Positions 1 through 64,000 of a DNA stretch of 64,000 nucleotides are shown piece by piece. Numbering within the stretch: position 1 is the first letter of the stretch; each line of letters starts with the position of its first letter. The translations under genes and the position numbers were made by a program. The stretch is from positions 5,275,614 to 5,339,613 of the forward strand of contig NW_024725489.1 of the NCBI RefSeq assembly GCF_018991925.1, in the 5' to 3' direction. Under the pieces are notes generated by a model, which saw only the letters and a list, made by a program, of their open reading frames with translations, was not told where the DNA came from and searched no databases. The DNA comes from Homarus americanus. Taxonomy: Eukaryota; Arthropoda; Malacostraca; Decapoda; Nephropidae.

Positions 1-185
1 CACACAAACACACACACAAACGCCTTATCTTGCTATTATTGAGGGGATATATCTAATTTATAGTGGTCATGTTATTGTTTTGGGGATATACGTGAGCATG
101 TGTGTGTGTGGACATAGTGTTCATACTTATATACTGTATATGTTGCAGTTAATTCTCAAAATAAACCAAACAAGAAGGCAGGGTG

Positions 186-2298
186 TCAAGGGTGAGGTAG
201 ACACAAGGAAGTATAAGTACCGAGGTAAGGGTGTTGAGTGAGGGTATGGAGGTTGAGGGAGGCCCCGGTATACGCCAACACCTGCTTGTGGGAGCCTTGG
301 AACCACCTGCCCCGTTGCACCGCCTTCGTCGCTCGCCCAACACTCTGTACAGAACACCACCAATCTTAATACATGCCCAGCTTAACACAATCCAGTTTAA
401 CACACTCCAGCTTAACACACGCCAGCTTAATACACTCCAGCTTAACACACGTCAGCTTAATACACTCCAACTTAACACACGTCAGCTTAATACACTCCAG
501 CTTAACACACGTCAGCTTAATACACTCCAATTTAACACATGCCTGATGAGTAAACACCCCAATGTTACTTGAGTTAGGTTAGGTTGGATGAGTCTGACCT
601 GTAGACACCCCCAACACCTGTGAAGGTTACCTGTAGGTCAGCGAGGACTATGATTGCAACACAGAGGGTGGTGGTGGCGTGATGGTGATGAGTGGTGGTG
701 AAGATGGTGTGTGAGGGCGGAGGTGTGGTCAGGAAGGTGTCCAACTCCCACACCTGTCTCACCTCCTCCAGGCTCTTCACCACCGCCTCCACCAGGTTTC
801 CGTAGGGTTCCACATACAACACCACCTGGAGATAGGTTTGTTTACATCGGTTACTGTATAAAGATAAGGCGGTAATAGTGTGTACTGCGTTTAGTATACA
901 ATAGTTTCATTTAGTTCGTCTGAAAGATTTGTTCCATACACCATAACGCTACTTGTAGGGATTAGATTAGATTTATATTAGATTGGGTTAGGTTAGTTTA
1001 GTTTAGTGTTCGATTAGGTTAGCATGAGGTTAAATTAGTTCTAGGTTAGACTAAAGTAGGTTAGCATGAAGTTAGATTAGATAAAGTTAGGCTCGGGTTT
1101 GGGTGGTTGTTCTTAAGGTGAACTAAACTATAAGGTGAATTTTCCTGTAGACCTTTAATTTGTTCACTACTCCAGGGATCGTAAGGTAAGTTTTCCCCCA
1201 CCACTGTATATGTTTTCCCCCACCACTGTATAAGTTTTCCCCCACCACTGTATAAGTTTTCCCCCACCACTGTATAAGTTTTGTCCCACCACCGTATAAG
1301 TTTTCCCCCACCTCTATAAATTTTCCCCCACCACTGTACAAATTTTCCTCCACCACTGTATAAGTTTTCCCCCACCACTGTATACTCTGGCTACGTCTGG
1401 ATCACATTAACACCCGTATCACATAGAATGGCAGAGATATTTAACCCTGAGGCTCTATAGTCTAGCCAGCTGCGATATTTTATCCTCACACGAGAAGAAA
1501 AAAACAAACATTTGAAAATTCTCCCAAACTGCTACAAAGAGGAACACAATAATATACCTTATGACAGCCAGCTAAGTGATGGGTCACGGCGTCTGAGATC
1601 ATGGCGGCCACCTCTTCTGCAGGTGGTTCCTCGACGTCCATTCGTATAACCGAATTCCCCAGAGGACCCATCCCATCCCCGTGTTCCAGAATCCCAGTAG
1701 TGTGAGATATCCTTCCTGGGATATCCCGTCTGGGTCTTAACCTGCCCCATGCTGGAGGTATTCTCGCTGACTGGAGCACTTCGTCGAGATCTCCGTCAGC
1801 TTGTTTATAGGTGATGCTATTAATGGAGGATTGTGGTAATGTGTGGTGGGTTTTGTTTTCGGTGTTTTCGGGTAATAATGTCAATGGCTCTGTAAGACTT
1901 GGATCACGCCTTGTTTGTGGGTCCTGAGTCACCCTGGTCGACGCCATGATAGAAGCTGATTGTATGTTTGTCTTAAGGACCTTCTGCTGGTCTCCTAACA
2001 GGTTTAGAGAGTCCTTAGTTGATGCCTGGTTGAATACGGTGGAGTCCTTTGGTGGTGGCTGGTTGAGTACCGTAGAGTCCTTTGCTGGATTCTCTCTAAT
2101 GTGGTGGGCGTGGAATGTGGTTTTAGCGAGTTTGTGGTAGAGTGTGGCGGTGGTGGTGTGTGGGAATGTGGTTGTAGTCGGACGGTAGTTGTGGGAGTGT
2201 GTGGTGATGGTGGTTTGGTGGAGTGTGGTGGATGAGGTAGGTTGTGTGGCTGACTTCTCAACCATCACCACCCCCAATGTCAAATACACTGCCAACAT
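186..2298 (-). CDS. Putative secreted/membrane protein, three-exon minus-strand gene model
   Basis: The model reads leftwards: exon a 2312-1558, exon b 825-631, exon c 344-186. All junctions are GT/AG and both introns are phase 0, giving 247 + 65 + 52 codons and a stop at 186-188. The proposed start at 2298 opens a short hydrophobic stretch (MLAVYLTLGVVMV) that could be a signal peptide. A Ser/Thr-rich region follows, then an ordered segment ending HHLAGCHK that joins exon b's VVLYVEPYGNLVEAVV. This join resembles the N-terminal region of crustacean ionotropic receptors, but that is a weak impression from memory; no ligand-binding domain or pore is present, so the gene may continue past the left edge or be a fragment. 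Exon c is the least certain. The first intron (825-1558) holds a 22 bp tandem repeat. I do not firmly recognise the family. Confidence 0.35.
374..545. repeat. 15/30 bp minisatellite
   Basis: A dimeric 30 bp unit alternates two 15-mers of the type CACTCCAGCTTAATA and CACGTCAGCTTAACA, about six dimers. Open frames on both strands here are repeat translations, not genes. Confidence 0.9.
631..825 (-). CDS. Exon b of putative minus-strand gene
   Basis: The exon is bounded on the minus strand by acceptor ATCTCCAG|GTGG and donor CTACAG|GTAACC and is exactly 65 codons in phase 0. It begins with an amphipathic segment (VVLYVEPYGNLVEAVVKSL) and ends with a His/Thr-rich run and a hydrophobic CVAIIVLADLQ. 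It joins exon a in phase. Confidence 0.4.
1190..1381. repeat. 22 bp minisatellite in intron
   Basis: About eight to nine copies of a 22 bp unit with core TTTTCCCCCACCACTGTATA. It lies between exons a and b of the putative minus-strand gene. The preceding 960-1090 is degenerate GGTTAG/TTAGAT-rich sequence. Confidence 0.9.
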
Positions 2299-2312
2299 CC
2301 TTCGACCTCCAC
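1558..2312 (-). CDS. Exon a of putative minus-strand gene
   Basis: On the minus strand a T-rich tract and acceptor (TTTTATGTTACAG) precede 2312, and a donor AAG|GTATAT follows 1558. The frame is open throughout (about 250 codons) with Ser/Thr/Pro-rich composition and few low-complexity breaks. A 755 nt open frame bounded by both splice signals is better than chance, but no homologue is recognised. Confidence 0.45.
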
Positions 2313-2348
2313 CTGTAACATAAAACAACACCAATAATAATAACAACA

Positions 2349-2349
2349 A

Positions 2350-2403
<54 letters not shown>
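2349..2403. repeat. (TAA)n microsatellite
   Basis: Near-perfect TAA/AAT run of about 55 bp just upstream (in minus-strand sense) of exon a's acceptor. Confidence 0.95.
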
Positions 2404-2404
<1 letters not shown>

Positions 2405-3151
2405 GCTACTAATTAGTCCTTCAATCCCACAAGACTTCAAAGTAAATAAACTCATAATGACTGTACTGCTTAGTGCTTACCATTACTTATATTATCTGCA
2501 CTGTTACTGTATGTATATGTTGCATACTTCCGTGGTAAGTTGGCAACGCTGCAGTCAAGGTGTTGTAACTGAGGGATGGTGGAGTGAAAAGGGCTCAGAG
2601 AGGAAAGTGGTACCACTCTAGACATAAAGGGAGACCCAATTTTTATGAAAAACCAATGTTCATAGTTAACGAAAATGGTAGGGGGAGGGCATCTGTAAAA
2701 CATAACCTGAACTTATTTTTCGGTTATTGCATCGAATACGCTGTCGGTTGGGTCAGTTGACAGAATACACCTATTGGCATATCTCGGAGACCAGAAACAT
2801 GATTTTGGTATGATATATAGTTTTAAGGATGCCTTATTCAATGGACTAGCTTTCATGACCTCCCAAGGTAAAGGCCATACGTCAAATTTAAGGTCAATCC
2901 TTTGAATACGATTTAACTTATAATGACTTATCCCCTTGAATATGATGACCTGTCTTAATACCTTCAATATGATGACTTAGCCCAGTAGAGTACGATAACT
3001 TAACCAACTAGAGTACGATAACTTAAAACATCACTCTTCAAATATCTGAATTTGGCAAAGAAGACGCCTCAATGAATAGCTATAACAATAATTCGTCTAC
3101 TCTCTCAACGATATTTATTAAGAAAAACATTTATGGGATTTTTTTAGTCGT
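2404..3151. other. Spacer, no gene recognised
   Basis: Unique-looking AT-rich sequence. Short internal near-repeats of TAGAGTACGATAACTTA occur at 2985-3025. No supported exon, RNA gene or transposon end was seen. Confidence 0.5.
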
Positions 3152-6100
3152 GTACCGCGTCACACGGAAAAGGTCTACCGTGTCACAAGGAAGAGGTGTA
3201 CCGCGCCACAAGGAAGTGGAGTCACAAGGAAGAGGTGTACCGTGTCACAGGGAAGTGGAGTCACAAGGAAGAGGTGTACCGTGTCACAGGGAAGTGGAGT
3301 CACAAGGAAGAGGTGTACCGTGTCACAGGGAAGTGGAGTCACAAGGAAGAGGTGTACCGCGTCACAAGGAAGAGATGTACCGCGCCACAAGGAAGAGGTG
3401 TACCACGTCACAAGGAAGGGTGTACGCGTCACACGGAAAAGGTGTACAGCGCCACAAAGGAAAGGGTGTACCTCACAAGGAAGAGGTGTACGCGTCACAC
3501 GGAAAAGGTGTGTGCAGCCACAAGGAAGTGGAGTCACAAGGAAGAGGTGTACCGTGTCACAGGGAAGTGGAGTCACAAGGAAGAGGTGTACAGTGTCACA
3601 GGGAAGTGGAGTCACAAGGAAGAGGTGTACCGTGTCACAGGAAGTGGAGTCACAAGGAAGAAGGTGCCGCGTCACAAGGGAAGAGATGTACTGCGCCACA
3701 AGGAAGAGGTGTGCAGCGTCACGGAAGAAGAGGTGTACCGTCACAAGGAAGAGGTGTACCCAGCGTCCAAGGAAGAGATGCCAGCGCCACAAGGAAGGTG
3801 TACCGCATCACAAATGGTGTGCAGCCTCCTGAAATGGTGTACCGCGTCACAAGGAAGAGGTGTACAGCCACAAGGAAGGTGTGCAGCGTCACAAGGAAGA
3901 GGTGTACAGCGTCACACTGAAATAGGTGTACCGCGTCACACTGAAATGGTGTGCAGCGTCACAAGGAAGGTGTACCACGTCACAAGGAAGAGGTGTACAG
4001 CGTCACAAGGAAGAGATGTATACGCGTCACACTGAAATGGTGTACCAGCGTCACACTGAAATGGTGTACCGCGTCACACTGAAATGGTGTAGCAGCGTCA
4101 CAAGGAAGGTGTACCGCGTCACAAGGAAGAGTGTACCAGCGTCACAAGGAAAGAAGGTACCGCGTCACACTGAAATGGTGTACCGCGTCACACTGAAATG
4201 GTGTGCAGCGCTCACAAGGAAAGATATGCCCGCGCCACAAGGAAGAGGTGTACCCGTCCAGGGAAAAGATATGCCGGCTACAAGGAAAGATGTACAGCGC
4301 CACAGGAAGAAGGTGTACGCGTCACACTGAAATGGTGTACAGCGTCACACGAAATGGTGTACGCGTCACACTGAAATGGTGTACCGCGTCACAAGGAAGA
4401 GGTGTACCACGTACAGAAGAGGTGTGCAGCGCCACAAGGAAAGATGTACCACGTCACAAGGAAGGGTGTACCACGTCACAAGGAAGAGGTGTACAGCGTC
4501 ACACACTGAAAAAGGTGTACGCGTCACAAGGAAAATGTACCGCGCCACAAGGAAAGATGTACCGCCACAAGGAAAGTGTACCGGCCACAAGGAAGAGGTG
4601 TACCTCGCCCAAGGAAGAGGTGTACCGCGCCACAGGAAGGGTGTACCGCTCCACAAGGAAGAGGTGTACCACGCCACAAGGAAGGAGTACCGTGTCACAA
4701 GGAAGAGGTGTACCTCGCCACAAGGAAAGGTGTACCGCGTCCAAGGAAGAAATGTACCGCGTCAAGGAAGAAATGTACGCCTCACAATGAAGAAATGTAC
4801 GCGTCACAAGGAAGAAAATGTACCAATGCACAAGGAAGAGGTGTACCCGCGTCAAGGAGGAGGTGTACAGCGTCACAAGAAGAAATGTGCACGCGTCACA
4901 AGGAAAGAAATGTACCGCGTCACAAGGAAAAATGTGCCGCGTCACAAGGAAAAGGTGTACCGCGTCACAAGGAAGAGGTGTACCTCGCCACAAGGAAAGA
5001 GGTGTCCCGCGTCAAGGAAAGAAATGCCGCGTCACAAGGAAGAAATGTACCGCGTCACAAGGAAGAAATGTGCAGCGTCACAAGGAAAAGGTGTGCAGCG
5101 TCTGAGAAGGTGTGCACGCGTCACAAGGAAGAGGTGTGCCTCGCCACAAGGAAGAGGTGTACCTCGCCACAAGAAGAGGTGTACAGCGCCACAAGAAGGG
5201 TGTGCCGCGTCACAAGGAAGAGGTGTACAGCGTCAGAGAAGAAAATGTACAGCGTCACAAGGGGAGAGTGTACCGCGTCACAAGGAAGAGGTGTACCGCG
5301 TCACAAGGAAGAGGTGTACCGCGTCAGGAAGAGGTGTACCGCGTCACAGGAAGAGGTGCTGCAGCCACAAGGGAAGGTGTACCTCGCCACAAGGAAGAGG
5401 TGTACCGCGCCACAAGAAGAGGTGTACCTCACGTCACAAGGAAGAGGTGTACGCGTCACAAGGAAGAGGTGTGCCGCGTCACAAGGAAAAGGTGTACCTC
5501 ACACAGGGAAGAGGTGTACTGCGTCAGGAAGAGGTGTACCGGCGTCGAGAGGTGTACCCGCGTCACAAGGAAGAGGTGTACCGCGTCACAAGGAAGAGGT
5601 GTGCACGCCTCAAGGAAAGGTGTACCTCGCCACAAGGAAGACGTGTACCTCGTCCAAGGAAGAGGTGTGCAGCGTCACAAGAAGGGTGTGCAGCGTCACA
5701 AGGAAGGTGTACCTCGCCACAAGGAAGAGGTGTACCGCGTCACAAGGAAGGAAGTGCGCGTCACAAGGAAGAGGTGTACCTCCCACAAGGAAAGGTGTAC
5801 TCCTCGCCACAAGGAAGAGTGTGCCCACAAGGAAGGTGTACCTCGCCACAAGGAAGAGGTTACCTCGCCACAAGAAGAGGTGTACCGCTCCACAAGGAAA
5901 GGTGTGCAGCGTCGGAAGAGTGCCTCGCCACAAGGAAGAGGTGTACCTCGCCACAAGGAAGAGGTGTACCGCGTCACAAGGAAGAGGTGTACCTCGCCAC
6001 AAGGAAGAGGTGTACAGCGTCCACAAGGAAGAGGTGTACCGCGTCACAAGGAAGAGGTATCCTCGCCACAAGGAAGAGGTGTACCTCGCCACAGAAGAGG

Positions 6101-7801
6101 TGTACCTCGCCACAAGGAAGAGTGTACCTCACCAAAGGAAAGAGTGTGCACCACAAGTAAAGTGTACCTCGCCACGAAAGGGTGTACCTCGCCAGGGAAG
6201 AGGTGTACCTCGCCACAAGGAAGAGGTGTACCTCACACAGGAAGAGGTGTACCGCGTCACAAGGAAGAGGTGTGCCCTCGCCACAAGGAAGAGGTGTGCC
6301 ACTCACCACAAGGAAGAGGTGTACCTCGCCACAAGGAAGGGTGTACCTCGCCACAAAGGAAGAGGTGCACTGCTCACAAGGCAATGTGCAGCGCCACAAG
6401 GAAGAGGTGTACCTCGCCACAAGGAAGAGGTGTACCGCGTCCAAGGAAGAGTGTACCTCGACACAAGGAAGAGGTGTGCCTAGCCACAAGGAAGAGGTGT
6501 ACCGCGCCACAAGGAAAGGGTGTACCTCGCCACAGGAAGAGGGTAATACGCGTCACAAGGAAGAGGGTGCGCGTCTAGAAGAGGCGTGCAGCGTCACAAG
6601 GAAGAGGCGTGCCGCGTCACAAGGGGAGGCGTACCGCGTCAGAGAAGAGGTGTACCTCGCCACAAGAATAGGTGTACCCGGCGCCACAAGGAAGGAGTCA
6701 GCCGCGTCTGAGAAAAGAGGTTATCCGCGTCACAAGGAAGAGGTGTACGCGTCACAAGGAAGAGGTGTACGCGTCAAGGAAGATGTACCTCGCCACAAGG
6801 AAAGGTGTACCGCGCCACAAGAAGGTGTACAGCGCCACAGGAAGAGGTGTACGCGTCAAGGAAGAGGTGTTCGCGTCCAAGGAAAGGTGTACGCGTCAGG
6901 AAAGATGTACCCGCCACAAGGAAGAGGTGTACCCGCGTCACAAAGGAAGGGTGTACCTCGCCACAAGGAAGAGGTGTACCGCCACAAGAAGAGTGTGCTC
7001 TCGCCACAAGGAAAGGTGTACCTCGCCACAAGAAAGGTGTACCGCGTCACAAGGAAAGTGTACCTCGCCACAAGGAAGAGGTGTACCGCATCACAAGGAA
7101 GAGGTGTACCTCGCCACAAGGAAGAGTAATGCCGCATCACAAGGAAAGGGTGTGCAGCCACAAGGAAGGGTGTACAGCGCCCAGGAAGGTGTACCTCGCC
7201 ACAGAAGAGATGTACCTCGCCACAAGGAAGGTGTACCTCCACAAGGAAGGTGTACCGCCACAAGGAAAGGGTGTACCTCGTCACAAGGAAGGTGTGCGCC
7301 ACAAGGAAGAGGTGTACCTCGCCACAAGAAAAGTGTACCGAGCCAGAGAAGAGGTGTACCGAGCCACAAGGAAGGGTGTACCTCGCCACGAAGAGTGTGC
7401 CTCGTCACAAGGAAAGGGTGTACCTCGCCACAGAAGGGTGTACCGCGCCACAAGGAAGAGGTGTGCCGCGTCACGGAAGAGGTGTACCTCGCCACAAGGA
7501 AGGATGTGCAGCCACAAGGAAGAGGTGTACCTCGCCACAAGGAAGAGTGTACTGCGTCACAAGGAAGAAATGTACGCATCACAAGGAAGAAATGTAACCG
7601 CGTTACAAGAAGAGGTGTACCTCACACAAGGAAGAGGTGTACCGCATCAGGAAAAATGTACGCGTCACAAGGAAGAAATGTACCGCGTCACAAGGAAGAA
7701 ATGTACCGCGTTACAAGGAAGAGGTGTACCGTGTCACAGGGAAGTGGAGTCACAAGGAAGAGGTGTACCGCGTCACAAGGAAAAGTGTACCTCATCACAA
7801 G
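3152..7801. repeat. Large 23 bp satellite/minisatellite array
   Basis: About 4.65 kb, roughly 200 copies, of a 23 bp unit with core GTGTACCGCGTCACAAGG followed by GAAGAG. Two main variants, CCGCGTCAC and CCTCGCCAC, are interspersed, with CAGCGTCAC as a third. At 3215-3360 and 3525-3650 a longer 39 bp unit containing GGAAGTGGAGTCACAAGG is repeated, and one copy of it returns at the far right edge (about 7725-7765). At 3830-4380 a local variant with CACTGAAATGGTGTACC dominates. Frequent one-base indels shift the frame. Long open frames in all frames are artefacts of the repeat. Confidence 0.97.
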
Positions 7802-7989
7802 GTAAATATGTTCTTCGCCTCTTCTAATACATTATGGTACTACTACTTACTACTTTGCTGGTACTCGGAATCGAGTATGACGATCATCCAGCTATGATAC
7901 AATGATATGATTGATATGAGTTATTAGGGATATCACCTAGGTTGGTGAGTTTTGAGGTGACTAAAGAGATCGATACGGGACCGGCAGTG

Positions 7990-10900
7990 TCGTTCACATT
8001 CGTTGCACATGTGGAAGGCTCCATCTACTGCGGGAGGGGCGGTGACAGCGTCTTTCAGCGTTGATAGCCTACATCTTACCTCGGTTTGCAGTCAGGCTAA
8101 CTCCCGAAGCATTGTACTGCTGTATGCGGTGCTGCTTCGCGTACGATGTGGAGTAATCATCTCCCAGGTGAGGTCGTTGGCACTTTCGGGTTTGTCTTGA
8201 GACTATCCATACCTTTTCAGTTGCCCGCCGGCGTTACGTTTACTATACGTTAGGTGACTGTAATGGCTACTGACAGTCTGTTGTCGGGCGGATAACATGG
8301 CCGGTCAACGTGGTTGTTCATGTGGATAATGGTGGCAGCGATGCTCCTACAGTTGGTGTCCTTAAGAATACTACTGGTTTTGTTCCTCTTGTCTTCCCAG
8401 CGAACTCGGAGGTTGGAACATGAACTACGTTGGTGAATTTCAAGTGCCTTGAGGTGCCTCCTGTATGTGACCCATCTCACTGCCATATGTGGGGTAGGGA
8501 GGACCTGTTTTCGATACTCACATGCAGCTGTAGATAATTCAGCTCCCTACAGCTGAAGGAAGACACGATTCGAGTCTGCCAAGGCTTGAGATGCACATCT
8601 GATCCGATGCTGAATCTCAACGCTGTCGATGTCTTAAGTGGTGGACGAATTGGGAGCCGAGATACCGAAAGTGAGCAACATTAGAGGTTAGTGTTGATAA
8701 GCTGGATGGATGGTAGGGTGTGTCTGGACTCAGGGCAGGTTGAAAGAGAATCTAGATGCCGTATATTCGCCTCAAGGCGAAGTGTGCACTCGCAGCATCT
8801 GCGTGGGTGTTGAGGATCTCCTGTAGGTCGTGTTCGAGTGTGAGCAACAACAGAATTGAGTCGTCTGCATACTGAAGTTTGGCTAATGGGAAACTGCGAC
8901 ACCTTTGTTCTTGCCTGGAGTCATCTTATTTTGAAAAGACCCTTCACCGGTACTCCATGTTCACCCTTTGACTAAATTGGCACTAGCACGAGTAGAAGGC
9001 AGCCAAGAAGATGGAGAAGGAGTTGATTCTAATGCACCCTTGTTTTAACCCTGTTTGGATGAGAAGAACTCAAACTAGGTGCCGTTGTGGAACACTGCCG
9101 TTCATGCCATCATGGAGTTGCCTCTCAATGGTGATTTGGTGGCAGCCAAAAAAAGAACTGAGGTCCACCAAAAGAGCCCTGTTGACTGGTCGAAAGGCCT
9201 TGGTTGGAGTCGATGAAAACCATGTACAGTCTGGCTGTTCTCTGCACTTTTTCTGTATCTGGTGGGCAGCAAAGATCATGTCAGTGGTGCCATGTGATGT
9301 CTAAAACACGCATTTAGATTCTGGGGAGAAGTTTTCCGCCTCAGGAAGAAAGTTTGTTGGAGGACTCGAGTGAAAATCTCTTGCCAGCTCTGAGGAGAGC
9401 AGTGAGATCCATGGTAGATTGCCACAGTCTGACGGTCCTTTTTCTTGCTAAATATTGACAATAGGCATCTTTAAAAACTTGGGGGATTCCTCATACTCAT
9501 ATATTCTCCAGGAGAGGTAGAAGATGGCGCTACAATGGCAAGAAGTACTCCTGCTTTATACACCTCGGCTGGGAATCCATCAGGCCCTGAAACTTTGTTA
9601 TTTTTATCTGTTTTGATGACAGTAGCTACCTCATATAGGATGGAGGGATAACTGAAGTGGGTCAGCTCTGGATTTTGAGGACCTGCTACGGTGGTCGGGA
9701 CATCGACATCGGTGTTTCAGTTGAGCAATGAATGGTAGTGCTCTTTCCGGCACTGGAAGGCGCTGTCTATTATGAGAAATATTGCAAATCCAGATATGGC
9801 GGAGGCGCTGCTCACGAGTAACTGGCCCATAAAATGTTTCAGTGAAATGAAAAATTGCGCATCAGCGCTGATCTGCAAGTTGTTGTGCTTCCGCGAATTG
9901 TTACCGTGATCTTTCTTTAGATTACCAAAGTTCGCTGGGCTGCGCTTTCTTCTGTGCGGAAGTATCAGCTTTGATCGATCCGAGACTGAGGTTGTTCGCA
10001 GTCAGTAAAAGCGAAATTTATCATAGATAGGTAACTTTGATTGCTGGGTCATTTTATACTAAGAACCAGTCCTGAGTGTATTCTTCCCAGGTCTGCTTGA
10101 GGTCTCTCTGCAGGTTTTATCGCGTAATATTAAGTATCATTGACACTGCAATTCACGATATTTACTGTTGGGTTGTTTATAAGCCCATGTTCAGGCTACT
10201 CTCTGAAAGCATGTGCTACCGCTGGATCCTCAGGCAGCCAAGTATCAATGCCTCTTCTGGAGGCTTACTGCCTTTGCCTTTGGGGCGATGTGGTAGAGAG
10301 CTTGGATCAAACAGAGTGGTGATCCAGTGTCACAGTGGTCTGAAACCACACATAATGGGTGATGAGGACATCAGCGATCTCTTTCTGACAATGATGTAGT
10401 CAGCCAGAGATGCCAGTGTTTGGATTGTGGGTGTTGCCACAGACGCCAGACATGTCAGCCTGCCTAAACAAAGGTATTGGTGATAAAGAGTGAGGTTGTG
10501 TGCAGCACACTTGTTGTGAGGAAGGTAAGCCATTGGGATTACATACCCACAAATCCATTTCTCCCTATGGTTCCCTGCCAAATGTGCGCATCTCTGCCAA
10601 CTCTGGCATTGAAGTCGCCAAGGAGCACAACCTTGATGTCATCCTCTGCATTCAGTAATGGGGCGTATGCACTGATGAAGAAGGCATGACGTGAGTGATT
10701 CAGTGGGACTCGAAGTGTTATGAGGCACTCTTTGATCCCATTAGGCATTTTAGTTAGCCTGTGTAGGATGCGTTGGCGGATGACAAAGCCAACTCCATAA
10801 ATGCGGTTTCTCTCCGCAGCAGGCTTACCCTTCCAGAAGAAGGTGTAGCCAGACTCCCGTTATGTGAGTTGGCCCTCATCTGGGAGCTGGGACTCACTGA

Positions 10901-11700
10901 TGGCTGCTATGCCGATGTTATACCTCGCCAGCTCTTTCGCCACAAGGGCAGTTCTTCTTTCAGGATGAGCATTTGTGCCAGTATCCAGAAGTGTCCTGAC
11001 ATTCCATGCAGCGACCATAAAAGGTTGTATGGTTTATTTTTGTTTGGATCTGTGATTTTGGTTGTGTTTTCGACAGCATAAGGATGACCTTACTGGGTGT
11101 GGTTGCCCAGTCAGGTTGGGTTTTTAGGCAGGCTATGTTTAGGGCACCTTTTCTAGCCCCTTCCCAATGTGGGGTGAGCAGAGTGGCTCCCCAAAAGGGC
11201 TGCTCAGTCGCACAGACAGGACCGGATTGCACTGCTGCCTAGATCCCAGTGCATAAATGACCATCTTATCTGTCCTGCCCATATGCAGAGTTGTGACTAG
11301 AAACTCCTGTCATCTCTGCCTGTCCCCATCGCTTCTCGTCCATCGCCATAGGGCTTTTGGGGTATAGGGGTTTTGATGATGATGAGAGGTATGATGAACT
11401 GGATGATGGCTGCATGTGAGTTGATTTATGTGGTGAAGCAGGAGCGCAGGCTGCACCCATACATCTTGGCTCTTCCTTTTCCTGATCCAGTGGTGCAAGT
11501 GTTGCAATGACTGGGGAGAGGGAGAGTTGCAATGGACTGCCGTTAGCCCAGTTTGTTGGGGTTCGCCTTAGTAGCCTGTCCATCAGGCATTGCCTTCATC
11601 CGCCGGTGTAGGAGTTGGGTTTCCATGGCCCACCTTTTCCGCCTACACCGCCGTTGGGGTCTTGTTGGAGCTCTAGAACCATACCTGCCTGATGCGGGGT
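7990..11700 (-). mobile_element. Decayed LINE (non-LTR retrotransposon) with endonuclease and RT
   Basis: Reading leftwards, the 5' region near 11000 encodes the start of an AP-type endonuclease (AAWNVRTLLDTG at about 10985-11030). A GDFNARVG motif lies near 10600-10625 and DYIIVRKR near 10360. Reverse transcriptase follows: an LTKAF-type block at about 9190-9280 with IERQLHDGMNG, then an intact YADD box at 8860-8871. A C-terminal segment with TYRRHLKALE and RWEDKRNKT lies at 8290-8480. Stops and frameshifts break every domain, so it is a pseudogene copy. The endonuclease is of the kind annotated in many animals as craniofacial-development-protein-2-like (RTE/BovB type); clade assignment is inference. 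The 11100-11700 end is probably its 5' leader and resembles no host gene. Confidence 0.85.
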
Positions 11701-13396
11701 CCCACCGCAGATTTTTCGTTCGGGGTTTACTCCCGTAGCCTTATACCTGCCAAGGATAATCCACAGGGCAGCGGGGCAGTGGTTGGTAGGCGCCAGGACT
11801 TGTTCACATGCCAGTGAGCCTATACGCCATCCCTCTGAGGCCCGCTGCTACTCCGAGATCCCCTGCTGATCTAGCCTGGAGGGCTAGCAAGCGGCTGCAG
11901 CTGAAATTGAAAGGGAACAAGCAGTGCTTTCACCTTAACACTAACATGATGCTGCCACACTAGACGCATTTCACCACCCTGTGTGTGGCTACACACACAC
12001 ACACACACACACACAATACATTATGCACAACATCAGTCACTGCCATGATCCTCATTGTTTACACCCCAAGCCATCTTGTTGAAATATTTACACATGCAGA
12101 GTTCTTTTTGCAGTAAATACTTTTTATGGACCTGAGAACGTATTGGTGGGCTTTATACTCTTCTTCCTTTGTTTTGTTATTGATAAACTCCACAACGCTC
12201 TTCTGTAAGTTTACTAGAGGCGGTTATTGCAAGGCGTTTCAGATGCAAGGAATAGCTAACGCGTTAGCTATTGTCTGCGCAGACGCTGCTTTAGAGTTGT
12301 GCGCAGGGAACGTTCAGAGGGAAAAGCTAACGAATCCAGGAAAAAAGGTCACAAGAAAAAGAGTCACAGAAAAAAGGCACGGAAAAACCTAACCTAACCT
12401 ACGTGCAATGCCATCATATTTATATTGTGTTGTCAATGTGTACATGTCATTGACATTTTTCCTGTGACTTTATTTCCGTTCACGAAGCTAACACCTCGAT
12501 AAGGCGTTAGCCTTGAGGAGCGCCCAAGCGGCCCAAATAGGAATATGTTAATTTAACTACAGTCCAAGTATTATTATTTAATATTAATTTATTCCGCGAA
12601 GTAATTTTAATGTAACTTGGATGTGTTGATGGAAGTGATAATATTAAAAAAAAAAAAAGATAAAGCTAATGCAGAAATACAAGACACGTCTTACCACCGT
12701 TGCCAATCTAGCACACACAAACACACACACGTACGTTATCTATACTTACACTAACGGTAAAACTGTGTCTTAAGAAATGAAGGACGATGATGACCACACA
12801 CGTGATTCAAATGCCTCTTTGCCTTTGGCCACCACAACACACTAACCATCCCTGGGCTTCGCTCCCCTTCTCACATCACACACAACCACACACATGCACC
12901 CCACACCCTTCTTTATATATATTTATACCTTGAGCTGTACTTCCCTCACTCCTTGACGAATGACCGTTATGTGATGTCCTGATGTTTGTATTACAGTATA
13001 TGTTTTACTGCGCTTCTACAACTGTGGTCTTAATGTATTACTGCACTTCAATAACTAAGGTCTTAATGTATTACTGTTACAACGAAGGTCCTCAAGAGCT
13101 TATTCTAGGTTATTTAATGTGCTATAAAAACAGATAGTCATCTACCATTAAAAATTCAAAGACATCGAACAGCTTGGTAGGTTCTTGTTTACGTCCAGCG
13201 GTGGTACGACGCTACGTACTAATTTTTTATAGGCATCCGGTTAGTATGTCATGTTTTTTTTTAGGTAAAGACTTGGGCTACAGACCTAATAACCCCAACA
13301 CGATGGAAGAATGCTTTGAGGATAATAGGTTATTGGTGTAAATATCTAGTTGTGATTGTTACGATGATAATAGGACTGTTCGGTGAATGATTGTAC
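11701..13396. other. Spacer with simple repeats and one dispersed repeat
   Basis: No gene was recognised. It holds an (AC)n run at 11991-12015, an A-run at 12645-12658, and a dispersed repeat at 12300-12510 described separately. An open frame at 12126-12392 has no recognisable domain and ends in that repeat. Confidence 0.55.
12300..12510. repeat. Dispersed repeat, copy 1
   Basis: Shares CTACGTGCAATGCCATCATA, the flanking GAAAAACCTAACCTAACCT, a GTGTTGTCAATSTGTACA segment and TCCGTTCAC with 23085-23235. It is a diverged two-copy dispersed repeat of unknown class. Confidence 0.75.
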
Positions 13397-13838
13397 TGTG
13401 GGGTATGAGATGTTTGGTTCACACTCAGGATGGGATGGAGAAAGGAAACTCACAATGTGCTCTCTATATACATGTTGTATTGGATGTACAATGCAGCTTG
13501 GTGCTGGGAAGGCAGCATGGTTACAAGCGTGATGTAGAGAGAGCTGGTTGGTGAGGACGCTCAGAGGACAGCTTGTGGGTCGCCATGCTCGCCAGCGGGA
13601 GAGAGGACCGCCAGGCAGGCGGAGGAGGAGGTGTTGCTGGCTGCGGCTGTAGGTAGAAAGAGAGAGATCACCACGAGGTCAGGTCTTAAATAGCGGGGGT
13701 AGGCGTGGCTTAGCAGTTGACCCCCGCTCCGTGTGTATGGCGGCGCTGGTTGACCTAGACCACGAGGCATACACTGGGGAATTGGTGGGGTCGGCTAGGC
13801 AGCGACAAACAGCGTTTGTAGGGGAGAATTCCACTACA
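13397..13838 (-). repeat. LTR (3' LTR in element sense)
   Basis: 442 bp. It begins TGTGGGGTATGAGAT and ends TCCACTACA on the plus strand. It is nearly identical to 14541-15011 apart from small indels. Confidence 0.85.
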
Positions 13839-14540
13839 ATACTCCCCCTTCCCTCCAGGCTGTGTAGGAGACTTGTTGTCTGCAGGGTTGCATAGCACAT
13901 GTGAGGCAGAACGGGCGGTGCGTGCCTCATGTGAGACAACGGCGATGGCGTGGATGAGCCGGTCGCTGGATACAACTGTCTAGATACACAATATCTGTGG
14001 GAGTAGAGAGGGAGAATAAGGGTGTGTGGAGGCGATGAATGTTGTGCTTCCCTCACGGCAGGTACAGAGTCGACAGATGCGCCTGCTGGGGTGTGTGGGC
14101 CTGGGTCAGGAGCAGGGGCTGTGTCAGCAGAAGCGGATGAGGGCTCGTGACAGCAGCTGGGTCCACGACAGCAGCAGGGTGCAGGACATTAGCAGGGAGT
14201 ACCTGAGGGAGAAAAGAGGGGTGTGTGGGTCCGCACTCAGGAACAGAGGCCGCATCAGGGGCGGCAGGGGTTACTGCTGGGCCGGGGTCGGCGTCTGAGG
14301 CAGGACGGGTGTGCTGGGGTCGGTAGGACGTGGTGCTTGGGGCAGGAAGAGGAGCTGGTGTCTGCTTAGAGTAGCAGAGCTGCTCTAGGTTGTCTAACCT
14401 GCGGTGTAGAAACAGTAGTTGTAGAGCCGATGAGAGCTGCTTCTGGGTGGATAAGCCAGTCTTCCATGTTGCTTGAAGACTGGGAGCGTGATCAGTTTCT
14501 CCTCCATCCTGTGTGAGTGCGAATCTCCGGGGTCACCATT

Positions 14541-15011
14541 TGTGGGGTATGAGATTGTTTGGTTCACACTCAGGATGGAATGGAGAAAGGAAACTCACAA
14601 TGTGCTCTCTATATACATGTTGTATTGGATGTACAATGCAGCTTGGTGCTGGGAAGGCAGCATGGTTACAAGCGTGATGTAGAGAGAGCTGGTTGGTGAG
14701 GACGCTCAGAGAAGGACAGCTTGTGGGTCGCCATGCTCGCCAGCGGGAGAGAGGACCGCCAGGCAGGCGGAGGAGCGAGGACCGCCAGGCAGGCGGAGGA
14801 GGTGTTGCTGGCTGGTTGGTGTAGGTAGAAAGAGAGAAATCACCACGAGGTCAGGTCTTAAATAGCGGGGATAGGCGTGGCTTAGCAGTTGACCCCCGCT
14901 CCGTGGTGTATGGCGGCGCTGGTTGACCCAGACCACGAGGCATACACTGGGGAATTGGTGGGGTCGGCTAGGCGGCGACAAACAGCGTTTGTAGGGGAGA
15001 ATTCCACTACA
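14541..15011 (-). repeat. LTR (5' LTR in element sense)
   Basis: 471 bp. It is longer than its partner mainly because GACCGCCAGGCAGGCGGAGG is duplicated at about 14752-14800. Confidence 0.85.
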
Positions 15012-15317
15012 GTACAGTATATGTCACTCACTCACCGGACTTTCTTTTATTTTTACCTTAGGAGTATATAAGCACTAATGATAACGTGAGTGGATATATA
15101 AATCAAGTAATATACGTCCAGAATGAATGACATAAACTCATCCGTCATAATCTCAATATTCAGGGTATATCTGAATTTCTGCCTCATTTACACACAATTG
15201 CAGGTCTCAATTGTTTCTCTTACTATTGACAATACAACATACCTGTACATACTGTATAATATCATTTCTCACTCTTGATTTATTTGTCATTTAATTGGTG
15301 TTATTATTATTATTATA

Positions 15318-15402
15318 TTTTTATTTTTATTGGGCACCCCCCTACATCCTTGTTTAAGGTGAAGCGCAGAAGCGTTTACAGCGCCCAACAGGGAAGCATG
15401 AT
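15318..15402. repeat. Dispersed repeat with ACATCCTTGTTTAAGGTGAAG core, copy 1
   Basis: Contains ACATCCTTGTTTAAGGTGAA and CCCAACAGGGAAGCATG. A slightly shorter copy lies at 63568-63645. The class is unknown. Confidence 0.7.
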
Positions 15403-15506
15403 AAGTTCATGCTTGCCTTTATGTCTCATGAGTTAAAGGCGTACAATATTATCGCCCCTCAGGCCCTGATGTGGGTCAGTGACCCAGCCTCGGTGGGCTA
15501 TTCCTG

Positions 15507-18900
<3,394 letters not shown>

Positions 18901-19124
18901 ATTCCTGCGAGTGACTTGGATTTTTTTTTTTTTTTTTAGTATTCAAGGCCAGTCTTGACCAATAACAGCTCTTGTCTGATGTTGCTGTACGACACTCAAC
19001 ACATAGTTTGAGGAACACAGTGGAATTTTGCTTTTAATTTATACCATGCCTGTGTATGGTATAATACCAGAGAAACATAAAGCAAAAGGTGTTTTTTTTG
19101 TCTAGTGACTACTAGTCTGTATCT

Positions 19125-19635
19125 GTACCTGTGGTGGTGATATAGTGGTGATGGTACAGTGGTGGTGGTGGTATAGTGGTAGTAGTGGGTAGTGGTGATG
19201 GTATAGAGGTGGTGGTGGTATAGTGGTGATGGTATAGAGGTGGTGGTGGTATAGTGGTGATGGTATAGAGGTGGTGGTGGTGGGTATAGTGGTGATGGTA
19301 TAGAGTGGGGTAGTGGTGATGGTGGTATAGTGGAGTAGTGTAGTGGTGGTATAGTGGTGGTGATGGTATAGTGGTGAGGTATAGTGTGGTGGGTGTGATG
19401 GTATAGTGTGGTGTGATATAATGGTGATGGTACAGTGGTGGTGGTGGTATAGTGGTAGTAGTGGGTAGTGGTGATGGTATAGAGGTGGTGGTGGTATAGT
19501 GGTGGTGGCATAGTGGTGATGGTATAGAGGTGGTGGTGGTATAGTGGTGATGGTATAGAGGTGGTGGTGGTATAGTGGTAGTAGTGGGTAGTGGTGATGG
19601 TATAGAGGTGGTGGTGGTATAGTGGTGATGGTGAA
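19125..19635. repeat. GGTGGTGGTATAGTGGTGAT minisatellite
   Basis: Irregular tandem array of GGTGGTGGTATAGTGGTGAT and GGTATAGAGGT blocks with higher-order repetition (the 19130-19210 pattern recurs at 19430-19500). Minus-strand His/Thr/Tyr/Pro open frames here are artefacts. A poly-T tract at about 18921-18938 lies upstream. Confidence 0.93.
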
Positions 19636-19799
19636 TTTGAAAGGTAAAATAAATTAGTTTACAGAACTGTATTCTTGGCAGCTTCTGGGCTCACCGAACG
19701 TGTCAACATTATGCGTTGCACCATCAGTGAGGCCAGTTGTAGGTCTGGTTTCTATTAGGACTGGAGCAGATAAATGTTCAGTAAGTTTTTGTAGAGCTT

Positions 19800-20096
19800 A
19801 TCAAAAAGAAGTTTCTCAGGTAGATAAGTACAGGTGTCCCCAGGTAGATAACAGGTGTGCTCAGGTAGATAACAAGAACAGGTGTCATTAGGTAGATAAG
19901 TACAGGTTATCTCAGGTAGATAACAAGAACAGGTAATTAGGCAGATAACAAGTACAGGTTTTCTCAGGTAGATAACAAGAACAGGTGTCATTGGGTAGAT
20001 AACAAGTACAGGTTTTTTCAGGTTGATAACAAGTACATGTGTCATCAGGTAGATAACAAGTACAGGTGTCCTCAGGTAGATAACAAGAACAGGTAT
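19800..20096. repeat. 27 bp minisatellite abutting a LINE 3' end
   Basis: About ten copies of a 27 bp unit with core CAGGTAGATAACAAGTACAG. It directly adjoins the 3' end of the minus-strand LINE fragment at 20097, so it may have grown from the LINE's tail repeats. Confidence 0.9.
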
Positions 20097-20803
20097 CACT
20101 GACTGTTGACGAGGCGAACCATAACATAAGAAAATAAGGAGTCTGCAATAGGACGGTTGGCCTGTGCATGGCAGCTCCTGTCGAGAGTTACTACCACTCT
20201 AGCATCCATGAATCTATCTAGCCTCATTTTAAAACTTTCCAGCGTTCCAGCACTAACTACAAAGTTGCTAAGCTTGTTCCACTCGTCCACCACCCTATTT
20301 GTGAACCAGTTCCTCTTCCTATCTCTCTCCTAAACCTAAACTTATCCAACTTAAATCCGTTGCTACGAGTCCTATCCTGCTCGGATATTATAAGAACTTT
20401 ATCTATATCCCCTTTATTGATTCCTTTCACCCACTTAAATACTTCTATCATATCTCCCCGCACTCTTCGTCTTTCTAGGGAATGCAAGTTTAGTTTCTTT
20501 AACCTATCCTGATATGGTAGGTTTCTAAGTCCCGGAATCATTTTCGTCATTCTTCGTTGCACCGACTCCAGTGAATTGATATCTATTCTATAATCAAGGC
20601 ACCAGAGCTGAACCGCATAATCGAGGTGCGGCCTGACTAGCGCAAGGTATAGTTGAAATAAGACCTCTGCACTCTTATTACTTACACTTCTAGATATAAA
20701 ACCTAATACTCTGTTTGCCTTATTTCGAACATTAACGCACTGTTTTCTAGGCCGTAGGTCCGGGCTTACAAGTACCCCTAAGTCTCTTTCACAAGTCGAC
20801 TTT
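20097..20803 (-). mobile_element. CR1/jockey-type LINE, 3' half of RT ORF
   Basis: On the minus strand it encodes the C-terminal part of a non-LTR reverse transcriptase: CERDLGVLVSPDLRP, LYLALVRPHLDYAVQLW, SLESVQRRMTKMI, and, after a frameshift at about 20300, VDEWNKLSNFVVSAGTLESF. The order and spacing are those of CR1/jockey-like LINE C-termini. It is cut off at 20803, where the frame meets an oppositely oriented fragment of the same class. Confidence 0.85.
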
Positions 20804-20915
20804 AGCAAAGTATTTGACAGAGTACCGCATCAGAGGCTTCTGAGTAAAAATTAAGGCTCATGGTATCGAGGGGAAAGTTTTAAGTCTAGTTACAAGATCT
20901 TTACTTTGTGGTTAT
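20796..20915 (+). mobile_element. Inverted 5' piece of LINE RT
   Basis: The plus strand encodes [18 protein letters not shown], then after a one-base shift [11 protein letters not shown]. This is the conserved RT block that normally lies upstream of the fragment at 20097-20803. The two fragments meet head to head at a 10 bp palindrome, AAGTCGACTT (20794-20803). Confidence 0.75.
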
Positions 20916-20917
20916 CA

Positions 20918-22256
<1,339 letters not shown>

Positions 22257-22292
22257 TATATAAAGCGCGTCGTCAACAAAGCCACGTCAGTT
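22257..22292 (+). promoter_or_regulatory. TATA box plus initiator core promoter
   Basis: TATATAAAG at 22257-22265 in a GC-rich setting (CCGGGGGTATATAAAGCGCG) is followed by an arthropod-type initiator TCAGTT at 22287-22292. The initiator A (22289) lies 32 nt downstream of the first T, the canonical distance. An ATG in good context (GTCTCATGG) at 22319 and a strong donor (G|GTAAGT) at 22323 follow at once. Confidence 0.7.
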
Positions 22293-22322
22293 GCATACCA
22301 GCTCCTCGTGATCGTCTCATGG
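22289..22322 (+). CDS. Exon 1: 5' UTR plus ATG G
   Basis: A 34 nt first exon from the initiator to donor G|GTAAGT. It contributes ATG plus one base, and the phase-1 remainder G joins AG of exon 2 to make GAG. The link across a 3.6 kb intron rests on phase and signals only. Confidence 0.5.
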
Positions 22323-24375
22323 GTAAGTAGTGAATCGTCATTATTTCAAATATTTTTTTTCATCTATTCTTTATATTATTGCCGTCTTCAGGATTTATTT
22401 TTACTTGAATATAATCATCTAACGGATATATAAAAGGTGAATATTAGTTTTTTTTTATCAAGTCGTCTTTGGAGTAAAGGTCCAAACTTTAACCAGGGTA
22501 TCACCGCATTGTTTTCAGGGGCTACCTCAGTACAGTATATACTTGACGTCATATTTAATATTTTTTTAACTCTTATGAGGATATTTCGAAATATCTTCAT
22601 TTGAAATTTACTGCTTAACAGGATGTCAAGTGCGCAGTTGTTACGACATTACCTGCTGACTCAGGGGACTCAGGGTTATTTCTTTTTGTTGAATAGATAA
22701 ATAATTATTCATTGAAATCTTCATACAAGTTTACATTAAATCAGCGTGTACGTAGACGATACAGGTATACACACGATGTACTGCAGAAAATTGTATGTTG
22801 TTTAGTGTATATAACATTTACAATACATTATTGCATACTTGTACTGCATAAAATGTACTTCTACAATACAGATATACAATGTATGAAAAATTCAAGGTAT
22901 GTAAACTACTGCTGAATTGTATACCTGCATTGCTTATATACCTGTTAAACCAATGTAAACAGTGAAGTAGAAACCCCAAACTCTTCAAGCAGTTACGAAC
23001 GCTCTCTTAACATACGGCTTATGTGATTATGTATTTGGAACAAGGCCATTGGGTCGCCTGAAGATTAGCCCCCTTAGCCTTATGATTAAACGAAGCCAGG
23101 AAAAAGGTCAAGAAAAACCTAACCTAACCTAACTTAAACTAACCTACGTGCAATGCCATCATATACTGTAGATAATGTGTTGTCAATCTGTACAAGTCGT
23201 GTGAGTTTATATCCGTTCACCGATTGAACACCCTAATGCTGTAGGTTAGGGTAGATTATGCGGTAGGTTAGGGTAGATTATGCGGTAGGTTAGGGTAGAT
23301 TATGCGGTAGGTTAGGGTAGATTATACGGTAGGTTAGGGTAGATTATGCGGTAGGTTAGGGTAGATTATACGGTAGGTTAGGGTAGACTATACGGTAGGT
23401 TAGGGTAGATTATACGGTAGGTTAGGGTAGATTATGCGGTAGGTTAGGGTAGATTATGCGGTAGGTTTAGATGCGGTAGGTTAGGGTGGATTATAGGGTA
23501 GATTATGCGGTAGGTTAGGGTAGATTATGCGGTAGGTTAGGGTAGATATGCGGTAGGGTTAGGTAGACAGGTTAGGTAGATTATAGGTTAGGGTTATGGT
23601 AAGGTAGACTATACGGTAGGTTAGGGTAGATTATGCGGTAGGTTAGGTAGATTATGCGGTAGGTTAGAATTAGATTATGAGTAGGTTAGGGTAGATTATG
23701 CGGTAGGTTAGGTAGATTATGCGTGGGTTAGGGTAGTACGGTAGGTTAGGGTACGGTAGGTTTATAGGGTGGAAGTTAGGGTAGATTATAGGGTTATATG
23801 GTAGATTTTAGTAGGTTATGGTAGATTAGATCAAGGTAGGGTTTGGGTAGATTAGATCAAGGTAGGGTTTGGGTAGATTAGATCAAGGTAGGGTTTGGGT
23901 AGATTGGATCAAGGTAGGGTTTGGGTAGATTAGATCAAGGTAGGGTTTGGGTAGATTAGATCAAGGTAGGGTTTGGGTAGATTAGATCAAGGTAGGGTTT
24001 GGGTAGATTAGATCAAGGTAGGGTTTGGGTAGATTGGATTAAGGTTAAAATATGTTAGGTTAGCGTAAGGTTGGTTTAAACATAAGGTGGAATTAGCAGT
24101 GGGTGGGGGGGTAATCTTCAGGTGATTTATACCATTATTTTCTGTACATGTTGAATCTACAGTATATGTATGACCTCGTAGCGTTGTCTACCAGGTGAGG
24201 TCATAATAGGCATATTAGTGACATCAGAGGTCAACGTTCTCGATAGGGGACTGACCGTGGGTTAAAATCTGGTCAGGTCATCTTAAAAAAAATCGTAAGT
24301 GGGGGCAGACGACTGGATGTACAATGGGCAGACTTGGAAATATAACCTTCGATTCCCATGATGATTGTGATCTAG

Positions 24376-24406
<31 letters not shown>

Positions 24407-27400
24407 CTCTCGTGAAGATCAGCACCCCTACCTCATTTTATTGATAATTAAACAATCTGATGTTACTTGCGGAGGTTAGGTTATTAAAAAGGGGGTTTAA
24501 TTATCAGGTAAAAGAAGGGATTAATCTTCATGTAATCTCTCTCTCTCTCTCTCAACACAGCAGGGAAGTTGTAATTTATTATCGCTGACAGCCTGATACT
24601 GAACCACCAAGGACACACCTCAGCGTAATCTGCCACACCAACACATCTACAGTACGTCTTCAACTTAAAAAATCAGATTAAGGTATAACACGAGAATATG
24701 AAACGACAAATACCGGTGCCTAGTGTGAGCTGTTGAACATAAGAATAGTACAGTGCATTGGTAATATTTTGAAACAACCTTGGCAGAACGAACGTGATTT
24801 GGGTACACCTGAAGATTTGCCCCTGGTGATTAAATATTCTAACACTACCTAATGCTAAGTTAACTCCCCTCCCCCTCTCAGGTAGCCTTAGGGTGTCTAA
24901 TCTTGGGGTGATCCTGAAGCTGGGGTGTCTAATCTTGGGGTGATCCTGAAGCTGGGGTGTCTGATCTTTAGTGATCCTGAAGCTGAGGATGTCTAATCTT
25001 AGGTGATCCTGAAGCTAGGGTGTCTAATCTTGGGGTGATCCTGAAGCTAGGGTGTTAATCTTGGGGTGATCCTAGCTGGGGTGTCTGATCTTTAGGTGAT
25101 CCTGAAGCTGAGGATGTCTAATCTCTAAGGGTGATCCTGAAGCTGGGGTGTCTAATCTTGGGGTGATCCTGAAGCTAGGGTGTCTAATCTTGGGGTGATC
25201 CTGAAGCTGGGGTGTCTAATCTTGGGGTGATCCTGAAGCTGGGGTGTCTAATCTTGGGGTGATCCTGAAGCTGGGGTGTCTAATCTTGGGGTGATCCTGA
25301 AGCTAGGGTGTCTAATCTTGGGGTGATCCTGAAGCTGGGGTGTCTAATCTTGGGGTGATCCTGAAGCTGGGGTGTCTAATCTTGGGGTGATCCTGAAGCT
25401 GGGGTGTCTGATCTTTAGGTGATCCTGAAGCTGAGGATGTCTAATCTTAAGGTGATCCTGAAGCTGAGGATGTCTAATCTTAAGGTGATCCTGAAGCTGG
25501 GGTGTCTAATCTTAAGGTGATCCCGTTATTACTACCCATTCAACCCTTATCAGACGAGTACAAAGAATACCATTAGTCCACACCGTATATACTGTACTGG
25601 CAGATTCCTGACTTGCGATACAGTCTACCCCAAAAGTTTAACTCTCCCAGCCAGCTATTGCTGCACTATTTGCTTCAGATGTATGAACTTGAGGCTGTTA
25701 CTTCGAACCTTTAGTTTCATTTGTATTGGTTTCATGTTCTGGTTGGTACTGAGACAGTTTCAAACATCTGAAGTAGGCAGTGCAGTAATAGCTGGCTGGG
25801 AGAGTTAACGAACTTTTGGGTGAGACTACATAATACAGTACACAACACTGGTGTAGTGGCCACGCGGTATATTACCCCTCAACGTTAACATGTTGTTGAC
25901 TGATGTTATTATGTTTCAGAGAGCAGTGAAGACAACAGCAATAGTAGTAAGACAACGGGTGGGGCGGATGAGTCCCCCTTCCCCCTGGCCACTGCTTTGG
26001 CAACACTGAAGCAGAAGACAGCGATGGAGGCGCCTCAAGTGGACAATTTCGTTAGGCTCGGAGATACCTGGCCTAGCTGACTCGACCGCGAGCACCCATG
26101 GAGCACTACACTCAAGGAAGGTGTTGTCGCACCTTTCTGCCCTCAATTGTTCCCCGCCAGGGCTCGTGCGCGGGACTTATGCAGTGAGGCAAGGTAAACA
26201 TCGTCTGCCATTAAGATCAATTTTTTTCTTTATCATCATTTAAAGTTTTTTAAAATTGTGTTTAGAATTAATGGAATTCCAGTATAATTATTTCCTGTTG
26301 CTAAAACTTTTATTTTGTTCTTAATTATTTAAAGTTTGATTTTATGATGAATATACAGTAATTTTCAGTCATTATTTGAATTTGTGAGTGAATCGTTTTT
26401 TCAAAATAATGGAACTTTAGGTCATTTACAGTGTATACTATTACTGTACAATAATTACAGTACTGTTTTACCATTATACCTGTATAACATTTAGGGTATT
26501 ATTACCATAAAATAAATGCAGCTCTTTGCAGATGGTTTTATTATACTTGTTTGTCGACAGCGAGTGTCGGTCAGAGGTTGGTGACGTGCACCCGAGCCAC
26601 GAGTGGTGGTCATGCTCATCGTCCGGCTACCACAGTGGTGTTGGCACCTCGGAGGTCAGCGTCAAGGAACGGGCTGCTCTGAATGCTTCCTTAACCACCG
26701 ATTATGCCAGCGACGATGACAGTGACTGGGGTGAGGACGAGTGGCCAGTGGAACGCCCGCTACCCCTGCCTGAGTGGGGTTGTGGGCGCCCCGAGGTGAA
26801 CTTCTCCACCCTCCACCACTATCAGAGGTTCCTGGCACGTCTCACCCACCACCTCCACCATGCCCTCGCCGACCTTCCATACGACACTCTTTCTAACTTT
26901 ATCACGTGAGTAGTTTGGCAGATGTTAGTTTAGCTGTTACATGAAGGGATTCCATCCCAAGATTGGCCCCCCAGCTTATTCCTTCTGAAGATGACCCCAC
27001 ACACACCTACCTGCATCTACCTACCTTTAAACCACAAACATGACCTCTTTTAAATGTTCATACCATAATTATAACCTACCACTAACCACTGAAATAAATC
27101 TTCCTTGGTTACATAATTGAATAATTTTTTTGATCTTTACATAATTACACAGTAGGTATTTTTGGCACGGTAAACTTTCTTCTTGATGAGACAAGAAAAT
27201 ATTGTACTGTATTGTATGGGGTTAACATACACCATGTCAGTGATCAGTTTAGCATGTTTGAAAGATCAAGTTGTACTGATGAATGTTGTTGGTTATAAAA
27301 ATTCAGTTTAAATGTTTTTCTGTAAATAATATGTGGTCCCTCGATTAACGAACACTATTGGTTCCACAGAATCGTTCGTTAACCAAAAATTTCGTTAACT

Positions 27401-30400
27401 AAATCTATTATTTCAATGGGATATTGGGTAATTGGTTCTAACTCACAGAAAAAGTACATACAAAGTACTGTATACCTGTAATAGAATTAACAAAACATTA
27501 AATATAAACTAAATACAATACAGTACTGTACTGTATAGTATTCTGTACAATAATAAATAAAAAAACAATAGAATACTATATTTTAACTTACTTTGGGGTG
27601 TGTATGTCGTATTCCCGGCAGCTTTTAAATATCAAACGGCTGATTGTAGAGGCAGTTGATGATGACATGCCATATTCTTAACAGAGTGCATTGGTTCTAA
27701 TGCTTTCTTCATGTTTCATAATAATTTCTGCACTGTATATTAAAAATATGTGAGCTAAATTTCAGAATCACCAATAATTTTAACGTAAAAATGCAGAAAT
27801 ATTCAAGAGACCAACAAACTGGATGTTCACTCCACTGTAAACAAAGTTAAACTAAGAAGCGTTAGTGGGTGATTCAATCAGCTGATGGGTGCACAAAAAC
27901 TGTTCCCTGTACTGTATATACAGTCAACCCTCACTTTACGCGGTTAATTCAACCCACAGGGTACCGCGTAAAGTGAACAACATAACATATGTGATTAATT
28001 GAAATAGAGACCGGGCTGACCCCCAAACTCCACTTTTTGACGACACACAACTATGTTGTTGTAAAAATATTATCTTAACTTTATGATGGTATGCACACAC
28101 AATTAATAATTAAGAGAAATATCAATAATATTAGGTTTTTTAATGCTTACATTAGTAGAAAAGATGGCTGGGCACACGGGGATGGGCGGTTGGTTCCGAG
28201 GCAGAGGGCAGATTATTGGCCCTCGCCTGTATCACTTGTATCAATTGTATCACTATCCACCACAGAGGCTTGCAGGGCCTCTTTGTCAAACCCCTCAAAG
28301 TCCATACAAGTCCATATCCTCACTATAATTATTACTATCACTGACTTGGGCCGGCTGTGGTGGGTGGCGGGTGAAGAACTCAGTAATGTTTTGATGACTG
28401 GGCGACCTTGTGCGCACCATGCTCGCGCCGCTTACACGACATGGCGGATGGCGGGAGGTTTGGATCCAAAAATGGCGCGGCTCGCCAACAGCTCTCTGCG
28501 TAAAGAGGTACACGCACCGCGGAATGTGAGCATTCCTGTTTCGGCAGGGTACCGCTTAAACGTGGAAACGCGGAATGTGGGACCGCGTAAAGCGAGGGTT
28601 GACTGTATTATCAATATGTTAACTAAATTAGAATGACCAATAATGTTAATATAAACATGCAAAAATATTCAAGAGCACAACTTTCTTGATATTTACTCCA
28701 CTGGAAACAAATGTAAACATAGAACCAATTACTGTATTGGCGGACTAGCCGATCAGCTGATGCGCACAACAAAGCGTGTTTTTGTAGGGCTTTCATTAAT
28801 GGAATTGAAATTCCTTATGGGAGTTAATTTGTTAACCGAAATTTCGTTAATTGGACCATTCGTTAATCGAGGGACCACGTCTGTGTACTGTATAACATTG
28901 CCATTGATTACTTTAATACTGTATAATAAACATTGCCACTTATTTCACCTTAATAAATAAGCATCTTGAGTCAAATGATAACAGAAACTTGATTATGCAG
29001 TTATCCGACCAGGAAAACATGGCTTGGCATGTATAACACTGACAGACCTTATTTTAGAGTAATTAACATGCAACGTTACCACTGCTCCTTTATAGCAATT
29101 AACACATTTCTTGTCAGTAATTATTTTAAGAGTAATTAATACACTTACTGATGCATACAAATATTGTTCATGATTGTCTTGTAATCAATGTCTCCCAATC
29201 CAACAGATTCTCAAAGGAGTTTGTGGAGTCACGGGACGAGTACCCAGAGCTGCTGGAGTTCTACCGTGACTATGATCCACCGCTGCTGCCCGGGCGTTAC
29301 ACCTGTGTGGGCCTGGCAGCTGACCTCGCCACCAGGTTGTCTGTTCTTGAAACTAACTACCCGGGCCTCAAGGATGCCACTTACCAGGTAAATTTGAAGC
29401 TGTATATCACTCAGTAAAATACGTTGATATTACCAATAAATTACAGTAAACTGTACAGTATTTATTTTTTAAGTAATAAGCCAAATTTTTTGATATTGGA
29501 AATACACTACATGAGTATTAATATATGATGAAAACCTCAATCTTTTTTATTCCATGTTGAGATTTATTTATAAACTTAATATATAACAAAAACCTTTTCC
29601 CCACGTCAACATGCGTTCGTAAACAGGCAATTGTCTTGCTACAGTTATATACAGTAGTGATATTATATAGTGTGGAGGTCCAGGAGGTGTTGTATAATAC
29701 CTCAACCTCAGGGACGCCGCCCACCAGGTAAATTACATTAAGCTGTCATTTCTTGGATTCAAAGATGGCACGATAATGTTTTTGGGCATATGTCTGTACA
29801 GGAGACATTAATACTGTGTCTATGGGATCAAACCTCCTGAGTGTCATGTCAGATGTGAATTTTTACAGGGAGCCTGAAGCAAACTGGGGAGATCAGAACC
29901 CATGTGAAATTTTTCCTTGTTTCAGTTGTCCCCTTAAAAGGATTACAGTAGACACGATAGGGATTTTTCATACCATAGACATACTACTGTACTGTCGTAA
30001 GTTTGATATTAGTAACGTGCAACTGTTGAACTCCTGAAGTGACACCTTAATATATATACAGTAACATAACCTTAATTATCTTGTTCCACTCTGATGCATG
30101 TTCATAATAGTAAACAAAAATTTCTTTGAAAGTTTTTTTTTTAAACTTAGCCACTTACTCCTCCTCTTAGCCACTAATGAGTCAGTCAGGTCTCTTGCTC
30201 ACTGTTAATTTGTTGTATAGTAGAAATGTTATTAGTACAGTATAGAAGATGAGATATTTCCACTGTCTTGTTGGTTTGATGCATGATAGTTTTTTTTAAA
30301 GAACATAAAGGATTATTTTATTATTTGACAAGTATCCATTTTCTGGCTTGAGTAATTTTGTCATAGAATAAGCAAGACCTTCACAAGAACTTAATACACA

Positions 30401-31696
30401 ACATAAACAAACTTTCATTGTATGGCTTCGACATCAATGCGCATCTGTAGAGTTGGACGGGAATTTATAAAAAGTGTTTGGGTTTGTAGAATCCTCCAGT
30501 AAATCGGTTTTAGATTATATTCCTATGAATTTTTTGGCTGACCAAGTCTTAACAAATTGAATGTCACTACACCATTCATATCCTAATTTCATTTTAATAT
30601 ACAGACCCTCCCCATGTTTAAAGTATTATATTCTTTGAAAACACAATAATTTTGGTATTGTATTGTGTAAGCCAAGAGGAATACAGTGGTTATGTGTAAC
30701 AGGTGTATACAGTAATGTGTGGCTCAGGTGTCATATGTGGAATTAAGATTATACAGGTACTTTGATGTTGTGGTGTCATCTGAGAAGTTGATGTTATATA
30801 TATACTTTGTGGTCCATGTGTCATTTTAAGTTGAAATTAGGTAGATAGGTAAAAATATACCTTTAAGTTTCAGTTCAGATTATATACATACATTGGTGTT
30901 GAGGTTAAGTTGCAAAAAGTTGAAATTATAAATATACTTTGTTGTTCAGGTGTCTTGTGAGGAAGAGGTGAAGGCATTAGATTGGTACTGCTCACTGAAG
31001 GAGCCTCCTGTGGCCAGCTGCATCAAGGAACACGTATTACTGTGTATCAGAATCCGTGTGGCAGGTCGTGCTGGCGTGCTGCTCTTTGACCCTGGCTACC
31101 ATGTTGGGGAGCCCATCACAGTTATGGAGGATGGTCTTGCCCCTCAGTCAGGTATCATAAAGGCCAGCACTACACGTTCAGAAGTCCACCGCACCTTTCA
31201 GTACCATTTCTGTGCAGACAATCCAGCCTTTGTGGCCTGGGAGGTGGTTGAAGAACGAGATGGAAAACCAAAGAAGAAGTTTACAAGTCTAATCCACGTC
31301 TCGAGACCATTTCTGTCTGGAGTGGATATCGCTGAACGTCGTAATCTGGTAGAAACCTTCAAGACTCTGCTGGGGCGTGACGATGAAGGACATCTCACAT
31401 GTGGACTCTACTTCCCCATCAGGAATTGCTACAATACAAACATTTCTTTCTTCCATCAAGTTGAAGGCATCATGAAACACCTCAGACAGCCACTGAGTTC
31501 CTTCTTAGATGATGCCTTACTGGAAGAAGTTGAGGAGGCTGTGGCTGCAGTAGCAGCAGGGATAGGTCGCACCAAAAACGACTTACAGTCCAGTCTGGTG
31601 ACTTTAGCTCATCTGCTGCTGGATGAAGACCTGGTGAAGCAGGTGATGGAGCTGAACAGTGCCATCATCAAGATCAACAGTTCATTAGTGACTTAG
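22319..31696 (+). CDS. Uncharacterised five-exon protein gene (about 511 codons), frame break in exon 2
   Basis: Exons: 22289-22322 (ATG at 22319), 25920-26193, 26575-26905, 29207-29387, 30950-31696 (stop TAG). Donors and acceptors are GT/AG and phases agree at every junction (1, 1, 2, 0). The predicted protein starts MESSEDNSNSS. Its N-terminal third is acidic and disordered, with DYASDDDSDWGEDEW in exon 3. A folded C-terminal region contains LPGRYTCVGLA (exon 4) and LLFDPGYHVGEP (exon 5). The Cys and His-containing motifs recall papain-like or arylamine-acetyltransferase-like folds, but this is a guess. The C-terminus is helical and Leu-rich. Exon 2 needs one single-base correction between about 26010 and 26077, otherwise TGA at 26078 ends translation. 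The sum of coding lengths is 3n+1, consistent with one extra base. I do not recognise the family. Confidence 0.7.
23085..23235. repeat. Dispersed repeat, copy 2 (in intron 1)
   Basis: Partner of 12300-12510, sharing CTACGTGCAATGCCATCATA and the flanking AACCTAACCTAAC stretch. Confidence 0.75.
23236..23815. repeat. 22 bp minisatellite in intron 1
   Basis: About 25 copies of a 22 bp unit, core GTAGGTTAGGGTAGATTATG, decaying towards the right. The GGTTAGGGTAG word is close to telomere-type sequence. Confidence 0.93.
23816..24045. repeat. 26 bp minisatellite in intron 1
   Basis: Eight to nine nearly identical copies of a 26 bp unit, core TTAGATCAAGGTAGGGTTTG. It directly follows the 22 bp array and shares GGGTAGATTA with it, so one probably grew from the other. 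Confidence 0.93.
24375..24403. repeat. (CT)n microsatellite
   Basis: Pure CT run; a second short one is at 24537-24553. Confidence 0.95.
24885..25525. repeat. 32 bp minisatellite in intron 1
   Basis: About 20 copies of a 32 bp unit, core TCTAATCTTGGGGTGATCCT followed by GAAGCTGGGGTG. Variants with GAGGATGTCTAATC and GATCTTTAGG alternate. It ends about 400 bp before exon 2. Confidence 0.95.
25920..26193 (+). CDS. Exon 2 (frame-broken)
   Basis: Acceptor ATGTTTCAG|AG and donor CAAG|GTAAAC. The 5' part reads SSEDNSNSSKTTGGADESP and the 3' part reads STASTHGALHSRKVLSHL in a frame one base ahead. A one-base indel between 26010 and 26077 reconciles them. Homopolymer runs (CCCCC at 25975-25986) are possible error sites too. 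Confidence 0.6.
26575..26905 (+). CDS. Exon 3
   Basis: The acceptor TGTCGGTCAG|AG is chosen because only it matches the phase left by exon 2; GTCGACAG at 26560 would not. The donor is ATCAC|GTGAGT. It encodes VGDVHPSHEWWSCSSSG, an acidic stretch, and FSTLHHYQRFLARLTHHLHH. Codon use is GC-rich, unlike the AT-rich flanks. Confidence 0.8.
27332..28880. mobile_element. MITE family B, copy 1 (intron 3), carrying nested family D
   Basis: Inverted ends GTGGTCCCTCGATTAACGAA (left) and its complement TTAATCGAGGGACCAC (right). Its inner sequence matches the B copies at 42526, 54275 and 57599. It is split by the family D element at 27921-28605. Confidence 0.85.
27921..28605. mobile_element. MITE family D, copy 1, nested in B1
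   Basis: 685 bp. Ends CAGTCAACCCTCACTTTACG and its complement, with TA on both sides (27919-27920 and 28606-28607). The open frames inside (28091-28662) recur in copy 2 but show no domain. Confidence 0.9.
29207..29387 (+). CDS. Exon 4
   Basis: Acceptor CCAACAG|A and donor TACCAG|GTAAAT. It encodes FSKEFVESRDEYPELLEFY and RYTCVGLAADLATRL. In phase with both neighbours, and GC-rich against an AT-rich background. Confidence 0.85.
30950..31696 (+). CDS. Exon 5 (terminal)
   Basis: Acceptor TTGTTCAG|GTGTCTTGTG; an uninterrupted 248-residue frame to TAG at 31694-31696. It begins VSCEEEVKALDWYCSL, contains LLFDPGYHVGEP and YHFCADNPAFVAWEVVEE, and ends with Leu/Ala-rich helices. Coding quality is strong. 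Confidence 0.9.
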   Translation: MSCEEEVKALDWYCSLKEPPVASCIKEHVLLCIRIRVAGRAGVLLFDPGYHVGEPITVMEDGLAPQSGIIKASTTRSEVHRTFQYHFCADNPAFVAWEVVEERDGKPKKKFTSLIHVSRPFLSGVDIAERRNLVETFKTLLGRDDEGHLTCGLYFPIRNCYNTNISFFHQVEGIMKHLRQPLSSFLDDALLEEVEEAVAAVAAGIGRTKNDLQSSLVTLAHLLLDEDLVKQVMELNSAIIKINSSLVT

Positions 31697-31888
31697 ATCT
31701 GTTTCTCTATCTCTACATAATTGACATTATGATAGACAATGAGGCTGAAGTAGAACTGTCGTAAGAATTTAAAATGAAATTGTCTTGGGAATTCCATTAT
31801 GTAGAACAGTATTACTTTAAGAGTTTCTGTTGGTTCATATTAGCATTTCAGTTTCCAGAGACATTTAAAAACAACAATACTGTACAAC

Positions 31889-31894
31889 AATAAA
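31889..31894 (+). terminator. Poly(A) signal AATAAA
   Basis: A canonical AATAAA lies 193 nt after the stop codon of the five-exon gene. It gives a short, plausible 3' UTR. Confidence 0.6.
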
Positions 31895-31911
31895 TTTCAC
31901 ACTGCAAATAT

Positions 31912-32643
31912 ATTCAGGGTACAGTATAGATTTATCAAAGCTAAAAATAAGTCTTAGAATAAATGTGATATCACAACCAGGGATCAACTACATAACATAT
32001 TCTTCCAGAGCCTGAGAATAGGTGCCGTTTTTTTAATAAATACGTGAGTCAGGATTGTATCTTACAAACCCATTATTATTATATGAGGCACTCGGGGTGA
32101 AAAATAGATAAGCAGAGGTAAAGTAAGCCAGAAATTGCACGTAAAATTTACCAAATTTGAAATAAGTTTAATAAAAAAATATCCTCACTGTTGCTTGTTC
32201 CAGTACTCGACCAAAATACCAGTGAAAATCATCTAAAAATTTGTTAGAATAAACAGTCTACCACAGAAGGTAAAAAAAACTCCACAACGGAGTATATATA
32301 ATGGTGCTGTACATTACTGTCAGTCTAAGAGTAGATACAGTATAATGTACTGTATATCAGCATTACATATACTTTTATCTTCTTCTCCACTAGATGGCTC
32401 TAGCCAAATTCCAACACAGACTGACTTTTTCAAACTAGGTGGCACAAAGGAACAGCCGATCTTTTGGTGAAGAGGATAAAAGTAAAAATTAAAGTATGAC
32501 ATCACGCCTCATTGGCTGAAGACAAGCCTAAGGCCTTCATTCTATAGGCTCGAAATTGGTGGGAACACTCCTGACATTGTTACAATGTAATAAAAATAAA
32601 TATTGGTATACTACTGTTTTTAACTTAAGTTCCATTATAATGT
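31912..32643. other. Spacer, nothing recognised
   Basis: AT-rich; no exon or transposon end seen. It includes GTGAAGAGGATAAAA (about 32467), a short word that also occurs at 43718, 51088 and 61720. Confidence 0.45.
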
Positions 32644-33081
32644 TGTGGAGAACAGGTTGTTTGGTGTTCACTCAGGATGGGATGGAGAAAGGAAACTCAC
32701 ACTGTGCTCTCTGTATACATGTACTGGATGTACAATGCAGCTTGGTGCTGGGAAGGCAGCATGGTTACAAGCGTGATGTAGAGAGAGTGGTTGGTGAGGG
32801 TGCTCAGAGGAGGACCAGCCTGTGGGTCGCCATGCTTGCCGGCGGGAGCGAGGACCGCCAGGCAGGCGGAGGAGGAGGTGTTGCTGGCTGGTTGGTGTAG
32901 GTAGAAAGAGGGAGATCACCACGAGGTCAGGTCTTAAATAGCGGGGGGTAGGCGTGGCTTAGTAGTTGACCTCCGTGATGTATGGCGGTGCTGGTTGACC
33001 TAGACCACGAGGCACACACTGGAATTCGTGGGGTCGGCTACTCAGCGACAAACAGCGTTTGTAGGGGAGAAATCCACTACA
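32644..33081 (-). mobile_element. Solo LTR of the 13 kb TRIM family
   Basis: 438 bp. Matches the 13397-13838 LTR, ends TG and CA, and is flanked by the 4 bp duplication ATGT (32640-32643 and 33082-33085). No second LTR is near, so it is a solo LTR left by LTR-LTR recombination. Confidence 0.9.
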
Positions 33082-33952
33082 ATGTATTCTCCCCATACAT
33101 TTTTTTGGATGGTTTTATAGTGCAAGCAAACTAATTTGTCAGTATAAAGGGGACACATGATTTTCAGTTTATGCACTTTGAATGATTGTGAACACAAATG
33201 AGCCATTAGTAGTACTGATAACTGAAAACACAACCATATGAAATGTTTCCCCACAAGTACTGTATTATACCATGAAACAAGTCACTTATGTATGTATATG
33301 GGAGTGAAGTAACACTACAATATCTAAATATGTACATGATTTCCAGCCTGGCATATGGTATAGTACATATTGAATTGAAATATTCTAATAACATTAAGTA
33401 GGTAAGTATTAATAATAAATGAAAAGTTTTATACTGAAGGCGGTATAGGCAAGGAATAGTTATTTAAAGCAGTTACTCTGAAGCGTTTTCTAATTTAGTA
33501 TCTTCCTCATGCACTAGATGGCGGGCTCTACCCGGGGTGAAAATGGTACTGATGAAGGGTAATGGTCGCCCTGAGAGTATACCCGAGCTACTATTGTAGA
33601 GCGCCGCGCTGTTCTCTCATTCTTTAACCCACATTGGATGTTTTCTGGTGCAGTACTTAACTGGGTAAAAATTTCACATAACAACGGCAACTCACACCGA
33701 GTCACACTGGAACTAAAGCAACTACCAGTGTTAACGAACCTAAAGTTCTGACTACATCAGGTGGGTTTACTCATTGTGTTTATTAATGTTTATTGACAGA
33801 TATTAGGTAAAACTCGCCTGTTTTGGGTTACCCTTTCTTGTTTGCATACCTACACTTCAGCACCTTAAGTAGGCGCCTGAAGATTTCACAGCTTCATGTT
33901 GAAGAAGCCAAAGGTTTAAGAAACGGTAAAAATTCTGAAAGTGTGTACCACA

Positions 33953-33954
<2 letters not shown>

Positions 33955-34021
<67 letters not shown>
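33955..34021. repeat. (TA)n microsatellite
   Basis: Pure TA/AT run of about 67 bp. The flanking 33082-33954 holds no recognised gene. Confidence 0.95.
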
Positions 34022-34023
<2 letters not shown>

Positions 34024-34239
34024 AGTTTATTTTGTGGTGTTTTGGTGGAATCTGCCCTTCATTTCTTTGGGAAGGAGCCGTTATGGTGATATGACCCCTC
34101 CCACTCCCAGGCCTTTGAAGTAAAGGTTTTTTTTTTGTGGGGTAAAATTATGAAGAAAAAAACGGTAAAATTTTAGTTACGTACAATCATGGAATCTGAG
34201 ATTTTTAACACGTACAAGCGAATAATAATGAACCTAATA

Positions 34240-34450
34240 GAACCTGACCTAACCAACCAAAGAAACTAGCCTAACCTTACCTTACTTCCTCGATGAGGGG
34301 CTGACCCTATGTCATATTAAAGAGTAAGTATTTATTTTAACATCTGGTACTAATGAAAGTAACTTTGTTGAAGTGATATGGTGTAATTTTACATTTTTTG
34401 TGGACGTTAAGAGACGAACGAGCAAGAGTGGGTCGGTTGTAAAGAAAGCA
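34240..34450. repeat. Dispersed repeat N, copy 1
   Basis: Shares, in order, AACCTGACCTAACC, CTTCCTCGATGAGGGGCTGA, ATCTGGTACTAATGAAAG, TGGTGTAATTTTAC and GTGGACGTTAAGAG with 35605-35815. It is a diverged direct repeat. Confidence 0.7.
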
Positions 34451-35604
34451 AGTAACAGGTGTTCCCATATATGAAAACGAGAATAAATCACATCCAATGT
34501 CTCCGTTATTTGACATTTACGAGGTAAGTGTCATAGAAGAAAAGAGTCAGAATTATTAGAGCTACAGACTGCAAATGCCAAAATCCCTGAATGAGATGGT
34601 TGTACATAACAAAAGTAATATGCCCAAAGCCAAACCTAACCTAAACAAACCTAACCGGTTAATAATATAGGACTAACCCGCCAGGGCTGAAAAGCACCAA
34701 TGCGGCCGTATCATCTCGCGTCCAGAAAATCCCTCAAATTTCACCATGTCATAGCAAGATCTTTCTGTTTAATATACTGGGGAAGTTAGGTAGGTTTGTT
34801 TGGTTAGGTATGTTCTTCACAGCCACAAATGTTAAGTAGCTTTTATTTTAAGAATATAAATTTTTAACATACTGTATTTCCACAAACTACAACAGTGTCC
34901 ACTATAATACAACAATGAAAATCTGGCATTATTATAGTTGTTTTCAATCAATTTCGCTCGTGAGGTAGACCTATATACTGTAATTACCACCTAACCTAAT
35001 CAAACCTAATCTTATCTAACCTTACCTTAATTATCAGATACTTGAGGATAAAGTGATGCAAATTGTAGGTACTTTGGCCAACCAAGTGCCACTCAAATGT
35101 AGAAATGCATAAGCTGCAATGAGATTCCTTTATCTTGGCGAGTTTGTCTATACAGTATTAGAATACCATAGGTAAATATCTTGATGATAGTGACAGTCTG
35201 AAATACATTTTGCACACTTCACAGGTTGGCAGAATGCCATGAGTTAAAAATGTTATTAGCAGCAGCTTTATTTTCAAAAACACGGTGAATGGTTTGTCAA
35301 GCTGACAAAGTACAGTACACCCATTACACAGAGAATCCATCTTGTGACTAGCCAAGCAAAGTTCAGAACTGAGCACATGTAGGAGTATCACGTGACACCA
35401 AGAGCAATGCTGATTGGCGGACATAGTTAAGTGAGTAAGATGTAAACAATGTCCCCCACCAAAATGTACTGTCTTAATTCAAATTAAAAATGAAAAAAAA
35501 ATGGCAGGTGGCTAACACCAAAAAGCCTTGTTCGATTTTGTTAAATTTTTCTACAGATGTTCTTTGGATGATAGTAAGTAATAAAAATTATATGACAATG
35601 CATA

Positions 35605-35815
35605 GAACCTAATTGATCCTTACCTAATCAACTGAAGAAACCTACCTAACCTAACCTGACTTCCTAGCCGGGGGACAGACCTCCTGTCATTTTAAACAAA
35701 GTACAGTGTATTGTACTTACTTTGATATCTGGTATCAATAAAAGCAATTTTTTTGAAGCATCATGGTGCAATTTTACTTTTTTTAGTAGACGTGAGAGTA
35801 CGTTCGGTCTGAGCG
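35605..35815. repeat. Dispersed repeat N, copy 2
   Basis: Partner of 34240-34450, with the same block order and about 1.35 kb spacing. The intervening sequence is AT-rich with no recognised gene. Confidence 0.7.
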
Positions 35816-36324
35816 TAAACAAAAAAAAGCAGACGACACCACGCTAACACGTCAGATTTTTTTTTAATTAATTCCTTCATAAACAATTGGATGTAGAGAC
35901 ATCATTTTAGAAAATTTTGAGGGCAAACTTTTTCAAAATGAGGTTTGTCAACTCTTGGAACAATCTATCAGAGTTGTGATGGCACAGATTTTGTTTTAAC
36001 GGGGATTAGCCAACCCGGGCACAAGTCATTGACCCACATCGGCCTAGGGATGGCGAAAATATAATAATGATAATAATTAATAAAATTTATAATAAAAAAT
36101 AATGTTAATAATAATAGCCATAATTTTTTATTTTTTTTTTATTTATTTTTTTTTTTGGTGGGGACCAGTCCACCTGGGCGCAGGTCACTGGCCCACATCG
36201 GGGCCCGGGGAGTGTAATATAATACTACTACTAATAATAATAATTCATAATAAATACAAAAAAAAATAAAAAATAATACATACAAAAATGAAAAAAAAAA
36301 CCGTCAAGAATGAGAAACAATATA

Positions 36325-37461
36325 CAGTAATACCCTGCTTTACACGGTTCTGGTTTACTGGTTTACGCGTTTCTACATTTACGCAGTACCCTGCCAGAAC
36401 CGGAATTCCCACTTTATGCGGTGCATCTACTCATATACGCGGGTGAAGTATAATTTTTTTATTTAGCTCATAAAATTCAAACAAAATAACCCGGCCAGAA
36501 TATAATTTAGATAGCTGGAATTCTTACAATATGATGATCATTTTGAATATAACCATCATGGATTTTGCATTAGACATACAAATTTTAGACCTAATGTATG
36601 AATTTTGTTTACACAGAGCAAATATGTTATCTTTTGTGCAAAATATATGACATGTATATTCAAAATATTCCTGGTCTTGCAAGGAATCCAGCAGTGTCAA
36701 TTATATTATCCTAACTTTAGTTTGAGGTATTATTTATTACTATACCTTAAAATCCAGTGTTTTCACCCAAACATTTCTCAGAGAGGGAGGAGCCAGTGAG
36801 TGTGGGAAAGGGGGGGGGGAGTTGAGTCCATTATTTGAATGGACATTAACCTGGCGACTGTATTTCTCTTAAATATTAATTGTGTGTGCATACCATCATA
36901 AAATTAAGATGTTATTTTTACTACAAAATAGGTACAATGGGGTATGCTATAACAAACGGATCCTACTACGAATATTCCTATAACGAACGGCTTTACCTAT
37001 AAAATTGAGAATGCTATAACGAAGGAAACTCCTACAACGAACATTATTAAAAAAAAAAAATTAGCAAATTAGCAAAAAAAAAAGATTTTTTTTGTTTTTT
37101 TTGCTAATTTATTTTTTTATTACAAATATTAATGATATTCTTTATTTCAGGGGTTTAGATGCATATTTATGCACTTTTTTACAAATTTTACAATTTTATA
37201 TTATATTTTTCAGTGTTAAGTGGTTGTATTTGGGGGCCTGGAACGGATTAATCCTATAACGAACGAATGTTATAACGAACAAGGTTCTAGAACCAATTAG
37301 ATTCGTTATAGCATACCCCACTGTATTGTGTCGGAAAAAGTGGAGTTTGGGAGCCGGCCCAATCTCTATTTCAATTAATCCCATATGTTCTGTTATTCCA
37401 TTTACTCGTTTTACGCGGACCTCCGCGGGTTCAATTGACAGCGTAAATCGGGGTATTACTG
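36325..37461. mobile_element. MITE family E carrying nested family F
   Basis: Ends CAGTAATACCCTGCTTTACA and (complement at right) AAATCGGGGTATTACTG, with TA on both sides. Confidence 0.85.
36935..37323. mobile_element. MITE family F, nested in E
   Basis: 389 bp. Ends CAATGGGGTATGCTATAAC and, at right, TTATAGCATACCCCACTG, with flanking TA. The inner part has inverted A- and T-runs. Confidence 0.9.
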
Positions 37462-38222
37462 TACATGTACTGTATGTATGTTGCGTTGTCAAAGTAAGAG
37501 AAACAATTGAGACCCTGCAATTGTGAGTAAATGTGGCAGAAAATCAGATCAGCAACCTGGGACTTGGTCACAATTTTCATGATGCCATATGGGAGCAGGG
37601 TCTACCTTTAGACAACACATTATGAGGCTCATTCAAAACTTGACCCAATGCTGGTGCAGGTACTGATACATTCTTGAGCCAGTACTTGCCAACAGTGCAT
37701 AACAGAGATGTTATCAACTGCTTAAACGACTCACAGGGTGAATAGTGTCGAAGAGGATAAGTAAAGTACAGAGTAATATTTGACATTTACAGCACACACC
37801 TAGTGCCAACTTTAGGAAATTTCTGAAATAAGACCAATTGAGCTCCTTAACCACTCTTTGTACAGCATTTCACGATCGAAAGTAAAAGCGTTATTGCCGC
37901 ATGATATTGACAAGAAATGCATAAGCAATACGTTTGCTTGATATAAATTTTACGATTTCTTTTGCTTTCAGTTAATGGATGCGGTCCACTGCCACCCCAA
38001 GATTGACACCATATTTTCTTTTCGGTGATCGCATGTACAGTCGCCTTCAGGTGTAGTGTTACCCCTTACCGAGCCTTACTTGCTCATGTGGCAACGTCAC
38101 ACTCTTTTGTGGCTAGGGAACTGAGTGATAGGGTTGTTTACTGTTAATACTTGCCTTTGCCAGTATTTTTTTATTAATAATTGACAGAACAGTCATCAAT
38201 GCAAATAATATATATTTTGGAT

Positions 38223-38859
38223 TGTAAACGCCTTAGTTAAGGACATTCAGGTTACTGGCAAGTCGAAGGGAATGATTGAAACCCGTCTTTTGACGCATTC
38301 GATATTTATTGTTGTGGTCAAAACCTGCAGAGGAGAAGGCGTTCATAATATTACAAGGTGATCCATCTGATACATAATTAGTTAGTCTCACACAATTTTA
38401 TCTTAATTACAATTTATTAAACACTGACATAACACAAAGTTCATAACTCTATTAATCTTAGCTTCGCTTCATTCTGCATTGTCTTATTACTCCAGGTTAG
38501 GCAGAAACGAGTAGGCGTAATTATTCAACAATATTTCAGTACCGAGGGGTATGTCATCACTTAGGCTGTACTTACAAGTGCGGGTCAATGCAGATCAGTA
38601 TGGTGTTCCAAGAAAAAACAGTATTGCGTAAATCGTCCCAGCGCAAATTCTCGGACAGGAGAAGGCTGGTCTTCACAGCATCACTAGAGAGGACGATCTG
38701 TCTCATGGAGGGGCGGACAGCACCGCCACCAGTCTAAGACAGTCCACTCAGCAGAACCAGGACTTGTCTGTAAACACTTCTACATCTGGCGAGGTCACAG
38801 GTCGAAAGATTTAATGGCATCACACACCAGCACTATAGCTGAAGCTAGCGGCGATAACA
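38223..38859. mobile_element. Solo LTR inside K's left inverted repeat
   Basis: 637 bp. Begins TGTAAACGCC, ends GATAACA, flanked by the 4 bp duplication GGAT (38219-38222 and 38860-38863). The intact right arm of K (41756-41766) shows the empty site, TTTGGGTTCTGTG in left-arm sense. The family is unrelated to the 13 kb LTR. Confidence 0.7.
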
Positions 38860-39040
38860 GGATTCTGTGATATGATATATGATGTAACTTACAAAAATGA
38901 AGCCTTTGAAGAAACACAATGAAAGGAAAGGAGGGGGCGGTGGGGGTGGAAGAAGTAGGGGGAGAGGTTGTTTGACATTTCAAACAAGCTGACATAATCA
39001 CATATCACAACCTTACTCGCATTCTCACACTACACTCGGT

Positions 39041-39750
39041 TCAGCAACTTTGAAGATGACTTTAGGGGTAAGGTGATCCTCTTCACTATTGGCGGCCCAA
39101 CTACACGAGGTTATGAACGTCAGAACATCGAGGTGCCAAGAAGCGGACATGTGACAGTCAACGTTTGGGGATGGATAAACATACGGCATGGGTGAGCTAG
39201 CTGAGATTGAAGGGAGATTTCACTCTGAAAAATAGTTGGAGATTTTGGAAGTGATGATCCCTCCGTCCCAACCTACTCTCTCCCATATCCCGAGGGCGTA
39301 ATATTCATTCAGGTGTGAATAACGATATCCTATTCCTCTGAATTAATGGTCTCTAGTGGAAATGATATTCATTTGTATTTATAAATTCCTGATTATGACT
39401 TTTATAATTATTATAACTAGCAAACAAAACAAAGTACAGTATACAGTAATTGATATATTAAATCAATGTCCAGGTTATTATTTTCCTTATTATATTTTAC
39501 TTTAATATTGCAGGATAATTCTCCCATCCACACAACCGGAATCATCAGACGATGGTTCGACAAACAGCCAGACATACAACTTCTGGAGTGGCTGAGTAAA
39601 GGGTGTGATCTCAACCCCATCGGGAACGTATGGGGAGCCATCGTTAGGTCGTGGGAGACGGGAGGTGACCGAACACCACAGCAACTCCTCCAATACATGA
39701 AGGATGAGTGGCAGCCTTTTTCACAGATATCAGCAACAAATTCTGTATAA
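39041..39750 (+). pseudogene. Broken Tc1/mariner-type transposase with an intron
   Basis: 39041-39312 encodes YERQNIEVPRSGHVTVNVWG and, after a shift, GELAEIEGRF and VIFIQ. A GT/AG interval (39313-39513) separates this from DNSPIHTTGIIRRWF and LSKGCDLNPIGNVWGAIV (39514-39750). It aligns in order with residues 548-667 of the fusion protein at 52501-55829. Defects: the region of the first catalytic Asp is deleted, there are stops at the GGGTGA and AAATAG sites, and the third catalytic Glu is Gly (INPIGNVW-like position). It is the internal gene of element K, or its remains. Confidence 0.8.
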
Positions 39751-40430
39751 TAAAATACTGTAGCCTCACTCCCAAGCAGACAGCAAGGGGTAATGCTAAC
39801 AATGGTGGGTGGAGAAAGTACTAAAGTTGTAACTGGCTGTTCAACCACCCGCCCCAGATTCATGTATGACACTCCTTCCACTTATAACCTGATTAGTATT
39901 GTGACACTAAATAAAGCATAACAGAGTAAGTAATTTATGTCTTTTGTAATTACATTTATCAGTTTAAAACAAATTACTTTTGTTAGTGATATAATGGTTT
40001 GTTTTGAAATAAATATTGTATCCATCCATTATTTATTTTATCCTACTACATCTAAATAGTTAAATATATTCAAGTATTAACTATAAAATCTGAAATATAT
40101 GAAATGGGTAAATTTAATAAAATCAACGAGATATTAGATAACAATATGAATTACAAGATTGATATCAAAGCAAATCATTGTAACACTTTTGCAACAAATA
40201 ATAACCACAATCCCATGAAAATGCACATGTGGAAAACATAAATAGTTTGATATTTATGGAAATATCCTACAGCAAACCTTGTGCAATATTAGTTTTGATA
40301 AATTTAAAAAACTTTCATACAATAATATCTGTTATGTTGCTATACCATATGTTTGTCTTGCATACTCACAAACTGTAAAGAGGGATGAGTTTGTTACCAT
40401 GCATGAACATAGCTAAGCAAATTATACTAA

Positions 40431-41377
<947 letters not shown>

Positions 41378-41943
41378 CTGTGTGGTGGGGAGCTTGTTGA
41401 GAGGCCTTGTTGGTTGAGGAGCTTGTTGAGAGGTCTTGTTGGCTCGGGACCGTGGAGTAGAGTGACCTTCACAGCTAGGCTGTGGAGTATTTATGTGATT
41501 CTGCAGAATCAGAGAAGAGAGGTGAGAAGTGAGCAGCAGTGCTGATTGGCTGAGGTGAAGACAGTAACGGGCCAATCACCGCGCAGTCTGTGAGTGAAGC
41601 CCGGCTCTGTGGAACTCCCTGCGGACGGCAAGTGATCAGTCAGCAGTTGTAGGGGAGAGTATCCACTACAATCCTATCCTCTCCCCACCGCCCCCTCCTT
41701 TCCTTTCATTGTATTTCTTCAAAGGCTTCGTTTTTGTAAGAAACATCATATATCACAGAACCCAAAATATATATTATTTGCATTGATGACTGTTCTTTCA
41801 ATTATATTAATATACAAATACTGGCAAAGGCAAGTATTAACAGTAAACAACCCTATCACTCAGTTCCCTAGCCACACGAGAGTGTGACGTCACATGAGCA
41901 AGAAAGGCTTGGTGTGGGGTAACACTACACCTGAAGGCGACTG

Positions 41944-42525
41944 TACATATGAAAAAGATGTATTTTATTTAAAGTTGTGTTGGTTTGGTTAGGTAGTATA
42001 GTACGTGAGTTTGGTTCTTTTTATAAACCATAAATTATAGAATGTTGTCATATCTGCTACTTAGCATTCCCAAGAGGGATTGTTGATATTATTGATTGGT
42101 CATAAAATGAATTAAACTAAACCACCTTACCAAATTGAATGCCCCAAGTTTAATGTAACGTAAACTACTGCTTATATTATATTTTTATATTCTAAGAAAA
42201 ATTTAAACAACCAAAGCTGAAAACTAAATTTTTCTTTTAGAAGAACCATACTACTGACCTTCCAAACCTTAGCTAACCTTATATATCCTAACACAAACTG
42301 TCCTATCCTAACTTAGAATATAGCTGATGTGATACAAACATGGCGGAAATGCGGAACTTGTGAGGTTGTCTTTCTGACGTAAATAATAATTTTTCTTTCC
42401 TACGTTATTAATAATCGTAAAAGTTTTATATGAACAAAGTCAAATGTTATATATATTATAATATTTATGGAAGACATGTTTTTCTCCAACAAATAATATT
42501 GTGTAGCTACATGTACAATACAGTA
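41944..42525. other. Spacer, nothing recognised
   Basis: AT-rich; contains degenerate CCTAACCTTATATATCC and TTAGGTAG words only. Confidence 0.45.
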
Positions 42526-43358
42526 CAGTGGTCCCTCGGTTAACGAACACAATTCGTTCCACAGAGTAGTTCGTTAACCGAATCCATTGTTTCAATGGGA
42601 TATTGGGTAATTAGTTCCAGCTCACCGAAAAGTACATACAAAGTAAAAAAAATGCAGTTAAGTACATTTACTTTAAGGTGTGTATGTAGAAGGTTCCTCG
42701 TTGATGATGATGATGGGAATTAGAAGTGGGGGTGGAGGAGAAGGGAGAAGAGAAGGAAGTGGGGATGGAGGAGAAATCACTTTTCAGGAGACCCATGCTT
42801 GATGCAGTCATTTCACTAATAAAATTTTAAGTTCACTAGGTGTAATTCAAGATTATTATATTTAAATCAACACTGCACTGTGCTATATATGTTAACTAAA
42901 TTTCAGAATGACCAATAATTTCAATGTAAAAATGCAAAAAATATTCAAGACACCATTAAAATAGATGTTCACTCCACTGTCAACAAAGCCAAACTGACGC
43001 CTGGTGTCTAAGTCAAGCGGCTGATGGGCGCACAAAAAACTAGCTCCCTGTACTGCATATTTTATCAATATGTTCACTAAATTTTAAAATGACTAATAAT
43101 TTTAATATAAAAAAATGCAAAAATATTAAAGAGCACAACTTTCTTGATATTTACTCCACTGGAAACGAATGTAAACATAGAACAGATTACTGAATTTGCA
43201 GACTAGCCCATCAGCTGATGCTCACAACAAAACGTGTTGTTCGTAAGGATTTCGTTAATTGAAGTTTTCTTCATTAACCGAATTGAAGATCCCTATGGGA
43301 GGTAATTCGTTAACCGAAATTTCGTTAATCGAACCGTTTGTTAACCGAGGGACCACTG
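42526..43358. mobile_element. MITE family B, copy 2
   Basis: 833 bp. Left end CAGTGGTCCCTCGGTTAACG, right end its complement, TA on both sides. It carries no nested insert at the site where B1 holds D1 (about 43053), so it shows the empty site. Confidence 0.95.
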
Positions 43359-46300
43359 TATTAGTTTAACGATACCCACAGACCAACCCAGTTAACAGCC
43401 TAGGATTGAGTAATTATTATTTACATTACTATTAAGCTCATGTGTTTGTCATTTACCATGTGCAATATGACATCATCGAAACAGGCCATGTGACAGCAAC
43501 ATCCATCATTATTTACAGGAAAATTCGGACAAAATCCTGAATATGAAAAGTACTATTTCTCTCTCCCACTGATTTGCTTTGGTCTGAATTGAGAATAATT
43601 TTGTTCTATCCGGTATTTAGATTTTTCCTTAGGTAGCTAGATAACCTGGACAACTTTCCTTAAATATTACGAAATTTGATAAACAAATCATGATTGTGTG
43701 CAGTTTTGCCGATCAGTGTTGAAGAGGATAAAAAAAAAGTTGTCTTTTATGGTGAAATTTCCTTAGTTGGTGCTCAGGGCATGCCATGGCCATCAAGTAT
43801 TACTCAAGAAAGCTTTCTTACCTTGTGGAACTGACAAGATATGCACAAGGGATACATTGTGTACATTTTTTGTCTGCAGAGGAACCAGGGGCAGACACAG
43901 ATATTTTTCAGGGTGAGGAGGGGGGGTGTTTCTCTGCTACTCTAGTATTTATGATCGCAATATGCCATTGGTAATTGTTATTACATTATCCATGGGTTAT
44001 CCATGACCAAAACTACAGTAATGATATATTTATTATTTACTAAATTTTGTAATAAATTGGTTATACTCCCAGTTGAGGGGCAGGGTCACCAGGAACGAAC
44101 CCAGGACACTTTGTAACAAAAGCGGGTACACTATCATGACGCTATCTCTTCTTCCACTCTCATTACTATCGAGAAAAGTATTTAACTAAGGTATTATGTG
44201 ATTAAAGTGAAATAATACACAAACAGATATCAGGAACAAATCTCTGATTCTTTATCATAAAGTAAGTTTATCACAACTTTATCAGTTCTTGCTGAATTGT
44301 CTTTGACCTGTATGTGCAGTTCTTGCCAGCCCTTCTAAAGTGGTTCCAACAATTTTTCGCCAGCATATACTCAAAACTGAAGTAAAGTTTGGAAGTTTGC
44401 TGGATTTCAACCTTGTTCACCATTAAAGAAATTTGCATTATCACGGTAACCACGGAGAGAAATTTGCTGGCGTGCACATAAGATTATCATCTTCACAATA
44501 GACTTGAGCTTGTCTCTGTTCCTGACACATAAACTGCTGCTGCCTTGTTTAAATGTTTACTGACACCCTGCATTTCTTTCTCCATCTCTACTTTGAACTG
44601 AAGTGTATCTGCTACTGCATCTTTGTGTGATTTTTTTTGAGTCTTGGCCATCATTTCTAAAATGTTGCCCCAGCTTTTCTGATGCTCTGTGATACTGTGT
44701 GAATGGAGTTTCAATGAATATGCCTAGCTTAACAGCTTATTATGATTCTTGGCAAAGTGGGTATAGTACTTGCACAGGCCACCTTGCAATGATGGTGAAT
44801 AAACAAAATCATTATACCTGTGTAGCCAATTTATTTGAAGGGCCCAGGTCTTGCCATACAGTGTCATCTTCCGTAAGTTGTAATCACTATCGGGTGAATG
44901 ACTGTTGTTAAGGTGTACTTTTGGTTATTTGTTGAAGTTATTCAGAATTTTTCTATGCTTTGTTGATGGAGAAGCCAGAAAATTTTGCTGTGTGGAAGTC
45001 ATGAGTGACGTTTCCACTCCACCTAAAGCCCTTAGCCTCGAAGGGAACATGTAATGATGACCAGACTTATCCAATATGGTGTTGTTTACTTGTTTTGTAT
45101 TGATAGTAATATTGTAGGAGATTTTTTGTCAGTGATACATGTGTGTTTAGGGACTGACTGGGAATGTATCCCATTGAACCCCATGTTATTATGCTCCCTA
45201 TTTACGATGCTTCACCTTGCGATGGATTTTTTAGGAACGTAACCCCATCATATCTCTGGGGTTACCTGTATGTAACTAGTAGTGTCTGACCTTGTATCAC
45301 TAATAAGGAAGGCATAAAAATATCAGTTCACTGTCAACTTATACTTAATCACAGGAGTGCATAGGTAATGCCTAAGCAGTACATTTCAAGATAACACAAG
45401 GCTGAACAGGTCACTTACAGTAGATGATAGGTAAGAGAGTTCATAAAAAATATCACTAAACCGATAAATAGCTGACAAAGCAGGCAAAGATTGGCAGAAT
45501 GTGCAAAAAATAATAATAATTGTTATAAGGTTTAAAACATAAAGGGAATAAATATTTCTTTGCACACAAGAATTAGCATGCTGAGCTAAGTCAGTGTGGG
45601 ATTTCAGCTACTCTTAGCTGTCTCCTTTGTGTGGTGAAACAAATGACAATTATTTCATCATCCAGCAGTCAAGGAAGCAGTTGCTCCGACTCAAGGATAG
45701 TTATAACTTGTTAAAAAAATTTTATTCTGGGATTAGTGTTGAAGTGAGAAAAGGTGGTATCTTAAGAATTGTTTAGTTCATTCTCCTGACGCTCTGTAGC
45801 GTATCCGTTACGCCTTTAGTTTAGTAACATTAGATGTGTCTTTAATCTATTGTATTTTAATACAGTAGATGATCATTTTACCACCGATTGGTTATCTAAG
45901 CCAGGGCTTTATCATGCTTTATTAATTGAAACCGATACTACTGTTTAACCACACTTGGCAGATAATTAATTTTTAAATTTTCCACTGCCATATGCACAGG
46001 AATTGGCGGGCAGGGGTGGAAGCGACGCTTTATATGCAAATCTAGGCTACCGGTACTCACTTTCATCTTGTAGTGTACTGTTGTGTATTGTATGATTTTA
46101 TAGTTTGAGTTATGCAAGATTATTGCATATTGTATTATTTGACTCAATAAATCTCTGTCATGCTCTTTGATAATATTCCCTCTAGTACATTTAGTATTAA
46201 ACATTTTGAACCAATGTGAAAAATGTATGATAATTTAACTCAATAAATCTGTCTATCCAAACTCAAAAAGCGGTGCATTTCAGAATTAATAATACTGTAT

Positions 46301-46565
46301 GTACAGTAATTCCAAGATTTGACCTTACATTCTGTGCACTGATGTCACCTACATGGAGGGTGAGTCAGCTGTTTAGTTCACAACCACACACACTTTAATG
46401 TAATAGATCGCTTTATATAGGTTAGCTTGGTAAATTAACATTAGCCACACATGTATCATTTTTATCACCTATTAAGTTTTTAATTGCACTATTTTATTGG
46501 TTTATTTGGTTGATACAATTTAAGTAAAACAAAAAATGTGACAACTTTGCAGCGGGCTGTTGGCC
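43359..46565. other. Gene-poor region with weak repeat relics
   Basis: Three weak items. 44040-44160 on the minus strand has CTGGGTTCGTTCC (tRNA B-box-like) downstream of TAGCGTCATGATAG (A-box-like), so it may be a tRNA-derived SINE scrap. 44493-44714 (minus) is an open frame with a Lys/Glu-rich helix of unknown origin. 45225-45274 ends GGGGTTACCTGTA like a MITE terminus, but no partner end was found. No supported host gene. Confidence 0.4.
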
Positions 46566-46815
46566 GCACGGACTGTGAATGGAGGAAAAGGTGAATGATG
46601 GGTGAACAGAAAAGCACTGTGGGAGGTGTTACAAGTGTACGGGATGGGAGGAAGGCTATTTTAAATGCAGGAGAAGCATTCTATGAGAACAGCCGGGCAA
46701 CGGTAAGAGTACAGTATACCTACAAATGGGAAAGAAAGTGAAACATTTGAAATGAATGTGGGTGTTAGACAGGGATGTGTTATGTCCCCATGGTTGTTCA
46801 ATATATGCATGAATG
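46566..46815 (+). mobile_element. LINE RT fragment
   Basis: Plus strand encodes RKALWEVLQVYGMGG, then GVRQGCVMSPWLFNICMN, the conserved RT block 4 of many LINEs. It is frameshifted between these motifs and has no flanking domains. Confidence 0.8.
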
Positions 46816-47084
46816 TGAACTACTGTACTTATATAAATAATTTTCTATGTTGTATGACAAAATTGATTTAAGATGGGTAAATCAAACTTTATAAACTGTA
46901 ATGTACAGGTATTGAAATAATACAAAACAAATTGATTATTGTATTTTAAGCAATGAAAATAATAAATTGCACTGGTACAGTACAGTACGTGCTACTTGGG
47001 ATAATTCAATAAAATTGGAATTGAGCTTTACTCTAAAATATTAACCGTTAAAGGAAATATACATAAAAAATATTAAGCAGACTA

Positions 47085-47389
47085 CAACTACTCCTCGACT
47101 TACGACCACACGACCGCTCCAGTCGGACCCAAATATTTTCAATTTACATATTTTCAAGTCCCGACGTTAGTGATTGCGCTGTGTACTGACAAAATTTTCA
47201 TTTGTAATTCCCTTTAAAATGGCTGGCAAGCTTAAAAGTGTGTTTTGTGGTGCTGAGAAGAAAAAGAGACACACATTTTAGATTTTTTATGTACAGTACA
47301 GTATTATCTTCGCATTTTCAACTTACGACCAATTCGACTTACGACCTGGATTTGGGTCCCTAACCCCGTCATAAGTCGAGGAGTGGCTG
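47085..47389. mobile_element. MITE family C, copy 1 (pogo/Tigger-derived)
   Basis: 305 bp. Ends CAACTACTCCTCGACTTACG and its complement, TA on both sides. It encodes MAGKLKSVFCGAEKKKRHTF near 47220-47280, the start of a pogo/Tigger-type transposase that then stops. It is a deletion derivative that kept the transposase N-terminus. Confidence 0.85.
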
Positions 47390-49089
47390 TATACTGTTTT
47401 TAACAAATCATAATTCAAACTAACATCGCTCTTTACTGGAGGACAAAATTCTCTTGTCATCTGACTCTAAATTAGAATCATCTTTCAAAATTTTATGAAG
47501 AAATACCAATTTTCCAGGCTTTTCTATTCATAATCTATTTCTAAGTTTTGCATGGGGAAAATATTCATTGTACACTGGCACTTGAAGTGGCTGCAGTATG
47601 CAACCCACAAACATCCTCTGTAGCATTGTTATCAACCTTGCCTTTTAAGGTATGCCATCAGGAACAGGGAGTAAGATGAGAATGACTGATGAGTCAAATA
47701 AATAGTTACCGGTAGGTCTTATTAAAGGTATCTGCTATAGCTTTCATCTTAAGTATAATGGGCAGTAGAGCTGGATATTCCTCTTCTGCTAGGGACATGG
47801 CTTTACTCTCTTCCTTCCTCTTCTGTAAAGCTTTCCAAGTGATCTTGGTAACGGGGGTCCAATATACCGTACTGTATGATAATCAGTAATTCCTTGATGA
47901 TTTCTTTTCTTTGATTTGAATAATTCCTTTTCTGGAATAGGTGCTGTATTTTATGGCATATAAGAAGCACCCCCCATTTTAGCAGGTAGTATTTAGGAAA
48001 ACACTTTTGTGTGTATTTTCTTCCTGTAGCCATAGTTTTCTTAAAACAATATATACAGTACCAGTAAATGTGAGGAATAAATAGAATATTACCAATAAAT
48101 AAGATACAAAAAAAATACTCTACAGTACCTGTATTGTCAAACCAGTAAATCAAAACCAAATGAAAGTTTAACATAGTCACCATTTGTATGTACAGTACGT
48201 CTGTACTCCCTGTTCACCATAGCAATGGAGGCATTACCTCTGCCGATTCTCTAGCAATGTCCCCCCACCACCAACCGCCAAGCCATCCCCCCACTAAGCC
48301 AGCTAACTTGTGTGCAAAGAAATGTATTCCTTTTATGTGTTTGGCCCTTAGGAGAATTATTTCTTACTTTTTTCACTAAGTATTTAGGATGGTGTGTGCA
48401 TGTATATCAGTACAGTAAAAATAAATCTACCCAAAAATATTAGTTGAAAAACAATAGTTTGGCCTAGTAGCCTGGTGGATACAGAGAAACGAGTCTAATT
48501 TGGCTACAATGCCACCAGTGATGTTAACAGATGTTAATGTGAAAAGAAAGTTATCTGTAAATCTTCATTTGTATCATGTATTTGTAGATTGAAAAATAAA
48601 TGTTGCAGGTATGGCATTAATAGATTGTAATGCTTGTCAGAGTTCAGAAAAGGTTATTGCTTAGCTACGTTTGAGGAGTTGGGTGTCTGCCGTGCAGACA
48701 TTAATCGTCTCGGGTTATCACCGGTACAGTACAGAGTAGTTATAAATTGACCTTTCGTATTTACAATAATTGTTTTTTTTATTACAGGCCCTTGCCATTC
48801 GCGAGTGTGCAATTTGCGATTTCAACGATTCGCGGTAAGCAGATGGTGGGTAGCTTGCGAGCCTTTTCCTACAGCACAACGAGTCACCCCACGTAGCATA
48901 TCATGTTGTACTCTCAAAACTTTAGTGTTTTGTGTAAAATGGTCCCTAAAAGATTGCCTAGTGTTAGTGCTGGTGATGCTAGTGGAGAGAAATGTAAAAG
49001 GCAAATATCAGTGATGACCCTGACAGTCTTATTATTAAATAAGTTAAAAGAGAGGATGAGTGCTGCCGCAGCTGGTCAATTGTTTGGTA

Positions 49090-51252
49090 CAGTAAAGCCT
49101 CCGATAACGACGGTTCAACTAACGAAGACCCTGGTTAATTTAGGACCCAATTCAATTTACGCCATTATTTTCTTCGTATTTAAGATGAAATTAAAAAAAA
49201 TTATATTACATTTTCATATAAATAATAACTAAATCTCAATATTATAAAAAATTAAAAAACACGCCTTGCGCACTGAGGCTGCTGGGCTTGTTAGTGGTGA
49301 TGCCAGTATCACTAGTAAACAGTCGCAGCTGGCGGCCCCGGGCCCTTTGTTATCACGCATCTGAACAGGAAAAGGAGAAAAACTTTCTCAGGTTTCTTAC
49401 AGCATTTTTGTATTCCCATTCAACATGAGCAAGTGATGGTAGTGTTGTTTCAAAAGCTAATAGAAAATTTATAAGCTTAGCCGAGAAACTAGATGTGTTA
49501 AAACGATATGAAAAAGGTGAAAGGTCTGTGGATATTATATGGAGCAAGTAATGAACATATTTTCTGAAGTGGATCCATTAACAGAACAAAGCATTAAAAT
49601 TTAAATAAGCATAAATGACCTCTACATAAAGTTGTATAATGAGAAAAGAAAGTACACTAGCTGTGCAAGGTTCTTTCGACAGCTTTATTATTCAAAGGCC
49701 TAAACCATCAAATTCAGCATCATAAGCAGCTTCAACAACAAGTTCAGGTTCAGTAACAGTTTCAGCAACAGCTTTATGGAAAGCTACAGCTACAGCCAGA
49801 GTTGAACCTGATAACTTTGTCATCTAAGTAAAAACTCACACAATATTCATTGGCTGTCCTTATGAATTACACTTTACCGCCATTGGTGAGTAGAATTTTT
49901 GTTTTACATTGGTAAATATTATTTAAAACCTACATGAACGGTAAATAAGTGTTGCTTTCATATTCATATGGAGAGAAATGACGCGAGGTTTTAACATGTT
50001 CGCACTTACTGTACATACGTTGGCGTTCTCAATCGTCTTGCTTATTTCTTTACCATTAGTGGTTAGCTACTTCTAGTGTTCCATTTATTAACATTAAATA
50101 ACATTACTTAAAACATATATACAGGTATTAAATTTGTTTGCATTAAGTTCACTACAGCTAAAACCAGGGTCTTATTTTCTTCAGTTTCTTATGTGGAACC
50201 ATCGTCACTCACGAAAACAATGCCGTCTCGTCTCCTCATAATATTCTATGTATTATTAATGAATTGCATTGTTTATTTCACATATATAAACATTAATTCA
50301 ATCAAATACATATTCAGTAATAAACAATAATGAATCTTTTGTACATATTCTTAAGATAAAATGACTATGTTTCCTTGAGTGCGCACGTATACATTGACGT
50401 TCCACTATCAGTCTCACTTTTTTCTTTAATATCAGTGGTTACTTCTGCTGTACATTAAATAACATTAATGAAAACATACATATTTTTTTACATTAATTTT
50501 ACTACAACAACCAGGGTCTTATTTTCTTCAGTTTCAGATGGATAACATATTATGAGTGTAAACACTGACAACAATGCTGTCTCTTATCCTCTTGTGTGTT
50601 TTAATATTGTATGTATTATTAATGAATTGTATTGTTCATTTCGCATATATAAGATTAATTCAATCTAATACATATTAAGTCATAAACAAAAATGAATCTT
50701 TTGTACATATTGTTAAAAAGATAAATGACTCGGTATCCTTAAATTCGCACGTATATGTTGGCGTTCCCAATCTATCTCACTTTTCTTTTCTTTACCATTA
50801 GTGGTTAGCCACGTCTATTGTTCCACTTATTAACATTAAATAACATTACTTTAAACATATATATTAATTTTTTTTACATTAATTTTACTACAGCTACAAC
50901 CAGGGTCTTATTTTCTCTTGTAGAACTATCGTCCTAGACTCCCGGCTGTAAACACAAACAAAAACAATGGCGTCCCATCTCCTCTTTTGTGACCATATTA
51001 TTATTCATTTAAATTGTATAAGGTGCATTCAGAAACATTATTTAAAGAACATAGTTTGCAATTTTCATTAATTGTATTTTTAGGGGGGAAGAGGATAAAA
51101 AGTCACACAAAAGATATGAAAAGGTCACACTTGGGAACACATCTCATTATTATTGCTTTATTTTAATGGTAATTAATGATTCGCAATACGATGATTCACC
51201 TTACACTGCAATATTGGAGGACACATTACCATCGTTATTCGATGCTTTACTG
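49090..51252. mobile_element. DNA transposon H, nested in G
   Basis: Left end CAGTAAAGCCTCCGATAACG, right end the near-complement TTATTCGATGCTTTACTG, TA on both sides. 49471-49545 still encodes KLDVLKRYEKGERSVDI, another pogo/Tigger N-terminal motif. The right half is three tandem copies of a 365 bp unit. Confidence 0.8.
49985..51050. repeat. Three tandem copies of a 365 bp unit inside H
   Basis: GGCGTTCTCAATC, GACGTTCCACTATC and GGCGTTCCCAATC start equivalent segments at 50025, 50399 and 50760. Each is followed by a TTTACCATTAGTGGTTA-like stretch, CAGGGTCTTATTTTCT and CAATGCCGTCTC. Confidence 0.8.
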
Positions 51253-51784
51253 TATAGGTATGCAGTAGTGCACTAAGGCAGAATAAGTTACTATTAGCGG
51301 TTTTGTCAATTCGCAGCATTTCTTGGATCCCATCCCTCGCGAATGGGAAGGGTCTACTGTAATTAAAAATAAATATAATGTTTAAGTAAGTAATAACGTA
51401 TTTTTAATTCTGGAGTTGAGTTAGGTAGAATTTAGCCTACTGGAGACAGCAACAGGGAGATTCATTAGTGTGCAGGAGATCTCAACTTCACATAGGATGC
51501 AGGCTGATTTTTTTTAGCCATTTTTCAGACAAGAGAGTGCATCTTATATGCTGTAAAATACGATAGTTGTTTTAATTCGTGCATTATATCTTTCCAAATT
51601 TTCATCACTTCCTCTGTTTTACACTTAACACTTTATAATTTTGAAAGGGCAGTAGAGACAGGTTTCAGTCTGTTTGCAAAGTCTTGTGCATTGCTCTTGT
51701 TCATGTCCATAATCTTGGTTGAGAGAGTGACTCATCAAGAGGAAGAGAGGCTTATATTAAACAATTCTGAAGGTAGAGTTCCAA

Positions 51785-51973
51785 TCAGTCAGACACAGAA
51801 TCCCATCTTATCTTCACTGGCATTGTGAGCTTTTTGCCACTTGCTTCTTTGTATCTAGCTACTGGAAGATGAGTATACCTCATGTGCTTCACTATTTCAG
51901 ACATAAAGGTGGGAGAGGGTGGATGTAACAAAGGGACATCAGAAGGCCGTCCCACACAGACATCTCTCACCAC
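51785..51973 (-). pseudogene. Possible hAT-type transposase C-terminal relic
   Basis: Minus-strand open frame ends KEASGKKLTMPVKIRWDSVS, resembling the PVxxRWNS motif common in hAT and related RNase-H-fold transposases. It is only 62 residues, with no other domain. Confidence 0.35.
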
Positions 51974-52269
51974 AATCTACAAAACAGGAGGCAGAACAGG
52001 TCAAGAACAGGAGAAGTTTGTAAGCATGGTTAATGTAAATTATCAACTGTGTAAATCATAAGTTACAAATATGAAAGTCAAGTTAGTGATCCTAGGAAAC
52101 TGAGGATGAAAAGAAGGTTCACACAAGTGAATCTTTCTCCTGAAAATACTGGTGAAAATATTGCACTGTTAAATGTTGTTTAAATACAACATGATGATTA
52201 GTGTAATGTTTCTATCCAGATGATTACCTTGTGAGAGTGATGAAAGATCCAATACTGTACTGTACATGG

Positions 52270-52460
52270 CAAGTGATTGTTTGATCTGCCCATGTACTGT
52301 TAAGTCAAAGTTCACTTATGGAAAATATTTTTCAAACAAGAGTAACCTCAGAAACCACATACATGTGTAGAATTTTGAATGGGAGCTACCGATTTACTTG
52401 TGAAAAGTGGGATTTTTTTTACACAACGAATAGTTCATATGAATGCCCACTGATGGAAAA
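52270..52460 (+). pseudogene. Degenerate C2H2 zinc-finger segment upstream of the fusion gene
   Basis: KFTYGKYFSNKSNLRNHIH (Cys lost) and RFTCEKW can be read across stops at 52300-52430. They look like decayed zinc fingers of the same type as the downstream gene. It is either an old 5' exon or a tandem relic. Confidence 0.45.
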
Positions 52461-52500
52461 AATTAAATTATACAAAGTGTTCTAAAGTAATTTTTTTAAA

Positions 52501-53794
52501 ATGGCTGATTTTGTGGACCAAATGGCCAAACGTGATGAGGAAATGTGCCTGTGTGAATATTGTGGACATTTTTTTCATCTTAATGATGCTTTACAAATGC
52601 ATACCTGTAAGACTGAACACGCTGATGTGATAGATATTAAATATGAAGAAGTTGATGAAAGCTTTGACAGTAACTGTGAAACAACACAACATGTGGCTTT
52701 GCTTGCTGAGAAAGATATCAAGTGTGAAGCATTTGATGTAAGTTATAACAGTAACTTTGATGAGACACAACATGTGACTGTTGATGAGAAAGATAACAAG
52801 TGTGAAGCATTTGATGTAAGTTATAACAGTAACTCTGATGAGACACAACATGTGTCTGTTGATGAGAAAGATAACAAGTGTGAAGCATTTGATGTAAGTT
52901 ATAACAGTAACTCTGATGAGACACAACATGTGTCTGTTGATGAGAAAGATAACAAGTGTGAAGCATTTGATGTAAGTTATAACAGTAACTCTGATGAGAC
53001 ACAACATGTGTCTGTTGATGAGAAAGATAACAAGTGTGAAGCATTTGATGTAAGTTATAACAGTAACTCTGATGAGACACAACATGTGTCTGTTGATGAG
53101 AAAGATAACAAGTGTGAAGCATTTGATGTAAGTTATAACAGTAACTCTGATGAGACACAACATGTGTCTGTTGATGAGAAAGATATCAAGTGTGAAGCAT
53201 TTGATGTAAGTTATAACAGTAACTCTGATGAGAGACAACATGTGACTGTTGATGAGGAAAATGTTTATTGTGAAAACATTGATATAAGTTTAAACAGTAA
53301 CTCTGATGAGACACATGTGACTGTTGGTGAGGAAAATGTTAATTGTGAAGACATTGATGTAAGTTTAAACAGTAACTCTGATGAGACACATGTGACTGTT
53401 GATGAGGAAAATGTTAATTGTGAAGAAAGTTTTAATGGAAAGAATCAATTGATGGATCATTTAGTCCATAGTGTGAAAATTATTAAGTGTTATAAGTGCG
53501 GAAAGATTTTTGATTCACAGACTAATCTGAAGCAGCATTTGCTTGTACACACTGGTGAGAAAAATTTTAAGTGTGAAGAGTGTAATAAAAGATTTTCCAC
53601 GAAGAAATATCTGAAGGTACATATGGAAGTACACACTGGTGAAAAATATCAACTATCTATTAGAGCTCAGATCATTGGCCTTCGAGATGGTGGCCTTAGT
53701 ATACGAGCCATCGCTCACCGTCTAGGCACCTCGACCACGACTGTGGCCAAATGGATTAAACGTTGGAAGAAAAGTGGAAATTTGAGCAACTTAG
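52501..53794 (+). CDS. Fusion gene exon 1 (fingers, repeats, start of transposase)
   Basis: The start ATGG at 52501 is the first in frame. 431 codons plus one base; donor TTAG|GTATGA. If unspliced, translation ends four codons later, giving a 434-residue protein with fingers, repeats and one helix-turn-helix but no catalytic core. Confidence 0.88.
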
Positions 53795-55829
53795 GTATGA
53801 TATAAATAAATTTATTGTTGATGACATATATTTATATTGACATGAGAAATCTTGATATGTTTTATGTACTATATGCTCGTGCATTTTGTTTACAGTTTTA
53901 TTTTATCACTTTAGAGGGGAGACATCGTCCCCGGTTGACAACTCCTCAGCAAGATGAGAGAATTCAACGAGAGGCAGAGGAAAACCCCTTTACGAATGCT
54001 GAAGCAATTAGGAAAGAATTGCAGTTAGAAGTATCCACGGCTACAGTCCGAAGACGTCTGTACGAAGCGGGAATCCAACATATGGTTCCTGTCAAGAAGG
54101 AGCGCCTCACAGACAAACAACGCTCTGCTAGGCTTGCCTTCGCTAGCCAGTATGTTACCAAAGATTTGGACTTCTGGTCCAGGGTGGTCTTCACAGATGA
54201 GAAGACCTTCAGGTTCACAAAACATGGCACACTGCAGATTTGGAGAAATAATAATACCAGGTAATATTACAATACAGTGGTCCCTCGGTTAACGAACGCC
54301 TCGGTTAACGAAATTTCGGTTAACGAATTACCTTCCATAAGAATATTCAATTCGGTTAACGAACAAAAATTCAGTTAACGAAATTCTTACAAAAATGTTT
54401 CGACATGCTTTGGCTTGCTCACCAGCTGGAAGATTAGTCCGCCAATACAGAAATCGGTTCTAGGGCTTACATTCGTTAAAATTGGAGTAAATATCAAGAA
54501 GGTTGGACTATTCAATAATTTTCCAAGTTTTATATTAAAATTTTTAGTCATTTTAACACTTATTTAACATAATTGCAGTACAGGGAACTAGTTTTTGGTG
54601 CGTCCATCAGCCACTTCACTCACCCACCAAGGCCTCAGTTTGTATCTGTTCAGTGGAGGAAACATCTTGCTTCTGGGTCTCTTGAACACAGAGTATTTTT
54701 ACATTTTTACAGTACAATTATTGGTCATTCTGAAATTTATTTAACATATTGACAATATATAGTGCAGTGCAGTGTTGATTTAAAGAAAATAATCTTGAAT
54801 TACACCTAGTGAACTTAAAATTTTATGGGTGAAATGACGGCATGAAGCATGGGGTGATTCCTCTTCCACCCCCACTTCCTTCTCTTCTCCCTTCTCCTCC
54901 AACCCCACTTCTAATTCCCATCATCATCATCAACCAGGACCCTTCTACATACACACCTCAAAGTAAGTGTACTTTACTGCATTTTTTTTTTTTTACTTTG
55001 TATGTAATTTTCGGTGAGCTGGAACCAATTACCCAAAATCCCATTGAAACAATGGTTTCGGTTAACGAAATTTTCGGTTAACAAACGACCTTCTGGAACG
55101 AATTGTGTTCGTTAACGAGGGACCACTGTATCATCATTTTCTCTCACAATACTATGCAAATTCATAGTTTCTTTACATCTCTCACTGTGGGTGAAAAATG
55201 TATGCTTGTATTTCCAACCAAATGGTGTCAACAACATTTTAGGAAATCAGTCTCGTGAAGCAACAAAATTACTTTTTTGGTGTTTTTTGTTTTTTGTTTT
55301 ATTCATCTACAGGTATGAGCGCCGAAACATCAGTGAGGAGGCTCGGTCTGGTTATGTTACATGTAATGTGTGGGGCTGGATCTCCATCCATGGGATGGGT
55401 GATGTGACCAGACTTGAGGGGAGATTCACTGCAGCAAAATATATTGATATTCTGCAGGATTTTTTCCTTCCATCCCTTCAGGAAAGGAACTTCCCCTTCC
55501 CTCCTGGCCCCATCATATTTGTGCAAGATAGCTGCCCCATACATATGACCAGAGTAGTTCGACAGTGGTTCACAGGTCAGGAGAACTTGCAATTGCTGGA
55601 TTGGCCTAGCAAGGGCACTGATTGCAACCCCACAGAGAACATATGGAGGAGTATGGTCAACACCTGGAAGCCAGAAAGGGAAAAAACCTCAGATCACTTA
55701 TTGGCCCACATTAAGACTCGGTGGGAGCTGTGCCGGGCCAAGCCCCAGCTTTTAAGAAACCACATCTCATGTATGTCAGACAGGCTACAGGCAGTGATTG
55801 ACAAGGAGGGTGGCTGGACACATTACTGA
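52501..55829 (+). CDS. C2H2 zinc-finger / acidic-repeat / Tc1-type transposase fusion protein, 718 aa
   Basis: Three exons, 52501-53794, 53915-54260 and 55313-55829, with GT/AG introns of phase 1 and 2, join to 2157 nt with one stop at the end. Domains: a C2H2 finger (C18, C21, H34, H40); nine acidic repeats, about residues 75-315 (consensus CEAFDVSYNSNSDETQHV); two C2H2 fingers with TGEK linkers (about 328-378); then a Tc1-type helix-turn-helix (LSIRAQIIGLRDGG, TTTVAKWIKRW), a second one (STATVRRRLYEAG), and the catalytic core. The acidic triad is intact: D526 (FTDEKTF), D619 (FVQDSCPIH), E655 (NPTENIW), with 35 residues between the last two. The fusion point is inside exon 1. It probably acts in the nucleus as a DNA-binding protein; whether it still transposes is unknown. 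No inverted repeats were found around it. Confidence 0.85.
52717..53250 (+). repeat. 78 bp coding tandem repeat in fusion gene
   Basis: Seven 26-codon units, five nearly identical, followed by two diverged 25-codon units. Each of the seven contains GATGTAAGT, a perfect donor-like word. Near identity indicates recent expansion or conversion. Confidence 0.95.
53915..54260 (+). CDS. Fusion gene exon 2 (second HTH, first catalytic Asp)
   Basis: Acceptor TTATCACTTTAG|AG, donor ACCAG|GTAATA. Splicing rebuilds the GRHRPRLTTPQQ segment that follows the first helix-turn-helix in Tc1-type transposases. It contains FTDEKTF. Intron 1 is 120 bp. Confidence 0.88.
54275..55128. mobile_element. MITE family B, copy 3, in intron 2 of the fusion gene
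   Basis: 854 bp. Ends CAGTGGTCCCTCGGTTAACG and its complement, TA on both sides. It makes up most of the 1052 bp intron; without it the intron would be about 196 bp. Confidence 0.95.
55313..55829 (+). CDS. Fusion gene exon 3 (rest of catalytic core)
   Basis: Acceptor TTCATCTACAG|GTATGAG. The join rebuilds NNTRYERRN, the same order seen uninterrupted in the broken copy at 39118. It contains VTCNVWGWISIHG, VQDSCPIH and NPTENIW, and ends GGWTHY before TGA. Confidence 0.88.
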
Positions 55830-57077
55830 CTTTTCAAATATTAAATAATTTATTGTCTTGGCTATATGATTATCCCCTAAATCTGAAGTAAAAATATACC
55901 TTTGAAAATACTGTGAGCTCAACATACTGTATTTAGTCATCTGATTCTTAAATAGAGCCAAATTGGAAATATCAGAATTCATAGATTGAAGAGGATTGCT
56001 TACTTAATACGATTGCAATATGATGGGGCAGACCTCGCAACATGGTGCACCTTCTCCTCTCTCCTACTTCCTGGGGAGGGTTCCCCCTCCCCCATTTTTC
56101 TTGATGCTACACCACCATTCAATATATAGGAGGCTATGACGTTCTATTCACCAATCTGACTGTAAACTATAACCAAACAGAAAATATTAACATTCATAAA
56201 TAAGAGAACAGGTATTACATACTTGACACCTTAGTCTGACCACTTTTAAGAGGTTATTTCACACCACTCAGCTAGATATATCACAGTGTACACAAGCACA
56301 GTTGCCTCCACAAATTTTGAGACACATCATGTTGGCCCAAGGAGGCGTCTGGCCTCTAGTAGTACTGTATGTAGTGTAGTCTATTTTTTGTGAGTAAACA
56401 GCTGTGTGTAATGCAGGCTGTAATTGCATTGTAATAATTACATGAATTTTCATAAATATCAATTGCTTTGTAGTAATTTCATATACAGTACTGTACTGTA
56501 CTCTATTGTACAGACCTGACAATCTGAATTGCTGTAAAATAAGAAACGCATCCAACAGTAAGGTAAAAAGATGATGATTTGCGTAAAGACATTGAGAACC
56601 ATTAACATTGTGCACTAGGCACCAGTTATGTGGAGGTGAGAGGTGATATTGTAAATGTTTGGATTTAGCAGACCCTTAGACATCTGAGATCCTAGTTATG
56701 GATTATATATCACTGCACATGTTTTATTTTCTCTCTACCACGATGAACCATCTCTTTCATTCCCCCATCCATGCATCCTGGCACCATCCTTGGTGTTCTC
56801 TTTCCCACATAGCGTTATGTCACTCTGGTGATCCTCGCTTCCCACCACTCTCTGTGTTCTCCAGTTCTCTCTTCCCAACACATCAAGCCTTATCCTTCTC
56901 TTCCAATATCTTTACAGTACAGCAGGCATGGGCAACCTTTCCTAAGTCAGGGGCCACATTATGATTTAGGTATTTTTCTGTGGGTCAAACCACCAAAATT
57001 GATATCCTACCCAACCCAAAAGTAATGTCAATATTGTATTAGCACGGACAGTGAAGCAGTTTATCGTCATGTCCACC
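55830..57077. other. 3' flank of fusion gene, no further gene
   Basis: AT-rich. At 56922-56945 CAGCAGGCATGGGCAACCTT looks like one hAT-type terminus but no partner end was found. No AATAAA is close to the stop; AATAATTTATTG follows it. Confidence 0.4.
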
Positions 57078-57378
57078 TTAACCCTTTAAAAGCGTAATTA
57101 ATTTTCGCACTGGTTCCAGAAAAGTGTCAATTATCCAGCCAAAAACGAATTTCAAACAATCACATTTTATATAATTTTTGTTTAATCTGGAACCAAAAGT
57201 CACATATAAAAAAAATAAAAAAAATGAGTAAACACTGACGTTGATATACATGTTTCCACTTAATTGAACAATGACAAGGTTATATTGGTATAGTAGCTTA
57301 TACAGGATGACATACTGATGATATACATGTATGGTATAACATGAAAAAAACATATATATTATCAACAAAATGACAATA

Positions 57379-58480
57379 CAGTGAGTCCTCAACTTACAAT
57401 GGGGTTAGGGACCAACGACCAGGTCGTAAGTCGAAAATTCAAAAATAATATGTACATAGAAAATCTAAAATGGGTGTGTCTCTTTCTTCTCAGCTCCACG
57501 AGAACTCTCATCTTTACGCTTGCCAGCCATTTTAAAGGGAACTACAAATGAAAATTTGTCAGTACACAGCGCGATCACTAACGTCGAGACTCGAAATACA
57601 GTGGTCCCTCGGTTACCGAGCACAATCCGTTCTAGAAGGTTGCTCGTTAACCGAAACCATTGTTTCAATGGGTTTTTGGGTAATTGGTTCCAGCTCACCG
57701 AAAATTGCCTAAATTCAACAAAAAAGGTAGAAAGGTACACTTACTTTGAGGTGTGTATGTAGAAGGCTCCTGGATGATGATGGGAATTAGAATGGGGGTG
57801 GAGGAGAAGGGAGAAGAGAAGGCATTGGGGTGGAAGAGAAGTCACCCCATGGCGCCATTTCACCCATAAAATTTAAGTTCTCTTGGTGTAATTCAAGATC
57901 ATTTTCTTTAAATCAACACTGCACTGCATTATATATTGTCAATATGTAAAATAAACTTCAAAATGACCAATAATTTGCTTGTAAACACAAAAAAAGCATT
58001 TAGTTGAAGAGTCTCAAGCAAGATGTTACCTCCACTGAAAAGACAAAAAGACTGACACCTGTATGCTGTGTTGGCAGGCTGGATGGCGTGCCACAAACTA
58101 GTGACCCTACCTTCAATTATGTTCAATAATTGTTAAAATGACTAAAAAATTTAATATTAAACTTTTAAAATTATTGAATAGCATAAACTTCTTGATATTT
58201 ACTAAAAGGGTAAGGAATTTAAGCCCTAGAACCGATTACTGTATTGGCGGACTAATACTACAGCTGGTGGACCGCCAAATGCAAGCTAAAACATGTGGAG
58301 GTTGGCTCGTAAGAAACTCGTTAATCAAGGGATTGCTCGTTAACCGAAGTTAAGAATCTTATGGAAGGTAACTCATTAATCGAAATCTCGTTAACCGAGG
58401 GACCACTGTACGTAATTTAAAAATATTTTATACGACTGGGCGGTCGTATGTCCGGGTGGTCGTAAGTCGAGGAGTAGCTG
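57379..58480. mobile_element. MITE family C, copy 2, carrying nested B4
   Basis: Ends CAGTGAGTCCTCAACTTACA and GTCGTAAGTCGAGGAGTAGCTG, TA on both sides. On the minus strand near 57470-57530 it keeps MAGKRKDESSRGAEKKE, the same pogo/Tigger N-terminal start as copy 1. Confidence 0.85.
57599..58408. mobile_element. MITE family B, copy 4, nested in C2
   Basis: 810 bp. Ends CAGTGGTCCCTCGGTTACCG and its complement, TA on both sides. Inner sequence matches the other B copies. Confidence 0.95.
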
Positions 58481-58869
58481 TAAATCACCTACCGCATGTG
58501 ATCCAACGAGACGTCACAACAAACACATCAGTATGATTGTAGTTGCCTGGGAGTTCGTTAGATGGCAGCAGTCGGCGTTTGGCGGGGATTTGAGCGTCCT
58601 TCCAATATCCCCGCATGTCACCTCTATCAGTAAAGTTTTTCAAGGCCGTGGAATATACCCATATGTTGCGTTTAATTACTATAATCCTTAGCGCGGGTTA
58701 CCCCGCATGTCGCGTGAAAAGGGTTAAGATATTTTTAGTTTACAATAACAATCTTTTTTCCCACTTATGAAACAAATAAATCATAATATTTTTTTATGTA
58801 AAATGTTAATGTTTCTTGGCATTTAGCAGAAAATGAGTGAAGTAATCTGTGAATTCGTTGATTTTTCCT

Positions 58870-59645
58870 ACAGTATATGTGTAATAATAATAATAATAAT
58901 TAACGGTTTATTGAAAGCTTGGCAGCCAGAAGGCTGAAAATATACAGTTACATATTTGGGGAATGGGTTTCGAATTACAAATACTGTAATATACAAGTAA
59001 CATAAGTGACACAAATAAGATATATAATAACTAGATGGGGAAAAGCTCAAACTACAGTTCATTTCAACATAGTGACAGTGCAAGGAGTAGTGTTTACTGG
59101 GAGTGAATACACTGGTTTATTACAAGTTATTGATAATTTTTACAATGGTTGGGACTGGGCTGTTCTTATAGCGATCAGTTCGTGCACGTATGGGCTGGAT
59201 GCGGTTGTGGTGTCGAACAGCAATTCTCGGACTAGGGATCTCAGGTGGTAGTAGGAGCCGGTTGTCGAGGATGGTGTAGAAGCTTCTTACCAAATTTGCA
59301 GATGAGGTCGTGGTGATGGTCAGTGAGAGTAAAGGGTCAGTGTGTTGAGCGCTTCTTGATATGTGGAGTAGGAAGGGGAGAGAATAATCTTGCATGCCCT
59401 CTTTTTGCACTTTTTCTAGGTGTTGCTGTGTGGCATTTGGGAGGAAGACCAGGTGGGGGAGGCATAGGTGAGCTTGGGAAGTATGAATGTTGTGTAAACA
59501 CTGAGGAGCTCGTGTGCAGGAACTCCGAGGGACTTGAGTCGGCGGAGGAGGTGGAGACGGAAACTGGAGGATTTGACAACTTCACTGACGTGTGGTTTCC
59601 AATTTAGTTTGTTGTCTATGTGTGTGTGTGTGCGTGCGTGCACAT
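58870..59645 (-). mobile_element. LINE 3' end with (TTA)n tail
   Basis: Minus strand encodes LNWKPHVSEVV, LRRLKSLGVPAHELLSVYTT, LPKLTYASPTW, then (after frameshifts) RHHNRIQPIRARTDRYKNS and INNL-stop at about 59120. This is the C-terminus of a jockey/CR1-type RT ORF. The 3' UTR ends with AATAAA and a (TTA)n tail (58883-58901 on the plus strand). Confidence 0.85.
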
Positions 59646-59662
59646 GTACGCGTGTGTGTGTG
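59623..59662. repeat. (TG)n microsatellite
   Basis: Imperfect TG/CG run at the truncated 5' edge of the LINE fragment. Confidence 0.85.
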
Positions 59663-60555
59663 TGTATGTGCTACCAACTGAGTGCTAGTAAAAGTGCCAT
59701 GTTATTCGTTTCGACATAACATGATGTTATAAATAATGTGTTAATTTGGGATATTGTCAAGTGTATGAAATAACCATCTGTATGGCTAAGTTAATATCAT
59801 AATCATTGTTGAATGTTGTAATAAATAATTGAAGATCTATTTTGTTAATTGTAAAGTAAGACCTAAGGGTCAAGTCCAATCTAAGAGTGTTAAATAACCA
59901 TCTTATTTGTCAAAGAAATAATATAACAGTTGTTTGATATAACAAATGATTGAAGATCTATATTTTTTTTTAAAGGTAGGACATACAGGTTTAGTCTTAT
60001 CTGAGTGTGTTAAATTGACGTCTTATTCACTCTTAATCTAATAAATATTGATTTAGTAAACTGAGAGTATCATCGCTCTATTCCTTCTAACAGTTGGTTC
60101 TCAGAAAATACTCATTAGAACTCACGTGCCTAAGGTCGCATTTGCGCTACCTAAAAGTTCAATGAGGTTTGGTATATTCTAGTAAAAGTCTGGGTGGTGG
60201 CAGGCTACCGTTGTAAGTACAATAAGAGTTGTGGAAGAATGACATGGTTTTCCCAGATTAATCCATGGTATAGAATATAACTAAGGCATGATAATAAATT
60301 GAGAGAAAGAAATAATCAGAAATGAAATAAATAAGCACACTGAAATAAAGAAGACAGAAAAACATAGAAAAGATATTAAAATAGAAAACATAAATATAGA
60401 AATAATAATAGAAAACATAAAATAGAAAATAATATTAACTTAGAAAATATAAGCAAAGAAATATACATTTAGAAAGAAGGACTTGGGAAAACAAATGGAA
60501 ACAATATCACCCCCTAACACAGTCACCCCACCTGGTCCCCGAGATATGCTAGGGT
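59663..60555. other. Spacer, nothing recognised
   Basis: AT-rich with internal near-repeats (TGAAGATCTATWTTTT at 59830 and 59951; TAGAAAACATAAATAGAA-type words at 60360-60450). No gene seen. Confidence 0.5.
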
Positions 60556-61075
60556 GAGTACTCAGTTGATTGAAAATGTCCAAAGGAGGACCACCAGCTG
60601 GTACCTGCACTCAGCTATCCTGAGAGATTAGAGCGCCTGAAATTGCCTAGCTTATACTACAGACGGGCAACGGGAAGTCTAATTGAGGTGTAAAGTCATC
60701 TCAAAGGGCACTAGTCCGTCGTGTGTCCTTACCTGGAACTGGCAGACGCTCGCCCCACAAGGGGTCACAGCTCAAGGTTGAAGGTGCAAGCCCAGAAAAC
60801 TGCAAGAGGTAACTTTTTCGGAGTGAGAGTTGTGAGTTTTTGGAACAATCTGCCAGAGAGTGTTGTGATGGCACCAAGTATGAGCTCTTTCAAGACCAGA
60901 CTGGATAAGCACTGGAGCAGGTTCAGATACATTCAGGAGCCGGTACTTGCCAACAGTGCGTAACAGAGACGTGACCGTTTACTACCCATTAATGGGGTCA
61001 CTAATCCTAAGGGGTTACTTAACCTAATACTTGACTGAAGGTCGCTGCCACCAGACCTCCTGGACAGTATGTAGT
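60556..61075 (+). mobile_element. LINE C-terminal fragment
   Basis: Plus strand encodes LIENVQRRTTS, YPERLERLKLPSLYYRRATG, then in another frame NFFGVRVVSFWNNLPESVV and SFKTRLDKHW. These are CR1-type RT C-terminal motifs, with frameshifts near 60600 and 60690. The closest local relative is the split relic at 35925-37735. Confidence 0.8.
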
Positions 61076-61114
61076 TTGTTTAGGTAGTGGAAAAAAGGGT
61101 GAAGCACTGATCAA

Positions 61115-61745
61115 GATTTTTTTTTTATCACATTAGCCACTTATCAGCTCATTAGACGTTTAGGCGATCTATCCACTGTTAGTACAGGAGGAGACCGGGA
61201 AGCCTGTGGTGTTTGGTAGGGTCACACGATTTTTTTTCTTCCTGAGGGCTTCCGTCATTTTAAACAAGTGGCACCGTCACAGTGTTTGAAGCGCGGCACC
61301 ACTGTACACTGCTTGGCTTAATATTGTATATCCTAACGTAATAGATACTAATACAAACAAATAATAACCTAACCTAGCCAGCACGGCCAAGATAGAACGA
61401 ATGCTTGCTGCCATCAGCTGATTGTACAGTGGTGCCATGCTTCAAACACTGGGCCGGTGCCGCTTGTTCAAATGACAGAAACCCTCAGGAAAAGAAATTT
61501 CACGCCCGGGCCGAGGCTCGAACCCTTGACATTTATTTTCTAATAAAAAATATTGCATTCGGTCACAATACAAAAATAGTTAACCTTCACCAAAATAACT
61601 ACTACTAATTAACACTGACATTAGGCCAGACTTTAAGATGTATATAAAATGCTAGAGCGATTATGGATGATGTGCGCAGTACAACCGATCGCCTAAGCGG
61701 CTAACGAGCCGATCAGTGGTGAAGAGGATAAAACAAAAAACAAAA
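61115..61745. repeat. Fold-back (inverted repeat) element
   Basis: The inner arms 61238-61320 and 61418-61500 are complementary (CCTGAGGGCTTCCGTCATTT against AAATGACAGAAACCCTCAGG). The outer arms 61120-61200 and 61680-61745 are a weaker complement (around GATCGCCTAARC). Immediately inside the right outer arm, GAGGCTCGAACCCTTGACA is B-box-like on the minus strand. Confidence 0.7.
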
Positions 61746-61786
61746 ACATTTGTTTGAAGCTCCAGAGACCTTTTACAAGTTCCTAT

Positions 61787-62163
61787 TGTGGGGTTTTGAG
61801 ACATTGGTTCAAACTCAGGATGGGTTGGAGAAAGGAAACTCGCAATGCGCTCTCTGTACATATATTGTATTGGATGTACAAAGCAGCTTGGTGCAGGGGA
61901 GTGGCAGCGTGGTTACAAGCATGGGGTAGAGAGAGCTGGTTGGTGAGGGTGCTCAGAGGAGGTGTTGCTTGCTGCGGCTGTAGCTAGAAGAAGGGCAGGT
62001 CTTATAAAGCGGGGGTAGGCGTGGCTTGATAGTTGACCTTCCCTCTGTTAGGCGGCGCTGGTTGCCGACGTTAGACCACGAGGCGTAAGCTGGGGAATCT
62101 GAAGAGGGGTCGGCTAGTCAGCAACAAACGGCAGTTTTAGTTGTAGGGGAGATATCCACTACA
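61787..62163 (-). repeat. LTR (3' LTR in element sense)
   Basis: 377 bp, TGTGGGG to CCACTACA. About 65 bp shorter than the 13 kb LTR, lacking its GGACCGCCAGGCAGGCGG block. Confidence 0.87.
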
Positions 62164-62424
62164 ATACTCCCCCTTCCCTCCAGGCGGTGTAGGAGACTTG
62201 TTGTCGGCAGGGTTGTATCCCACATGTGAGACATAACGGCGAGGGCGTGGATGCGCCGGCCGCTACGGGAGACAACTTTGTCTGGATACATGAGATCTGT
62301 GGGAGAAGCAGAGGGAGAAGGAGGGTTTTGTAGGTGAGGAATGTGGTGCTTCTCTCGCGGCAGGTACACAGTCCTCAGTAGCGCCTGGTGGGGTGTGTGG
62401 GTCTGCGTCAAGAGCAGGGGCCAC

Positions 62425-62525
62425 GTCAGGAGGGTCCATGACAGCAGCAGGGTGCAAGATAGCAGCAGGGTGCAAGACAGCAGCAGGGTCCACGACAGCA
62501 GCAGGGTGCAGGACAGTAGCAGGGG
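62425..62525. repeat. 18 bp tandem repeat in TRIM interior
   Basis: About five copies of GACAGCAGCAGGGTGCAA and its GTCCAC variant. A shorter, less regular version is at 14148-14195 in the other copy. Confidence 0.85.
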
Positions 62526-62892
62526 GTACCTGAGGGAGAAAAGAGGGTGCTCAGAAATGTTGTGGGTGAGGTGGTGCTGCAGGTGGTAACTGCGGGTAGA
62601 CTGGTGCAGGCGTAGTTTGTTGGGGGTGCTGCTGGGCCGGGGGTGGCGTCAGAACGGGTGTGTTGGGGTCGGTAGGACGTGGTGCTTGGGGCAGGAAAAT
62701 GAGCAGCTGCATGCATAGAGGAGCAGAGCTGCTCTTGGGTGTCTAACCTGTGGTGTAGGGACTGTAGCTGTAGAGCCAATGAGTGCTGCCTCCATGTTGA
62801 TAAGCCAGTCTTCAATGTTGTGATTGAAGACTGGGAGAGTGATCAGTTTCTCCTCCATCCTGTGTGAATGCGATTCTCCGGGGGTCACCATT

Positions 62893-63260
62893 TGTGGGGT
62901 TTTGAGATATTGGTTCACACTCAGGATGGGTTGGAGAAAGGAAACTCACAATGCGCTCTCTGTACATATATTGTATTGGATGTACAATGCAGCTTGGTGC
63001 TGGGGAGTGGCAGCGTGGTTACAAGCGTGGGGTAGAGAGAGCTGGTTGGTGAGGGTGCTCAGAGGAGGTGTTGCTCGCTGCGGCTGTAGCTAGAAGAAGG
63101 GCAGGTCTTATATAGCGGGGATAGGCGTGGCTTGATAGTTGACCTCAGCTTTGTTAGGCGGCGCTGGTTAGACCACGAGGTGTAAGCTGGGGAATTCAAA
63201 GAGGGGTCGGCTAGTCGACAACAAACGACAGTTGTAGTTGTAGGGGAGATATCCACTACA
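62893..63260 (-). repeat. LTR (5' LTR in element sense)
   Basis: 368 bp, highly similar to 61787-62163. Confidence 0.87.
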
Positions 63261-63567
63261 CTATCCATTTTAGTCTATCTATGAAAAGATACTTTTTCTT
63301 ATTCTTCCACCTTATCCTGCATGAAGCTGCAGCAGATAATACCATTGCTAAAAATAAATAATATATCTTGATCCACAGTTGACAAGGACAAAGGTGATGT
63401 ATCCATTATCAGTGGTTCCAATCCCAACAAATAGTACACTATCTTTTATGCCAATGTGGCGTCCAAACCATCAGAAAACTTCAAAAACAAAAGCTCAGAT
63501 TATGTTTTACTTGATTACTAACGGTACAGAATTCTGTGTAAGTGGTTCTGTGAGACTGAGCGGTGTT

Positions 63568-63645
63568 CAGATATTTTTTTTTATTGGGAACCCCCATACA
63601 TCCTTGTATAAGGTGAAGCGTCACAGCTCCCAACAGGGAAGCATG
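63568..63645. repeat. Dispersed repeat with ACATCCTTG core, copy 2
   Basis: Matches 15318-15402 (ATTGGGAACCCCCATACATC against ATTGGGCACCCCCCTACATC, then CCAACAGGGAAGCATG). About 10 bp shorter. Confidence 0.7.
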
Positions 63646-63666
63646 TGGTGTTCAGATCAGAGACGT

Positions 63667-64000
63667 TGTGGGGTACGGGTTATTTGGTTCGCACTCAGGA
63701 TGGGATGGAGAAAGGAAACTCACAGTGTGCTCTCTGTATACATATTGTATTGGATGTACAGTGCAGCTTGGTGCAGGGGAGTGGCAGCGTGGTTACAAGC
63801 GTGATGTAGAGAGAGCTGGTTGGTGAGGGTGCTCAGAGGAGGACAAGCTTGTGGGTCGCCATGGTCGCCGGCGGGAGCGAGGACCGCCAGGCAGGAGGAG
63901 GTGTTGCTTGTTGGTGGCTGTGAGTAGAAAGAGATAGGTCACCACGAGGTGAGATCTTATATAGCGGAGGTAGGCGTGTCTTAATAGTTGACATTCGTGG
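63667..64000 (-). mobile_element. LTR of the 13 kb family, cut by the window end
   Basis: Begins TGTGGGGTACGGG and follows the 13397-13838 LTR to the last base. The possible 4 bp duplication on the left is ACGT (63663-63666). Confidence 0.85.

Follow-up and report, generated by a model that had tools for sequence, protein, structure and literature searches.

The genome of the lobster Homarus americanus contains an intact fusion of a zinc-finger gene from a lobster gene cluster with a complete transposase. The fused gene lies in the window, the whole stretch of 64,000 nucleotides analysed here (C10798:5275614-5339613 of a 2.2-Gb assembly), and although it is annotated in NCBI, its nature as a fusion was previously unrecognised. 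The best overall explanation, and one that we hold to be probable, is a single-copy host-transposase fusion gene whose product would be a DNA-binding regulator. A domesticated regulator, or a transposase with fingers and new target choice, had been proposed in the first-pass annotation; the joining of a host zinc-finger gene to a complete transposase was borne out, and purifying selection on the fused branch proved borderline.

Gene structure and the annotated splice form

The gene is read as three exons joined by GT-AG splicing, giving a frame of 2157 nt (718 codons plus stop) that has no internal stop and passes from C2H2 fingers and acidic repeats into a complete Tc1-type transposase. Exon 1 (52501-53794) encodes the zinc-finger part and the first helix-turn-helix (HTH) of the transposase; exon 2 (53915-54260) encodes the second HTH and D526 (54196-54198); and exon 3 (55313-55829) encodes D619 (55527-55529), E655 (55635-55637), and the stop codon. 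These exons, their frame and length, and the catalytic triad D526/D619/E655 had all been predicted in the first-pass annotation and were reproduced here. Intron 1 (53795-53914) is placed as in lobster relatives of the transposase family, and intron 2 (54261-55312), likewise at a position shared with relatives, owes its length to a MITE (54275-55128), which is bounded by TA target duplications and which we take to be of the pogo/Tigger type. The MITE (unstranded) aside, all parts of this locus lie on the forward strand.

Pfam analysis of the fused protein returned two C2H2 stretches, HTH_23 (residues 385-426; 53653-53778), HTH_Tnp_Tc3_2 (445-512), and DDE_3 (521-670). The pogo-type families DDE_1 and HTH_Tnp_Tc5 were not found among the 25 of 35 Pfam families listed for the protein. 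The catalytic spacing, taken from residue numbers, is DD35E, and the transposase half matches the solved catalytic domain of Sleeping Beauty (SB100X) with an E-value of 4.8e-23 and the triad residues aligned. The predicted fold of an intact relative, P0122 (mean pLDDT 81.5), superposes on Sleeping Beauty and Mos1, this fold being that of the relative and not of the fused protein. From its two HTH domains, DDE_3, and full triad, the transposase half is assigned to the Tc1 type (IS630-Tc1-mariner). Among 28 exon 3 columns that are invariant in 15 relatives (4 of the 15 rows being wrongly cropped), the fused protein keeps 25; one of the three changed columns is I654T, beside the catalytic E655.

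Three C2H2 fingers had been claimed initially. Fingers 2 (53488-53550) and 3 (53572-53634) were recovered both by Pfam and by the C2H2 pattern, and finger 1 (52546-52620; C18-x2-C21-x12-H34-x5-H40) matched a loose C2H2 pattern only, with no Pfam call. The acidic part that follows finger 1 is a 78-bp tandem array (52623-53406) encoding repeats of ~26 residues, in which four copies are identical. An attempt at dN/dS within the array, using copies of equal length, found all differences to be nonsynonymous and none synonymous.

NCBI holds the gene as P0002, and the title it bears there, 'Zinc finger protein 257-like 1 [Homarus americanus]', gives no hint of a fusion. All 681 residues of P0002 are identical to the spliced frame, the sole difference being a 37-residue gap: its exon 2 ends at 54149 rather than 54260, using an alternative in-frame donor GT at 54150-54151, and D526 is thereby dropped. 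The point equivalent to 54260 is where the frames of relatives break (for example, after ..NNTR in P0151 and P0145), which indicates that the 54260 donor is the family's splice. A Petrolisthes model, P0141, omits the same segment as P0002, and the AlphaFold model of P0002 lacks the strand matching residues 145-154 of P0122, which hold the first Asp of that relative. The triad is thus whole in one predicted splice form and without its first Asp in the annotated one, and activity may depend on splicing. That the working product is the annotated form, a catalytically dead finger-HTH DNA binder, is a possibility we rate as real but doubtful; it is compatible with the best explanation, and the in-frame loss in P0002, the matching omission in P0141, and the missing strand all favor it, whereas the position at which relatives break speaks for the longer exon and the gene models may be predictions only.

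Origin of the two halves

Three unfused siblings lie on the same strand at C10798:5360600, 5385254, and 5429051, 32-101 kb downstream of the fused gene; they share its N-terminus and have no transposase match. In the DNA fetched for them, the siblings carry 8, 17, and 23 fingers, whereas the fused gene has only two canonical fingers before the transposase begins, with no splicing between. When the lobster genome was searched with residues 1-107, 82 stretches matched, and stops occur in 3. DNA homology also extends into the 5' flank common to the unfused siblings (51893-52500), beginning at 51893 in the comparison with the 5429051 sibling, ~600 bp 5' of the ATG. Upstream of the ATG, the siblings differ by 0.2-1.5% from each other and by 19-20% from the fused gene, and the flank at 51893-52500 is 16-18% different; with the siblings near-identical, the fused gene is the cluster's old branch. 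Residues 23-27 of finger 1, missing in all three siblings, are likewise retained in the fused gene. On these homologies, the finger half is derived from a gene of the host zinc-finger cluster. The finger region itself gave a dN of 0.35 and a dS of 0.50, which suggests that the fingers have been shuffled.

The claim that fingers and HTH are continuous within one exon held up. Zinc-finger homology stops at 53646-53649 (residue 382-383) and, in most relatives, transposase homology starts at residues 381-388, an agreement that exceeds chance. In a comparison of 53401-53720 with the 5429051 sibling, 19 of 45 local alignments stop at 53646 and another 4 at 53649, with no alignment extending further, although these alignments are not independent because many are finger-to-finger matches. 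At the protein level, no alignment to this sibling extends beyond residue 383, and homology to the other two siblings likewise reaches 53649 at most. Of four other family members, two reach residue 382 at most; L013 and L014 each have one alignment that runs on, to 424 and 396 respectively, overshoots that are taken to be extensions of finger repeats.

From the transposase side, 36 protein relatives were examined, 18 of which have alignments starting before residue 400. Fourteen of these 18 start at 381-388 in the same frame; two others start at 373, one at 399, and one (P0012, itself bearing C2H2-like patterns) at 330. An old fusion shared with P0012 of Penaeus indicus was considered and not adopted, its finger likeness being, by eye, the general finger pattern. 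Thirty-two proteins match the transposase alone, including nine Homarus fragments at 44-60% identity. No relative was found in the viral contigs searched.

The relatives break at the exon borders of the fused gene. Among the proteins, 11 of 36 start or stop at residues 546-548, the exon 2/3 border; among 20 genomic relatives fetched, a block edge falls at 544-550 in 19, and an exon 1 block ends exactly at 431 in 10. The introns are therefore old and ancestral to the family. An origin as a retrocopy was ruled out, as both introns are retained at the family positions, and for the same reason the joint is attributed to a DNA rearrangement. Such a rearrangement would have occurred inside the finger exon, with the loss of further fingers, and would have joined a three-exon Tc1-like transposase gene with both family introns intact.

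A search of the 2.2-Gb lobster genome with exon 3 gave 152 matches (the best 150 of 2955 candidates scored). The next-best full-length exon 3 is 61% identical and has three stops, and one partial match of 68% over 114 residues has two. No near-identical copy of the fused gene was found in the lobster genome among the best candidates scored, and within that set the fusion is, as far as the matches tell, single-copy. The 20 fetched relatives, mostly higher-identity matches, carry a stop in exon 3 in 18 cases, and none reads clean through the exons. They are spread over many contigs, with main aligned blocks 78-92% alike within two groups, and so belong to a dispersed intron-bearing family, of which the lobster members fetched are fossils. 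In the flanks fetched around these relics, inverted repeats were seen at 5 of 19 loci (L046 left out), at positions that disagree.

A tree of exon 3 places the fused copy within the intron-break group, where its closest neighbor is Petrolisthes P0137 (support 0.85); the lobster's abundant Tc1-like element lies elsewhere. That element has an intronless reading, ~0.95 kb inverted arms in L015, and main blocks ~90-95% alike, and is only ~50% identical to the fused protein. Recent membership in an active lobster burst was accordingly ruled out, the abundant element being a different, intronless lineage. Members of the same transposase family are joined to other host proteins in gene models of Petrolisthes, Oratosquilla, Penaeus indicus, and Chionoecetes. 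These malacostracan models hint that the family is a recurrent source of fusions, although annotation merges could produce the same picture.

Constraint and competing explanations

The intron 2 MITE offers one clock for the frame. Comparison of five MITE copies gave 15 changes private to the intron 2 copy in 738 columns, and a comparison of three copies and a fragment gave 14 in 783. At 1.8% private change, the chance that a neutral 2157-nt frame would have stayed intact since the MITE inserted is ~0.003, on the assumption that all private changes postdate insertion, private divergence being an upper bound on age; a private change of 1% would give 0.04, and one of 0.5% would give 0.2. Because private changes may be older than the insertion, and the MITE older than the fusion, these probabilities are suggestive only.

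In the 113 N-terminal codons aligned with a sibling, 19 of 339 sites are changed, compared with 93 of the 590 upstream sites (p 2e-6), a contrast that pools both branches and to which gene conversion could contribute. After polarisation with a distant family member, the fused branch shows 8 changes at ~248 nonsynonymous sites versus 32 at 474 upstream noncoding sites (p 0.06), and the sibling branch shows 4 nonsynonymous versus 25 upstream (p 0.016); the upstream alignment to this outgroup is poor, 226 of 474 sites differing from both. Pairwise dN/dS is 0.45 (p 0.10), and pooling the N-terminus with the fingers gives p 0.08. The fused gene is thus likely to be under constraint, perhaps relaxed, with codon evidence that is borderline (p 0.06-0.10). 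Between the fused exon 3 and relic DNA, synonymous sites are saturated, which speaks for long past constraint, whether it acted on a transposon or on a host gene. Although its tip in the exon 3 tree is longer (0.20) than those of 18 fetched relatives (0.03-0.13), the fused copy has no stop, whereas 16 of the 18 already have one in exon 3; tip lengths vary with the copies sampled.

These data also bear on whether the gene is merely a young, non-functional chimera, formed by the chance joining of two frames and not yet decayed, which we consider unlikely, though it deserves weight. The fusion is found in a single record among the protein matches listed, codons give weak evidence of selection on the fused branch, and the ~2% private change of the MITE implies a modest elapsed time, so that the fusion is possibly younger than the sibling split. 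Against this stand the divergence of the zinc-finger side, which split from its siblings at a noncoding distance of 19-20% and yet has no stop, and the already interrupted frames of relatives on shorter tips. The suggestion that the fusion is lineage-specific fits these searches: in searches restricted to proteins of certain lengths and with words in common, the lobster record itself is the sole protein spanning the junction among the 120 of 214 and 120 of 131 matches listed.

An assembly artefact uniting a zinc-finger gene with a transposon is very improbable. The evidence does come from one assembly, from which P0002 is also derived; however, the seam lies in continuous, in-frame sequence (zero Ns in 50000-58500) where zinc-finger homology stops and transposase homology begins, and a chance in-frame join at the start of a transposase is unlikely.

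Mobility of the unit as a whole was examined through its ends. No terminal inverted repeats (TIRs) pairing upstream or exon 1 sequence with downstream sequence were found, local scores of 24 and 23 lying below shuffled medians of 26. The gene is surrounded by long inverted repeats that belong to MITE copies, and TIRs with a TA target duplication, as expected of an autonomous Tc1/mariner element, were not seen around the gene. The first-pass annotation had entertained an ordinary transposon carrying fingers, which would appear as many near-identical TIR-bounded copies; none was found among the best genome candidates scored, and with a single copy and no TIR this candidate was ruled out. The absence of TIRs and of a close copy, together with fingers derived from a cluster, instead indicates a host-transposase fusion. 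An autonomous or recently active transposon that acquired fingers is the least credible reading of all, since its complete DDE triad and both HTHs are set against the lack of TIRs relative to the shuffled control, the single copy among the best candidates scored, and a finger part collinear with the host gene cluster, including 600 bp upstream.

Under the preferred reading, a DNA-binding regulator, the product would be a nuclear protein in which fingers supplement the paired HTH of the transposase, with binding directed to sites chosen by the fingers or else to the termini of old Tc1-like copies. Observations counted against it include the borderline constraint on the fused branch, the MITE divergence being an upper bound on age, the finger-region dN and dS, the three changed exon 3 columns with I654T beside E655, the all-nonsynonymous differences within the array, and the lack of D526 in P0002. 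A more elaborate proposal, in which the full form would be a working DDE nuclease that its new fingers steer or set to police the many decayed Tc1-like copies, and the D526-less form its built-in repressor, at an early stage of domestication, strikes us as improbable.

Relation to known fusions

Fusions of host proteins with transposases are best known from vertebrates and have yielded new gene regulators. KRABINER and other tetrapod fusions reportedly arose by splicing to a captured transposase; the lobster join lies inside one exon. The fusion of transposase DNA-binding domains to host regulators is an established kind, and KRABINER and other tetrapod fusions resemble the lobster gene in combining host parts and a transposase DNA-binding domain in one protein (PMC12062965, citing Cosby et al. 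2021). The same source describes the Caenorhabditis F-box A2 family (~490 proteins), another multigene family of the host into which a Tc1/mariner HTH was taken up; there, what was captured is an HTH domain (PMC12062965).

The plan of the fused gene is closest to that of POGZ, in which N-terminal zinc fingers precede an HTH and an IS630-Tc1-mariner-group DDE domain with the triad retained (PMC7386202). POGZ is pogo-derived, with DDE_1 and DD35D; its fingers, seven to nine in number, are scattered, and strong selection acts on the gene, which vertebrates conserve (PMC7386202). In contrast, the fused gene is Tc1-type, with DDE_3 and DD35E, and is built on a lobster finger cluster; judged by these domains, its origin is independent. 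A mosquito C2H2-Harbinger chimera similarly unites an arthropod C2H2 region with a DNA-transposon protein, and is described as carrying pieces of a fungal Harbinger auxiliary protein, with a gene-wide dN/dS of 0.27 and a minimum age of 92 million years (PMC13389597). The lobster gene differs in carrying a complete Tc1-type transposase. DD35E/Traveler elements are Tc1-like and share the DD35E spacing; they are described as recent and vertebrate (with one flatworm similarity), in a paper whose main text never uses the word intron (PMC7093834).

Few domesticated transposable elements have been reported from crustaceans, according to one account (PMC12863088), and no report of this gene or of any crustacean finger-Tc1 fusion was found among the open-licence papers listed. 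A single genome preserves the cluster of origin, its unfused siblings, the seam, and the dead relatives, so that the birth of the fusion can be read stepwise. With the triad and the two DNA-binding halves all in place, the gene also allows a direct test of whether fusions of this kind begin as enzymes or as binders. With the seam placed to within a few codons, the lobster gene offers an unusually readable origin for a host-transposase fusion.

Tc1-like transposases and their intron positions

An abundant Tc1-like element of the lobster genome, about 3.9 kb long, was delineated at positions 1578-5490 of the fetched genomic locus L015; it carries inverted arms of about 0.95 kb, and its transposase reads without introns. 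At six other lobster loci (L036, L038, L040, L043, L044, and L045), alignment to the transposase breaks at residues 476-499 of the fused zinc-finger/transposase protein, mostly at residue 487, as if an additional intron were present there. This putative intron is absent from the fused gene, and intron positions within its transposon family seem to have undergone turnover.

A second Tc1-like subfamily is represented in the window by a degenerate remnant (39112-39714, forward strand; 41-43% identical). An apparent intron lies directly 5' of its second catalytic Asp, as it does in the related database proteins P0133 and P0134.

Possible fusions of the transposase family with other host proteins

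In several malacostracan gene models, transposase sequence of the family found in the fused gene is combined with another protein: an acetyltransferase protein in Petrolisthes (P0005), Ku80 in Oratosquilla (P0007), and a threonine-aldolase-like enzyme in Chionoecetes (P0003). Among further models of the family, P0012 (Penaeus indicus) shows C2H2-like patterns by eye that were not called by Pfam, and P0137 (Petrolisthes) resembles, again by eye, the N-terminal part of P0005. These five models may reflect either fusion events that recur or neighboring genes merged during annotation.

Other repeats and the zinc-finger siblings

A tandem repeat of about 214 copies of a 22-23 bp unit (window 3150-7802) generates long but spurious open frames. 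At 48897-49229 (forward strand), the beginning of a pogo/Tigger-like frame of CENP-B type was recognized, by eye only. Three full copies of one and the same MITE, which we take to be of pogo/Tigger type, occupy 42519-43362, 54272-55132 (inside intron 2 of the fused gene), and 57596-58411 (terminal inverted repeat of the MITE, CAGTGGTCCCTCGGTTAACGA); two further copies lie close to the unfused zinc-finger gene at C10798:5429051 on the same contig. That gene is one of three near-identical zinc-finger siblings (C10798:5360600-5431649), which differ mainly in finger number (8 versus 17 versus 23). As a cluster, the three are young and fast-changing.
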